Part shown: piece after piece, positions 1-64,000 of the stretch | How the letters are laid out: the number at the start of each line of letters is the position of its first letter | Numbering within the stretch: the first letter of the stretch is position 1 | Origin: Schizochytrium sp. TIO01 | Lineage: Eukaryota > Sar > Bigyra > Thraustochytrida > Thraustochytriidae | DNA: 64,000 nt | Direction: 5' to 3' | Assembly (NCBI GenBank): GCA_004764695.1 | Contig: SMSO01000034.1 | Location: forward strand, 3,480,501-3,544,500 | Translations under genes and position numbers: made by a program | Notes under the pieces: generated by a model | Database searches by the model: none | Seen by the model: only the letters and a program-made list of their open reading frames with translations | What the model was told of the DNA's origin: nothing

Positions 1-1127
1 TTTAATATCAGGGCTCTTCGATTAATTTGAGACTACCCTTGGTATATTAAGTGTATACCTGAACAAATATGTTCCGTAGCTCTATTGAATATCGGAAATT
101 TACCTGTGCTTCTAAATATTCTTGCAAAGCCTTGTATCACGCCTACTTAAATGATTATTGACAGCTAGGGGGTGAGTACGGACTAATCCGAGAAACGAAA
201 GAAAGCAAGTTAGATAAGGCTTGAAGAGGGTTCCTTAAATTTTGGCTTCCAAATTTAGCGATCTGTTTTCTTTTAAAGTGAGTTCGGAGGTAATCTAATT
301 GATGCTATGTTCAAAAGAATTAGATCGACTCAATATAGATATAAGATCATTGAAGATATTTGATTAGCTCACTTAATCATTCATGAATTTAGATTGCATT
401 GTAAAATTCTATTGAGCGTGTATGTGCACTATAGTTATTGATGTCCTTTGTTTCACAACTACGGATCTGGTTGTCTAAACCTAATCCTATTCAGAAATTA
501 ATTCTTTGAGAACTTCTAATCGCACGATAACAACTCTAGTAATCTCTTTTTCATATGTCTCAGCGATGGGTGGCTGCGTTGATTATTTTTCAAATTAGTT
601 TTGAGCTCTCAATCATATTGAATATGCAACTCCTCTTGCTAAATTTATCAGAAAACCCAATAGTTTGAATAGCAGTTTTCTTTGCCGCATTTAAGAGATT
701 TGAGCACTGCAACGATTGACAATCAAGTCTACCACTGATAGAGTTCTAACAAGTCAATTGTGCGAGTCTTGGCCTATGTGAAGCTTCTGGAGAAGCATAG
801 TAATGCACATAATGGCTCCCAAACCCCCAAGTTATTGGCGTGAGTAAATCCTAAGCACTCTTTAGATTACACCTAAGCTAACCTAAACCAAAACAACGGA
901 TGAAATCTGTCAAATACCTAGCCTTGACTAACGTCTGAGAGCCACAAGTGTATTCCCGATGCTTCGTATATAATAGGTATGGAGCTGAGATAATCAGAGG
1001 ACCTGGTAAACTTTACCAATACCAGAAGATTACTAAGTAATAAGTCGAGACTACTCAGCTTTCATTCGTCACTGCACTCAACGTCTATCAATTAACTACA
1101 TCTTCATGAAATCTCAAAGTTCATAAG

Positions 1128-1541
1128 TGCTGAGATCTCCAATCGAAGGAACTGGTGGGCAAGACACTGCTATAGTTCTTGGCGTCCCTTTGTGAAACCC
1201 TCACTGACATAAGGATTAAAATAGAGCAAGAGTAGGCAGCCAGATTCATGCGTCTGCCATAGTTAAGAATTTAAAGTGTGATTACACAGTACTTACATCC
1301 AAGTATGGTGTAGCTTGGATCGATAGTTGAAGAGGTTGAATTAACCTAGCCCCATCGACTATCTCTATCACCTTAAAGATTGCTTTAACCTCCTTAATTA
1401 CTACATGATTCCATCTTCCTGGAATTCATTCTCCAGGACAGCAGTTCGCTAACTCTTAAATCAAGCTTCTTAAAGCCTTCATCAAGATCTTGCCTTCATA
1501 TTTATAGTCAACCTCAAGCTGACCAGAGTCATTTTTTAGCA
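1128..1541 (+). mobile_element. Solo-LTR-like element, copy 1
   Basis: This 414-bp unit is homologous along its length (roughly 80% by eye) to the unit at 2800-3214 and, inverted, to 19402-19819. It begins TGCTGAGA and ends TTAGCA, so it has the TG...CA ends of a long terminal repeat. The five bases before it (1123-1127, ATAAG) recur exactly after it (1542-1546, ATAAG), as expected for a 5-bp target-site duplication. No internal retrotransposon coding region lies nearby, so a solo LTR left by LTR-LTR recombination fits best. A short non-autonomous DNA transposon is the alternative. Strand is assigned by the TGCTGAG end and is otherwise arbitrary. Confidence 0.7.
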
Positions 1542-2799
1542 ATAAGCATAAACGTTAGGTTAACATTTTGCTGACTCAGTAGTTGCTGTAATTTAAATCC
1601 CAATATAGATCGGTGACGAAAAGGTAAGACTGAATTGCTTAGCCTCTTTTGAATCTTCACCTGGTGACTTGGTGAATCAATCATAGCAATGGATTGGAGA
1701 AAACGACAGTTGTGAAAGGTTTATAGAATTTGCGAATGGAATTTTGTCCTTTGTTTCATTCACGGACTTTGCAATTGTACCATTTGAGACAGCGACTTTT
1801 ATAAACATCATGTGTAACTCGGTGTTTTGCTATTTCGAATGATGTGCAGAATCGTTCGTAGACTGGCTTCCGCTACTAAATCTTGCCTGATTCAAACAAG
1901 ACATGTCCAACTTTGGATTTGTATTTTCTAGAGTCTTTACATCGTTCATTGTACCCATGCAATATCGCAACCACTGCATAATCGAGACTTCTTTGATCAT
2001 GGTTGACTTAAGCTGCTTTCACCTATACTTGTGACTAAAATGTTCTTTTGTATTATCTTCTTGTTTGCTTGGACGCTCAGTTCCTGCGCCCCTGGTAACC
2101 TTGTTTTACAGAAAGTTTTCTTTCAAGTTCATGCTGTAGTACTGTTTTCCTCAAAATTACTTGAAGGACGGATCTACAGTGAGGTCAGACTGATAATGTT
2201 AGAGTGCATTAGCCTTTTTGCTTAATTAACTGCGACGTTATTTTGACAAATAAACAATACATACTGTGTGCCTATTGTAGAGAAGCTGTAATTTATTTTA
2301 ACTGAATCCAAGTCTCTAGCATATCACGTCCTACTAGAAGAATCAACTATTCCGTTCTTCATCAAACAACGAACGATAAGCGAGATACACCAGAAGCACA
2401 TGTAGAAAGTCCGTCAAGGGTCCTAACAACTTGCTGTGATGCTGGTGACACCTTTTTCTCGCACGTTCTTATACATTTAATATACTCACAATCTAGTAAT
2501 TCATCAAAAAGACAAACCTAGAACAGGTAGGAATGTTTTTTACGTGCAACTGTACACTTACTAATTAAGCTGACTATAGTGTGGTTGTTTATATTTTGCT
2601 TTTTCCATGACCTGCCATAAACATGATGGTTAATGTAGTGATCCATAGACTGTCTACATGAATATAAGTCTCGTGACGATCTACAGTTAATACGATTATT
2701 AACGACAAGTGCAGTAGTGTATTGGAGAAAGACATTACCTAAACATGTGCGTCACATTCTCTACACTAAAACTTATTATAGCTTTAAAAATTGATCATT

Positions 2800-3214
2800 T
2801 GCTGAGATCTTCAATCGAAGGAACTAGTTGACAAGACATTGCTAGAGTTCTTGGCATCCCTTTATGAAACCCTAGTAGACATAGGCTTACCATAGAGCAA
2901 GAGCAGGCAGCAAGATCCATGTGGATGCCAGAGCCAAGAACCAAACGTGTGACTACACACTTATCTATATTCAAGTTGGTGTAACTTGAATCAACGGTTG
3001 AAGAGGTTGAATCAACCTAGCCCCGTCGATTATCTCTAACATCATTCAAGAATGTGCTAACCTCTTCCATTACTACATGAATTCATCTGTCCTGGAATTC
3101 ATTCTCCAGGACAGCATATCACTAACTCTTGAATCAAGCTTCTTAAAGCCTTCATTAAGATCTTGCCTTCACCTTTATAGTCAACCTCAAGCTGACCAGA
3201 GTCATCTCTCAGCA
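2800..3214 (+). mobile_element. Solo-LTR-like element, copy 2
   Basis: This is the best-preserved copy of the family, 415 bp, in the same orientation as copy 1. It begins TGCTGAGA and ends TCTCAGCA, a perfect 8-bp terminal inverted repeat with TG...CA ends. It is flanked by TCATT on both sides (2795-2799 and 3215-3219). Because each copy has its own different flanking duplication, copies 1 and 2 are independent insertions rather than the two LTRs of one element, even though only about 1.26 kb separates them. Confidence 0.72.
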
Positions 3215-4072
3215 TCATTCGCATTGGTAATGCTTTGAATCAATTTAATCGTGGTCTTTGATAAAGTGAAATCGTGGGCAGTGAGTAGTTATCTTTTGTA
3301 ATTCTACTGTATGTTGGCACTTATCAAGAGAGAGGTTAAAGAGGGTGGGATTCGAGTGAAATCAGAAGGAAGGGAATATTTATAATCTTGGTTCACGACT
3401 TAGCGATCAGGTGGCCTCGGAAATGAATGCAAAGAATATTACTGTCATTGTACTTAAATATAAATAATCATGGAGTTAGTCATGACTTAAAGATATCTCA
3501 TAAGATTGAAATCTGATCCATATCTTCAGGCATCAGTTCGGGTGTTTGGTTTGTTTTCCCCGGTAGTCTCAGACATAGAAAGGATCTAAGCGATGGGCAT
3601 AGCCACTCAATTAAGGTCCCGAAAGCGATCAATTGCAAATCTTGTTCATAGAATAACCATATCTTGTTGTCCTAGGTCTCGGAAAGGATTTCTAGGGACT
3701 CTTTAACTAGTGTATTTGCTTGCACCTCCGATTGTAACCTCAGCAGGAGAGCAAGCTATCCTAAAACTGGACCAGTGACTTTGAGGTAAAAAGGCCACAA
3801 ATCTCAGAGTTCGACAATGTCTAGTCAACACTTCCAAGCAGTTCACGATTCTATCTCGCATTAGTCATTCCTCTATTCAGAAATAACAGTGGTCTAATTT
3901 TATAAACATTTTCAGTAATTTTAAAGTGCTATAGTTCTACAAAGTCATTTTCCACAGCTACTGAAAGCTTATTCCTGAGCATCCAGATGTTGACTGTGAA
4001 GGTCTAGACATTAAGCCTGGACGGCATAACAAGAATCATGAATGCGTTGTATACTTAGGCTCATAGAGTTAG

Positions 4073-4429
4073 CGATGTGCTAACTTTGGAGATGAACACA
4101 CAGGTGGGAGACATGCTTCATCTGTCATTACGTAGAACTCAAGAGGGTTAGGTTCACTTGTTTCTTTAGCCACTAATTGTGGTTGTCCTTACACATGACT
4201 CCTTGGTTACGTAATACACTTTCACTTTTGAGTTTCCTTAGTCCCACACATACGATGTGCTAACTTTGGAGATGAACACACAGGTGGGAGACATGCTTCA
4301 TCTGTCATTACGTAGAACTCAAGAGGGTTAGGTTCACTTGTTTCTTTAGCCACTAATTGTGGTTGTCCTTACACATGACTCCTTGGTTACGTAATACACT
4401 TTCACTTTTGAGTTTCCTTAGTCCCACAC
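4073..4429. repeat. 180-bp tandem duplication, two identical copies
   Basis: Positions 4073-4249 and 4253-4429 are identical over 177 bases, with a period of exactly 180. The copy junction reads CATACGATG, while the sequence after the second copy reads CATCGTATG, its reverse complement, so a short inversion or palindrome sits at the boundary. Perfect identity in otherwise diverged AT-rich DNA means a very recent duplication or an assembly artefact. No gene is evident in the unit. Confidence 0.9.
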
Positions 4430-7400
4430 CATCGTATGTGATAGTTACATCCTCATCATATACAAGTCCTATGTTTAAGACTTATAATAATGTATCCAAA
4501 ACTCTACTAATCTATGGTCCACATATGCCTTCAATTTTAAGTACTGAGAAGGAAAGCAGACACAATATTACCGCACGAATTTGCAAGACTCAAAGGAACA
4601 CGTTTGTGACACTCTTGAAGCAATATACAGATAAGCGCCCTAATCTCACCTACTTCACCTAACCTAACTGACCAGTCCAAGACTCTACCTGGCTCTCCGG
4701 TCTAAAATGCTACATTCATCCAGATCCTGTATCCAGACCCAAGCACATTCAATAAGACACATATAAATCATAGTCTCAATACTAACTAAGCACAAGAATC
4801 TAAGACATTTCCTCGGTGACCTCTAACCAATCATAACTACATTTCATTATTGAGTACCAGTAGCCCCCTTGGATACTATACCATTCCTGACGCAAGCTCA
4901 TAAAATGATTTTACACTACTGAAAAGTTACATTTGGTGCTGTATCTAACATATATAATTGCTTAAACTTGAATGTTACAATGCTGGGTTTGGCATTTATA
5001 GTGCGTGTTTTTGCAAAACACTAATCGCGGTATTTCACGTTTGACCATCTATACCGAAAACTTATCCTTCAGCATTTCCCTGTATTAAATTACGGATATG
5101 TCCTTAGCTCACACGAGTGCAAAACAGCCCATGCTTGAAACTGGGTTTCGGTTTATTTTCAACGCACAGTGATGTCTCTTCCTAATCTACATCGTATTCT
5201 TCATGAATCTCACATTCCATATCATATTTGATTGATAGGTTCAAGTGAAATTTGTCTTAACGTAGTTATTCTCATTACTTCACATTTGACTTCACAGATC
5301 TTGAACTAGGTTTGAATAGCTTTTTGACAACTTTGGAAGAATGCAGAAACCTATATGTGCATCTGTGCAAGGCCAAAGCTTGGCGAGCTCATAGGTGACT
5401 ATCGTGCTTATAAAACAGAATTCCTGGGACAAGAAGATCACACATTTAGGAAATTACAAGTGTCCTAAACCTCAGATTCTGGTTGCCAGATAGCTTGATA
5501 ACTTATATAACTACTCTTGCCGAAAATTATTTGTCTTGGTTCATGTGTTATAAAGCATTCATTTTTTGTCAACCTGCCTGAATGATGCTTTGAGGCTAGT
5601 CACGTCCCATAAATTTGGAATTCAAAAAGAACAATGTCTAACGCGTTATTTTAGAAGGTTGGAAAATAAAGAAGATGCAGTTTACTTGTGAGCGTAATGC
5701 ATTAAACGAAGAGTAAGAACTCCCTATCTATTAAATTGATAGGGCATTTTAAAATCACCATTGAAATGTCGACCTCCTAGAATAAGAAATTGATTTTTAT
5801 CAATACATCGGTAAGACATAAATCACCCTTTGAAGCATACTCCTAGAGTGTAACATTTGAATCAACAAATAATTTCAAAGAGGTAAATTCTTAAATATTG
5901 ACCTTATTCATTCGTATTGAAGCTCTAGATTTATAAAATACGATTGCTGGAAAGCATCATTCTGCTTTTCAGTCTTACGTTCTATGCAAGAAACCATGTC
6001 TTCTTTTAGCAGATAGTAGCTGTGCGTACAATCCTGTCGTTAAATGCTACTCATTACTTCGTACCTATTACTTGAGGTAAGGCATTAAACTGTTCTGATA
6101 ATACTTTTGGAGGAAAACACATTGTTCACAAGTTTTCTACAGCTAATATAGTAAGATATCCTTGGTCAACTTTAGTAATGGACCAAAAAGGAGCAAAAGC
6201 TTGTCTAACCCATAGGAAACGAGAACAATATGTTCTCCGGTACTCCTCGGAGAACGCGAATTCACATTCTGAGTCAGATTATCTCCTCGTTTCATAAATA
6301 AAAGTATAGATGGGATTTTCTTGCAGCTTGAGCATGAGGATGTTCGTCAGAATCGTGGTGTAGTAGTGCCTACTCGCTTAGTTTCACTTCAAGGTAAGAT
6401 CGGTGACTCTATCTTGTTAATTGATTTCTTCGCGCCAGGAAGCTTTTACTTTGGGGCCCGCAATACATTAATATGGTTTCACAACTTCATTCTCCGCGGA
6501 GCCACACGCATAGAATTACTTGGGCACCGAAATTCTCGCCGAGAACTCGTATTTTGTACGAGACTGCGTCTTATGGTAGCATGATGGTCCCGGGGAGGGT
6601 TTTGTGCGTTGTATTCTTCACCAAAAATGCCGAACTAGTATAGAACGAGTAGAAACAAACATCACTGGACCGAGTACGAAGTCTCGCAACCAGTGTGCTG
6701 GCTGCAGTGAAATGCAGGTCAGGTGCTCCGGCTGTAGGCGTGCTGGCTACAGCAGCATGCCCACGCCCGATCCAAGGCGCTTCGTCCAAAGCCGCCAAAC
6801 GGTCTGCTAGTTAGTTATTGGTATCCTAATGCGCGAGGTAATATTGTGAAGTTTCAAGGACTCCGCTCACTTCTCCCCAATATCAGCTTGCTCGGAAGTT
6901 CAGTCTGCAATGCGATGCCCCAATGAATGCCAATTTTGCAATGCCAGAGCGCTTCGAGAACTCTTCGTTGCAACAGAAGCCAGCATCTTTCTAGGTAGGA
7001 CGCCCCACCCTTTGCTTATCTACAGTAAGCAGCGTAAAGAGAAGTCTCCTGTATGAAGCACCATAGACATCACCTCGCAATCCGGAATTTCGGACGCCCT
7101 TGAGCGACCGCTCTTTTGGTTGGTTCTTGGTTCTTTGTCATCGATGTGCTTAATTAATTAAGCCCCCCCCCGCCCCCAAAGGCACTGGCATCCAGCAATC
7201 TGTACTCTAATAAGGCCTACGCGTGCTGCAAATGCCGCTCCAACGTTGCAACTGCCAGGCGCCGTATACGGACTGCACAGGTGCTAAGATTGCTATGCTC
7301 TGGTCCTCAGCGCACCTTTTAGTTCAAGGTTCTGCGACTTCTGTGCTCTAATTGAACGCCATCAACAACAAATCAAATCAAATCAAATCAGATCATAGGG

Positions 7401-8140
7401 CAGGAACTATGGCTAGTGCTGGCTAGCCAGGTGCTACTGACTGGTGCGTGCTCTGGGGAAGAAGGCCCGTCGCACTTTTCGTTCCGTAGCCATTCCTAGG
7501 CGGTTCTAAGAAGCCCATCTTCTATCTATTGGAATCGAGAATGAGCGAATGAGCGAATGTGCGAAGGATTAGAGTAGAGTACCTCTAGCCACTACTACTA
7601 GAGCTCGTAGCCAGCGGAGAGGTCGAGAAGTCGCACACCTCCAAAATATGCGAGGAGTTATCTACGCGGCGACTGACAGAGCTTCGGTGCACGTGATTGA
7701 GTGGAATGTTCTTCTGCCGCGCTGGACAGTCAGTCCGCGATTTCTTTCATGCACGTACGCTGTTTTACAGCGTTTCCGCAGTGCTTTTCGTCATGAGAGC
7801 AGCGCGGCGAGAAGCGAGCACGCACATTTTAAGCCTCCCTTTTTCTTCCTTTCTTCCTTTCTTCCTTCTCTCTTTTAAGTTTGCACTTCTGCTAAGAACC
7901 CCATAGCAGTGCGTACAAGTCAAACTTGGTAGAGATGAAAGAAAGTCATCACAAAGTCGAACCAGATAGCGCCACACTTATCTGCTTATACGTGTATGTA
8001 TGTATGTATGTTTATATTTATATGGGTTACTGTCATGATTGCCCTCACTCACTCACTTGGTGCTTTGGAGACCTTCCTATTCGAAGGTCCCCCAAGAAGG
8101 CGAAACTCCTTCTGGTCTTCCTCCAGACATGCTTCTGTGA

Positions 8141-8262
8141 ATTGAGTTGTTGAAGATTGAGTTGTTGAAGATTGAGTTGTTGAAGATTGAATTGAAGATT
8201 GAATTGAAGACTGAATTGAAGACTGAATTGAAGACTGAATTAAAGGTTGAGGTGAAGATTGA
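8141..8262. repeat. Minisatellite of GTTGAAGATTGA-like units
   Basis: Related units of 15 bp (three copies, TTGTTGAAGATTGAG type) grade into 10-bp units (TTGAAGATTGAA, then TTGAAGACTGAA type) over about 120 bp. One frame translates as repeated KIEL/KTEL peptides, but there is no gene context on either side. Confidence 0.85.
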
Positions 8263-9052
8263 ATTTAATTCAAACGAAGCCGAGCTCTCGCCTCGTATCC
8301 GCTATCTATCGAACTCACCATCTATCTATCCACTGTCCATCGATCGAGCTATCTATCAGTCAGAACTCCAGAAGCCAGCCAGCCAGCCAGCCACCCACCC
8401 GTCGCTCTTTTTCGTTCTTTCTCTCTTGGTCTCTTTTGGCTTTTATGCGATGTTTTAGAATTCATGTCTTCGTCAAACAACACCAATTAGCTTAAAAGTT
8501 ATTCTATTTTACAAAATCAACAGCACAAAATTAGTTTAAAGAGCGAAGAAGAAGACGAAGAAGGAATCGCAAAACCACGAGCATTAGAGACAAGAAAAGA
8601 TCGCAGAAGCTATCATATTCATCGATAACGCTGACCGCAAATCGGCGTTGGGTCTTACTCTCTGGCTATGAGCGAGTTCGCTTGAACGATAGCCGCACTT
8701 TCGATACGAGGCTAAGTGCGCGGGTCGGTCCCTTTAGTCCACTCGCCAGCTAGCAGAAGGTTTTCTTTAAAAGCTTGGCGGGAACCTGCTCCAGTCTTCA
8801 AGTCCTTCGGGTCTCGAGACTCCCTCCCTCTCTTCAGAGAATTTGATTCGCCTCTCGGGTCTCCCTCCGTCAGCAGGTCTTGCACGTATTCACGATTGAT
8901 AGTCCGGGCGCTGGTTTCGAGCGAAGGCTGCGCTACCGCCCAGAGAGAGCTACAGCTATCGATCATCTCTCACTCAGAGCGATTTGATTGACTATGACCC
9001 GTGGATTCTCCTGTTCCACAAAATCACAGCTGCCTGATCGAAGATTTCATTT

Positions 9053-9144
9053 TAATAAATAAATGAATGAATAAATAAATAGATAAATAAATTTATTTTT
9101 AGGATATGAATGAAAACTTTTATTTATTTATTTATTTATTTTAA
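9053..9144. repeat. Facing (AAAT)n and (TTTA)n arrays
   Basis: An AAAT/GAAT array at 9053-9091 is followed after about 30 bp by a TTTA array at 9118-9143. The two are reverse complements and could pair as a hairpin. It is not coding. Confidence 0.8.
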
Positions 9145-9951
9145 AGTTAGAGATATAGTGATGGATAAGTAAACATTGACGATCAGGGAAAAGAGAGGAG
9201 GGCTAAAAACGAAGCCGTGGGCTCCGAAATAACCTGCTGCTCGCCCGACAAGGACCGCCGACTTCTTGGTCTCTGCGGCGCAGAAGAGAGAAAGACATTA
9301 CGAGAGAAAAGGGAGAAAGCCTCAGTTGAAGCTACCGTGCTACAGCACCTTTGCCAGCCAGCTGACCAGCTCAGTGGGAACCTGCCACGAAGAGAAGCAA
9401 AAGAAGCCGTCCAAGCACGGCATTTCGCATTGTAGTCACGGCTTTGCTCCATACATATATATACACATATCCTTCGAGGTATTTCATTTACATTTACATA
9501 TATATACATATGTATACATTTTCTTCTTCTTCTCAACTTAACTTATTGAAAATTGATTAAAACATAAACATAAATAAACAAATACATGAAGCATTTAGTT
9601 TTTACTTGAAAAAGAAAAAGAAGGCAGGGTAGAAAGAATGATGAGATCCCGACGGTGACCTATAGAAAAAGGGAGAGGAATTACAGACGGAACTTGCTCA
9701 GGAACGGATGGTCGATCGCATGGGCGGTTGGCTGGCGAGTTGAAGTGACGCATCGCGAAAAGTGCATGCGCGCCACATGCCTCTGAGTCCCTCCAAGTCT
9801 CAGACTCAGCCGGACTCGAGGCCGCCACGAGCACCCCTAATCAGAACGGGTACCCACCCCATCCGTCCGTCTGTCTGTCTGTAAACAGGAGGAAGCGCAG
9901 AGCGTTGATGGCTTCAGATTGCGCTGCGTTTTTCGCAAATTCGCCGTCTTT

Positions 9952-9960
9952 TTGACTGAC

Positions 9961-10031
<71 letters not shown>

Positions 10032-10114
10032 CTGATTGATTGAATTATTGATTGAATTATTGATTGAATGATTGAATGAATGATTGAATGAATGATTGAA
10101 TGAATGAATGATTC
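9952..10114. repeat. (TGAT)n grading into (GAAT)n array
   Basis: About 70 bp of TGAT repeats pass through TGAATTAT units into GAATGATT/GAAT units. The right part is the reverse complement of the CATT array that begins 42 bp further on. Confidence 0.9.
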
Positions 10115-10155
10115 ACCGAGTGATTGTCGAGGTCCTAAAAGGCTAAAAGGCCTCT

Positions 10156-10319
10156 CATTCATTCATTCATGCATTCATGCATTCATTCATTCATGCATTC
10201 ATTCATTCATTCATTCATTCATTCATTCATTCATTCATTCATTCATTCATTCATTCATTCATTCATTCATTCATTCATTCATTCATTCATTCATTCATTC
10301 ATTCATTCATGCATTCATT
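10156..10319. repeat. (CATT)n array, about 41 units
   Basis: Nearly pure CATT tetranucleotides with a few CATG variants near each end. Stop-free frames across it produce artificial Ile-His-Ser-Phe peptides. It forms an inverted pair with the GAAT part of the array at 9952-10114. Confidence 0.92.
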
Positions 10320-10996
10320 TGCTACTTAATCAATCCTCATCTGCGAACTCAACTTCAAACAATTTTCTCTTTGGATCATGGTCTTTACATAATTTGTTTT
10401 AAAATAGTTAAAAAAAAAAACCAAAAAAAACCAAAAAGGGCAAAACAAGCAGAGATAGATAACCCGATTAACAGAAGGAGACAGCGGAAGTTCATTCCAA
10501 AAGTGAAGGTCTCGGTCTCTGAGCGACTTTGGAACTTGTCCGCTCCATGGCCTGGCTCCAAGAATCAACAAACAGCTCTTATGAGAGACTCAGAGTGATC
10601 CACGGTTCATGCAAAGCCCATGGCTCTTGTTGATTCGTGCTTCGCCTGCTCCTGCTCAAGCAGACAGACCCTGCTCCGCTGCTACTGTCATGAGGAAGAA
10701 GGCTTCATTGCTAAGCTAGCTATAGCTAAGGTAGGTACGCACTCTTCGCTTCGTGGAATAAATCAATTCAATCTTCGTTCATCCTATACTTCGTCTGTTT
10801 CTCCAAGCAGAGGAAGCTCAGCTCGAGTCGGGCTGGAGAGAGCCAAGCCAAATGCAAGCAAGCGCAAGGGTGAGAAAACGATGCAAACATGCAGTATGCG
10901 TTGGCTACGATGGTGCCGACTCCAAGGTAGTTAATCTAAACCATCTTCGCCAAGATAAGATAGCTCAGCGAAGTAGCAGTTCACGACTCGAGTGCT

Positions 10997-11315
10997 TGTT
11001 TGTTTGTTTATTTGTTTGTTTGTTTGTTTGTTTGTTTGTTTAGTTGTTTATTTGTTTGTTTGTTTGTTTGTTTGTTTGTTTGTTTAGTTGTTTAGTTGTT
11101 TGTTTGTTTGTTTGTTTGTTTGTTTAGTTGTTTGTTTGTTTGTTTGTTTGTTTGTTTAGTTGTTTATTTGTTTGATTGTTTGTTTAGTTGTTTAGTTGTT
11201 TATTTGTTTGATTGTTTGTTTGTTTGTTCGGTTGTTTGATTGTTTGATTGTTTAGTTGTTTAGTTGTTTATTTGTTTGTTCGGTTGTTTGATTGTTTGAT
11301 TGTTTGTTTGTTTGC
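10997..11315. repeat. (TTTG)n mosaic array, ~320 bp
   Basis: TTTG repeats are interrupted regularly by TTTA, TTTAG and TTTGA variants, giving a higher-order mosaic. The longest array of block A. It is noncoding by appearance. Confidence 0.92.
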
Positions 11316-11760
11316 TTTTTTTGGTCTATTCGTCTATTTATTTGTCTATTTGTCTCATTTGCATAAGCGCATAGGTAATCAATTCCGTCCATCCACATAT
11401 CTCGTGAAGCCTCCTAGCGAATAGCTTAGTAGTTTCTAGCTAGGCAGACAGGCACAGAAAAGAGAGACACAGTCAGTCAGTCAGTCAGTCAGTCAGTAGC
11501 CTTCTGCCTTTCTACTAGTAGCTAGCTAGTGCCTGATAGGACCGTTCGCTCTTTCTTTCTGTTATCGAAGTGGGCTCTTCTTCCACTGTTCTTCAAGTTC
11601 TTCTTGGGCGTGCATGAGGTCGCGAGGAGCGTGCCAGAAGACCGCTCTTCACGGCCAGCTAGCCAGCAAGCCAGGTTGCCTCTTCGTCCCTCGCCTCGTG
11701 GCCAGCGCTCTTTCTTGGCCCCTTCGCTGGACTAAACTAACCAGCCCATCCACCAAATGA

Positions 11761-11819
11761 GTCAGTCAGTCAGTCAATCAATCAATCAATCAATCAATCA
11801 ATTAATCAATCAATCAATT
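11761..11819. repeat. (AGTC)n to (AATC)n array
   Basis: AGTCAGTC units pass by one base change into AATC units over about 59 bp. A shorter AGTC array also lies at 11470-11498. Confidence 0.85.
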
Positions 11820-13403
11820 GACCGTCATAGAAGATACCAACGCAATGGTGTTCCATCAGTATCTTCTTCTTTGAATGTATCCGCGCTACTATTCTAGCTA
11901 GTCTGGCAGGCATTAGCAGCATCAGTAGCGCGCTCTCTATAGGCGCGGTGGGTTTTTAAATTAATTGTGCGAGCGATGCTGTTGGGCGATACAGTGGCAC
12001 GTCGTGTGCGCAGACAGTTGGAACGACTGGAACGGTCACTCTGTCTGTCAGTCGCTTAGTCAGCGGCCAAACCGACAGACCCCATTGAAGCAGAACACCC
12101 TTGGAACAGCTGGGTACCTAGGTAGTTAGGTATGTATGTGCTAAGGGAATGTTCGAGTTGTGATAGCCACAGGTTAGTTAGCAATGTCCTACGCTCTGGT
12201 AGGGGTCTCACAGAACTGCGATATAGATTTTAAAAATATTACTTTAAACAAACAAATCTTAAGTAAAAGAAGTAAAGTTAAAGAAATAAACTAAAGAAGT
12301 AAAGTATTTCATTTTATTTTAAATTAAAATAAACAAATAAATGAAAATATAGAAAATGAAACTCTAAGAAAGATATCACCCATCGCATGATGGGTTGCGG
12401 AGACATTCAAGAATGAATTGCATGCTATCCAAGGTAGATTTGGAGATTCGGGGAATCGATGGTGATTCGCTCTCCGACGATGCATGCGCCACGAGCTGTA
12501 AGACTCGCCTCGAGGGGGAGTCGGTTTGCACGAAACGGGCGTTGCTGTAAGTACGGAATGCGAGGTACTGTTTCTTCTGTCTGTAACCACACCATCAAAT
12601 CTACAATCACTGTGGAGCTGCAGCTCGCTCATAAACTAACTAGCTAACTCACTCACCGCCTACCAAGCTGGTGCCTGGCCATTCACAAAAGTACCTAAAA
12701 AATAAGTCACGATCGGGGATCAGCATTGCGTAAGTAAGAAAGTATGCAGGTAACAAACAACAAGTCTTCAAGACCAAAGCTAAGTCAAAAGCGCCGCGTA
12801 CGCGGTGACATCCATTCCGTTAGCTGCTTCCATTTTCCGTCAGCGGCTGCCCTCCTCTGAGGACACAACTTCAACCAGGTTTGCTCTGCCCTGCTTCAAT
12901 CCCATGTCCGCATGCAGTTTAGCATTACACGGATGCATTGGTGCAGTCGCTCGATCGCTTCATTGCTTAGTTTAATCCCTTGGTCCCTGCCATCTCGTGT
13001 TCATCCATGCATTTCCGCGACGGCATCGTCCGCCCCAATGAGATCCGAAATCAAATGAGATCCGAAATCAAATGAGATCCCAATCAAATGAGATCCCAAT
13101 TAAATCTTCCTCGGGTTCTCCGCGGCTGCAAATTCCCAAAATTCGCAAGTGAAATCAAAATCAATTCGCATCCAAGCAGGCAAGCGAACACGCGAGGAGG
13201 ACCCGCTTCGGGCAGTCGCGTCGGTCCCCTCCGCGTCGCATTTATGACTTTGTTTGGTTCTGCGCAGATTTGGACGGATGCGTTGGTGAACGAGTGAATG
13301 AATGAATGAATGAATGAATGGATGAATTTAAGATGAATGGATGCCGAAGCAGCGCATTCGTTATCGCATTGCATTGGATAAATAGTTAATTCAAGGGAAC
13401 CCA

Positions 13404-13404
13404 G

Positions 13405-13442
<38 letters not shown>
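13404..13442. repeat. (CAAG)n array
   Basis: About ten CAAG tetranucleotide units. An AATG array lies about 100 bp to its left (13297-13323). Confidence 0.88.
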
Positions 13443-14187
13443 GAGGACTGCCTCGATCGAGTCCACCCCCTCCGTCCGCTACCGCCGCGTCCGTGCAGCT
13501 GCTGGTCGGTCCTCCTCTCCGTGCGTCCTTCTGCGATGCTTGCGCTGGTCTGGCGGCCTCTCTGGTCCGCAGAATGTCAGCGTCGCAGGACAGAACAAGG
13601 TCCTTGAGAGAGAACGCTCAGCTTAATTAAGAGCGACACAGCGGATACAGAAGATCATAAACACATGAATACATGAATACATGAATAAATCGATAAAATA
13701 CATGGATACGTAAACACGACAGAGGTTCGTTCCTCTTCACGCACTACACGGACACAACGAAAGGAGGACGGAGAGCGGAGTTTCTCACGCTCTGTTTCAC
13801 GCTCTTCGAAGCCCCACACTGATTCTTTATGCTTTTAGTTGATTGATTGATTGATTGATTGATTGATTAATTTATTATTAAAGTAAGTAATTTGTAATTT
13901 GTTTGTTTTGGTTCTTATTTCTTTAGTGAAAGGAAAGCGAAGAAGAGAAGAATGAATGTGGAGAGAGATGTAATGCAATGGAGAGCAAAAGACGGCGATT
14001 GCGCAGAAAGAGCGACGGCGAGACCTCGAGCACGCATGGTTCAGGGCCGGGCGAAGGACTGGCTGGCCGGCTGGCCACCGCTGCTGCTCGGCTGTGGCAG
14101 CGACCGTGACGGACAGTGCACGCTCGTTCGCCGCCACGACTTGGATTCTCGACCGCCGCAGAGAGAGAGAGAGGGAGATGATGAAGA

Positions 14188-14221
14188 TACATATACATAC
14201 ATACATACATACATACATACA

Positions 14222-14257
<36 letters not shown>

Positions 14258-14264
14258 TATATAT
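14188..14264. repeat. (ACAT)n followed by (AT)n
   Basis: About 15 ACAT units run directly into an AT dinucleotide run, preceded by a short GA run at 14159-14176. Antisense frames over it give artificial Tyr/Val/Cys/Met peptides. Confidence 0.9.
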
Positions 14265-14311
14265 TTGCCCAAGGGTTCTGATTTTTATTCTTTTCATGAC
14301 CAAAACGTTTT

Positions 14312-14488
14312 TATTGAATTGAATTGAATTGAATTGAATTGAATTGAATTGAATTGAATTGAATTGAATTGAATTGAATTGAATTGAATTGAATTGAATT
14401 GAATTGAATTGAATTGAATTGAATTGAATTGAATTGAATTGAATTGAATTGAATTGAATTGAATTGAATTGAATTGAATTGAATTGAA
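14312..14488. repeat. Pure (ATTGA)n pentanucleotide array, ~35 units
   Basis: 177 bp of uninterrupted ATTGA pentanucleotides with no visible substitution. The perfection implies recent expansion. Stops in frame exclude coding. Confidence 0.95.
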
Positions 14489-14746
14489 TAAAATACTGAT
14501 ACTGATAATGAAATCTCTGTGTGATAAAACTTGAAAGAGGTCAGGAGATTGGAGACTATATAGTAGTAGAAAGGAGGCTTTGGGGTTTCGGATTGCGAAG
14601 GCAGCCTCCTAGGAGATTGTTATGGGGCAGTTAGCGAAAACCGAGCTTGGAGGCAATATGCACGGTGCATCTCATGCTCTGACTAAAAGGAGATTCGGAA
14701 ACTCGGAAGTCTTCTTAAGTCTTTTCCCCCTTTTCCTTCCTTCCTC

Positions 14747-14750
<4 letters not shown>

Positions 14751-14782
<32 letters not shown>
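14751..14782. repeat. Poly(T) tract, 32 bases
   Basis: An uninterrupted T run, followed by two shorter T runs separated by CTCG. It is about 1.5 kb upstream of the first vWA gene, so a promoter role is not suggested by position. Confidence 0.9.
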
Positions 14783-15635
14783 CTCGTTCTTTTTTTCTCG
14801 TTCTTTTTTTTTTTGAATGGACAAAATCGTGAAATTATCTTGAGCAAGATAACCAACCCCATTCGTCAATCAATATACGAGGCACCTGCGCCTGCCTGGT
14901 TGCTTTTGTTAGGTCGGCAGTTGCGTCTCCTCTCTTGAACCCATCGATACGCGTGGCGTTTTCCTTCGTCCATTGCGCTGTCGCAGAGGAACACAACGAA
15001 CTCTGGAAGAATTGGGACTCCGACTAGTCATAGGTTTCATCTCCTGAGGAGGTCCTGCTCCGTTTTCTGGAAAGAGATGAAAAGAGGGGCTTAATACAAA
15101 TTTATCTAATTAAATAAAAAGAACTCAATTTCACTCGAGATAGTAAAAACCTTCTGCTTGAAAAGTAGAGATACTAAGAGATAGGCGCTACTTCCCATGG
15201 CGTGACTAAGGAGGCAGGTACAACTTTGTTTTCCTCTGAAAGTAAAGTAAAAAAGTCAGGTAAAGAGCAAAGGCAGAGAGAAGAGAGACTTGGAGCAAAG
15301 GAAAGGAAAAGGAAAAGGAAACAACAAACTTGAAGGAAGGAGAATGTTCACTAGAAGACCCTTTTTTGCGGGATGCCGCAAAGTTACATTTTGCGTTCGT
15401 CAATATATCCAGCAGATAAAACATCGAGAAAAGAGGAGAAGCCGTCTTAGACATCTATCTATTTATTTATCCATCTCTTTATCCTTCGACTTGTTCCCTC
15501 ATTCATTATGGCTAAGCGGGCTCGAAAAGAGCGCGAATACTTTCAGGTCAGGGCTCGGAGATTATAGCGTCAGCGAGACTCTCTCGAGTGGAGAAAAGAG
15601 CGATTTTGGGCCATCTCTTGCTAGCTAACTAACTG

Positions 15636-15670
15636 ACTGACTGACTGACTGACTGACTGACTGACTGACT
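15636..15670. repeat. (ACTG)n array
   Basis: About eight ACTG/CTGA units flanked by AACTAACT-type sequence. Confidence 0.85.
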
Positions 15671-16254
15671 AACCAAACTGCGCCACCATTCCTTTGCAGA
15701 GTAGGGTTTGAGACAGCTGCCACGGGGACGTCTGCTTAGACTGGCTAGCGAGCCTCGTAAGAAAGTAGAGGAACTCGCCTGCTCCGTTGGTCTCTCTTTG
15801 TCTCCAGAAAAGTTTGTGTTCCTTGTCATGACAACAGAGGGGAAGAGAAAGAAAGAGCGAATTTGTGGTTCGAAAATTTTCAAGCGGCTTCATTTTTCAG
15901 AAAAAAGAAGTCAGAGGAGCGTTCCTTTTATTTTATTTCGAAATTTATTAATTAGTGAATTTATTTATTTATTTATTTATTTATTTTTTTGAAAGAGGAA
16001 AGGAAAAGAAGGGTTTTATTTAAATACTAAAAGAAAAAGAAGAAGAAAAAAGAAACTGAATGTATGGAAAGAAGAAGCGGAAAGAATTTTTTTTTAAATC
16101 TTAGTTGACTGGGAGCAAGTTGGGGATCGGCAAACCATCCGAAGCAAATCCAAATCCAAACCCAAAACAAAGTCGTCCTGACAAACCCAAAACAAACACA
16201 CAAACCAGACAGAAGAAGCAGTGGACGATTGCTGTATTCTGATAGACCATCGAC

Positions 16255-18897
16255 ATGCTCGAGGGTCGATTCGTGGCACTTGCCACGCTCCTCTGCGTGC
16301 TTGTCTCTAGTGCGACAGCCGCAACAACCAACATCTCTTCATGCATCTTCGATGTTGTTCTCGTCTTTGACCAGTCTGGAGACCAGGCATACATTGAGGA
16401 GCAGCAGGAGACCGCTCGCTCGCTCATCGACTACTTCAACATTGGCGTCGAGTCTTACAATGACCACTTTGGTGCGATCACCTTCGACAGTGCCATCTAC
16501 AACGAGGAGGATCTCATGCAGCTGGCTGACAGAAACGAGACTGTGACCTACATTGATGCTATCAACCAGAGCAACAGCTCCGACACTAACCTTTACCTTG
16601 CCCTCAACAAGTCCACCGAGATGATGCTCGATGCTCGTGACAACGTCACCAAGCTCATTATCGTCTTCGGTGATGGCAACAACTACGTATCTGTTGAGAA
16701 CGAGACCACTGTCTACCAGTACTGCACTAACGCTACCACTGAGCTTTCTTGCCTCACCGAGATTGTCAGCAATGCTAAGACCACCAACGATGTCAACGTT
16801 CTCTACGCCCCCACCTCCAACTCCTCGAGCAACGTTTTCGAGGAGAGCCCTCTCTCAAGCTACGTGATTGACGCTGATGTCTACATTTCTCACATTCAGG
16901 AGCAGTGCAACAGCTCCAGCTCCAGCTCCAGCTCTAGCTCTGGATCTGGATCCGGTTCTGGCACTATTTCTGGCGGATCTTCTTCTGCTAGCGAGAACGG
17001 CACCTCTTCCCCCACTAAGAAGCCCACCAAGAAGCCCTCCACTGGTTCTTCTTCTAGCAACAGCTCTGGTGACTCCCCCACTGCTGCCCCGACCAAGAAG
17101 CCCACCTCTGGTTCTTCTTCTTCTTCTAGCAACAGCTCTGGCGATTCTCCCACTGCTGCCCCGACCAAGAAGCCCACCTCTGGTTCTTCTTCTTCTAGCA
17201 ACAGCTCTGGCGATTCTCCCACTGCTGCCCCGACCAAGAAGCCCACCTCTGGTTCTTCTTCTTCTAGCAACAGCTCTGGCGATTCTCCCACTGCTGCCCC
17301 GACCAAGAAGCCCACCTCTGGTTCTTCTTCTTCTAGCAACAGCTCTGGCGATTCTCCCACTGCTGCCCCGACCAAGAAGCCTACCTCTGGTTCTACTTCT
17401 TCTAGCTCCACTTCTGCCCCGACCAAGAAGCCTACCTCTGGTTCTACTTCTTCTAGCTCCACTTCTGCCCCTACTGTCAAGCCCACCAAGAAGCCAACCT
17501 CTAGTTCTTCCTCCAGCTCTAACTCTTCCCCCACGTCTGCTCCGACTAAGAAGCCCACCTCCAGCACTAGCTCTGGTACTGGCGACTGTGTGAGCAGCAG
17601 CAACGGCAGTGGCAGCAGCATTAGCTGCACCGGTGACAGCGGTTCCTCTTCCTCTAGCTCTTCTAGCTCTGGCAGCGGCTCCTCTTCTTCTTCTTCTAGC
17701 TCTAGCGGTGGTTCTTCTTCGTCCTCCAGCTCTGGCACTACCCCTTCCCCCACCAAGAAGCCCACCTCTGGTTCCTCTTCTAGCTCCGGGTCCACTCCTT
17801 CCCCGACCTCGAAGCCCACCAAGAAGCCCACCTCTAGTTCCTCCTCCAGCTCTAACTCTTCGCCTACGTCTGCCCCAACCAAGAAGCCCACCTCGAGCTC
17901 TAGCTCTGGCACTGGCGACTGTGTAGGCACCAGCAACGGCAGCAGCAGCAGCATTAGCTGCACCGGTGACAGCGGCTCCTCTTCCTCCAGCTCTTCTAGC
18001 TCTGGCAGTGGCTCCTCTTCTTCTTCTGAGAGCTCTAGCGGCGACTCTTCTTCATCCTCTAGCTCTGGTTCTTCGCCCACCGCCAAGCCCACCAAGAAGC
18101 CTACTTCTGGTTCTTCTTCTAGCTCCAGCTCCACTTCTGCCCCGACCAAGAAGCCCACCTCCAGTTCCTCCTCGAGCTCCAGCTCTGGATCTAGCAGCTC
18201 CTCCAGCTCCAGCTCCAGCTCCAGCTCCTCCAGCTCCAGCTCCAGCTCCTCAAGCTCCAGCTCTAGCTCTGGCAGCTCTTCCAGCTCCAGCTCTGGTTCT
18301 TCCCCTACTGCTTCCCCGACCAAGAAGCCTACCTCGAGCTCTAGCTCTTCCAGCTCTGGATCCAGCAGCTCCTCTAGCTCCAGCTCCTCTAGCTCCAGCT
18401 CTTCCAGCAGCTCTAGCAGCTCCAGCTCTAGCTCTTCCAGCAGCTCCTCTAGCTCCAGCTCTGGTTCTTCGCCCACCGCCAAGCCCACCAAGAAGCCCAC
18501 CTCCTCCAGCAGCTCCGGCTCTGATTCTTCCAGCTCCTCCAGCTCTAGCTCTTCTAGCAGCAGCAGCAGCAGCTCCTCCAGCTCCAGCTCCTCCAGCTCT
18601 TCTAGCAGCAGCTCCTCAAACTCTAGCTCTGGTTCTGGTTCTGGTTCTAGCTCTAGCTCAAACAGCTCTTCTAGTTCTTCCAGCAGCTCCAGCTCCAGCT
18701 CCTCTAGCTCTAGCTCCAGCTCCTCCAACAGCTCCTCCAACTCCAACTCTGGCTCTGGCTCCAGCTCTTCCAGCTCCTCCAGCTCTAGTTCTTCTAGCTC
18801 TTCTTCTAGTTCTTCTAGCTCCTCAAGCTCGTCCAGTTCCTCCAGCTCTTCTAGCTCGGACTCTGGCGACCGCCGTGCCCTCCGCGGAATGCTCTAA
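16255..18897 (+). CDS. Secreted vWA-like domain protein with PTKKPT and polyserine stalk (paralogue 1)
   Basis: This 880-residue frame opens with a signal peptide (basic residue at 5, hydrophobic core 6-19, likely cleavage after the Ala-rich stretch near 20-23). Residues about 30-220 resemble a von Willebrand A domain: strand IFDVVLVFD with Asp39-x-Ser41, a Thr in TNLYLAL, and IIVFGDG further on. The usual last Ser of the first metal-site motif is Asp43. Cys30, and Cys in YQYC, LSCL and QEQC, are shared with the gene at 47890. Many N-x-S/T sequons are present. From about 225 the protein is low complexity: 23-residue TKKPTSGSS...SPTAAP repeats, two GDC...SCTGDSG Cys pairs, then polyserine with TKKPTS islands. 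It ends DRRALRGML with no hydrophobic anchor. Codons strongly favour C in third position and AAG for Lys, suggesting high expression. Function is inferred: surface, matrix or adhesion protein. The start is the only ATG giving a signal peptide. Confidence 0.9.
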   Translation: MLEGRFVALATLLCVLVSSATAATTNISSCIFDVVLVFDQSGDQAYIEEQQETARSLIDYFNIGVESYNDHFGAITFDSAIYNEEDLMQLADRNETVTYIDAINQSNSSDTNLYLALNKSTEMMLDARDNVTKLIIVFGDGNNYVSVENETTVYQYCTNATTELSCLTEIVSNAKTTNDVNVLYAPTSNSSSNVFEESPLSSYVIDADVYISHIQEQCNSSSSSSSSSSGSGSGSGTISGGSSSASENGTSSPTKKPTKKPSTGSSSSNSSGDSPTAAPTKKPTSGSSSSSSNSSGDSPTAAPTKKPTSGSSSSSNSSGDSPTAAPTKKPTSGSSSSSNSSGDSPTAAPTKKPTSGSSSSSNSSGDSPTAAPTKKPTSGSTSSSSTSAPTKKPTSGSTSSSSTSAPTVKPTKKPTSSSSSSSNSSPTSAPTKKPTSSTSSGTGDCVSSSNGSGSSISCTGDSGSSSSSSSSSGSGSSSSSSSSSGGSSSSSSSGTTPSPTKKPTSGSSSSSGSTPSPTSKPTKKPTSSSSSSSNSSPTSAPTKKPTSSSSSGTGDCVGTSNGSSSSISCTGDSGSSSSSSSSSGSGSSSSSESSSGDSSSSSSSGSSPTAKPTKKPTSGSSSSSSSTSAPTKKPTSSSSSSSSSGSSSSSSSSSSSSSSSSSSSSSSSSSSSGSSSSSSSGSSPTASPTKKPTSSSSSSSSGSSSSSSSSSSSSSSSSSSSSSSSSSSSSSSSSSSGSSPTAKPTKKPTSSSSSGSDSSSSSSSSSSSSSSSSSSSSSSSSSSSSSSSNSSSGSGSGSSSSSNSSSSSSSSSSSSSSSSSSSSSNSSSNSNSGSGSSSSSSSSSSSSSSSSSSSSSSSSSSSSSSSSSDSGDRRALRGML
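17035..17480 (+). repeat. Intragenic 69-bp tandem repeats
   Basis: Within the first vWA gene, units start at 17035 (66 bp), 17101 (72 bp), 17173, 17242 and 17311 (69 bp each), followed by two 51-bp variants from 17380 and 17431. Each unit encodes a TKKPT motif, a Ser run, an NSSGDS sequon and PTAAP. All lengths are multiples of three, so copy number can change without breaking the frame. Confidence 0.93.
18130..18860 (+). repeat. Polyserine-coding AGCTCC-type repeat tract
   Basis: The 3' part of the gene consists mainly of mixed AGC, TCC, TCT and TCA serine codons, often alternating as the hexamer AGCTCC, with Gly, Asn and TKKPTS islands. The mixture removes stops from other frames, producing long spurious Ala/Pro/Leu frames on the same strand and Glu/Leu frames on the opposite strand. 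Confidence 0.9.
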
Positions 18898-20815
18898 ACA
18901 CAGTAAATTGTTCATTAGTCACGCGATGGCAAACCAACTAATTCTATAGCAATAAGACATTTACAAAAAGCTTGAAACATTTAGTACTTTCTGCTCGACC
19001 GTTTGTTGTGTTGTTGATCTCATGTTGCGCTTCCTTGTTACTGACATTTTTGTTTTCCACCAAGATATCAAGTTTGTGTAAGCACTTGCTTCCTTGTAAT
19101 CCCTCAAGATCATCCAACTACAGTCCTAGTATAAACTATAAGAGTCAGCTGCCGATATCTTGAAAGATTGAAGTGAAAGACATTTTCTTGTAGAAAAGAA
19201 CTTCGATACCCACAAAACAAGGCAAGGTTAACTATAACTTGTTCCGTAGAGAGATGCGCTTGGGTTGGCATCTACGAATAAAAACAGTGTAACGTTTTAC
19301 TTTCTTGGTTTCGAATAATTTAATCAAGATGCTGATTCTAGCATGGCAATTTTACAGAAGCTGCGGCTACCGGCTAGAAAGGCAAGTAAATTGAACAATA
19401 ATACCGAAAGATGAGTCTAGCCAGCTGGAGGCTGGATATAATTATGAAGACAAGAGCCTTGATGAAAGCTTTCAGAAGGTTCATTTAAGGAGTTAGTGAA
19501 CTGCTGTCTTGGATAAGAATTTCAGGTAAGACGGATTTATGTAATAATTAGGGGGCTAAGACATTCTTGGACTGTGCTAGATGTACTTGACAGGGTTAGT
19601 TTATTTCAACTTATTCATTAATCAATCCAGGTTTCACCATATCTGGTTCTTAGTAATGTGAAATTGCGCGTTTGGTTCTTGGCTTCTCACCCACATAAGT
19701 TTGATTGTCTAGTTCGGTTCTATTGAATGCCCCATATCTATCAGGTTCTAACAAAGGGACACCGAGAACTCTAGCAATGCCGCGTCCACTAGTTCCTCTG
19801 ATAATTAGAACTCTCAGCAACTACTATGTATGTATATATATATTTAAGTAGGCAATCGTTTTCAGAAATGTGTGATGTACCAGAACATCCACTTGTGTTG
19901 AACATGGTGACCTCCAAGCCACCAAATAAGAAGTTCTGGCCAATCTGTAAGCTCTTACTATATTTCAAATAAGCAGAAATAAAGAGATGCTTGAATATCT
20001 GCTGGGGACCTACCCTTGGATAGATCATAAGTAAACTCCATGGTGTCTCGTATTATAAAGTACATCCGCTATATTGATGAGAAAATCTGAAATACTTTGC
20101 TAAGGTCAAGAGATTGCAAAATCGTATAATTTAAAACGCCTCAGTCTTCATGGGTTACTATATTCAGCCTTTATATATCAAGTACTAGATTCCTGAGTAA
20201 ACTTGCCTGTTGGGAAGTATCAACTTTCAATATTAAGCCAGTGTGAATGGCATACTTTACTTTGGCGAAGGTCATATATGTCCAAGTTTAGCTAAAATAT
20301 CCATTTAGCTTGCATTCAACTGGATGGATATGCATAACTTTTGGTTAAGGCGTCATAGTTTTCTCTGGTATATGCACACAGCAAACATCGTTTTATCTTG
20401 AAATTGCAATATTTTACTTTTGACACGCCTCTCGTGTTTCGTAAGATGCTTAGGGAACTCAGGTTACAAGTGGAGGTCCCCCTTCATCAAGGCTTTATAT
20501 TTAAACTGGTTATGGAAATGGAGCAGACCAATTATATAGCACTGAACCTCATAACACTATCTGTGTTATTAACAAAGGTTCGCGATACGGATAATGCGGC
20601 TCAGATTCCCTTAAATATGGTGTCAGTATTCCACTTTCACCATCATCTTTACGTTGAACACCAAAGAAAGAAACAACTACTACCAGTGTAATTCAATTTA
20701 ATAATGCTCAATCTTGCTTATAGCATATGCTTAACAATCTATATTCGTTTGCTCTCCTTGTAGATGTAAACCTTTTAAGCAACTATGTTTTTGATGAAGT
20801 TTCGTTTGTAGAAAT
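18898..20815. other. AT-rich intergenic block
   Basis: This 1.9-kb stretch follows the first vWA gene and resembles the left-hand AT-rich block in composition. Its 5' part must hold the gene's 3' UTR; an AATAAA lies near 19276, inside CGAATAAAAACAG. An inverted LTR-like element occupies 19402-19819. The open frame at 20398-20691 starts at TTG and matches nothing I recognise. Near 20815 the sequence switches to repeat-saturated DNA. Confidence 0.6.
19402..19819 (-). mobile_element. Solo-LTR-like element, copy 3 (inverted, degraded)
   Basis: Read on the minus strand from 19819, the unit begins TGCTGAGAG and follows copies 1 and 2 over its whole ~418 bp, with shared blocks such as CGTTTGGTTCTTGGC and AGAACTCTAGCAATG. 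Its other end is degraded (TACCGAAAG in place of TGCTGAGAG), and the flanks AATAA and ACTAC do not match, so it is the oldest of the three. It lies about 500 bp downstream of the first vWA gene. Confidence 0.65.
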
Positions 20816-21544
20816 TAGGCCGCCCACTGAAGAAACCGTGAACCGTGAAACGCTCATTGTTTTGTCTTTCATCTCACTGGCGTATGGCATCAATCTCTAG
20901 TAACGAGGTAACTATAATCACTAGTGCTCAAACCTGCCCTTCATTGGTTTAGACGAGGCAGCGTTTGCTCCTCCAGCCTCTTCTCATTCAGAGCGAGTAC
21001 ACGGTTTTCACTCACTCAGGGTTCAAGCTAATTTCTTGGACACCTGCTCTCTCATCGTACCGATGCGGTTTGATCCGCAAGTTACAGGATGGAAAGGGTC
21101 CGCCTCTGGCTGACGATTGAGGGTGCCTGGGGCCCTCGCTTATCGTGATGCTGTCTGGTCTTGGTCCTCCTACTGCCTTTTGGCCTTTTGTCCGTGACAG
21201 CACTATGCAGGGCCCTCGCTGCCTGCCCGTCGCTAGCAGTTCTCCTTCATCCTCGCGTTCGCACGCACGCACCGCTCAGCTAGCCTCTGGGAGGGCACTC
21301 TGCTTGGCTGTTCTGGCAGCGTCAAAGTCACCGCCTCCAGATTAAAACAGACAAACCAACCAACCAACCAACCAACAAACAACCCCAGAAAACCAACTCA
21401 CTCTGTCATGGACAGCCAGGAGGCCAGCGAGTGCGTGACACCTTCTCTCCTGAAAGCTCTCGCTACGGACCGCTCTACCCAAGCAAGCAAGCAAGCAAGA
21501 GAACAAGCGTTCTGCGAAATGCACCTTCCTCAGACTCCAGCCTT

Positions 21545-21632
21545 CCCAAACAAACAATCAAACAAACAATCAAACAAACAATCAAACAAACAAGAAAGAA
21601 AGAAGGAAAGAAAGAAAGAAAGGAAAAAGGAA
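21545..21632. repeat. (AAAC/AATC)n and (GAAA)n arrays
   Basis: AAACAATC units (21548-21590) run into GAAA/GAAG units (21590-21632). A CCAA array lies at 21355-21377 and a CAAG array at 21480-21500. Confidence 0.82.
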
Positions 21633-21973
21633 ATCACGCTGTCTCCTCACGCTGTCCCCAGTACACACCTTCCCGCGTAGGAAGCTGTTAAGGTACCCTA
21701 AGTATCACGCGTGATTGCGGTGACTACTCATTGGCTAAGAGCTGGTAATGTAGGGCAAAAGCGACGGACATAGCAGGTCCATAGGAACCCATTGATCTCC
21801 AGATAGAAAGGTTCCTGAATGAGGCATGGACAGATCGACGAACAGACAAAGAGACAAACAGAGAAAGAGAGAGAGAGAGAGATAGGAAAGTGGACAGATA
21901 GTTTTGATGGGGTTTCAAGAGAGAGGGGGCTTTGAATAAGTGGAGCCGTGCGATCACTCCACGGAGCGCAGAG

Positions 21974-22077
21974 GCATTGCATTGTACTGCATTGCATTGT
22001 ACTGCATTGCATTGTACTGCATTGCATTGTACTGCATTGCATTGTACTGCATTGCATTGTACTGCATTGCATTGTAC
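21974..22077. repeat. 15-bp tandem repeat, about 7 copies
   Basis: The unit GCATTGCATTGTACT is repeated almost without variation for 104 bp. There are no spacers, so this is a minisatellite and not a CRISPR array. It is free of stops in several frames, giving artificial peptides on both strands. Confidence 0.93.
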
Positions 22078-23577
22078 GATGCTCACCGGCGTTCGCTCTG
22101 TTCGTTTGGTCTGTCTTCAGGCGTGCGTGCGTTCGCCTTTGCGAGTAGCACATCACGCGCTGGGACGAGGATCTGGTCTTGCGCCGCACAATGTCCACTC
22201 CAACTCCAGCCACCAGAACAGAGAAGGAGTCGCGTCGCTCTGCGGCTTCGAAGGCAGTCGAGCGAGCCCACAAACAAACTTCAGGACGCCCGCTAGCTAA
22301 GCCAGGTGTTTGTTTGGGTGCGCTCCGTCCTCAGGTCGGTCTCTCAGGAAGACAGACGCTCGGCGTTTGCATCCTCCGCCTCATCGATGGCGATCGCGGC
22401 CAACGGAGCGGCCAATCGTTGCGAGCGCGGCATTGGGTACAACCATTCTGGATCCTCCCTGTGCGGTCAGGCGCCACACCGCGCAGCGCCCATTTATTTG
22501 CATATCAGCGCATGCACTCTTTCTGAGTGTGCGTGCATTTGTAGGCGAATGGTGGCGGTAGCGCGCACTACCGCTTTCTCTAGCTGGAGAGTCGAATGGG
22601 AACGCCTTCTGTGGTACATGATAGTGTCGAGCGTCAAGTCAGGCACAAAAGTGCACACCTACCTGTTCATGGGCTCACGGAGTTACTTAGTCCTCCTCTG
22701 CGCTCTCGCGATCGCTCACTTTGGCGCTCACTTCGCTTCGAGCTATATCCTGCAGCTTCTGCGGATAGTGCTCGGAAACGCATCGCAGTGATTCAACCAT
22801 GTTTGAGCAAAGCGGCGGAGGGATGCTTAAGAGAAGAACCGCGAAGGCCTCTCTGCAGACATGTGCATCTTTTTGCCGTTCTCCCCCCCCATCTCTCTCT
22901 CAGAGGCAGAGGCGGGCTTAGTGGTTTGCTATGGCGCGGGCTAGGACTCGCAGTTCAAAATTTGGTAAAAAGAAATAAGAGGCATCGTCGAAGAAATAAA
23001 GGTTTTAACTTTTTTCTTTTCTTTTTAAAGTGAAGCTAGTAATGAGAGAAAGAAGAGGGAACGGAGGGAGCGGGACTGGTTCCCGTTTGCGAAATCTTCC
23101 TCAGGAACATACAGAACTTTTCCGGTCGCTGACTCCTGAAAGGAAACAACGAAATGAAAAGGCAAAGTGAGTGTCGCCTCAATCGATCGCCCTCAGACGT
23201 CTCCAAAGACCGAACCATGGCGTTAGGGTATGCTTAGGCGCCCGCTACCCTCCGCAGCCATGCCTATGGACACGGACCACGCGCATTGCACTTTGAAGGG
23301 GCCGAGTTTCCAACTGCTCTGCCGAAGGAACAAAAGACAAAGAGCTCAGACCGAAGCAAGCAGAGCAGAGCAGAGCAGAACAGACAGACAGACAAACAAA
23401 CAAAGAAACAGAAAACCGAAAAGATCCAAATCAGGCAAACTTCTTCTTCTCTTCTTCTTCTTCTTCTTTGACCATTATCGCCGCAGGCCTTCTCTCCAAT
23501 ACCAATGGAGAGCGATCGATTATCGTGCCTCGAATCGGAGATCACTCGTGCTTCGTCAGCGACGCCTTTTAAACAAA

Positions 23578-23619
23578 TTAGTAGATAAATAAGTAGATAA
23601 ATAAGTAGACAGATCAATA

Positions 23620-23650
<31 letters not shown>

Positions 23651-23690
23651 GAATGAATGAATGAATGAATCAATCAATCAATAAATCAGC
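23578..23690. repeat. (AAGTAGAT)/(AATC)/(AATG) compound array
   Basis: Successive runs of TAGATAAATAAG, CAATCAAT, GAATGAAT and again CAATCAAT, related by single-base changes. Confidence 0.85.
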
Positions 23691-24707
23691 GACCGGGAGG
23701 CGTGGCGCCATGATGGATCATGGCCGCCATCCTTCTTCAACGAGACCTCTAATCCGCCTGCAACATTCCTTTCCCTCTTATTTTACTTTCCCTGACGAAT
23801 TTCTGCATCCACAATATAATTTAAAATTAAGTTAATGATACTACTAAATAGATTCTTATTTTAAAAATACTAAAAAGAAACTAAACGAGATTACTGAACC
23901 AACTGGGCATTTTCAATCGCTTTTTTCTTTAAAGTCAGAAGAAAGTCATTCCAAAAAGTCCTCCTTCGCATGCATGGACAGTACTTTTGGGATGATTGCG
24001 CCTTCCAAGAGCGCACTCTTTTTCCCCAGCGGCCAAGCAGTCAGCGGCGACGGCGTAGTTAGGCTGCCGCTCGGAGTTTCTTGCGCAGTTTAGCTGCAAT
24101 GAGCAAGCAAGCAAGCATCCAGCTCTCCATGATTAACTTTCGCACGAACACAGAAAGGCAGACTCCGTCGTTTGCGTTTGCGTCTGCCTCGTCGCCGCCT
24201 CAGCAGCCTCAGCTTGCTGGCTCGCCAACAGGTATTCGCCCTCTCCTTTCAAGTTTGGGCACAGTTCTTTTGTTTGTTGAGCAGAGTCAGGCAGCATCGT
24301 AGCACGAACAAGGGCACTTGACGCCGGGATGGTAGAAAAGTGAATTAGAGAAAGGAAGGTTTATCTTCACTTGTTACATTGGCTTGCGCTATAAAAGTTA
24401 TTTTTGAGATCAATAAAAATATTAGAATTATGAATTTTGATCCTTAATTTTTTTTTAAATATATATAAATGGAGCGATGGATGGTCAACCGAAAGCGGTC
24501 GAGAGGAGAGAGAAAGCACCCCCCCAAGAATTAGGCAGACTGTTGACCAGGCGAGTGAATATGGAAAAGCAGGAAAACATTCTGATTGCAGAAAATATCT
24601 GAAGTTGTAGAGACAACTTTCGCACGCATATTTTTTTTCTCAAAATAAAACTTTTAAAGTATAGATGATTTTGATTTTTGATTAGTTTAAAAAACAAACT
24701 ATGTTTT

Positions 24708-24709
<2 letters not shown>

Positions 24710-24751
<42 letters not shown>
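24710..24751. repeat. Poly(T) tract, 42 bases
   Basis: An uninterrupted T run in a locally AT-rich patch without an identified gene. Confidence 0.9.
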
Positions 24752-24755
<4 letters not shown>

Positions 24756-26059
24756 CCTAAAATACTTTCATGTAAATCTTATTTTTGAAAAGATGGAGGA
24801 TAAACGAACAGAAAATGCTTCTCGAAGTTGGTAATTCAACGAAAGAAAACAAAAACCCTCATAGCTTAGGCGATTTATGACAAAGTATAACATGTTCCTT
24901 TCTGCCGTCCGAGGATTCTAATGCTGTCTTGGTTTTTCCAAACTTTCTCAAAAGAAGAAATCCAACCGAATATTCATTAATCATTTTTCTCTTTTTTTAA
25001 GCGGGCTGTAATAAGCGGGCTAGTACGTGTCATGACTCTGCAGGATATTGTCTGACCCTAGCAAAACGATACATTACCTAACTCCCCCTTCAAATAAGCC
25101 TCATAAGATACAGTAAATCTTCTCTCGCTTCCTCCGGCCTTTCAAAGCAAGGCGGCGATTTCAAAGAAGAAGAAGAAGAAGAAGAACCAAAAGAACCATT
25201 GCGTTCTTTTCTGCGTCCTCCTTTTTCCACTCGTCACGCTCATCATTGGCGCGTAGTGGCACGTATATGTGGGCGTCTGCTCCGAGGGACGGCTGATGCG
25301 TCCGGTTAGGATAGGCTTTCATTGTGTTTGTTTTCATGGATCATTTTATTTGTTATTGTTGTTGTTGTTGATGATAAAGTTTAAAGAAAGAAGAGGCGGT
25401 CCTTAAGTATTCTGCATCTTGTTGGTGTTTATTTAATAAATATAAGGTTGACAATAAAATTGAAAACCAAAATACAATGAAATAGAATGAATAAATAAAT
25501 ATGATCAGAAGGTGAAAAAAGGAAGAGAAAAGGAAGGCAGAACAAGGAGGAGGAGTTAATTTCGTATCATGAGCTACTTCTGGAAACGAGGCGGGAAGAT
25601 CAGCTTCAATTCCAGCTGGCCCGTTCGTAATTCCTAGATTAATTTACCCCGCTTTTCCCTTCGCGATCCCGGCTTTGACTGGCGCGAACGAGGACCTCCT
25701 CCTCTTCAACCTCCAACACGGACGCATCGCCCAGAGACGGTAATGGGCGTCGTCGCCTTTTCTTCTTCTTCTCCTTCATCTTCTTCTTCTTCTCCTTTCC
25801 AGCTCGCTCGCTCTTACATTCCATGCAGGATTTCACTCGACCCAAACGGGCGACGGCCTCAGTTAATATAATAACGCAGCAGTAGTTTAGAGTCCTCTGC
25901 AACGTTTTTTCCCAATTTGCTTTCCTGAAAAGAAAAGAAAAGAAAGCTTTTCATTCGCCAGCACATGGAATGAGAGCGAACTAAGGGCTAACTGACCAAC
26001 TAAGTATCTTTCTATCAGGCATTGATTAATGGAGCTGGGCTGGATGAACCAGCGAGGCA

Positions 26060-26122
26060 GCGGACTACTGACTAGCTAGTTATAGCTAGCTAGCTATAGC
26101 TAGCTAACTGACTGACTGACTG
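26060..26122. repeat. TAGC/CTAG near-palindromic cluster
   Basis: Overlapping TAGCTAGC and TATAGCTA palindromes form a near-perfect inverted repeat of about 35 bp, followed by an ACTG array. Cruciform formation is possible, but no function is evident. Confidence 0.7.
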
Positions 26123-26404
26123 CCTTAAGCGAGCTGGTCCCTCTTTGTATGCAAGGCGTAGCAGCAACGGAGCACTCAGAATAAGGGAGGAAGGCGCACA
26201 CCTTCCATCGCTGCACCATTTCGACTTGCTTGCTTAGTTGCTTGGTTGCTTAGTTGCTCAGTTGGTTGAAGTTTTGTGGTCACTGTTTCCATCCCACGAA
26301 AGTCGATGAGCGATGGGAACGGATGGAGCCCGAACCATCGAAAGAGAGGACTGCAGGAAGGTCTAGCTGGAATAAAAGCGAACTTCGTGGCTCTTTTTTT
26401 GATC

Positions 26405-26545
26405 TTGTTTGTTTGTTTGTTTGTTTGTTTGTTTGTTTGTTTGTTTGTTTGTTTGTTTGTTTGTTTGTTTGTTTGTTTGTTTGTTTGTTTGTTTGTTTGT
26501 TTGTTTGTTTGTTTGTTTGTTTGTTTGTTTGTTTGTTTGTTTGTT
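26405..26545. repeat. Pure (TTTG)n array, ~35 units
   Basis: 141 bp of uninterrupted TTTG, followed by two GTTCTTTGTTCAA units and irregular TTTG-rich sequence. Frames over it give artificial Leu-Phe-Val-Cys (plus) and Lys-Gln-Thr-Asn (minus) peptides. Confidence 0.95.
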
Positions 26546-29500
26546 CTTTGTTCAAGTTTGTTTGTTCTTTGTTCAAGTTTGTTTGTTTGTTATAGGTTTT
26601 TTATTTTCAGTGTTTTGTTTTAAGTTTTTTGTTTTCAATTGTTTGATTCTTTGTTTGTTTGTCAAAGGCCTCATAGATAAAACCAGGCCTCAATACGCCA
26701 CGCATACATCTCACTCCAACGCGAGTTCGATTGCGATGGCGATGATCTTTACTCACTTCTCTCCACTCTGCGAGGGGTCCCAAGGCCTCTCTGCCTTGCC
26801 TCTTTTCTCTGCCCGTGCGCCTTTCTCTTCTCCCCAAAGCCAGAGCGCATACTTCGTCAGTTTCTTACTTACTTACTTACTCACTCACTTACTGAGTTGG
26901 TAATCCCATCGTCCGTTCTGCTCAAGAATCCGGAGCCCTCTCTTCCCTGCGAAGACAAGGGAGGCGAAACCAAACGTCTGGCTGGGAGCAGCAGCGGTCT
27001 GAGTGAAGCGCATAGGCAGCAGCTTCTGGAGCTGTCCGCTGTGGTGGCGAGCTGAGCTCTGTCCGCTTTCTGCCTCCTCGCGCTTCGCTGTCTCCTTCCC
27101 GCTAAGCCTCTTCTTTCTTCAGAGCTGGTACCATCCATCCCGCACTGTTTACACACTGTGCGCACTGTGCTCGTGAAAGAGAGAGATGCCTGCTTAAATG
27201 CGCTTACCGCTGTGAAGAGGTGCGTGAATGAGAGGTTTGGAGTGCGCTCATTGATTGATTCATTTGATTTGATTAGATTGATTGATGGATTGAATGATGG
27301 GAGTCGTTGTTTTTTTGATCACTGGAGCCCACGAAAGCACAAAACACAGACTGCTCAGTGAGACATGCGCATCGAATTGGACTCCAGCAAGGAATTCACG
27401 GACCTCGCAGAGGGCATCACGGGCGGCGAAATCGACCTCAGAGCAGAGCCGAGAGCCAATCAATGGGGAAGGGAAGAGAGTAGAGGAGGGGATTGGAGAA
27501 CAGAATACAAGAGAAGAGAGTAGAATAGACTAGAACAGAGTAGACGAAGCCAGGTGAAGCGAAGGAGTGGCTGTCTCCTTAGAAATCATAGAACTGGGTC
27601 GATTGTTTTCCATAAAATAACTTGAAAGGAATCTTTGCGTTCAATATCTCACCCTGGCTATTTGTATAAATAATTATATAAATGAATAAATGAATATACG
27701 TATATTATATATCATATAATACATGTCTTGAATCTGCTTACGCTCGCGCTGTTGCAGTATCTATCTCCACGAGCAATTTTCAGCAATAAACTCGAAAGAC
27801 CTCGAGAACGTGCTCTGTACGCCTAAAGTGGTATGTGTCCGTCGTCGATTGCCACTTTTGGGATATTCATGGTTCTGGCCACCACGTATCAACCAACTTC
27901 TTTTGAAGCCTTGCGGCTGACTGCTCAGTGGCACAAAGTGCGAAGAAGCGCACAGTATAGGAACAGCCAACGTCTCCCTAGCTTTTACTAGAATCAGTCC
28001 TCCTTCAGTGCAGTACACACCCCAGTTCAATGCTCGCTCTCTTCCGCCGCAGTTCACTCTAGGTTCTGTATTTCTGTGCTCATACACAGGTCGTATGTCC
28101 CACGTAAGAAGTCCTCAGGGCGTACTTGCGCTCGAAACTTGACTTCGAAGATGGACCTATGGCTACCCTCGAGTTGGCGGCGATGGATGAAAGGTCGAAG
28201 TGGAGGCAAGCTAGCCAGCTGTTGACAGTCATAGCGCAGGAACACCTCGGCCCAGCTCTAGGGGACCATCTGGCCACTCAATCCCGCGGCTAAAAATAGC
28301 GAGAGACCTTCCCAAAGACATTTTCGAAGAGCGTTTGCAACTTAGTGCGGCGTAAGAATAGAAGCTAACGGTGCGCTGCCGCACACGTACATAGCATAGA
28401 TACGTACCTTACTCTTCGACGCGTAGTGCGGCGAAACCTGCGGACTGTAATGCTAAATTAAAGCATATTGCTCAGACCGCCTTACTTTCAGATACTTTCG
28501 GGACAATCAATCACAGTGTGTTTTCCGGTTTTGCGCGTCGTTTGACTTATTGGTCGCTGTTTTATATTCAAGATCAAGATGGCGAGCCCCCCAATATGAA
28601 TAGACAGAGCGAAAGAGGAGGTCTGAAGCTTCAGGCCTCAGTTGATGACGCCAGGATTGATTAAAGCGATGGAGGAGCGAGGCAGTGGCCAGTTATGAGC
28701 AGGGCAGCAGTGCAACTTGGACCATCAATCGATTGGTGGCGAGCCTTCAAAAGTAGATTACCATTTTTGCTAAGCACAAATCACTCCCACAAAGAACACA
28801 GAAGGCGGTAGGACGTGGGTAGGCACCCTGAGTGCCACTTAGTTACTTACTCTCGTGCGGTCCCTCCCTTCCTTATGACTTCGTGCGTTAGCTGGCTAGC
28901 TAGCAGTAGGGCGCCTGGTGAATTAATTAACTCTTGTGAGAGGCAGACAGAAATCGAGCAAGCTCAAATCTCATGAGAAGCGGGCTTTCTTTCTAATCTC
29001 TTCAACAAAAGAGAGCCCTGGAGAGGGGATCAAAGAGCTAAGTAAGTCTTTTGGACTTAGGTTGGGACCCATAGCTATATTCGCAGAGCGGCTTCTTCGT
29101 GTCGGTTCGACATGTAGCTCGTCTTTCAAGTGGCCGAGAGGCGCGCTCCACCCATTCAGAGTCCGGCGGCTTACAGATAAATGCTCTTGCGATCTTGAAG
29201 AAGCTCAAACGGCCTATCGCAGATTGGTCAGAATTCGCAGCAGCGACTAAGGAGGGAGATAGAGAGATACCCCGAACGTCCAAGTACACTCAACGCAGAT
29301 GCCACGAGAAGATGGATGAATTAACGAACATTGATTTATCGTGGCGTGCTTGGACCCTCCAGACTTAGAAGCTGCCTTCGTCCACGCAGATTCATTCATT
29401 CATTCATTCATTTACGCACTCACTCGATCCTTCTATACGCAAATGAATCAATGAATGAGCGACCAATCATACAAACACGCGAACGAACGAACGCTCCGCC

Positions 29501-29723
29501 AATGCTTAAGCTCTTCGAAAGAGGCAGCGATGTTTCCTTCATCTGCCCGCCCTTGAATGGGCTGTTACACCAATTTACTCATTCTTCAATTCGTTCCTTC
29601 ATAGATACTTTGCACTCAAATCTCTCCATCCCTCGCACGTCTAACGTCTCTGTGTGACATGGATTCCTTCCTTCCTTCATACGTGGGATGAAGACCCCTC
29701 TGAGAAGTGCTAATGATGGCTGA

Positions 29724-29724
<1 letters not shown>

Positions 29725-29789
<65 letters not shown>

Positions 29790-29790
29790 T
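29725..29790. repeat. (TTTC)n array, ~16 units
   Basis: A nearly pure TTTC tetranucleotide array. Confidence 0.93.
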
Positions 29791-30599
29791 GCCTGGCCAG
29801 TGGATGGCCTGTGGCGGTCTGGCTCGCACTCGCATGCATGTTACATCACGTACCGTCGACTCTTCTTTTTTCTTTCTCTCGGAAGGTCTGCTGCGGCAGG
29901 CCAGAGAGATAGATAGCTAGCTAGGTAGCTAGGTGCTTAACGGGCCCCAGGAGTTTCGCCTTCTCCAACAAACTCCGAGGCGCTTCGGGTTTGGGTCGAA
30001 AGCGAAGAGAAGGCTTTTAAAGCTTCGTTAACGTTGAAGAAGGAAGCGCCTTTTTGAAATCTATCTACTACCTACCTACCTATCGATTTTTTATCTTTTA
30101 TTCTTTCTTGGTTTATTTCTCGAACTGAAAAAGCACTTCATCTTTTTTTCTTTCCCTTTTTAATTTTATTTTCATTATTTTCATTGTTTTCATTTTCAAC
30201 ATTTAAAAGAGTGAAAAGGAAGTTTTATTTTAAATTATAGTTAATTTAAAAGATCATTTGCTCGATCGATAATACTTAAAATTAAAAAATCAATCTCTTC
30301 AAAAGCTAAAAGCAAAAAAGCTGGCACTTTAACAAAACAAATTATTATTTAAAACATCATTTTCCTTCTTTTTGTATAAAAAGCGACGTGGCAGCGAGAC
30401 CGGCGTACGGGTACCCCCACAGCTTCTTGTACTCCGCTCGAACCGCAGTCACAGGAGGGCGGAGGAAGAGCTACAGTCCGTCATGGAGACCTGCGGAGCC
30501 CCCTTGGGGTGCGCGCAGGTCCAATCTTCCCGACCTGTAGCGAGCCAGCCAGCGATTTATCAATCAATCGACATCAATCAAGTTGTGATCAAGTTGTAA

Positions 30600-30700
30600 T
30601 CAAAGGAATAAATGATGAATCAATCAATCAATCAATCAAATTGAAATCAATTTGAAATCAAATTGAAATCAAATTGAACTCAAATTGAAATCAAATCATG
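30600..30700. repeat. (AATC)n and ATTGAAATCAA-type repeats
   Basis: AATC units are followed by five or six units of about 11 bp (AAATTGAAATC). Confidence 0.85.
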
Positions 30701-31165
30701 AAGAAGCAGGCACCTCCGCAAAAGGAAGGCGAGTTCACGGAAAGACTTAGCTCAGAGTGTGCGAACGAGGTGGAAAATCAGGAAGGAAAGCCGAGGGACT
30801 CCTTCCTGCCCTTATGGCGCGGGGACTGCCTCGAGGAGGAGTTAGCAACAATGAATGAATGAATGAATGAATGAAAGGAGCCTGAGGGGTCGGTCTGTCA
30901 ATCAAGGCTACAGCTTCGTTCGACTCGATCGATTCGCTTCTTTCTTGTGCAGGAAAGTAGAGGACCTGCACTGCTTCGCTTCGCTCGCTTCTCTTCGCTT
31001 CGCGCCGGAGCTCGCCTCGTCGAAGATAAGCTTCGCGCGTACTCGTGCTCGTCAAGATCTTCCTTCTACAATGCATGCATGTCGAGTCGTGGATTGATTC
31101 GTTCATTCGATCGTTCATTCCATGGTTCAAGAATTCAAGAATTCATGAATTCATTGATCCATCGT

Positions 31166-31166
31166 T

Positions 31167-31203
<37 letters not shown>

Positions 31204-31208
31204 CATTC
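31166..31208. repeat. (GATT)n array
   Basis: About eight GATT units, followed by a CATT triplet of units. Confidence 0.85.
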
Positions 31209-31741
31209 ATTCGTTGTCTCGAGCCGCCGCTGATCGGCATCACGACCAAGCGCAGCAGTCGGCAAGGGCGAGACACGACTGCACGCAGCGACGAAATGTC
31301 TTCTGCCGTGCGTGGCACACACGAAGCGCAAGCGAGTCCCATCCAAGGTCAACGGAGAGACAAACCGACAGAGACATAAATACAGAGTCAGAGATACAGG
31401 TCCTGATGAACTGGGAGTGGAGAGGAGAGCAACGCGCGGATGAGCGATCGAGGCGAAGGAGATAATCAATCAATCAATCAATCAATCAATCCATCCTCTG
31501 CGGAGAAGAACGCCATGATCGCAGCGGTGACGATGGTGCCGGGGCCGTGATGGTTTCCAGGCAGCGCAGCAGGGAGACCGCCGGTGCTCCAGCGCTCAGG
31601 AAGGTCTTGCCCACGAGAGGCTGTCCCGTGGCCCTCGCTGGCGACCGCAAGGACGGGCTACATGTCCGGGCGAAGGAGGGGGAGGAGGAGAAGAAGAAGA
31701 AGAAGAAGGCGAAGCGCAGGAGGGCGGATCGACCAAGTCAT

Positions 31742-31743
<2 letters not shown>

Positions 31744-31776
<33 letters not shown>
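31744..31776. repeat. (CTG)n array, 11 units
   Basis: A pure CTG trinucleotide run. A related CAG run lies at 35827-35850. No supporting gene frame surrounds either. Confidence 0.9.
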
Positions 31777-31777
<1 letters not shown>

Positions 31778-34648
31778 CGCTGATTGATGCACTTTGAGCG
31801 AGCGCAATTCTTGGTCAAGATTTGGTGAAGCCCACAGAAATGCACGCAGCGCACAGGAAGAGGGTGGAGAAGACCGGCGCCACCTTGTTCTGATTGTTGT
31901 TGTTGTGGTGGTTGTTGCTGCTGTTGAGGTGCATCAGATAATGCTGGTGTCTCAATTACATTTCGATTTGCAATGATCGAAAGATCCACGGCGGAAGCGA
32001 AGAAGACTAGAAAGCGAACAGGGGAGGATTTGAGCATTGAGTTTTGCAGCTATCCACCGTGATTTATAGAGATGCATACGGCGAAGAAGCCGCCCCCCCA
32101 AATGGTTCGTGAAGCACGCCGTCGAGTTCTTCTGTGGGCTTCGCGCCTTTTTTTGAGGTCGAGGCAGGAGAGCTTGAGTGATGAAACTGAAATTTGGAGA
32201 GACTTTAGATTGTAATAATAGCGAAGGCTGTGGAGGAGTTGGGGTCTCGCAAAGTCTGCGGTAATTGCCAATATGGAAGAAGAGTTTCACCGGCCACTGC
32301 AAATTCCAGCCCTCAAATTTGAATCTCGAGAAGAATGGATGCTCATGATGAAATTGAGGCAAGCAGCAATCTATTTATAGGACTATATCACCTTTCTTGA
32401 ATCAACTTTTTGTATTCACTTGCTGTATGCACTGTACTGCACTGCAGCGAGCCATGATTTGATTCCATTTAAATATTTAGCACATTTCTTCATCCAAGAA
32501 GCTTAGTTTTGGTTGCCTGTTCGCGATTCTTCTATCATCCTTTCTCATCCTTTCTGTGGAGTGCCATGGACGCATGCTCAGGATTCCCTGTATGGTTCCC
32601 CCGTGAAGAGAATACTAGTAACTCAATTCTCGGTAATCTTGAGATTACTGCTTTCACTTGAAGAAAGGATGGCAGAAAATCTGGACTCGAACGCGATCCA
32701 AGACGTGCATCGCGGCGAGGCTGTCTCATTCTTCTCGACGTGCCGCGGTTAACTGTTTAAAAAGGGAGTCAGTCTTCGAATATTGCGATCGCACTCAGCA
32801 CAAGAAGATACAATGTGTATGTGACAAAGATACTTTGTCAGGAGAGCAAATGTGACTTGTATATAATAATAGAAATTAAGATGAGCACGGTTTTCGCAAG
32901 GATACATTATCATATCTCCTCAATTGGAACAATCCAATGGCCATCTGTCCTACTTTGAATCTCTTTTTCCTTCCCCGTTGAGTTTGCGCTACTTGTCTGC
33001 TTTCCAAATTCTCCCTCGCGACTTTTCATTTCCAACTTTGTAATGGAGAGTTTGGATAAATATATACATAGTACGTGGGCATCGCCGCCGCACGAGTTCG
33101 ATTTAAGTAAATGTTCCTCCCTCATCAGCGGCCGTCCGCGCCTCCGACGGGCATTCGGTGTATTCCTGTGACGATTTGCTCAATCTCGCCAATCTTTTTC
33201 GCGCCAGTCGATCGAATTCGAAGTCCAAGACTGCTTGAGAGGCAGACTTTCCAGTTGCTGATTGGGTACGCGGTAGTTTTAACGCGGTTTTCGCACGACT
33301 TCTGTGCTGGCGAATCTCAATCAATTCGATGGCCAACTTGCTGCATTCAACGAATTGCAATTCGTCTGTTGCTTTTTTCGCAAGGAGTTCCGAGCCAGAA
33401 CAGAACAGAACGGAACATAGAACACAGAACGCAGAAAACAGAAAAACAAGCATCATTTGGTTTGAAAAATTAAGCATAAAACAATTAAAAAAGAAAGAGA
33501 AAAAGGAAATATTCAATCCTAAAGCTGATCGCAGAATTACATGTGGCCCTTTCCAGAGCGTGGCGGAATGAATGAATGGATGAATGAATGAATAAATGAA
33601 TAACCATTGATGGATTTCCAGAACAGAGGCAAACGAAGCACAAAGACCAGGCTGTTCTGGGTTGTTCAGAAGAATCTGTGGTGCTGGCTGGCTTGGTTGG
33701 CCTTGATTGCGAACTCGACTTAGAGGCGCGTTCTGTTTGGGCCATTCATTCTCTTGCGCCAACAACGGTTTTGAGACCTTCCTCTTCGACGGGTTTGGAC
33801 TTCCCAACCATAGAAGGGCGAGTGACTAAGAGAAGAGAAGTTAGACCAGTATGCTAACTAGTTCTGGAACCAGGCACGAAAGCTTTGGAAAGGAAGGCCA
33901 AAGGTACTCCGCGGAGCCCATTGAGACGGCCGTGCTTATGAAGTTATGAAGCTGCAGCGCAGTTTTATCCTCCCCATTCGGAGCCTTCGAGCAAATTGAG
34001 ATTTCTTCATATCGGTTCGTGTCCGAACCTCTCCACAAAGATTGATCGCCGTTCAAGACAGATATGCAATGCCGAGATCGGATGGGAACCCCAAAAATGG
34101 AATGAAATGTCACTGATCTTCATTCCCGAAGCTTTCTATGCTCTGCTGTCTATGAATGTATGTATATATGTATGTTTGTATCTTTTTACGGCGAATGATG
34201 TTGGTTCAATGAGAGTCCGAGCGTCAGCCAAACAAGGCTCTCCTTGCGCGTGGCTTTGGCGGCTGCGACACCTACGTTCTTCCAGCTTGCCACTATCTAC
34301 GCTCTTTTTCTCTTTGCGCTGCTATTTTTTTAATATTCATTGATTGATGTTTTTTAGAAGTATACAAATAGTCTGAAATAAGAAATTAAAAACGTTTTTT
34401 TTTTTTCCTCTAATCACCCTTTTTCTTTTATAAATAAATAAATTGCGTTGAAGAAGAAAGAGAAAAGAAGAAGAAGAAGTTCGGTTTTTAGATCATTGCT
34501 CCACCTGCGCTTTCAGGGAAATTAAAAAAAAGTAAAGTTAATATATTATTTATTTATTTATTTATTCTAGGAATGAAATTTAAGAACGAAACTTAATTGA
34601 ATAGAAAGTGTGACCAAAATAATGAGATAGAGCAGAGTTTCACTTTTC

Positions 34649-34652
<4 letters not shown>

Positions 34653-34696
<44 letters not shown>
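34653..34696. repeat. Poly(T) tract, 44 bases
   Basis: An uninterrupted T run in an AT-rich patch with no identified gene; a further run of 27 lies at 36593-36619. Confidence 0.9.
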
Positions 34697-37600
34697 CTCT
34701 CGCTGAGAATCAGCAATTAAAATAGCAAGCAGCGACTTTCTTCTGGGAACGCCTCTTGTTCAAACAAGGTGGACCGCATGGCCTTTGCTTGAGCAGGCAC
34801 GCCAGCCATGGCTCCGTACCCCTCAGTACTCCCGACCCTTGGGCCTAGTTCTGCTTAAACCAATTCAGTTCCATATTCTTCAGGACACCACTATGCTGCA
34901 TGCTGGTCTCAGGAAGAATAAACAAGATCAAGAACAAATTCAAGATAGGGAACAGTATAACAAGGGGGTTCATAGCAGAGTATTAAAAAGTAAGAATTAC
35001 TGTTTTCGAATAAACTAAGCTCACTTTAATTTTAAAGTGTATATAGATATATATATAAAGTGGATTCTTATCCTCTGAATTTTGAAGCAAAGAAAAGCGC
35101 GAATGGGCAGAATCCGCCTCTTTCCAAGGCCCTCGCATCTGAGCCGGCAGCTCATTCATCGCCCGTTGCGAACCAAACGCTGCGAACCGCGCAACTGCCG
35201 TCGAACAGCCCCGCAACCGCTTACACGTAGACTTTGGCCAGAGAGCGGTCGCCCTCGCTTATCCTGCCGCTTTCGGGGTCCCTCAAGAAAGAAAGAAACC
35301 AACCCAAGCAAGCAAGCAAGCAAGCCACGGCAGGTCTAAGCACAAGGACAATAACCAGCAGAATAACAAGCACGAGAACAAGAAAAGATTACACCGCGGC
35401 TCGTCCCTCAGTGCGTATCGCGCAAACAGCGTCGCGGTTTTCATTGCCTTTCTCCTTCTATGCCTTCAAGATCTTCGTCATCTCCATCTTCATCGTCATC
35501 TTTGGCTTCATCTCCTCCGCTGTGCAGCATGCGCTGAGCGACCCTCGCAAAGTCGGGCGAAAAGGGCGCCCAAGGTATCGCAGAACGATTCTGGAGCTGC
35601 ATAGCGAATAAGCCAATCGTGCAGCTGGCTTCGGGCGACGCGGTGAGCGACGTCGCTGGAGCCCGTCGCGGCCCAGGACGCTCAGCTCATGCTGGACGCT
35701 CAGCTCATGTTGGACGCTCACGCGGACCCCTGTGCCCGTTTGAAGGTCACTCTGTGACAGCGGCCTCGAGGGGACAAACCTGAGCGGCAGAGCTTTCTGC
35801 TGCCGGGCGTGGACTTCGTGGAGAACTGCAGCAGCAGCAGCAGCAGCAGCAGAAGAAGAAGAAGAACAACAAGAAGAAGAAGAAGTATTACGACTCCCGC
35901 CAGCCAAGTGGCATTCCAAGCAGCAGCAGCAGCAGCAGCAATTCGGGGTTACAGAGAATCAAGAGGTGCTGACTGCCAAACGGATGAATGAATGAATGAA
36001 TGAATGAACGAATGAATGAATGAATGAATGCGCAAAAGACGAACTTTGATGGACTCTAACTCACCCCGCGAGCTAGGCGTCGAAGCGAGTGGATAAGCGT
36101 GGATCCGTTGCAGAAGAGCTATCTAGCTAGCTATTGAATACATTGTGGCAGGGGACGTGGGTGGATCTCTGGTGTGGCGAGAGCTAGATATTTTGTTGGT
36201 CCGTTCGCTCGTTCGCTCGTTGGTTTGTGCTGTTCTTGCTTCAGGAGGAGGGACTTCAGGAGAAGAGATCGCTTAAGTAGTTGAGGGCCATCTCGATCTT
36301 GACTATCATGGGCGCGATCCCCGTTCTTTTAAGAACAAGGTGAGCACTCCTCCCAAAACTGGGATTTCCACAGGGGCGCCTTTATCGTCCTCCCTTTTAG
36401 TTTACCCTCATAGGAGTCGTTTATTCAACAACAGGGAACTTAAGTCTATCCTGTCATGAACATCAACATTTTTGGCAATTTTAATTTATCTATATATTAC
36501 GTGCATTGATCTATCTATTTAAACATTTATTTATTCAATTACTTATTTACAAATGCGAAGTTCGAGATTCTAGGACTTTCCTTTCCTCCTCCTTTTTTTT
36601 TTTTTTTTTTTTTTTTTTTCAAATAAAATAAACCTCAAGTATTTATTATTATTTTAAATTAAAATATTTCAAAAAAAGGGGGAAAAAGGGGGAAAAAAGA
36701 AACACGCAATCTTCCTCCTCGTTCCTAGTAAGCCTCCATCCGCATTCAATGCAAATACAAATGCAATGCAAATGCAAATACAAATGCAATGCAAATGCAA
36801 TGCGATGCGAACACACTGACTGACTGACTGGCTGACTTATACGGCGCAGCGCAGGACGACAGCTGATCGAAACAGACGAAGATAAGATATCTATGCGTGG
36901 CATGCGCCATTCAGAAGAGGCATGGAGATGCAATGGAGACGATCCGGTGCATGGAATCGCCGCCCTCTTCAGAACCCTCCGCAGAGGATCTGTTTCGGGG
37001 TGCCATCAAGCAGAGGCGCGGAGCCGTCAGTCATGCAGCGCTCCAGGCCTGGGCCCATCGACGAACTGACTGACTGACTGCCTGATTGCTCAGTCTGTCA
37101 GTCTGTGTGACTGTCTGTCTGGCAGCCCGCATCGCCGCCGCCTCCAGGCCAGCGAGCGTACCAAGCTTGATCACGAAGAGCAGACAAAGTCAACGCGAAT
37201 ATCTCAGAACGAATGGAATGATGGATCCCCGTTCGCAGTGAGCGAGTGAGTGAGTGAGTGAGTGAATTCCCAGCTGTGCTTGTCTCGAGTGACTCCCAGG
37301 CCACGCTCATACAAGTATGTCCTCCTTGCGGGTAAGAGGCCGATAGCGAGGCCTAGCGATCGGCCGGCTAGCGATCTGCTAGATACGCTTAGAGGGCTCC
37401 TATTGAAAAAGTGGAGATGCACGTCGTTTGCGTGCTTCTTGATGGTGCTCATGGCGATGGGCGCCGGCATCGTTGAGCAGCGACGCACGTAGAGGATTAC
37501 TGGGTACGGTCGCTCTTTTTCAGTCTCGTGCAAGCACGCGATGGATGGGTGGATCGATCGATGGACGGATGGATGGAGAAAGAAATAGAAATAGGTGGAT

Positions 37601-39984
37601 CAGATCAGCTTGCGAGTTCGATTTTGGGGGTTTTGAAACTCTTAGGTTCATGCAGAAGTGGCGTCGCCTAGGACTTGCCTACCTTTTATTCGTAGCGACA
37701 CCTATGTTCTGACCGCTTTAGAGGAGAGTGAAAGGGAAAGGAGAAATGACCATTCTGGAACCCTTAGGAGTATTCCTATCTTGGTGTCTAATACCTGGAC
37801 CACTGAAGAAGCCAGGGTGGGAAGTTTTATGCGAGTTGTTAAGGAAAACAACGCACTGTTACTAGCTATAGCTAGCGAGTAAGTTACTCAAAAGGGTTTC
37901 AAATAACCAAAAAAACAGCGATGCTTTTGTTATTGTGCGACGCAAACTAGGCATTTATTTCCTGGCTCTTATTCCGCAGCCCCCTGCATAGCGGCCTCCT
38001 ACAAAGCCAAGTTATTTACTACAGCCACGGATGCCTAAGGCTCGCACCTCCACGGCCATAACCGCACGATCTTGGCCGGCCTGGCAGAACAAGCAGGCTC
38101 CTCTTGTTATTGCTCTTGCTCTTGTTTGTTCTTCTCTAGAGACAGAGGTGGCGCTGCTTTTGCTTGCTCTGTGAGCGAGCTCGGGGTTTTTAAGTTCAGC
38201 TGAGGAGGCGTTTGCAAGCACGCCCGTCTTCCAGAACGGGTTATGAAATATAAATGAAAAAGTTTATCTTGATATATACTTTTTAGTTTTTAGAATACAA
38301 TACAACACAAGCGAATAAAAGTAGTAGGTAGGTGATTGATCATCAAGAATAGCGGGTACCAAGGTAGTACCTGTAGCTAGGCGGGTAGTACTTAGATTAT
38401 AACACGCAGTGGCTTTAGTCAGAGGTAATAAGTTAAAGTGTTTGGAGAATGGTATAATTGCACTGGCTTGGGTTTAATTTATTTAACGCATGTTTTGAGG
38501 TTTTTAACTTATTGGCTCGACTGCAGGGAGTACTAAGGTAACAATTGAGCAGGGAACCTGGTTGGTGTGTGTTGGAATTGGGAAAAGGCCTTCAAATCCA
38601 GGCTTGGCAGATTGTGGTCCAACGCTGCACGGACCAGCGGCGGTACGTGATAGAAGCGTGGCGGAAGCGGGTGCTTCTCGATCATCTGAATTGTTTAGTG
38701 ACAGCCGTTCCTCGCGTGTCGCTCGCAGCCAGTGCTTTTTGAGGTATGCAGAGAAGTTGAGCTTTCGTTCTGGTTTCTTGAAAATACCGCTCTTTTCTCT
38801 TTACTTTGGCTAACGTCGCAAACTGCGAAACTGAATGCGAAAACTAAGGACACCACTCTGGTAATTAATTGGACAAACCCTCTTTTCTTTTTTTGAAAGC
38901 CTACAGATCGCGGTTTTGTTTTGCTGTTTGGATGTACTTTTTATCAGATTTCGAGTTTTCGAAAAGTCCTGCGAAAAAAAAGGAAAAGCAGAAAGAACTG
39001 CTGACAAATCCAAAGAAAGCCGAAGAAGCAATGAAAGATGAGATTAGCCGTCCATTGCATAATCGGCGGTGGCTTTTAGCTTGCTGAGCCAATCACCCGC
39101 TGGCTGCTCGCTATTTCTCTCAAGCCTAACAAAACAGGTCTTCCGTAAGCATTCCGCGGTGGTACACTACCACCAGTAAACCTCCTTTACCATAAATTGT
39201 ATCTGAAAATGTCATTTTAAAAAATAAACTTTCCTTTGTGAGAGCCCTCTTCGCATCTTTCTCCTTTCTTTTCCATTTTGTAAAAAAAACGCATGAAAAT
39301 AATAATGACCTAATAAAATATTAATACTAGTATAAAGACTCCCCTCGCTTTTAGTGAAATTCCGTCTCCTCCCATCGGCCTCCGTCTTCTTCTCTCAGCA
39401 TCTCTCACCATTTATCTGTTCAAAACCAAACAATCAGTAATATCGCACAGCAAAAATGCTTGACTGATCGATTGAACAAATAAATAAATCAATGAATGAA
39501 TCATTCAATAAATGAATGAATCAATCAATCAATGAATGAATCATTCAATAAATGAATGAATCAATCAATCAATGAAGACCAAGCTCTATGTTAGCTATCA
39601 TACCCTAAAAGCCTAGCTAGGTGAAAAATAACTGCGAGGGAACCAGAAGAACCGAGATCCCTCTGTCTCCAAGGACATCGAAGCAGATAGACGGACATAG
39701 ACAGACCTTGAGACCTTGAGACCTTGAGACCTCCAGAGTGCTCCCTCCTCCTTGTGCTGTTATTGTTGTCGCACTCGTGCAGAGTGCATTCGTGCAGATG
39801 CCGCCTGAAGCCGTGGCATGAGCCTGTCTGAGACGAGCTTGCATCGGCATGGACAGAGCGAGAGAGCGTGCGTGCGAGCTGGGACTTGGAGATGGCACCT
39901 TCGCTTTGAGCCATGAAGCTCAGGGCCTGGGGCGAGCTTAGAGAGCACAGACACTGAGCCAGATGGAGAGACGGGCAGGAGAAA

Positions 39985-40217
39985 GAAGACATAAAGAGAT
40001 AGAGACATAAGATTGATGAAGAGAGAAAGAGATAGAGACATAAGATTGATGAAGAGAGAAAGAGATAGAGACATAAGATTGATAAAGAGATAAAGAGATA
40101 AAGAGATAAAGAGATAAAGAGAAAAAGAGATAGAGAGAAAAAGAGAGATAAAGAGATAAAGAGATAGAGAGAAAAAGAGAGATAAAGAGATAAAGAGATA
40201 GAGAGATAGAGAGATAG
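39985..40217. repeat. Purine-rich GAGATA(AA) minisatellite
   Basis: Three 33-bp units containing GAGATAGAGACATAAG are followed by shorter AGAGATAA units, together ~230 bp of almost pure purine on the plus strand. Such a purine/pyrimidine mirror tract could adopt triplex DNA. The minus strand gives artificial Leu/Ser/Ile/Tyr frames. Confidence 0.88.
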
Positions 40218-40375
40218 ACTCCTCACGTTCGGGTTCATGGGCGTGGGAAGAGAAGGTCGCCAGAGAAACCTGCGAAGACAACCGCTGGGGAAGTCAAGCG
40301 TAACGGCCAGGACAGAGGCGGAGACTGGCGAAGACGCGCAGGGGCACGGCTCGGCTCGATTCTAATCCATTGAGC

Positions 40376-40442
40376 TTGATTTGATTTGATTTGATTTGAT
40401 TTGATTTGATTTGATTTGATTTGATTTGATTTGATTTGATTT
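40376..40442. repeat. (GATTT)n pentanucleotide array
   Basis: About 13 pure GATTT units. A 9-bp TTTGAAGCA repeat and TTTGAAGGACTAGA units follow at 40459-40527. Confidence 0.92.
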
Positions 40443-42277
40443 AAAAAAAGAAAAAGAGTTTGAAGCATTTGAAGCATTTGAAGCATTTGAAGCACTAGAT
40501 TTGAAGGACTAGATTTGAAGGACTTAGACGGCATGCAGACGCGAAGAACGCAATGGAGATGAGCGCTTCGATGGATTGACTCGATGCGACTGCACTTGGA
40601 TGGAGGAAACTGCTCTTCGTTCGGGCAGCGGGCGAGGGTAGAAGTACCTACGTACCTGGTTGGACGAAGTCTCGCAGCGTCTTGTCGGCACGAAGCAGAC
40701 ACGGAGACCTTATCAGGACAGCTTGAACGCAGCGAAAACGAAGGAAGATTTAATCTGCTCGGTTGTAATTCGAAGATCAACTGCACCAAAGAAGGTCTGG
40801 GGAGGGATTTCGCTCGGCTGTTCAGACGCTGCGTCTCGCCGCCTTACTCTATCGTACCCGTACCCCAACTTGTGGTTCTCTCCAGAAAAGAACCTTTGCA
40901 GCCGCTGCCAGCAGCGAAATTCAAAGCAGATGGTTCGCTTTGTTGAAGCCTGAAGAGTCCGAGGCTCCGAAGTAATGCTCGATTGAGCTCAAACAATTCG
41001 GCCTCACTCGTTGCAATCTTGCGGCAGATACGCGCTCTGCGAACCTCCTCTGCGACACTTGTAAGTCAACGCGTGATCTACTCGCAAAAAAAGCGACGTG
41101 CAAGATTATCAACATCACATCGAGAATGCCATGGTTCACCCGCATGCTTGGCCTCCAAATTCCTGCACATGGCACTTCTCAAAGCTGATGGAAGTGCTCC
41201 TTCTGCCAGGCAGACAGGAGCTCGGCGTAATTCCCATGTCGTGGTCTTCAGAAGTCGCGCACGAAGCTACAATTTGCGAGCACTCCTTCCAAGGGCGCCA
41301 CTCCTCTCGCAAATGGTTTGGACTCGTTCACTGCATCTTGAACTTTGCTCCTCCATGACTCGGTCCGCGGCTTGTTCTTCAGAGCGAAGCGGCGGGCGAC
41401 CTCTGATGACAACAGCCGCGAGACACGCGGCATATCGCAGAAGAGCATCTCAGCTCGACGCAGCAGAAGCTCGAGCCCGGCCTGAAGACTGGATTTCGAA
41501 GAGGCCTTTGACAGGCAGGCAGGCAGCTCAGCTCGCCTTGCTTTAGAAAACCCAAGCCAGCAAACTACTCGAGGCCGGCTTGTTTACCATACGCTTGGGG
41601 TAGTAAGCTAAGCATCCTCGTGGGGCGAAGGACTCTAACGGCCCCAAACCAAGGTTCAAGCGCAGCCGACTTCAGGCGTGCCGCCCAAAGGTAGCGTGGA
41701 GCCCTCGAGTTCGCAAGATAAATAAACCCTTGCAAATTAGCGCTCCTTTTCTGCTCTGCTCTGCTCTACTCTGCTCTGCTCTGCGCATACATCACATCAC
41801 AAGAGCCGCCGAAAGATAGTGCCAGCGAGGAAGGTCTCCAGCATGTACGTATCTAATCCAAGTGCCGGCCAAATTTGCTATCTTGCCTGCTTGCTTGCTT
41901 GCGTTGCGTTGCGTTGCGTTGCGTGTCCACCCGTTCAAGCGCGTGGAAATGATGCGGTCAACGTTTTGGACGCTAAAGCGCGCCAGAGAGGATTCGCAGA
42001 GTATGATTCCCGCTCAAACAATTGTCAACTTCGGTGCGGCAGATAGAAATAAATACACGAACCGCCATCCGTCTGAAGACAGTGAGAGAGTACATTTGGG
42101 GCTCTCCAAACTAACTCACTAACTCACTGACTAACTCCGTCATAGATTGATTCTCCTCCACTCGGCACGGATTTAATTTAGAAGCGGTTGAGTGTTCTCT
42201 GGTCCATGGCGCATTCATTGCCTAATTCACGGACCAAAGCTGATTGGTGGAAAGGAATGGTGGATGCGAAGAACCCT

Positions 42278-42340
42278 CCTTTTCCTTTCCATTCCTTTCC
42301 TTTCCTTTCCTTTCCTTTCCTTTCCTTGCCTTTCCTTTCG
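42278..42340. repeat. (CCTTT)n pentanucleotide array
   Basis: About 12 CCTTT units with few substitutions. Confidence 0.88.
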
Positions 42341-42514
42341 CTTCGCCTTCGCAGAATTACACGGGCGGGAAGTAAGCCACTCGATGGCGCCGGTCTCTCA
42401 AAGGGAAGGAGGCCAACCATGCCTTTGTAGGATGCAGCTTCTGCAGCAAACTCAGCTTTTTGCCACTCGTGCATAAATTAGAGCTCGAGCTGCGAAATTG
42501 CAATATATTTTCGT

Positions 42515-42515
42515 G

Positions 42516-42549
<34 letters not shown>
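42515..42549. repeat. (ATT)n array
   Basis: A pure ATT trinucleotide run of about 11 units. Confidence 0.9.
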
Positions 42550-42550
<1 letters not shown>

Positions 42551-44782
42551 AAGAAGAAAAGTATTTTCATTGCGACTTAAATTCCGTTTTCCAGAAGAGG
42601 GAAAATATCTTGAACATCTTTTCATCTTTATTTAAATTTTAAAAAAGGAAATAATAAATAAATTTAAATAACTTTTTTTAAAAAAGTAAAAATAATATTG
42701 GTATCAGCTAGAGAAGAAAAAAAGTAAAGGAAGCGCGAAGGGATCTCGCATATTGCGCAGCGTACCACAGTTCGTCATAAAGACCTGGTGCTAAAAAGTC
42801 CTTGATCATGTAAAAATGAAACTCTACTCTTTTCAAGACCCCTACGATGAAAGATATCTTTCAATCTTTCATACCCATGCAAACAAATCTCCACCCATTC
42901 GGGCCAACGCCTCAAAAGCTTCAGTCCAGTTCACGCACTCGTCGCATAGGTACGCTTCACAGACGATTTAAAAGATGCATGAGGGCGTACAGACAACCAA
43001 CTCTAAGTCCCTCCGCTTGGCAACTTGAATTCCTGGGCTTCATCTCCACTGCTAGACTTACCAAGTATGAGTGAACTCTGAAAATGTAGTGGACTTCTTT
43101 TTACTATTTTTATTATTTATCATCGCCAACTGAAAGGGTTTCCTCCTCAGCTACCTCAAAAATATAGAGGGACAACACATGTCATGTGTTTCTTGAAATT
43201 TAAAGTAAACAATTATATTCACTTATTTCTTTATTATATTGAGAAAAGGTGAAATTTGAAGAAAAGGAGGGGAATGGTGCGTCTATAGTATTTGCGCATA
43301 GTTCAGACGAGAAAATGCTTTATTTGCGATGAAACGCAATGAGGACGATCGATGATTGCCTTTTCTCGCTTTCCCTCTTCCTCAAGCTAATGGCTGCGGG
43401 GCACTTGACTCAGCCAGTCCCTGAGCGGTTGCCGTTCCTGCCGTATATAACTCCATGAATCGATATGCTTAGAAGTACCTGAGTTGTTTACCTCCAACCA
43501 AGAACAAACTCAGCATCCATCAATATTGGCCGCTTAAAACGCAGCCTTTGAGAATATGCTAAATATACCATCGACAATTTTGTTGATGCTTTTTATTATT
43601 ATTTCTTTATTTATTTAAAAAAAAAATGATTTAAACTAAACTTTTTATTTCAAGAAAAAAAGTTATAAATATGAAGCAAAACACAAAGGAAAGCCGAGTT
43701 GAAAAGAATGGTGGAAATGAGGTATAAGACGAGAAGAGCCAAAAACAGATCATCGAAAAATGCTTCCTCAGCTTACAGCAGTCGAGAAGCGGCAACGGGC
43801 CTAGCTGCGTGCCTGCCTCTTTGTAGCCTCCCTCAGTAAATACAGATGTCTCGCTGACTGGCTGACTGGCTATTGATGAGCTGAGGAAGTGTTCCACTAA
43901 GGTGCTTTCGAAAGATTCATTCATTCATTCATTCATTCACTCATGAAATTAACATCGCTTAAATAATCATCGTTCAATTTCATTGGTTCCTTCGGGCGGC
44001 TGGCTATAGCTCAGCGGGTCAGCGGGAATCTCTTCATTTACTTTAATCCATTCATTCATTCTTTCATTCATTCATTCTTTCTTTTTCGTTTTCTTTTGTT
44101 TCGTTGTCTCGTTTTCTTGGTACTCGACCTTCTCAGTCTGTTGGTATTGGATTGAAAGTGAATGGGTTTACTCCGAGAGCCTTCCTTTTCTCACACAAGT
44201 AACTTATGACAACTTTCCTTACTCTCTCTTTTCCCTTTCTTTCCATTCGAAGTGTCTCGCTTTTAAAAGTTCGGGTCTCTTTGCTTGGTAGTTAGTGCTA
44301 TCTGCCTGCCTACCCACAAAAATTAAATTATAATGATTAAACAAATAAATAATAAATAATAAAGCTCACTCCTTCTTCTTCTTCTCTTTCTTTCCGCTGA
44401 TCGAATTGGGGCGCCATCATTCACTCCATTGATGCGGAGTTTATTCTTTCTGCCGCAAAGGCGAAGCTTTCAAGGCGCTTCGAAGCAGCGTATTGTGCGA
44501 AACCAACCTCTCTCTCCAGCTCAGGCTGCCTACGGACAACTATGCAGTACATTCGCCAGAGCAAAACAAAAGTAAAACAAAAGCAAACAAACAAGAGCGG
44601 TCTAAGGACACGTGGCCCAAAGCCGAGTGAGTCGATGCAGAGAGAGAGAGAGAGAGAGAGAGAAAGCTTCCTCTGAAATGCCTTTGAACAAAATACTTCT
44701 TCTTTATCGTTGACATCATACTAATCCCAAAAAAAACAGGAAGAAAGGAAGGAAACTAGAAAGAACAAAACAAGATGATCTT

Positions 44783-44798
44783 CCTTTCTTTCTTTCTG

Positions 44799-44870
<72 letters not shown>

Positions 44871-44884
44871 TCCTTCTTTCTTTC
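44783..44884. repeat. (TTTC)n array, ~25 units
   Basis: A nearly pure TTTC array, the second long array of this motif in block B. Confidence 0.93.
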
Positions 44885-47658
44885 GATTCATTCATTCATC
44901 TCTCTTTGCCAAAGAGGCCTTACAAAGAAACAGCCAACGTCACCTCCGCATCATCGTCGATCGACCTGATTAAATAGAAGAAAGAACGGCAAGCACAGCA
45001 GCGGCGGCCCCTGCGGCCTCTGCTGTCGTGGACTCTCGCGTTCGCGAGGAGGCCCGCGTCCGCAGTACATCTATCTCCTACGGCGCGCGACCGCTGCGAT
45101 AGATCGCGTTGAAGATTCTCGCTTCTGCCGGCGTAAGAAAGTGGCCGAGATAACGAGGGAGCGGAGAAGTTAGAGAAGGAGTCACGGCATTGAAAAGATG
45201 GCCAAAGATCCCTCGCAAAGAGAACAGCGATTCACAGACGGCTTAAAAGGAAGACGGCGGCTGCGAAGAGAGCGGTATGGATTCAAGTTGACGGAGGATT
45301 GATCACAGGGTTATGCACGGATGGCTTGCATCTTCCTACTGCTGTGCTCCTTTCATGCTGGTTGGGGCAATCGAACAGAAAAGCGAAGAAGAAAGCATGA
45401 ACGGAGGAATTTTTAATTTTGATGAATAAACAAATAAATAAATAAATGAATAACTAGAATTAAAAAATGTTTTAAAGGAATGAGCTATCTCGTGAAACCA
45501 TCTCCAAGTTCGCTTTTCCTCGGGCTCCGGCAAATGGTGGAAATGAAGGGGAAAGCAACTAACTAGCTAGGAGACCGCGCTCGCAAAAGCGCCGTGATCA
45601 GATGGGCAGTTTCTGGCAGGCTGCGGCTATTTTGGTCTGCTGCATTTTGCGGTGATGGTATCATGCATCAGATGCGTCGAGCAGAAAGAAAGCATCGCTT
45701 TCAAGAATCCTTGAGGTTTTAAAAAGTTTTAGTAAAATCTTTATCGCGTGAAACATTTTGGAATTGAAAAAATAAACGAAAGCAGCCTTTGAAAGAGCTC
45801 ATCGATGCGCGAGGTCATATGCTCAGCGTGACTTTGAGACCTGAAAAGAGCGAGATCATACTTAGGTCTTCAGTTATTCCTTACTCACCCTTCTTATTTC
45901 AAAGTACTAGCTTCCAGCAAAGAGGGAAGGAACGCAAAGCAAAACAAGGACTTTTAAACAAACTCCACAGACTTAACAGCTCTGGCTGCCTCTCATCGCC
46001 CATTCTCAATTGAAGAGATCGAACGCCAGTTAGTAACTAACTAACTAACTACAACTTCTTCATAGCGAATAGCTAGGTAGCTAAATGGATAGATAGACAG
46101 AGATAGATAGCCATATGCTGCATGCTGTGCTATGCTATGCTACCTCGGTACTTGCGAAGTAGCTGAGAGAGTGCTCCTTCCAGGGCCTCTTCGTCCTTTA
46201 AGCAACTCCTCGGCTGTGCCTGACTTGGAAAATGGAGAGTCTCGAATTGGTGCTCTCTCTTCTTTTTTTCGTTTTCTTTTTCTTTCGTTTTCTCGCGGCC
46301 TCTTAATCAGTCCTTCGATAGTTAGAATGGCTCTAATCGATGCGTCTTTGTGAGGCGATATTTGCTAGAGCGGTGCTCTGTTGCCCCAAAGCACCCCTTC
46401 GTGGATAAACCATTCATTCATTCATTCATTTATTCATCCATTCATTCATGTTCAAAGGACTGAGATTCTCATGGTTGCGTCTCTTTACTCGACGGATTTG
46501 CCGTCTGCAAAGTCCCTTGAAGCTGTCATGAGGAAAACAACAAAGGCAACTTATTAGGCGTTTAAGAATGCTTGAAGATAAAATATGCGTATGGCCGCGA
46601 CAAAATGAGAAAGCCACTGCGCATAAAGGAAAGCATGCATTTCCGAAGAATCGACGCAGAGAATAAGCCTCCTTCTATCTCGCATGTTCAATCCCAGTCA
46701 CACACTACACTGGTATCATTTTTTATTTTTTATTTTCAAGAAAGGTGGAGTTTCACTTTCAATAAATAATCGATTGAATCAGTTCTCTGCAATGTCTCCA
46801 AATTGATAAAATCTTTATTGTTGGATCTCTTTTATTTGAAAAGAAGAAAAGAAGGGAATCCAGAAAGGAGAGAAAGGGGCGAAAGGAAATTTGCTGTTCA
46901 GACTATGATTCGAGAAACAAGAATACGATGCAAGTTCAATCTGTTTATGATTCGAGTTAAGAACCTATCGCAAACCCCAACTCCATTGCTTGATAATAAT
47001 CGCTCAGCATAGCCTCTATGGTCATGTTTCGCCATCGCGCAGCTCCTATCAAGATCTTTAAGCTCGCTGAGATGAGTTTGCAAAAATATTTCTGCAATTC
47101 CTCATACTCGCGCAATCTCGCGAGTTTGGAGCACTTTTTTCCGAAGCAGGGGAGAGAAGCATTTGATCATTATTTTGTAGTTGTATCGTTATTCATCTTG
47201 CTCTCAATTTCCGAGACAAATCTTGGCTATCAAAGCGTGCTTCTGACCTTTCTTATTCCTTTAAAATAAAATAAACTGCAAAATGTATTATATAATTTAT
47301 TTTTAACATTTGAAAATAAAGAAAAAAATGTTAATGTCTTCTTCCTTTAAAAAATATAAGTTTGAATTGATTTGATTTTCTTTGTTTTCATAAGAGTCCC
47401 TCATGAAAACTTCTTGTTTTCATTACAGTATGTGGAATAAACTTTTCTTGATTGATCAAGAGCCTTTGACTTCTTCAAGTTGCACCTTGGAAGTTTTCGG
47501 GTCTGTGAGAAACAAAGTAGATAGACATGACGGACGGCTCACAAAGAGAAACTTGGGTTATTTCTTTCTTTCGCCAGGAACTCATCAGATTAACACCTAG
47601 TTTATCGATTTATTTAGAAATTAATATTTCTGATAAAATATATAAATTTATTTAATAT

Positions 47659-47662
<4 letters not shown>

Positions 47663-47709
<47 letters not shown>
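47663..47709. repeat. Poly(A) tract, 47 bases
   Basis: An uninterrupted A run, preceded by an AT-rich stretch, lying 180 bp before the start codon of the second vWA gene and at the right border of block B. It could act as a nucleosome-excluding poly(dA:dT) promoter element or be the tail of an old retrocopy. Neither is shown. Confidence 0.9.
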
Positions 47710-47714
<5 letters not shown>

Positions 47715-47889
47715 CACAAAGGTTTGAAAAGAAAAAGCCAAGACAAGCCTAGGCAAGAGCAGAGTGCCATTCATGTATGCTGCAGGAGGAATTTCAAACT
47801 AAGTGCCCAATTTCAACCAGGGGCACGGCAAACCCCAAACTCGATCTTCGGAGGTCGCCTGCCTGTGCGCAGCCTTCGACATCGTAACA

Positions 47890-50800
47890 ATGCTCAAGAA
47901 CTGGGCCGTGGCCGTGGCCACTCTGCTCTGTGCCGTCAACTCGGCTGCCGCTGTGACCACATGCATCTTCGATGTGGTCCTCGTCTTTGACATTTCCGGC
48001 AACTCGAGCTACATTGAGGCCCAGCAAGAGAGCGCCATCAATGCTCTCCCGTACTTCAACATTGGTACTGCTAACAGCAAGGATCATTTTGGTGCCATGT
48101 GCCTTGACGATCAGGTCTCGGTCCAGCGCGACCTTGCCAACTTTACTAGCAATGATGACACCAAGAACTACATTCATTATGATGTAGTTGCTTCTACCTC
48201 AAACGAGACCAACCTGTTTCTCGGCCTTACACACGCTAAAGAGATGATGGTCAATGCCCGCGACTACGCTACCAAGCTTATTATTGTCTTCAGTGATGGC
48301 AACAACAACATTGAGAACGTCAACAAAACTACCGTGTACCAATACTGCGATGGAATGACAAACAAGAAGAAAACTGCCGATGGCTACGAAATTTCTTGTC
48401 TTGCCGGTATTGTAGAGGATGCCATCGACAATATGGATGTTAACGTGCTTTACTCGCCGATCATGAACAGTTCCGGTGATGTCTTTCAGACCAGCCCGCT
48501 CTCCAACTATGTTATGGAGCTTGAACCTTACCTGGAGGCAATCGTTCGTAGTGATAACTGTTCTAGCATCACAGGTGGCAACACGACCATTGTTACAGGC
48601 GCTCCCTCTTCTGGTGGTCTTGACGGCGGCAGCCCAACCGCTAGCGGCAGCTCTTCAACACCCAAGCCCACGTCCAAGCCTACTCTTAACGGTGGTTCTG
48701 ACACCGGCAACGAGAACGGCAGCACCAGCAAACCTACTGCCAAGCCGACCTCCAAGCCTTCCACTGGATCTTCCACTGGCAACGAGAACGGCAGCACCAG
48801 CAAACCTACTGCCAAGCCGACCTCCAAGCCTTCCTCTGGATCTTCCACCGGCAGCACCAGCAAGCCCACTGCTAAGCCTACCTCTAAACCTTCCACTGGA
48901 TCCTCCACTGGCAACGAGAACGGCAGCACAAGCAAACCTACTGCCAAGCCTACCGCCAAGCCTTCCTCTGGATCTTCCACTGGCAGCACCAGCAAGCCCA
49001 CTTCTAAGCCGACTTCCAAGCCTACATCTGAGAACAGTGTGACCCCATCTCCTACCACCAAGCCCGAGACTGGCAATGGTGAAGGCACCACTGATGCCCC
49101 AACCTCGAAGCCTACCAAGAAGCCCAGCTCTGGATCCGGATCTTCTACTAGCGCACCTACCTCTAAGCCCACCAAGAAGCCCACTTCTGGTTCTGGCTGC
49201 ACAGGCTCTGACTGCGGCTCCAGCCCTACTGCTGAGCCCACCTCCGAGCCTACTGCTCAGCCTACTTCCAATGGTGGTGTTCAGACCTCAACTAGCGCGC
49301 CCACCTCTAAGCCCACCAAGTTGCCCACTTCTGGATCTTCTACCGGTGCGCCTACCTCTAAGCCCACCAAGAAGCCCACTTCTGGTTCTGGCTGCACAGG
49401 CTCTGACTGTGGTTCCAGCCCTACCGCCGCACCGACTGCCGAGCCTACTGCTCAGCCTACTTCCAATGGTGGTGTCCAGACCTCTACTAGCGCGCCCACC
49501 TCTAAGCCCACCAAGTTGCCCACTTCTGGATCTTCTACCGGTGCGCCTACATCTAAGCCCACCAAGAAGCCCACTTCTGGTTCTGGCTGCACAGGCTCTG
49601 ACTGTGGTTCAAGCTCTACTGGTGCCCCCACTTCTAAGCCGACCAAGCTGCCCACTGCTGGATCGTCCACTTCTGCCCCGACCTCCAAGCCGACCAAGAA
49701 GCCCACTTCTGGTTCTGGATGCACTGGATCTGACTGTGGTTCCAGCCCTACTGCTGCACCGACTGCCGAGCCCACTTCTGGTTCTGGATGCACCGGATCT
49801 GACTGTGGTTCCAGCCCTACATCTGCTCCGACCATATCTGGTACTGTAGAGACTTCCACTGGTGCACCTACCTCCAAGCCTACCTCTGGTTCTGGATGCA
49901 CTGGTTCTGACTGTGGTTCCAGCTCTACCTCTGCCCCGACCTCCAAGCCGACCAAGAAGCCTACTTCAGGTTCTGGATGCACCGGATCTGACTGTGGCTC
50001 CAGCTCTACCTCTGCCCCGACCTCTAAGCCAACCAAGCTGCCCACTGCTGGATCGTCCACTTCTGCCCCGACCTCCAAGCCGACCAAGAAGCCCACTTCT
50101 GGTTCTGGATGCACTGGATCTGACTGTGGTTCCAGCCCTACTGCTGCACCGACTGCCGAGCCCACTTCTGGTTCTGGATGCACCGGATCTGACTGTGGCT
50201 CCAGCCCTACCTCTGCTCCGACCACATCTGGTACTGTAGAGACTTCCACTGATGCACCTACCTCCAAGCCTACCTCTGGTTCTGGATGCACTGGTTCTGA
50301 CTGTGGTTCCAGCCCTACTGCTGCACCGACTGCCGAGCCCACTTCTGGTTCTGGATGCACCGGATCTGACTGTGGCTCCAGCCCTACTGCCGCACCAACT
50401 GTGACTGCTCCTCCGAGCCAGGGAGGCGAGAGCTCTGGCAATACCGATGCCCCCACTGCTCAGCCTACCTCTGGTTCTGGATCTTCTACTTCTGCCCCTA
50501 CTTCTAAGCCAACCAAGAAGCCTACTTCTGGTTCTGGATGCACCGGATCTGACTGTGGTTCAAGCTCTACTGGTGCCCCCACTTCTAAGCCGACCAAGCT
50601 GCCCACTGCTGGATCGTCCACTTCTGCCCCGACCTCCAAGCCGACCAAGAAGCCCACTTCTGGTTCTGGATGCACCGGATCTGACTGTGGTTCTGGTCCG
50701 ACTGCCGCACCAACTGTGACTGCTCCTCCGAGCTCGGGAGGCGAGAGCTCTGGCAATACCGATGCCCCCACTGCTCAGCCTACCTCTGGTTCTGGATCCT

Positions 50801-53800
50801 CTACTTCTGCCCCTACTTCTAAGCCGACCAAGAAGCCTACTTCTGGTTCTGGATGCACCGGATCTGACTGTGGTTCAAGCTCTACTGGTGCCCCCACTTC
50901 TAAGCCGACCAAGCTGCCCACTGCTGGATCGTCCACTTCTGCCCCGACCTCCAAGCCGACCAAGAAGCCCACTTCTGGTTCTGGATGCACTGGATCTGAC
51001 TGTGGTTCCAGCCCTACTGCTGCACCGACTGCCGAGCCCACTTCTGGTTCTGGATGCACCGGGTCTGACTGTGGCTCCAGCCCTACCTCTGCCCCGACCA
51101 CATCTGGTACTGTAGAGACTTCCACTGGTGCACCTACCTCCAAGCCTACCTCTGGTTCTGGATGCACTGGTTCTGACTGTGGTTCCAGCTCTACCTCTGC
51201 CCCGACCTCCAAGCCGACCAAGAAGCCTACTTCTGGTTCTGGATGCACCGGATCTGACTGTGGCTCCAGCTCTACCTCTGCCCCGACCTCTAAGCCAACC
51301 AAGCTGCCCACTGCTGGATCGTCCACTTCTGCCCCGACCTCCAAGCCGACCAAGAAGCCCACTTCTGGTTCTGGATGCACTGGATCTGACTGTGGTTCCA
51401 GCCCTACCGCCGCCCCGACTGCTGAGCCCACTTCTGGTTCTGGATGCACCGGATCTGACTGTGGTTCCAGCCCTACTGCCGCACCAACTGTGACTGCTCC
51501 TCCGAGCTCGGGAGGCGAGAGCTCTGGCAATACCGATGCCCCCACTGCTCAGCCTACCTCTGGTTCTGGATCTTCTACTTCTGCCCCTACTTCTAAGCCA
51601 ACCAAGAAGCCTACTTCTGGTTCTGGATGCACCGGATCTGACTGTGGTTCAAGCTCTACTGGTGCCCCCACTTCTAAGCCGACCAAGCTGCCCACTGCTG
51701 GATCGTCCACTTCTGCCCCGACCTCCAAGCCGACCAAGAAGCCCACTTCTGGTTCTGGATGCACCGGATCTGACTGTGGTTCTGGTCCGACTGCCGCACC
51801 AACTGTGACTGCTCCTCCGAGCTCGGGAGGCGAGAGCTCTGGCAATACCGATGCCCCCACCGCTCAGCCTACCTCTGGTTCTGGATCCTCTACTTCTGCC
51901 CCTACTTCTAAGCCGACCAAGAAGCCTACCTCTGGTTCTGGATCCTCTACTTCTGCCCCTACTTCTAAGCCGACCAAGAAGCCTACTTCTGGTTCTGGAT
52001 CCTCTACTTCTGCCCCGACCTCTAAGCCGACTGTCGAGCCTACTTCTGGTTCTGGATGCACCGGATCTGACTGTGGTTCTGGTCCGACTGCCGCACCGAC
52101 TGTGACTGCCCCTCCGAGCTCGGGAGGCGAGAGCTCTGGTAACACCGATGCTCCTACTGCTAAGCCGACCAAGAAGCCCTCTTCTGGTTCTGGATCTTCT
52201 ACTTCTGCCCCGACCTCTAAGCCGACCAAGAAGCCTACTTCTGGATCATCCACCTCTGCCCCGACCTCTAAGCCTACAAAGAAGCCCTCTTCCGATTCTG
52301 GTTGCACCGGATCTCACTGTGGTGGTGACAGCCCCACTGCTGCCCCGACTGTCAAGCCCACGACTTCTGGCACTGTAGAGACTAATACTGATGCGCCTAC
52401 CTCGAAGCCCACTAAGAAACCGAGCTCTGGTTCCGGATCTTCTACTTCTGCCCCGACCAAGAGTCCGACCAAGAAGCCCTCTTCCGGTTCTGAGAGCACC
52501 CCGGCACCTACACCGTTGCCCACTTCTAGTTGCTCTGGATCTGGCTGTGGATCTGGCTCTACTGCTTCCCCGACCTCGAAGCCCACCAAGAAGCCCACTT
52601 CTAATGGCAACTCCGAGAGTAATACCGATGCCCCCACCAAGAAGCCCACTAAACAGCCCACATCTGGTTCTTCTACTGATGCTCCTACTGCTAAGCCGAC
52701 CAAGAACCCTACTTCTAGTTCCGGTTCCAGCAGCGGATCTAGCAGCAGCAGCTCCTCTAGTTCTTCCTCGTCCTCATCTAGCAGCAGCAGCTCCTCCAGT
52801 TCTTCCTCGTCCTCATCTAGCAGCAGCAGCTCCTCCAGTTCTTCCTCGTCCTCATCTAGCAGCAGCAGCTCCTCCAGTTCAAGTGGCTCCTCTAGCAGCA
52901 GTGGATCTTCCTCCTCGTCTAGCAGCAGCTCCTCCAGTTCTTCTTCATCTAGCAGCAGCAGTTCCTCCAGTTCTTCCTCTTCCTCATCCAGCAGCTCAGG
53001 CTCCGGATCTGGTTCAAGCAGCGACACCGCAGCACCTACGAAGAAGCCCACTAGCAGCTCTAGCTCTTCCGAGGGTACCACCAGTGCCCCAACCTCCAAG
53101 CCAACCAAGAAGCCCACTTCCGCTTCTTCTGGTTCTGACAATGGCAGCACCGCCGCTCCCACCAAGAAGCCTACCTCTTCTAGTTCGGGATCTGGCTCTG
53201 GCAGCAGCACTAGTGCCCCGACCAAGAAGCCCACATCTGCTTCTTCGGGTTCTGACAACGGCAGCAGCACCAAGGCACCGACCGCCAAGCCCACCAAGAA
53301 GCCCACTAGCAGCTCTAGTTCTGGTTCCTCTGAAAGCAGCACCAGTGCTCCCACCAAGAAGCCCACTTCCGCTTCTTCGGGTTCTGACAACGGCAGCAGC
53401 ACCAGTGCTCCCACCAAGAAGCCTACCTCTTCTTCTTCTGGTTCTGACAATGGCAGCACTAGTGCTCCCACCAAGAAGCCTACCTCTTCTAGTTCGGGAT
53501 CTAGCTCTAGCTCCAGCAGCAGCTCTTCTAGCTCTAGCTCCAGTAGCAGCTCTTCCAGCTCCAGCAGCAGCTCTTCTAGCTCTAGCTCTTCTTCCGGATC
53601 TAGCTCTGGCTCCTCGTCTGGATCTAGCTCTAGTAGTTCGAGCTCCAGCTCTTCATCCTCTTCGTCATCCAGCTCCTCGTCTTCTTCGTCTAGCTCCAGC
53701 AGTTCGAGCTCCAGCTCTTCCTCTGGATCTAGCTCCAGCTCTGGCTCATCGCCTACCAAGGCCCCGACTAAGAAGCCCACCTCCAGTTCTAGCTCTGGAT

Positions 53801-54189
53801 CTAGCTCTAGCAGCAGCAGCAGCAGCTCTTCTTCGTCTAGCTCCAGCTCCTCATCTTCTTCTTCGTCGTCTTCGTCCAGCTCCTCTAGCTCCAACTCTGG
53901 TTCTAGCTCTGGTTCTAGCTCTGACTCAAGCAGCAGCTCTTCTAGCTCCAGCTCCAGCAGTGCCTCCAGCTCTAGCTCCAGCTCCAGCTCCAGCTCCAGC
54001 AGTGCCTCTAGCTCCAGCAGCTCCAACTCTGGTTCTAGCTCTGACTCAAGCAGCAGCTCTTCTAGCTCCAGCTCCAGCAGTGCCTCCAGCTCTTCTAGCT
54101 CTAGCTCATCCGACTCTAGCTCCAGCAGCGAGTCTGGCGCCCGCCGCCTCTTCAACTGGGGCCGCAGATTGCTTCGCGGAACGATGTAA
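47890..54189 (+). CDS. Giant secreted vWA-like protein with Cys-x4-Cys repeat and polyserine stalk (paralogue 2)
   Basis: This 2099-residue frame starts at the ATG followed by a signal peptide (Lys3, hydrophobic 5-16, Ala-rich cleavage site near 19-21). An in-frame GTG at 47803 would add 29 residues and hide the signal. Residues 25-225 are a vWA-like domain paralogous to that of the gene at 16255: Cys25-IFDVVLVFD, Asp34-x-Ser36-Gly-Asn38, TNLFLGL, IIVFSDG, and shared Cys in YQYC and ISCL. Residues about 230-1610 are Thr/Pro/Lys/Ser/Gly repeats: first SKPTAKPTSKP with GNENGS, then blocks of APTSKPTKKPTSGSG, with about 23 copies of CTGSDC plus CTGSHC and CSGSGC. From about 1610 it is polyserine with TKKPTS islands, then Ala-Ser blocks. 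The tail is GRRLLRGTM. No transmembrane or GPI segment is visible. GC-ending codons dominate. The role is unknown: probably an extracellular matrix, wall or adhesive protein. Confidence 0.9.
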   Translation: MLKNWAVAVATLLCAVNSAAAVTTCIFDVVLVFDISGNSSYIEAQQESAINALPYFNIGTANSKDHFGAMCLDDQVSVQRDLANFTSNDDTKNYIHYDVVASTSNETNLFLGLTHAKEMMVNARDYATKLIIVFSDGNNNIENVNKTTVYQYCDGMTNKKKTADGYEISCLAGIVEDAIDNMDVNVLYSPIMNSSGDVFQTSPLSNYVMELEPYLEAIVRSDNCSSITGGNTTIVTGAPSSGGLDGGSPTASGSSSTPKPTSKPTLNGGSDTGNENGSTSKPTAKPTSKPSTGSSTGNENGSTSKPTAKPTSKPSSGSSTGSTSKPTAKPTSKPSTGSSTGNENGSTSKPTAKPTAKPSSGSSTGSTSKPTSKPTSKPTSENSVTPSPTTKPETGNGEGTTDAPTSKPTKKPSSGSGSSTSAPTSKPTKKPTSGSGCTGSDCGSSPTAEPTSEPTAQPTSNGGVQTSTSAPTSKPTKLPTSGSSTGAPTSKPTKKPTSGSGCTGSDCGSSPTAAPTAEPTAQPTSNGGVQTSTSAPTSKPTKLPTSGSSTGAPTSKPTKKPTSGSGCTGSDCGSSSTGAPTSKPTKLPTAGSSTSAPTSKPTKKPTSGSGCTGSDCGSSPTAAPTAEPTSGSGCTGSDCGSSPTSAPTISGTVETSTGAPTSKPTSGSGCTGSDCGSSSTSAPTSKPTKKPTSGSGCTGSDCGSSSTSAPTSKPTKLPTAGSSTSAPTSKPTKKPTSGSGCTGSDCGSSPTAAPTAEPTSGSGCTGSDCGSSPTSAPTTSGTVETSTDAPTSKPTSGSGCTGSDCGSSPTAAPTAEPTSGSGCTGSDCGSSPTAAPTVTAPPSQGGESSGNTDAPTAQPTSGSGSSTSAPTSKPTKKPTSGSGCTGSDCGSSSTGAPTSKPTKLPTAGSSTSAPTSKPTKKPTSGSGCTGSDCGSGPTAAPTVTAPPSSGGESSGNTDAPTAQPTSGSGSSTSAPTSKPTKKPTSGSGCTGSDCGSSSTGAPTSKPTKLPTAGSSTSAPTSKPTKKPTSGSGCTGSDCGSSPTAAPTAEPTSGSGCTGSDCGSSPTSAPTTSGTVETSTGAPTSKPTSGSGCTGSDCGSSSTSAPTSKPTKKPTSGSGCTGSDCGSSSTSAPTSKPTKLPTAGSSTSAPTSKPTKKPTSGSGCTGSDCGSSPTAAPTAEPTSGSGCTGSDCGSSPTAAPTVTAPPSSGGESSGNTDAPTAQPTSGSGSSTSAPTSKPTKKPTSGSGCTGSDCGSSSTGAPTSKPTKLPTAGSSTSAPTSKPTKKPTSGSGCTGSDCGSGPTAAPTVTAPPSSGGESSGNTDAPTAQPTSGSGSSTSAPTSKPTKKPTSGSGSSTSAPTSKPTKKPTSGSGSSTSAPTSKPTVEPTSGSGCTGSDCGSGPTAAPTVTAPPSSGGESSGNTDAPTAKPTKKPSSGSGSSTSAPTSKPTKKPTSGSSTSAPTSKPTKKPSSDSGCTGSHCGGDSPTAAPTVKPTTSGTVETNTDAPTSKPTKKPSSGSGSSTSAPTKSPTKKPSSGSESTPAPTPLPTSSCSGSGCGSGSTASPTSKPTKKPTSNGNSESNTDAPTKKPTKQPTSGSSTDAPTAKPTKNPTSSSGSSSGSSSSSSSSSSSSSSSSSSSSSSSSSSSSSSSSSSSSSSSSSSSSSSSSSGSSSSSGSSSSSSSSSSSSSSSSSSSSSSSSSSSSSSSGSGSGSSSDTAAPTKKPTSSSSSSEGTTSAPTSKPTKKPTSASSGSDNGSTAAPTKKPTSSSSGSGSGSSTSAPTKKPTSASSGSDNGSSTKAPTAKPTKKPTSSSSSGSSESSTSAPTKKPTSASSGSDNGSSTSAPTKKPTSSSSGSDNGSTSAPTKKPTSSSSGSSSSSSSSSSSSSSSSSSSSSSSSSSSSSSSSGSSSGSSSGSSSSSSSSSSSSSSSSSSSSSSSSSSSSSSSSSSGSSSSSGSSPTKAPTKKPTSSSSSGSSSSSSSSSSSSSSSSSSSSSSSSSSSSSSSNSGSSSGSSSDSSSSSSSSSSSSASSSSSSSSSSSSSASSSSSSNSGSSSDSSSSSSSSSSSSASSSSSSSSSDSSSSSESGARRLFNWGRRLLRGTM
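49570..52100 (+). repeat. Higher-order coding repeats with 1089- and 1266-bp spacings
   Basis: Inside the second vWA gene, the block around 49611-50240 recurs 1266 bp later (50877-51490). The block around 50447-50800 recurs 1089 bp later (51536-51890), almost without change. Both distances are multiples of three. The pattern points to successive unequal exchange. Short-read assembly could miscount these copies. Confidence 0.85.
52700..54130 (+). repeat. Polyserine-coding repeat tract
   Basis: Serine runs of tens of residues are encoded by mixed AGC, TCC, TCT, TCG and TCA codons, including a tandem of the block GTTCTTCCTCGTCCTCATCT with AGCAGCAGCAGC near 52760-52880. TKKPTS islands and, near the end, Ser-Ala and SNSGSSSDSS blocks interrupt it. 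Confidence 0.9.
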
Positions 54190-55522
54190 TATCCGAACCG
54201 TCAAGATCTTCAATTCTGATAGGATCGATAATCAATCAAAACAGATCTTTATGAAAATATCTTTTATCTTACCTAAGTTCTTTCTTGGCTTCGTTGCAGC
54301 TATGTTCAGACTTATGGCACACATAGTTAGTTACTTAGTTCTTTGGTGAACTTGTCAATTGGGTTTGTGGATTCCGAAAGTAAACGCTTAATTGAGAGGT
54401 TTCAAGGCTGGGAATGGCCAAACAAGAACGAATCTCATCGAAGAATGCATACAGATAGTTAGTCACTTTCACAGCGTAGACGAAGCCAAGGCAACTGTCG
54501 CGGAATGAATGATCAGTTCTCTACAGCGGTTGCATGTTATGAAGAAATCATGGCACCGCGGGTACAGCTTGGAGGTGGAGTGAAGGCTTGGATTGAGACA
54601 TTCAACCAGCTTGGAAATTATGTCGGTACTGCGACTGACCCAAACTCAATTTAGTCGTTATGTATCCCACATATAAAAGCACTTAGCTTTTGCAATAACC
54701 AAGTAAGCAATTGTGGAGAGGCATACAGCTTATATGGTGCTCTACTGCTATCTTAAAATATCCAAAGCTGTGTTCCTTGTCGAGTTCTTTTCTGTCGCAC
54801 CATCCATCATCATGTCTTTGGTTTTTGTCTTCGTCTTAGCTTTAAACCCAACGTTTTGTGGGTCTTTCCCTGTGCGAGACTAGCACGAGGGGACTAGCAC
54901 GAGGGGACTAGCCACTCCCTAGGCACTTCTATGTACTACAGCTTGGGAGAACTATGAGTGTTGAGTCGTATGTTTTCCAATAGTTACATTCTTATCCTCT
55001 GCTCTTTTAAAAATGATCCGTTGTGTTGGCGCGGATGGTCACTCTCAAAACTCCCAAGCTTGCAACTCAAACTTATCCTTGTCCTAACTTGAGCACAGCT
55101 AAAGACCAGATGAAGGCAAGGCATCGCCCATGTAGCTTTGTGAGCTTGCCATCCTCAGCGAACAATATCTTTGAATTCAAAGATAATAATAGAGCAAGAA
55201 TACTCAACACAGTATAAGGTGTTGTTCTTAAGTGGTGCGCTGTCCTGGTGTAACAGGGAACAGGCTTGCGGTGTGCCCAGTATTTTCATTTGAGAGTTCC
55301 ATTTGGAGTACCTTTTTCGATATAGTTGTATTGGTCGACTAGCTAGATAGTTGCCCCAAGTCCTTCCTTGTGGTCTCTGCTCTTGTTGAGCGAGTCAGAG
55401 TAGAGACCTAGGTAAGTGAGCTTTCCTCTTGCGCGTTTGGAGCGCGCGGGAAATCTCCCTGCCGACGCCCGCAGGATTGGATCGGAGGCATCCTGCAGAT
55501 TGCCAACGCAATCAGCCCCGAA
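54190..55522. other. Intergenic region between vWA paralogue 2 and the kinase
   Basis: This 1.3-kb stretch must hold the 3' end of the upstream gene and the kinase promoter. It is moderately AT-rich with no long simple repeat. A 14-bp unit (ACTAGCACGAGGGG) occurs twice with a partial third at 54879-54911. No gene, TATA box or RNA gene is evident. Confidence 0.6.
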
Positions 55523-58500
55523 ATGGACCGCTTTGAGATATACGATGTCATAGGTCGAGGAGCTTTTGCTGATGTGGAGCGAGTAAGGCGCAAAGAGGAT
55601 GGAAGACTGCTGGTGCTGAAGACTCTGAGGGCCGGAGTTCAAGATCTTTCTGATGCTGAGCGCAAAGAAATGATAAACGAGGTCAAGCTTCTATCAGAAC
55701 TCAATCACCCAAACGTAATTCAGTATTTTGGGAGTTTTGTCGAGGAAGGTAGGCAACACATTGTTATGGAGTATGCTGCGGGTGGAGCTCTGGCACAAGT
55801 CTTGAAGCAATCCAAATCCCTCCTGCCCGAAGATCAGATTTGGGAATGGTTTTCGCAAATATGCATTGCATTACGTTATGTTCATAGCTGCAATATATTA
55901 CACCGCGATATCAAGCCACAAAACATACTTCTATGGGGGCCTGAACGTCGTGTAGTTAAGCTTGCTGACTTTGGCATTGCGAAGGTCCTCTCTGCACCAT
56001 CCCATTTAGGTATGCAGCTCGTAGGAACGCCTTATTATTTATCTCCAGAAACTTGTTCTGGTGGGATATACACTCAGAAAAGTGATGTGTGGGCCCTCGG
56101 TTGTGTTTTATACGAAATGGTCTCCCTTAGTCGTCCTTATCAATCCCCAAACCTTGCTCAACTTGCACTCCAAATTATCTGCGAAAAACCCCAGCCCTTA
56201 CCACGAACTACAGCAAGAACATTTTCTGACGCTATCAAAGAGCTCATTGAATTATTATTGCAGAAAGATGCGTCTGAGCGCCCCGATATGGAGGAGCTTT
56301 GTTGTGCTCCGGTAGTGCGTCACAAGATGCAACTCTGGGACGCGTTCCGAGATTCATTGATACATAACGAGGCGAAAAATGTGCAAGCAGAAGCTGATGC
56401 TTATATTTTATATCGAAGGGAGCAAGCGGCTCAAATTACAACAGATAATGTTACTCGTAGTACATCAAACAACAGTGAACAAGCGTCCTTCACTAATGAA
56501 ATTCACCCTGAAAGTATTGCTGGTTCGCAAGAAAATCCCAACCAGAATGCTTATGTAACCTCACCACAAAGAAAACCACGTGGCGCGAAATCTATGTCAG
56601 TTTTAGAGCAAAATGCAGTTTTTCGTAGAGGAAGTGGTAATGCAAGCGTAGTAGAGTCTCTGTCTCCACGTTCATGTGTGGAACATGAAGGGAGTATGAC
56701 AGGTAAAAGCTTTTTCAGTACTGGAAGTCCACGGGCAAGTCTAGTCGGCGCAGTTAGTCATGCTAAACGTAGTAGCTTAACACCAGGACAACTGGGTACC
56801 TTGAATTTTGGTGGCAGCTTTGGGCGCATTCGCTCTTCAACTGGGGTTTTCTCTGGTTCAAGCGATGCACGTGACTCAGGAATGTCTTATACTTCAATGT
56901 CAGATTCGGAAGCTCGTATCCTCATGTCTCTAATAATCCGTGATGGTGTGCGAGTCTTTCGATGGGGTAATGGGCAGCGGCGACCAATCCTTGATGCAAA
57001 TTTGTATAACATGACCTTGCAGCATAGCTTGAATGTTGATCTTATCGCAGGAACTCGTTTCGAAGAATCTGATTCAGAGCTCGAGCATACTCTTGTGCTG
57101 ACAGAAGAGGGACAGGTATTTAGCTTCGGTTGCAATAGTTCAGGTCAACTAGGCCTTGGGAACACATCAACAGCTTCTCATGCTCGTTTGATACTCAGGC
57201 ATGTCAAGTACTTTGCTGAACGATCTATCTCAATTGCAAGCATTTCCTGTGGATCTGAGTTCTCGGCTGCTGCATCACGCGATGGCAAGGTTTATTTGTG
57301 GGGAGATTTGGATTCATTAGGCTCACCTAAAGATCTCGAGCTAAAAGTGGAAATGTGCTGCGATCTTGCAGGTCTTACGCGTCAACATTTTGTAGAAGGC
57401 ATGTCAGAAACTTCCTCAATTAGTGATAGCGATGCTGATCGAAGTCCATGGACTGGTCAATCTTCATTGGATGAAATTAAAATCCCTTACAATCGGGAAC
57501 TTGCGAGAAATAAGCAAGATTCTGGAAGACCAATTGCAACTGAGGAGGAAAATAATCAAGGTGCACGTGTTCAGGGAACAATGGCAATTAATTGCTCCTC
57601 GAAGAAAATGGATCAACCAGATGCTACAGAATGCTCAGACAGTCCAAAAGATAGTACAATATCAACATCATGCGCAAGCCAGTCAAGTGCAACAGAGGAA
57701 GACTATGCAGATGCTTCAGAATGGCCGGCCTGGGCGCAAGAAAGAGCCCAAGATCTACAACAGCAACAACGACAGCAGCAAGCTATATGTAATCTTCCTC
57801 AATCTCACAAAAATAAGGGAGCCAAGAATCGCACAACAGAGCTTGTTGTGGATGTTGGTGAAAGCACGAATGAAACCCCTCCCAGTTGGCCTACATGGGC
57901 TCAAGAGGCATATAGCCAGCAAATGGCCGCTCAAAACGCTGTCAATGAAACTTCAAGTTCTGCACTCAGAGAAGACATTTTGCAAGAGGAAATCGAGGAG
58001 GCTCCTGAGAGATGGCCTGCTTGGGCACGCGCGGAATTCAACAGACAAAAGTCCGTGAGATCTTTACTGACCCCAACACAGAATCCCTTCGCAAGCCCTG
58101 CTCATTCCTTAAATGGGACAAACCCTTCGTCTTTATCCTCATCGAATTCTTTAAGTTCGGGCGTGAGATCTCTCAAGTCCTTTGGTAGTGCTCAGTCACA
58201 GGCCGGGTTGTACAATTCAAGTAATTCAATTCCATCCTCAGTATCGTCGTCTGGGAGACCCAAAAGCCCAAACCCATTTGCGAGCGACAATGTTTTTAGC
58301 CTTCCTGATATTGATGAACCTGAGTTGGTACCATCAATGGTTCGTTCGTACGGCCCTTCTTACCTTGATAATGATGAAGGCCACGAAGAGGAAGTCAAAC
58401 TTGATGAAGATGGAGATAAAGATGAAGAATGTCTTGTTCACGCTCGAGGAACTCAGGCGACAGATCTTAACACAAATAGAAGCAACTCACAATCTGTGTT

Positions 58501-60358
58501 GAATGAAGATCAAGACAAGGTGCAAAGTCACACGCTCGTAAGAACTTTGACCCAAAGTATTCAAAATGGTATGTGGACAGCAAGCCGATCACGTGTGGGT
58601 TCTACCAGCTCTGCAGGTAGCAATGAGAGCTGGACAGCAGCTCTGAAACACTCTATGAGTAAGATTCTTTCTAAATCAGCTCGTTCTATGCGACGCACGA
58701 TGTCACGGTCTTCTACTTCCTCTGCTGTTAGCAAAACTCCTCCTGCGGGAGAATGCAACTCTGGTGCTTCGCCGCCTGTCGACGTTGAAAGTGCTGACCT
58801 AAGTCAACTCGATGCTCTACTGGTCGGAGGTGTTTCTAGTACAGTGGAACTTTCGAGTGATACCTCAGCTTCCCCTCCATCACATAAACCTCACAAGCTA
58901 AAAGTAGAGGGGTGTTCTACTTCAAATTTTGGTTCTAATACGGCTGCTACTGATGCATCTATTATTAAACAATCTCCTGTACCAGCAGTTCCTGATGCGG
59001 TTCCAGTTCAGGTTGGTAGACGTGTGCATCTGGTGACACAAAGGGCTGAAGACTGTGGCGTAGTACGCTTTATGGGTCGCACAGAATTTGCAAAAGGCAT
59101 ATGGGTTGGTATAGAGCTAGATAATCCAGATGGTAAGAATGACGGATCTGTTCGAGGGAAGCGCTATTTTGCTTGTGGTAAAAATCATGGAGTATTTGTT
59201 CAGCCCAAAAGCTTAATTGTAGTTGTTCCTGGGGTACCTGTTGTTTGGCCCGAATCAAGGTCGTACGCGCCAGCAATGAAAGTAAAAGTAAAATCAAATC
59301 GTCAGTTGCCCTCTGAAGCACCTAGGCGCTCCAACTCGTCACGACATGTAAATTCATTCAATCCTAACTCCCGGAGTAGCTCTCAGCTTAGGTCATCCGT
59401 CAAAATTGAAGAAGCATCACGTGAATTGCAATCATGGCATTCTTCGTCAGATCAGAGCGAGACATCACCCTCTGCACCGAGCTCTCGTGAAGCGTCGAGC
59501 AGAATTCTAGGTAGCCTTTCGTTGTCTAGTGCAGAAGAAGTTAGCAAGTATCGTTCCACAACAAGTGATGATCTACATTACCGAGTTGAGGATCATGTTG
59601 CGTCAAGTGATGGATTTGTCAACGAACCGCGCTGGGTTCATTCTCTGGCTACTGTTTTTGCCATTGAAATTGCATGTGGTTCGAATTTCGTGTGTGTCTT
59701 AAGCCGTGAAGGCCGACTTTTTTCGTGGGGCACAAATGATTTCGGTCAACTTGGACTAAATCATGACGAAGATCAAAGCCGGCCAGCATTGGTACGACTC
59801 GGGCAAGAGGATGTCGTGAAAAGCATTGCTGTAGGCGAGGGTCATGTACTGGCAGTGGCCGGTTCGGGTACATTATACGCTTGGGGGCGTGGATGCGAGG
59901 GACAACTCGGTTTGGATCGCGATATTCACGACGAGCCTAACAGTACACCGGAGGTGGTTAAACAATTTCCAGGTAAGGCAACGAACATTGCAGCTGGACG
60001 CTATCACAGTGCTGCGGTGACAGATGTTGGAGAGATCTACACTTGGGGTGAAGGCGAGAGTGGTCAACTTGGACATGGGGATCGTGATGCCCGCCGCATA
60101 CCACATCTTGTGGAGGCCCTTGGTCGAAATGGTGCAGATGTCCAAATAGAGTCAGTTGTCTGTGGAGCCGAACATACTGTAGTGCTGACAGACTATCGAG
60201 CGGTCTATGCATGGGGAGATGATCAACGTGGATCGGCAGTAAAGCTTTCACCACAATGTATAGACGCCCTTACTGGTTTTTCTGTACGCGATATATGCTG
60301 TGCTAGCTTTCAAACGTTTGCAATATGTCGTACAGAGAATCCGCAGGATGGACTGTAA
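55523..60358 (+). CDS. NEK-family Ser/Thr kinase fused to a split RCC1 propeller with inserted CAP-Gly domain
   Basis: This single 1611-residue frame begins with a complete kinase domain (about 4-265): glycine loop GRGAFADV, Lys33, Glu53, HRD 127-129, DFG 149-151 and GTPYYLSPE ending at 176, the last typical of NIMA-related kinases. After a Ser-rich linker come RCC1-type strands (from 474; FSFG...GQLGLG, VYLWG to about 620). A ~745-residue insert carries three WPxWA motifs (Trp734, Trp789, Trp831), an acidic stretch, an Arg/Ser-rich stretch and a CAP-Gly domain (about 1162-1235, GKNDG at 1204-1208). Four more RCC1 blades (1373-1605: LFSWG, LYAWG, IYTWG, VYAWG) close the protein. Animal NEK8/NEK9 combine kinase and RCC1 but not CAP-Gly. 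CAP-Gly domains bind tubulin or EB-type C-termini, so a microtubule, basal body or mitotic role is inferred. All catalytic residues are present. Codon use is AT-richer than in the vWA genes. Confidence 0.96.
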   Translation: MDRFEIYDVIGRGAFADVERVRRKEDGRLLVLKTLRAGVQDLSDAERKEMINEVKLLSELNHPNVIQYFGSFVEEGRQHIVMEYAAGGALAQVLKQSKSLLPEDQIWEWFSQICIALRYVHSCNILHRDIKPQNILLWGPERRVVKLADFGIAKVLSAPSHLGMQLVGTPYYLSPETCSGGIYTQKSDVWALGCVLYEMVSLSRPYQSPNLAQLALQIICEKPQPLPRTTARTFSDAIKELIELLLQKDASERPDMEELCCAPVVRHKMQLWDAFRDSLIHNEAKNVQAEADAYILYRREQAAQITTDNVTRSTSNNSEQASFTNEIHPESIAGSQENPNQNAYVTSPQRKPRGAKSMSVLEQNAVFRRGSGNASVVESLSPRSCVEHEGSMTGKSFFSTGSPRASLVGAVSHAKRSSLTPGQLGTLNFGGSFGRIRSSTGVFSGSSDARDSGMSYTSMSDSEARILMSLIIRDGVRVFRWGNGQRRPILDANLYNMTLQHSLNVDLIAGTRFEESDSELEHTLVLTEEGQVFSFGCNSSGQLGLGNTSTASHARLILRHVKYFAERSISIASISCGSEFSAAASRDGKVYLWGDLDSLGSPKDLELKVEMCCDLAGLTRQHFVEGMSETSSISDSDADRSPWTGQSSLDEIKIPYNRELARNKQDSGRPIATEEENNQGARVQGTMAINCSSKKMDQPDATECSDSPKDSTISTSCASQSSATEEDYADASEWPAWAQERAQDLQQQQRQQQAICNLPQSHKNKGAKNRTTELVVDVGESTNETPPSWPTWAQEAYSQQMAAQNAVNETSSSALREDILQEEIEEAPERWPAWARAEFNRQKSVRSLLTPTQNPFASPAHSLNGTNPSSLSSSNSLSSGVRSLKSFGSAQSQAGLYNSSNSIPSSVSSSGRPKSPNPFASDNVFSLPDIDEPELVPSMVRSYGPSYLDNDEGHEEEVKLDEDGDKDEECLVHARGTQATDLNTNRSNSQSVLNEDQDKVQSHTLVRTLTQSIQNGMWTASRSRVGSTSSAGSNESWTAALKHSMSKILSKSARSMRRTMSRSSTSSAVSKTPPAGECNSGASPPVDVESADLSQLDALLVGGVSSTVELSSDTSASPPSHKPHKLKVEGCSTSNFGSNTAATDASIIKQSPVPAVPDAVPVQVGRRVHLVTQRAEDCGVVRFMGRTEFAKGIWVGIELDNPDGKNDGSVRGKRYFACGKNHGVFVQPKSLIVVVPGVPVVWPESRSYAPAMKVKVKSNRQLPSEAPRRSNSSRHVNSFNPNSRSSSQLRSSVKIEEASRELQSWHSSSDQSETSPSAPSSREASSRILGSLSLSSAEEVSKYRSTTSDDLHYRVEDHVASSDGFVNEPRWVHSLATVFAIEIACGSNFVCVLSREGRLFSWGTNDFGQLGLNHDEDQSRPALVRLGQEDVVKSIAVGEGHVLAVAGSGTLYAWGRGCEGQLGLDRDIHDEPNSTPEVVKQFPGKATNIAAGRYHSAAVTDVGEIYTWGEGESGQLGHGDRDARRIPHLVEALGRNGADVQIESVVCGAEHTVVLTDYRAVYAWGDDQRGSAVKLSPQCIDALTGFSVRDICCASFQTFAICRTENPQDGL

Positions 60359-60801
60359 GGATTTTTCCTCAGGTTGATATAGAGGTATAAAATTGCAAGA
60401 AACGGGTATTTATTCGTTGCTTATGTTGATATAGGAGATTCAAAATAACACTGTTGCTTTATTCATTATGTGCATGCTTGCATTAACAAAGCTTGTTCTG
60501 CTTTCTACCACTTGTTTTCATCACAATGTATGTTTTCTATCAATCTTTGTTATTTATTAAGAAAGGTAAACGTCACCCATCCTGGCATATGACATGGCAA
60601 ACTTTTGGTTTATTAAATGGAAGTCGGCAGCAGGTGCTGCTTAAAATAAAATCGTGGGCCCGGCAAAGTTAACTGAATAAAAATCGAATCGTATGCAGTA
60701 TATCGGAAACGTTTGCGTTAGTGTATATATGTATCGTATATGTGTGTGTTTATGGTTTATGAAAATAGGTCCAACCCTGCTCTGCTTTAACGATAGTCTT
60801 G
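60359..60801. other. Convergent 3' intergenic region
   Basis: These 443 bases lie between the ends of the kinase (plus) and DUS2 (minus) genes. AATAAA-like sequences occur on the plus strand near 60642 and 60676, but their use is unproven. A TG-rich run lies near 60730-60755. There is no room for another gene. Confidence 0.7.
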
Positions 60802-61947
60802 TTATGCATCGAGCCGAATTTTTTTTGCAGGGGGTTCCTCTAGCGTGCTGAGCGAGTCAGCGTCTCCATTGGGAAGCTCATCAGCGAAGGCATATGGCTG
60901 CATAAGCTCGCTTGGCGGATGTAAACCAAGTTTTTCCCAAGTGATGTCGTCTGAGATGGGTTCCATTGCGGGGTCCAGCCCCATGGTTTCCATAATTTTA
61001 TGAAGGTTCGGTTTTGGCTCCTTAATTGCTTCAATAATCGGAGATTTAGACTTGCGCGGCACAGTTGTATTGTACCTCAGCATCTGCTGTAGCATCCACA
61101 TTGTACCCCTCTCATGCTGTCCCACAAGTCTGGCTACTCTAGTATAGTCCCTCATAACATCAAATATGGGTAACGGTCCATCCATTTTAAACACGCTGGG
61201 GTTCGCAAGTGCTCCCCGAGCGATCATTATCCTGTTCGCTCCATACTCCGACCGCAATTTCTCGATATCCTTCGCTGAATAGACATCTCCATTCGCCAAC
61301 ACAGGCACGTGTACCGCATCCACGACGGCTGAGAGCCTGTCCCAAATAGCAGGCTCTCGAGGTCTGTGGTGCGTTTCGCGCATGTGAACTCCGATCGCCT
61401 GTGCTCCAGCTGCTTCCAGTCGTCTCACCAGCTCGACGGTCTTGGCGTCGTCCTCAAGTAGCCTGATCTTGCACGTAACTGTAACATCTTCGCTCAAGTT
61501 GCGTCTGAGAGCGCGTAGCATATCTTCTGCAAGCTCAGGTTTACGAAGAAGTGAAGCGCCCATCCCACCTGATATAGAGAAGTGCTTTGGACATCCCATA
61601 TTGATGTCGATGCCGGCGACGTCACGCTGGTAGATCTGGGCAGCGCGGACGACAAGGTCAGCGTCTGCGCTACCAATCTGCAGAACAACACGCTTATGCT
61701 CAAGAGAGCATGTGGTAAAAACTGTGGAGTTGTCCTTGGTCCAGAAGTACTCCACGAGGCCGCCCTCATCGCCAGAGACTTGTCGCCGCTCGGTTTCCAC
61801 GAGCTTTTTGTCAATGAGCTCCTCGGAGTACACTATGTCAGCGCCGTATGCTAAGCATAGAAGGCGCAAAGGAAGCTTCCCAGCCCGCACCATTGGTGCG
61901 AGAGCCTTTGCACCATCGCGGTACAACCTCTGCACAGCGGAGCTCAT
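60802..61947 (-). CDS. tRNA-dihydrouridine(20) synthase, DUS2 family
   Basis: The enzyme reduces a uridine in the tRNA D-loop (position 20 in the yeast and human enzymes) using FMN and NAD(P)H. The 381-residue product starts at the ATG at 61947, whose N-terminus leads directly into the FMN-barrel motif LAPMVRAGKLPLRLL, the family's usual start. An in-frame ATG at 62133 would add 62 residues of unlikely low-complexity sequence. Other signatures are YGADIVYSEELID, DINMGCPKHF with the predicted catalytic Cys119, the GGMGASLL loop, CKIRLL, IGVHMRE, VPVLANGDV and MIARGALANPSVF. The C-terminal double-stranded-RNA-binding domain of animal DUS2 is absent. The protein ends in a short acidic stretch and a basic PPAKKIRLD tail that looks like a nuclear localisation signal. 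It is convergent with the kinase gene. Identification is firm. Confidence 0.95.
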   Translation of the reverse strand: MSSAVQRLYRDGAKALAPMVRAGKLPLRLLCLAYGADIVYSEELIDKKLVETERRQVSGDEGGLVEYFWTKDNSTVFTTCSLEHKRVVLQIGSADADLVVRAAQIYQRDVAGIDINMGCPKHFSISGGMGASLLRKPELAEDMLRALRRNLSEDVTVTCKIRLLEDDAKTVELVRRLEAAGAQAIGVHMRETHHRPREPAIWDRLSAVVDAVHVPVLANGDVYSAKDIEKLRSEYGANRIMIARGALANPSVFKMDGPLPIFDVMRDYTRVARLVGQHERGTMWMLQQMLRYNTTVPRKSKSPIIEAIKEPKPNLHKIMETMGLDPAMEPISDDITWEKLGLHPPSELMQPYAFADELPNGDADSLSTLEEPPAKKIRLDA

Positions 61948-63020
61948 GCTGTCTTCACGTTGCGCTAAGCATAAAGCAATTGAATGAACGCGTGAGCCAT
62001 TTGAGTCAAGCAAGAAACAAATAGAAATATAGTATGAAAGTAGAATTTTTAACCTTATTTCAACTAAATAATAGTAGGTACCTACCCACCTACTACTAAT
62101 AGCGCGAAAGGTAGAAGAGAAGTCAGTCATCACAGAAAGAGTAAAAGAGTAATAGATCTACTAGTCAATTGATGTTTTCAATTGCTCTCTTGTTTCTCAA
62201 GCCTTGTGTCATGAACTGCTTAGTTGAGGTCAGTTTGAGCACATAAATAGAAGTGAACGAACCGAGTGCTGAAGGGTGTCTTTGATTGCTCCCGTTGACA
62301 AGATCTGTGCGTATTTGCTCGCCAATTCAATGACTGATCGAGACAATATTAAACTTGTATGTAAAGCAAAAAGTCTGAATGAATGCGTGGAGGAGTTTGA
62401 TACGAGTAGGGTAAAGGAAAAGAATTTGCAGTTAAGTTTTTATATGTTAAGGCTATCTATGGCTTTGGTGTTTAGACAGAGCCATGTAGAGTTTTCATTG
62501 TTCTTTTTCACAAGGATAAGACAATTTGAGGGGCTGGATCTGAGCATGCATTATTAGTACCTTTCTCTTTACGGGTAGCAGATGCAAGGAACTAGTTCCC
62601 CGCAGTTTAAAAACACTGTTCTGCAATTTCAAGCGGAAATCAAATACGCAGACAAACTCAAATATGAAACGATTATACAATAATAAGACAGATCTGGTTG
62701 CTAGAGCAAATGGGACCATAATGATTTCATCGAACCTTATTTGTGTAGCTTCTGCATTTGAGGTAGTACATTAGAAGGAAAAGAGCAAATTGAGGTTTAA
62801 AATATGGAAGAGATCGCGTATGTCAATGCAGCGAAATCAATATTCAATAAGGAAGGAAAAGTAATTTCCTGCTCAATTTGGAAAATGAAAAGGTCACAGC
62901 TTAGATTTGACAGTACCAGGTATTCATGAATAGATTGTTTGATTTATCGGGGTCGCTACAGTTAGGAAGTTCGCTAGTAAGATAGGTTAGTGTTGTTTTC
63001 TGCAAGGTCTCAGCACAGAT
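61948..63020. other. Intergenic region upstream of DUS2
   Basis: This 1.07-kb AT-rich stretch holds the presumed DUS2 promoter and the 3' end of the cysteinyl-tRNA synthetase gene. A short hairpin (62072-62095) lies about 130 bp before the DUS2 start. A plus-strand frame at 62276-62557 begins at GTG and has only a faint F-box-like look, so I do not call it a gene. Confidence 0.6.
62072..62095. promoter_or_regulatory. Short inverted repeat in DUS2 5' region
   Basis: TAGTAGGT (62072-62079) and ACCTACTA (62088-62095) are perfect complements around an 8-base loop, and GTAGGTACCTAC (62074-62085) is a 12-bp perfect palindrome. The position about 130 bp upstream of the DUS2 start allows a protein-binding site or a leader hairpin. 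A regulatory role is speculative. Confidence 0.35.
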
Positions 63021-63998
63021 TTATGCTTGAGAAGACGCAGCTGCCTCTAGATCGGCGTAAACCTGTTGGAGGTTAGCAAGCTCCTCCTTTATTGCGTCAA
63101 GATAAGCAGCTGGGTTGCCGTTTGATTTTGTCTCCAGATCAGCGTTTACCTTGCGCTGCTTATCCATAGCCTTCTTGAGCTTCTTGCGCTGGGAGTCAGG
63201 GATGGGCTTCTCGTCACCAGCAGCCTGAGTAGGAATACCATCTTCATCCCAAGCAGTGTACTCAGCAGTCTTGAAGATCTCCGCTGCCGGGGTCTGGGCC
63301 GCAGTCCATTTGGCGAGCTCCTTCTCCTTTTGATCAACCTTGCCCTGAGCCTTCTTGAGGCGCTCCTCGGCCTCCTTGGCACGCTTTTGGGCAATCTCAC
63401 GACGCAAACTCTCAGGGTCCTCAAGGTTCCACTTTGTGCCCTCAGGGCGGTCCTCAAGACGGAGACCAAGATCCACCAAGGTCTCGTCACGAATAGTATC
63501 GCATGCCTGAAGAATGGATCGCAGGGCCGGGTCTGCCTTGTTCTCAGCGCCAAGAGCGAGGTTGCGCACCATTTCGCGGAAGCTGACCAGAGCTTCAGCA
63601 AAGGCATCAACGCCCTGGTTTGCACCAGCATTGTCAGCCACAGTTTCAGAAGCACCAGCGTGGTAGCCAAAGCCATCGTTACCCTGAACCACACCAAACA
63701 CCTTGAGGATCTGAGTTACATACACAGCAATACGACGCAGAAGCAGGATTGCAGGGCGCACGTCGGGAAGCTTAAAGTACTTGTTGCACTCAGTGATAAG
63801 GTCAATCATAGCACGCATGGCCTCAACAGTGTTGAAGTTGTCCAGAAGGGAACGGTGCACAGTCTCCTGAGTTGCAAGGAATGCATCTGCAAGCTCGTGG
63901 TCAGTGGCACCCATGCGCCAGCCAACCTCTTCATCAAGGTAGTCAGAGCGCGAGAGGTTCTCGACTTCCTGAAAGAACGTACGGAAGGCACGCTCCTT
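63021..63998 (-). CDS. Cysteinyl-tRNA synthetase, C-terminal part (gene continues past window end)
   Basis: The frame is open from the window edge to the stop at 63021-63023 and encodes the last 325 residues. The catalytic domain (HIGH and KMSKS motifs) lies outside, so the start is not visible. The portion begins with the anticodon-binding helical region: KERAFRTFFQEVENL, then ETVHRSLLDNFNTVEAM, a conserved signature of this enzyme, and DLITECNKYF. It continues into the eukaryotic C-terminal extension with RDETLVDLGLRLEDR, a Lys/Glu-rich coiled coil (REIAQKRAKEAEERLKKAQ) and DGIPTQ...SQRKKLKKAMDKQ, which matches the extension of cytosolic enzymes. The enzyme charges tRNA-Cys in the cytosol. 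GC-ending codons dominate, as expected for high expression. An ATG at 63914 is internal and not the start. Confidence 0.92.
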   Translation of the reverse strand, partial: KERAFRTFFQEVENLSRSDYLDEEVGWRMGATDHELADAFLATQETVHRSLLDNFNTVEAMRAMIDLITECNKYFKLPDVRPAILLLRRIAVYVTQILKVFGVVQGNDGFGYHAGASETVADNAGANQGVDAFAEALVSFREMVRNLALGAENKADPALRSILQACDTIRDETLVDLGLRLEDRPEGTKWNLEDPESLRREIAQKRAKEAEERLKKAQGKVDQKEKELAKWTAAQTPAAEIFKTAEYTAWDEDGIPTQAAGDEKPIPDSQRKKLKKAMDKQRKVNADLETKSNGNPAAYLDAIKEELANLQQVYADLEAAASSQA

Positions 63999-64000
63999 CT

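What the first reader, a model, noticed from the sequence alone, without database searches (positions are those of the whole stretch)
55523..60358. NEK kinase with an RCC1 propeller split 3+4 around a CAP-Gly domain
The sequence shows a full kinase domain, RCC1-type strands at about 474-620, a CAP-Gly domain at 1162-1235 and four further RCC1 blades at 1373-1605. RCC1 propellers have seven blades. Two full N-terminal blades, one blade completed by the N-terminal strand (DGVRVFRWG) pairing with the last C-terminal strands (DICCASFQTFAIC), and four C-terminal blades make exactly seven. I infer one propeller closed across a ~745-residue insert, so the CAP-Gly domain is presented from a propeller loop. 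NEK8/NEK9 carry kinase plus RCC1, but I know of no described NEK with CAP-Gly.
Basis: partly seen in the sequence, partly recalled or inferred. Interest (0 to 1): 0.85.

Follow-up and report, generated by a model that had tools for sequence, protein, structure and literature searches.

The report
CAP-Gly kinase with interrupted RCC1 propeller
A protist kinase (closest named relative: a thraustochytrid) carries a CAP-Gly domain, a kind that elsewhere binds microtubule tails, on a long loop inside one blade of its seven-bladed propeller; the combination looks new, although interrupted propellers are already known.

The parts
55523..60358 (+). Whole gene, single open frame, 1611 aa plus stop
   Evidence: second copy with intact frame on contig C9
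55535..56314 (+). NEK-type protein kinase domain, residues 5-264, with VLKT (31-34), HRD 127, DFG 149, SPE 174
   Evidence: Pfam; PDB sequence match NEK1 E 2e-56; motif positions
56942..57352 (+). N-terminal part of the RCC1 propeller, residues 474-610: strand C (and a short D) of blade 1, blade 2, strands A-C of blade 3
56951..56968 (+). Strand RVFRWG (477-482) that completes blade 1 with the C-terminal strands
   Evidence: AF2 strand E8-13, ring match 6..1134
57353..59614 (+). Insert of about 754 residues (611-1364) in the C-D loop of blade 3; predicted with low confidence throughout, read as mostly disordered apart from the CAP-Gly
   Evidence: coding constraint
57722..58027 (+). Three WPxWA motifs at residues 734-738, 789-793, 831-835
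   Evidence: 0 of 2000 shuffles of the insert reach 3
58082..58282 (+). Two NPFA motifs at 854-857 and 917-920
   Evidence: for NPF, 2 of 2000 shuffles reach 2
59012..59212 (+). CAP-Gly domain, residues 1164-1230, with GKNDG at 1204-1208 (59132-59146)
59615..60337 (+). C-terminal part of the RCC1 propeller, residues 1365-1605: strand D of blade 3, blades 4-7, strands A, B of blade 1
60335..60355 (+). C-terminal ENPQDGL (1605-1611); ENPQDG is invariant in this protein and its four relatives
   Evidence: alignment

Best explanation
The gene encodes a NEK-family kinase with the kinase-plus-RCC1 layout of NEK8/NEK9. Its seven-bladed propeller stays closed across a long insert in blade 3 (predicted by structure). 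The insert is a flexible tether carrying a CAP-Gly domain and short motifs. I infer that the CAP-Gly binds acidic-aromatic (EEY/F-type) C-terminal tails of alpha-tubulin, perhaps beta-tubulin, or EB1. That would hold the kinase on microtubules, spindle or flagellar base, while the propeller binds other partners or restrains the kinase. Shown here: frame, domains, conservation, predicted ring, presence of such tails in the genome. Inferred: binding, localisation, regulation.
Against: Mean pLDDT is low (44.1, pTM 0.44). Of ten-residue blocks, 7 of 14 in the N-terminal propeller part and 21 of 26 in the C-terminal part reach 70; the CAP-Gly is poorly modelled (blocks 26-39). Plain Foldseek alignments cover 202 to 329 columns in the 50 rows listed, with target TM-scores of 0.24-0.62, less than a whole ring. 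The D strands of blades 1, 2 and 5 are only two-residue bridges in the model. AF2 may favour closed rings and no negative control was run. There are no transcript, protein, binding or localisation data. The kinase tree leaves the link to animal NEK8/9 unresolved.
Confidence: 0.7

Rival explanations
1. The CAP-Gly is a regulatory or assembly module rather than a microtubule anchor: it binds an acidic-aromatic tail of another protein, or another copy of the kinase, and controls kinase activity or oligomer formation.
For: RCC1 of NEK9 is reported to restrain the kinase and to dock NEK6/7 (PMC12564199, passages). UBR5 uses its tethered UBA to capture a ligand (PMC10830417, passages).
Against: The protein's own C-terminus is ENPQDGL, not an EEY/F tail. 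The genome's tubulins offer canonical tails.
Confidence: 0.2
2. The two RCC1 parts belong to separate products or the insert is removed by splicing, so no propeller-borne CAP-Gly exists.
For: No transcript data exist here. Introns with weak splice sites cannot be excluded by sequence.
Against: The same domains in one predicted protein in four other entries, silent-biased differences within the insert, and, by a simple pattern scan, no pyrimidine-tract acceptor anywhere in the frame and no match of the donor pattern between residues 391 and 845.
Confidence: 0.05
3. The propeller parts do not form a single ring; the prediction reflects AF2's bias for repeats.
For: Low overall pTM (0.44) in both models; plain Foldseek covers only part of the ring.
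Against: The strand count gives seven blades with a shared first blade; both models cover 340 or more of 369 residues of 7q40_A; alsin and UBR5 show that interrupted rings are feasible.
Confidence: 0.05

Closest known systems
NEK9 and NEK8 (animal NIMA-family kinases with RCC1 domain)
   Same: NEK kinase followed by a seven-bladed RCC1-type propeller (for NEK8: PMC11974183 and PMC3441220, passages). In one search the best named eukaryotic rows without CAP-Gly include Lingula P0006 and NEK9-like P0009.
   Different: P0006 and P0009 show no CAP-Gly in Pfam; in P0006, P0009, P0014 and P0125 I saw by eye no long insert in blade 3. The kinase tree does not join them firmly. The window protein ends right after the propeller, without a NEK9-type tail.
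UBR5 RCC1-like domain
   Same: Interrupted seven-bladed propeller, first blade completed by C-terminal strands, a small binding domain (UBA) in a ~270-residue insertion at the second blade (PMC10830417, passages; PMC11134608, passages).
   Different: E3 ligase, not a kinase; UBA, not CAP-Gly; different blade; a second insertion after blade 5.
Alsin (ALS2) RCC1-like domain
   Same: About 300 residues, predicted disordered, inserted between the first two and last two strands of one blade (PMC8773251, passages).
   Different: No folded domain in the insert, blade 5, not a kinase.
Trypanosomatid CAMK-group kinase with cap-gly (VPS15 in other kinomes)
   Same: A protein kinase with a CAP-Gly domain in one chain (PMC1266030, Table 2 passage).
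   Different: CAMK or VPS15, not NEK; RCC1 has 0 occurrences in that paper's main text.
CLIP-type, KIF13B and dynactin-1 CAP-Gly domains
   Same: CAP-Gly sequence; KIF13B and dynactin-1 share GKNDG in the printed alignments, CLIPR-59 has GKHDG.
   Different: Other domain partners.

Membership tests
NIMA-related (NEK) kinase | Kinase domain closest to NEKs, with catalytic motifs | tested here: met
   Best PDB kinase matches NEK1, NEK7, NEK2; VLKT, HRD, DFG, SPE present
NEK8/NEK9 subfamily | Kinase followed by seven-bladed RCC1 propeller | tested here: met
   Pfam and predicted ring
NEK8/NEK9 subfamily | Kinase groups with NEK8/NEK9 in a tree | tested here: inconclusive
   Deep branches weak or open in the kinase tree of 43 rows (44 gathered, one short row dropped)
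NEK8/NEK9 subfamily | RCC1 control of the kinase, NEK6/7 docking, ciliary INV complex | not testable with these tools
   Literature passages only
RCC1-type seven-bladed propeller | Seven blades, first blade completed by both chain ends | tested here: met
   Prediction only; 343 of 369 residues of 7q40_A, model range 6..1134
CAP-Gly domain | Pfam score over cut-off and GKNDG motif | tested here: met
   92.8 bits, cut-off 26.5; GKNDG 1204-1208; the meaning of GKNDG is recalled
CAP-Gly domain | Binds EEY/F C-terminal tails | not testable with these tools
   Candidate tails exist in the genome; binding not tested

The most novel reading that the evidence does not exclude
A lineage-specific kinase that reads the microtubule surface itself: tail binding by the CAP-Gly pulls on blade 3 of the propeller and changes its grip on the kinase, so tubulin tails or EB1 act directly as an allosteric input to NEK activity. 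The insert would have existed first as a motif-bearing loop (WPxWA, NPF) and received the CAP-Gly later.
Probability: 0.15. Interest if true: 0.8.

Novelty: new variant of a known kind. Interest (0 to 1): 0.52.

Why it matters
NEK kinases act at centrosomes, spindles and cilia, and in NEK8 and NEK9 the RCC1 domain docks partner proteins. Here a domain of the microtubule-tail-binding kind is built into the kinase, at a place that keeps the predicted propeller closed. If binding is confirmed it gives a single-chain system to test whether a NEK can be governed by tubulin tails, and a clear case of a propeller loop as a landing site for a new domain. Thraustochytrids can be transformed (recalled), so the test looks feasible.

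Tried and rejected
Artefact or fusion of neighbours: rejected by the four other proteins with the same domains and by the second copy.

Two genes or a removed insert: judged unlikely, not excluded, as no transcript was available.

CAP-Gly gained or lost: P0123 and P0267 have 90 and 429 residues at the same site without CAP-Gly. The best combined tree of 17 rows does not join them with the CAP-Gly proteins; it puts the long-branched P0129 there instead, weakly (79/77). Holding all six together is not rejected (p-AU 0.308). The order of events is open.

WPxWA motif (pattern WP.W[AS]): in 4 of 6 inserts (P0001 three, P0004, P0005, P0267 one each; not P0003, not P0123). A similar xPxW[LI] string occurs late in the chain in 3 of 4 animal proteins scanned (P0006, P0009, P0014; not P0125). 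Meaning unknown. NPF as an EH-domain ligand is recalled, not tested; NPF is in the same 4 of 6 inserts, but in P0004 one copy is no surprise (43 of 2000 shuffles).

Other kinase-plus-RCC1 genes in this genome: comparing the 26 kinase-only matches with the list by eye, none lay within 5 kb of an RCC1 match. One search scored only 29 of 648 candidates, so others may exist.

Naming the species: not done; the 18S search did not complete because the machine was busy and I did not repeat it. 'Thraustochytrid-type' rests on the best named relative (Hondaea, 61% identity).

Literature: no paper holds CAP-Gly + RCC1 + NIMA-related kinase, CAP-Gly + RCC1 + kinase + domain architecture, or thraustochytrid + NIMA-related kinase. 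CAP-Gly with NEK gave 7 papers; passages of 2 were read and neither shows a NEK with CAP-Gly; the other 5 were seen as listings. One search gave 18 papers, 12 listed, none opened from that list. The NEK reviews PMC12564199 and PMC11974183 hold CAP-Gly 0 times. The library holds open-licence papers only.

Full report
What is there. The frame 55523-60358 (+) encodes 1611 residues without a stop. Pfam finds a protein kinase at 5-264, a CAP-Gly at 1164-1230 and RCC1 repeats on both sides of it. By PDB sequence the kinase is closest to NEK1, NEK7 and NEK2, the CAP-Gly to CLIPR-59, KIF13B and dynactin-1.

It is conserved. 471 proteins were found with the whole protein (best 120 listed) and 3939 with a four-sequence profile (best 120 listed); both searches scored only the candidates sharing most words. 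Among the rows listed, P0002 to P0005 alone carry kinase, RCC1 and CAP-Gly. P0002 is nearly identical (6 differing residues of 1594). P0003 is from Hondaea fermentalgiana (Thraustochytrida), P0004 and P0005 are unnamed; identities to the window protein are 61, 43 and 39%. The window protein and these three form one group, 100/100 in the combined tree and 98/91 in the kinase tree. Between the blade 3 VYxWG and EPR their inserts span 773, 368, 228 and 446 residues, with the CAP-Gly nearer the C-terminal end in 4 of 4.

The insert is translated, as far as DNA can tell. The second copy (contig C9, 125,453 bases) differs at 16 coding positions: 12 silent, 4 replacement; within residues 613-1366, 9 and 4, against an expected replacement share of 0.69-0.74 (chance 0.0012-0.0056; without the CAP-Gly, 8 and 3, chance 0.0014-0.0059). 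The two copies align without gaps over the coding region. A simple scan found no pyrimidine-tract acceptor in the frame.

Where it came from. P0123 and P0267 have the kinase and propeller but no CAP-Gly in Pfam, and carry 90 and 429 residues at the same site. P0267 shares a WPxWA motif and NPF motifs with 3 of the 4 CAP-Gly inserts; P0123 and Hondaea have neither. This suggests a loop that was already extended and later received a domain, but the tree does not settle whether these two are sisters of the CAP-Gly group (p-AU 0.308 for all six together; the best tree separates them), so loss of CAP-Gly or parallel loops remain possible.

How it probably works. CAP-Gly domains bind acidic-aromatic C-terminal tails (recalled; [quoted passage not shown] In this genome two alpha-like tubulins end EEY and EEF, four beta-like ones EEY, and EB1 EDY; two further tubulin matches do not (the alpha and beta naming is recalled). 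RCC1 in NEK9 is reported to restrain the kinase and to dock NEK6/7 (PMC12564199, passages); in NEK8 it confers ciliary localisation, while reports on restraint of NEK8 disagree (PMC12564199 for, PMC11974183 against; passages). The most likely reading is a NEK whose microtubule anchoring is built in, on a tether, as UBR5 tethers its UBA from a propeller blade (PMC10830417, passages). Binding, place in the cell and control of activity are inferred.

What is new. Interrupted RCC1 rings are known (UBR5; alsin) and CAP-Gly kinases are known outside NEK (trypanosomatid CAMK). The combination of NEK kinase, RCC1 ring and a CAP-Gly inside the ring was not found in the searches. I file it as a new variant of a known kind.

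Noticed in passing
window 47803-54189 (+) and 16255-18897 (+): Two long frames of 2128 and 880 aa with similar start regions (signal-like, then a CIFDVVLVFD stretch; VWA_2 match below cut-off for the 880-aa frame only) followed by long Ser/Thr/Pro-rich repeats (PTKKPT, GSGCTGSDCG); they look like secreted or surface mucin-like proteins of one family.
   Followed up: partly
window 60802-62133 (-): Neighbouring frame for a dihydrouridine synthase (Dus, E 1e-53), convergent with the kinase gene.
   Followed up: no
window 54023-55305, against contig C9: The two copies lose ungapped alignment upstream of about 55305, so an insertion or deletion probably separates the haplotypes just 5' of the gene.
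   Followed up: no
L024-L027 (own genome): Four beta-like tubulins end in EEEY, an alpha-tubulin-like tail, and could be CAP-Gly ligands too.
   Followed up: no
P0006, P0009, P0014 late in the chain; inserts of P0001, P0004, P0005, P0267: A short tryptophan motif (xPxW[LI] in animal proteins, WPxWA here) recurs in different places of NEK-RCC1 proteins; it may be a shared docking motif or coincidence.
   Followed up: partly
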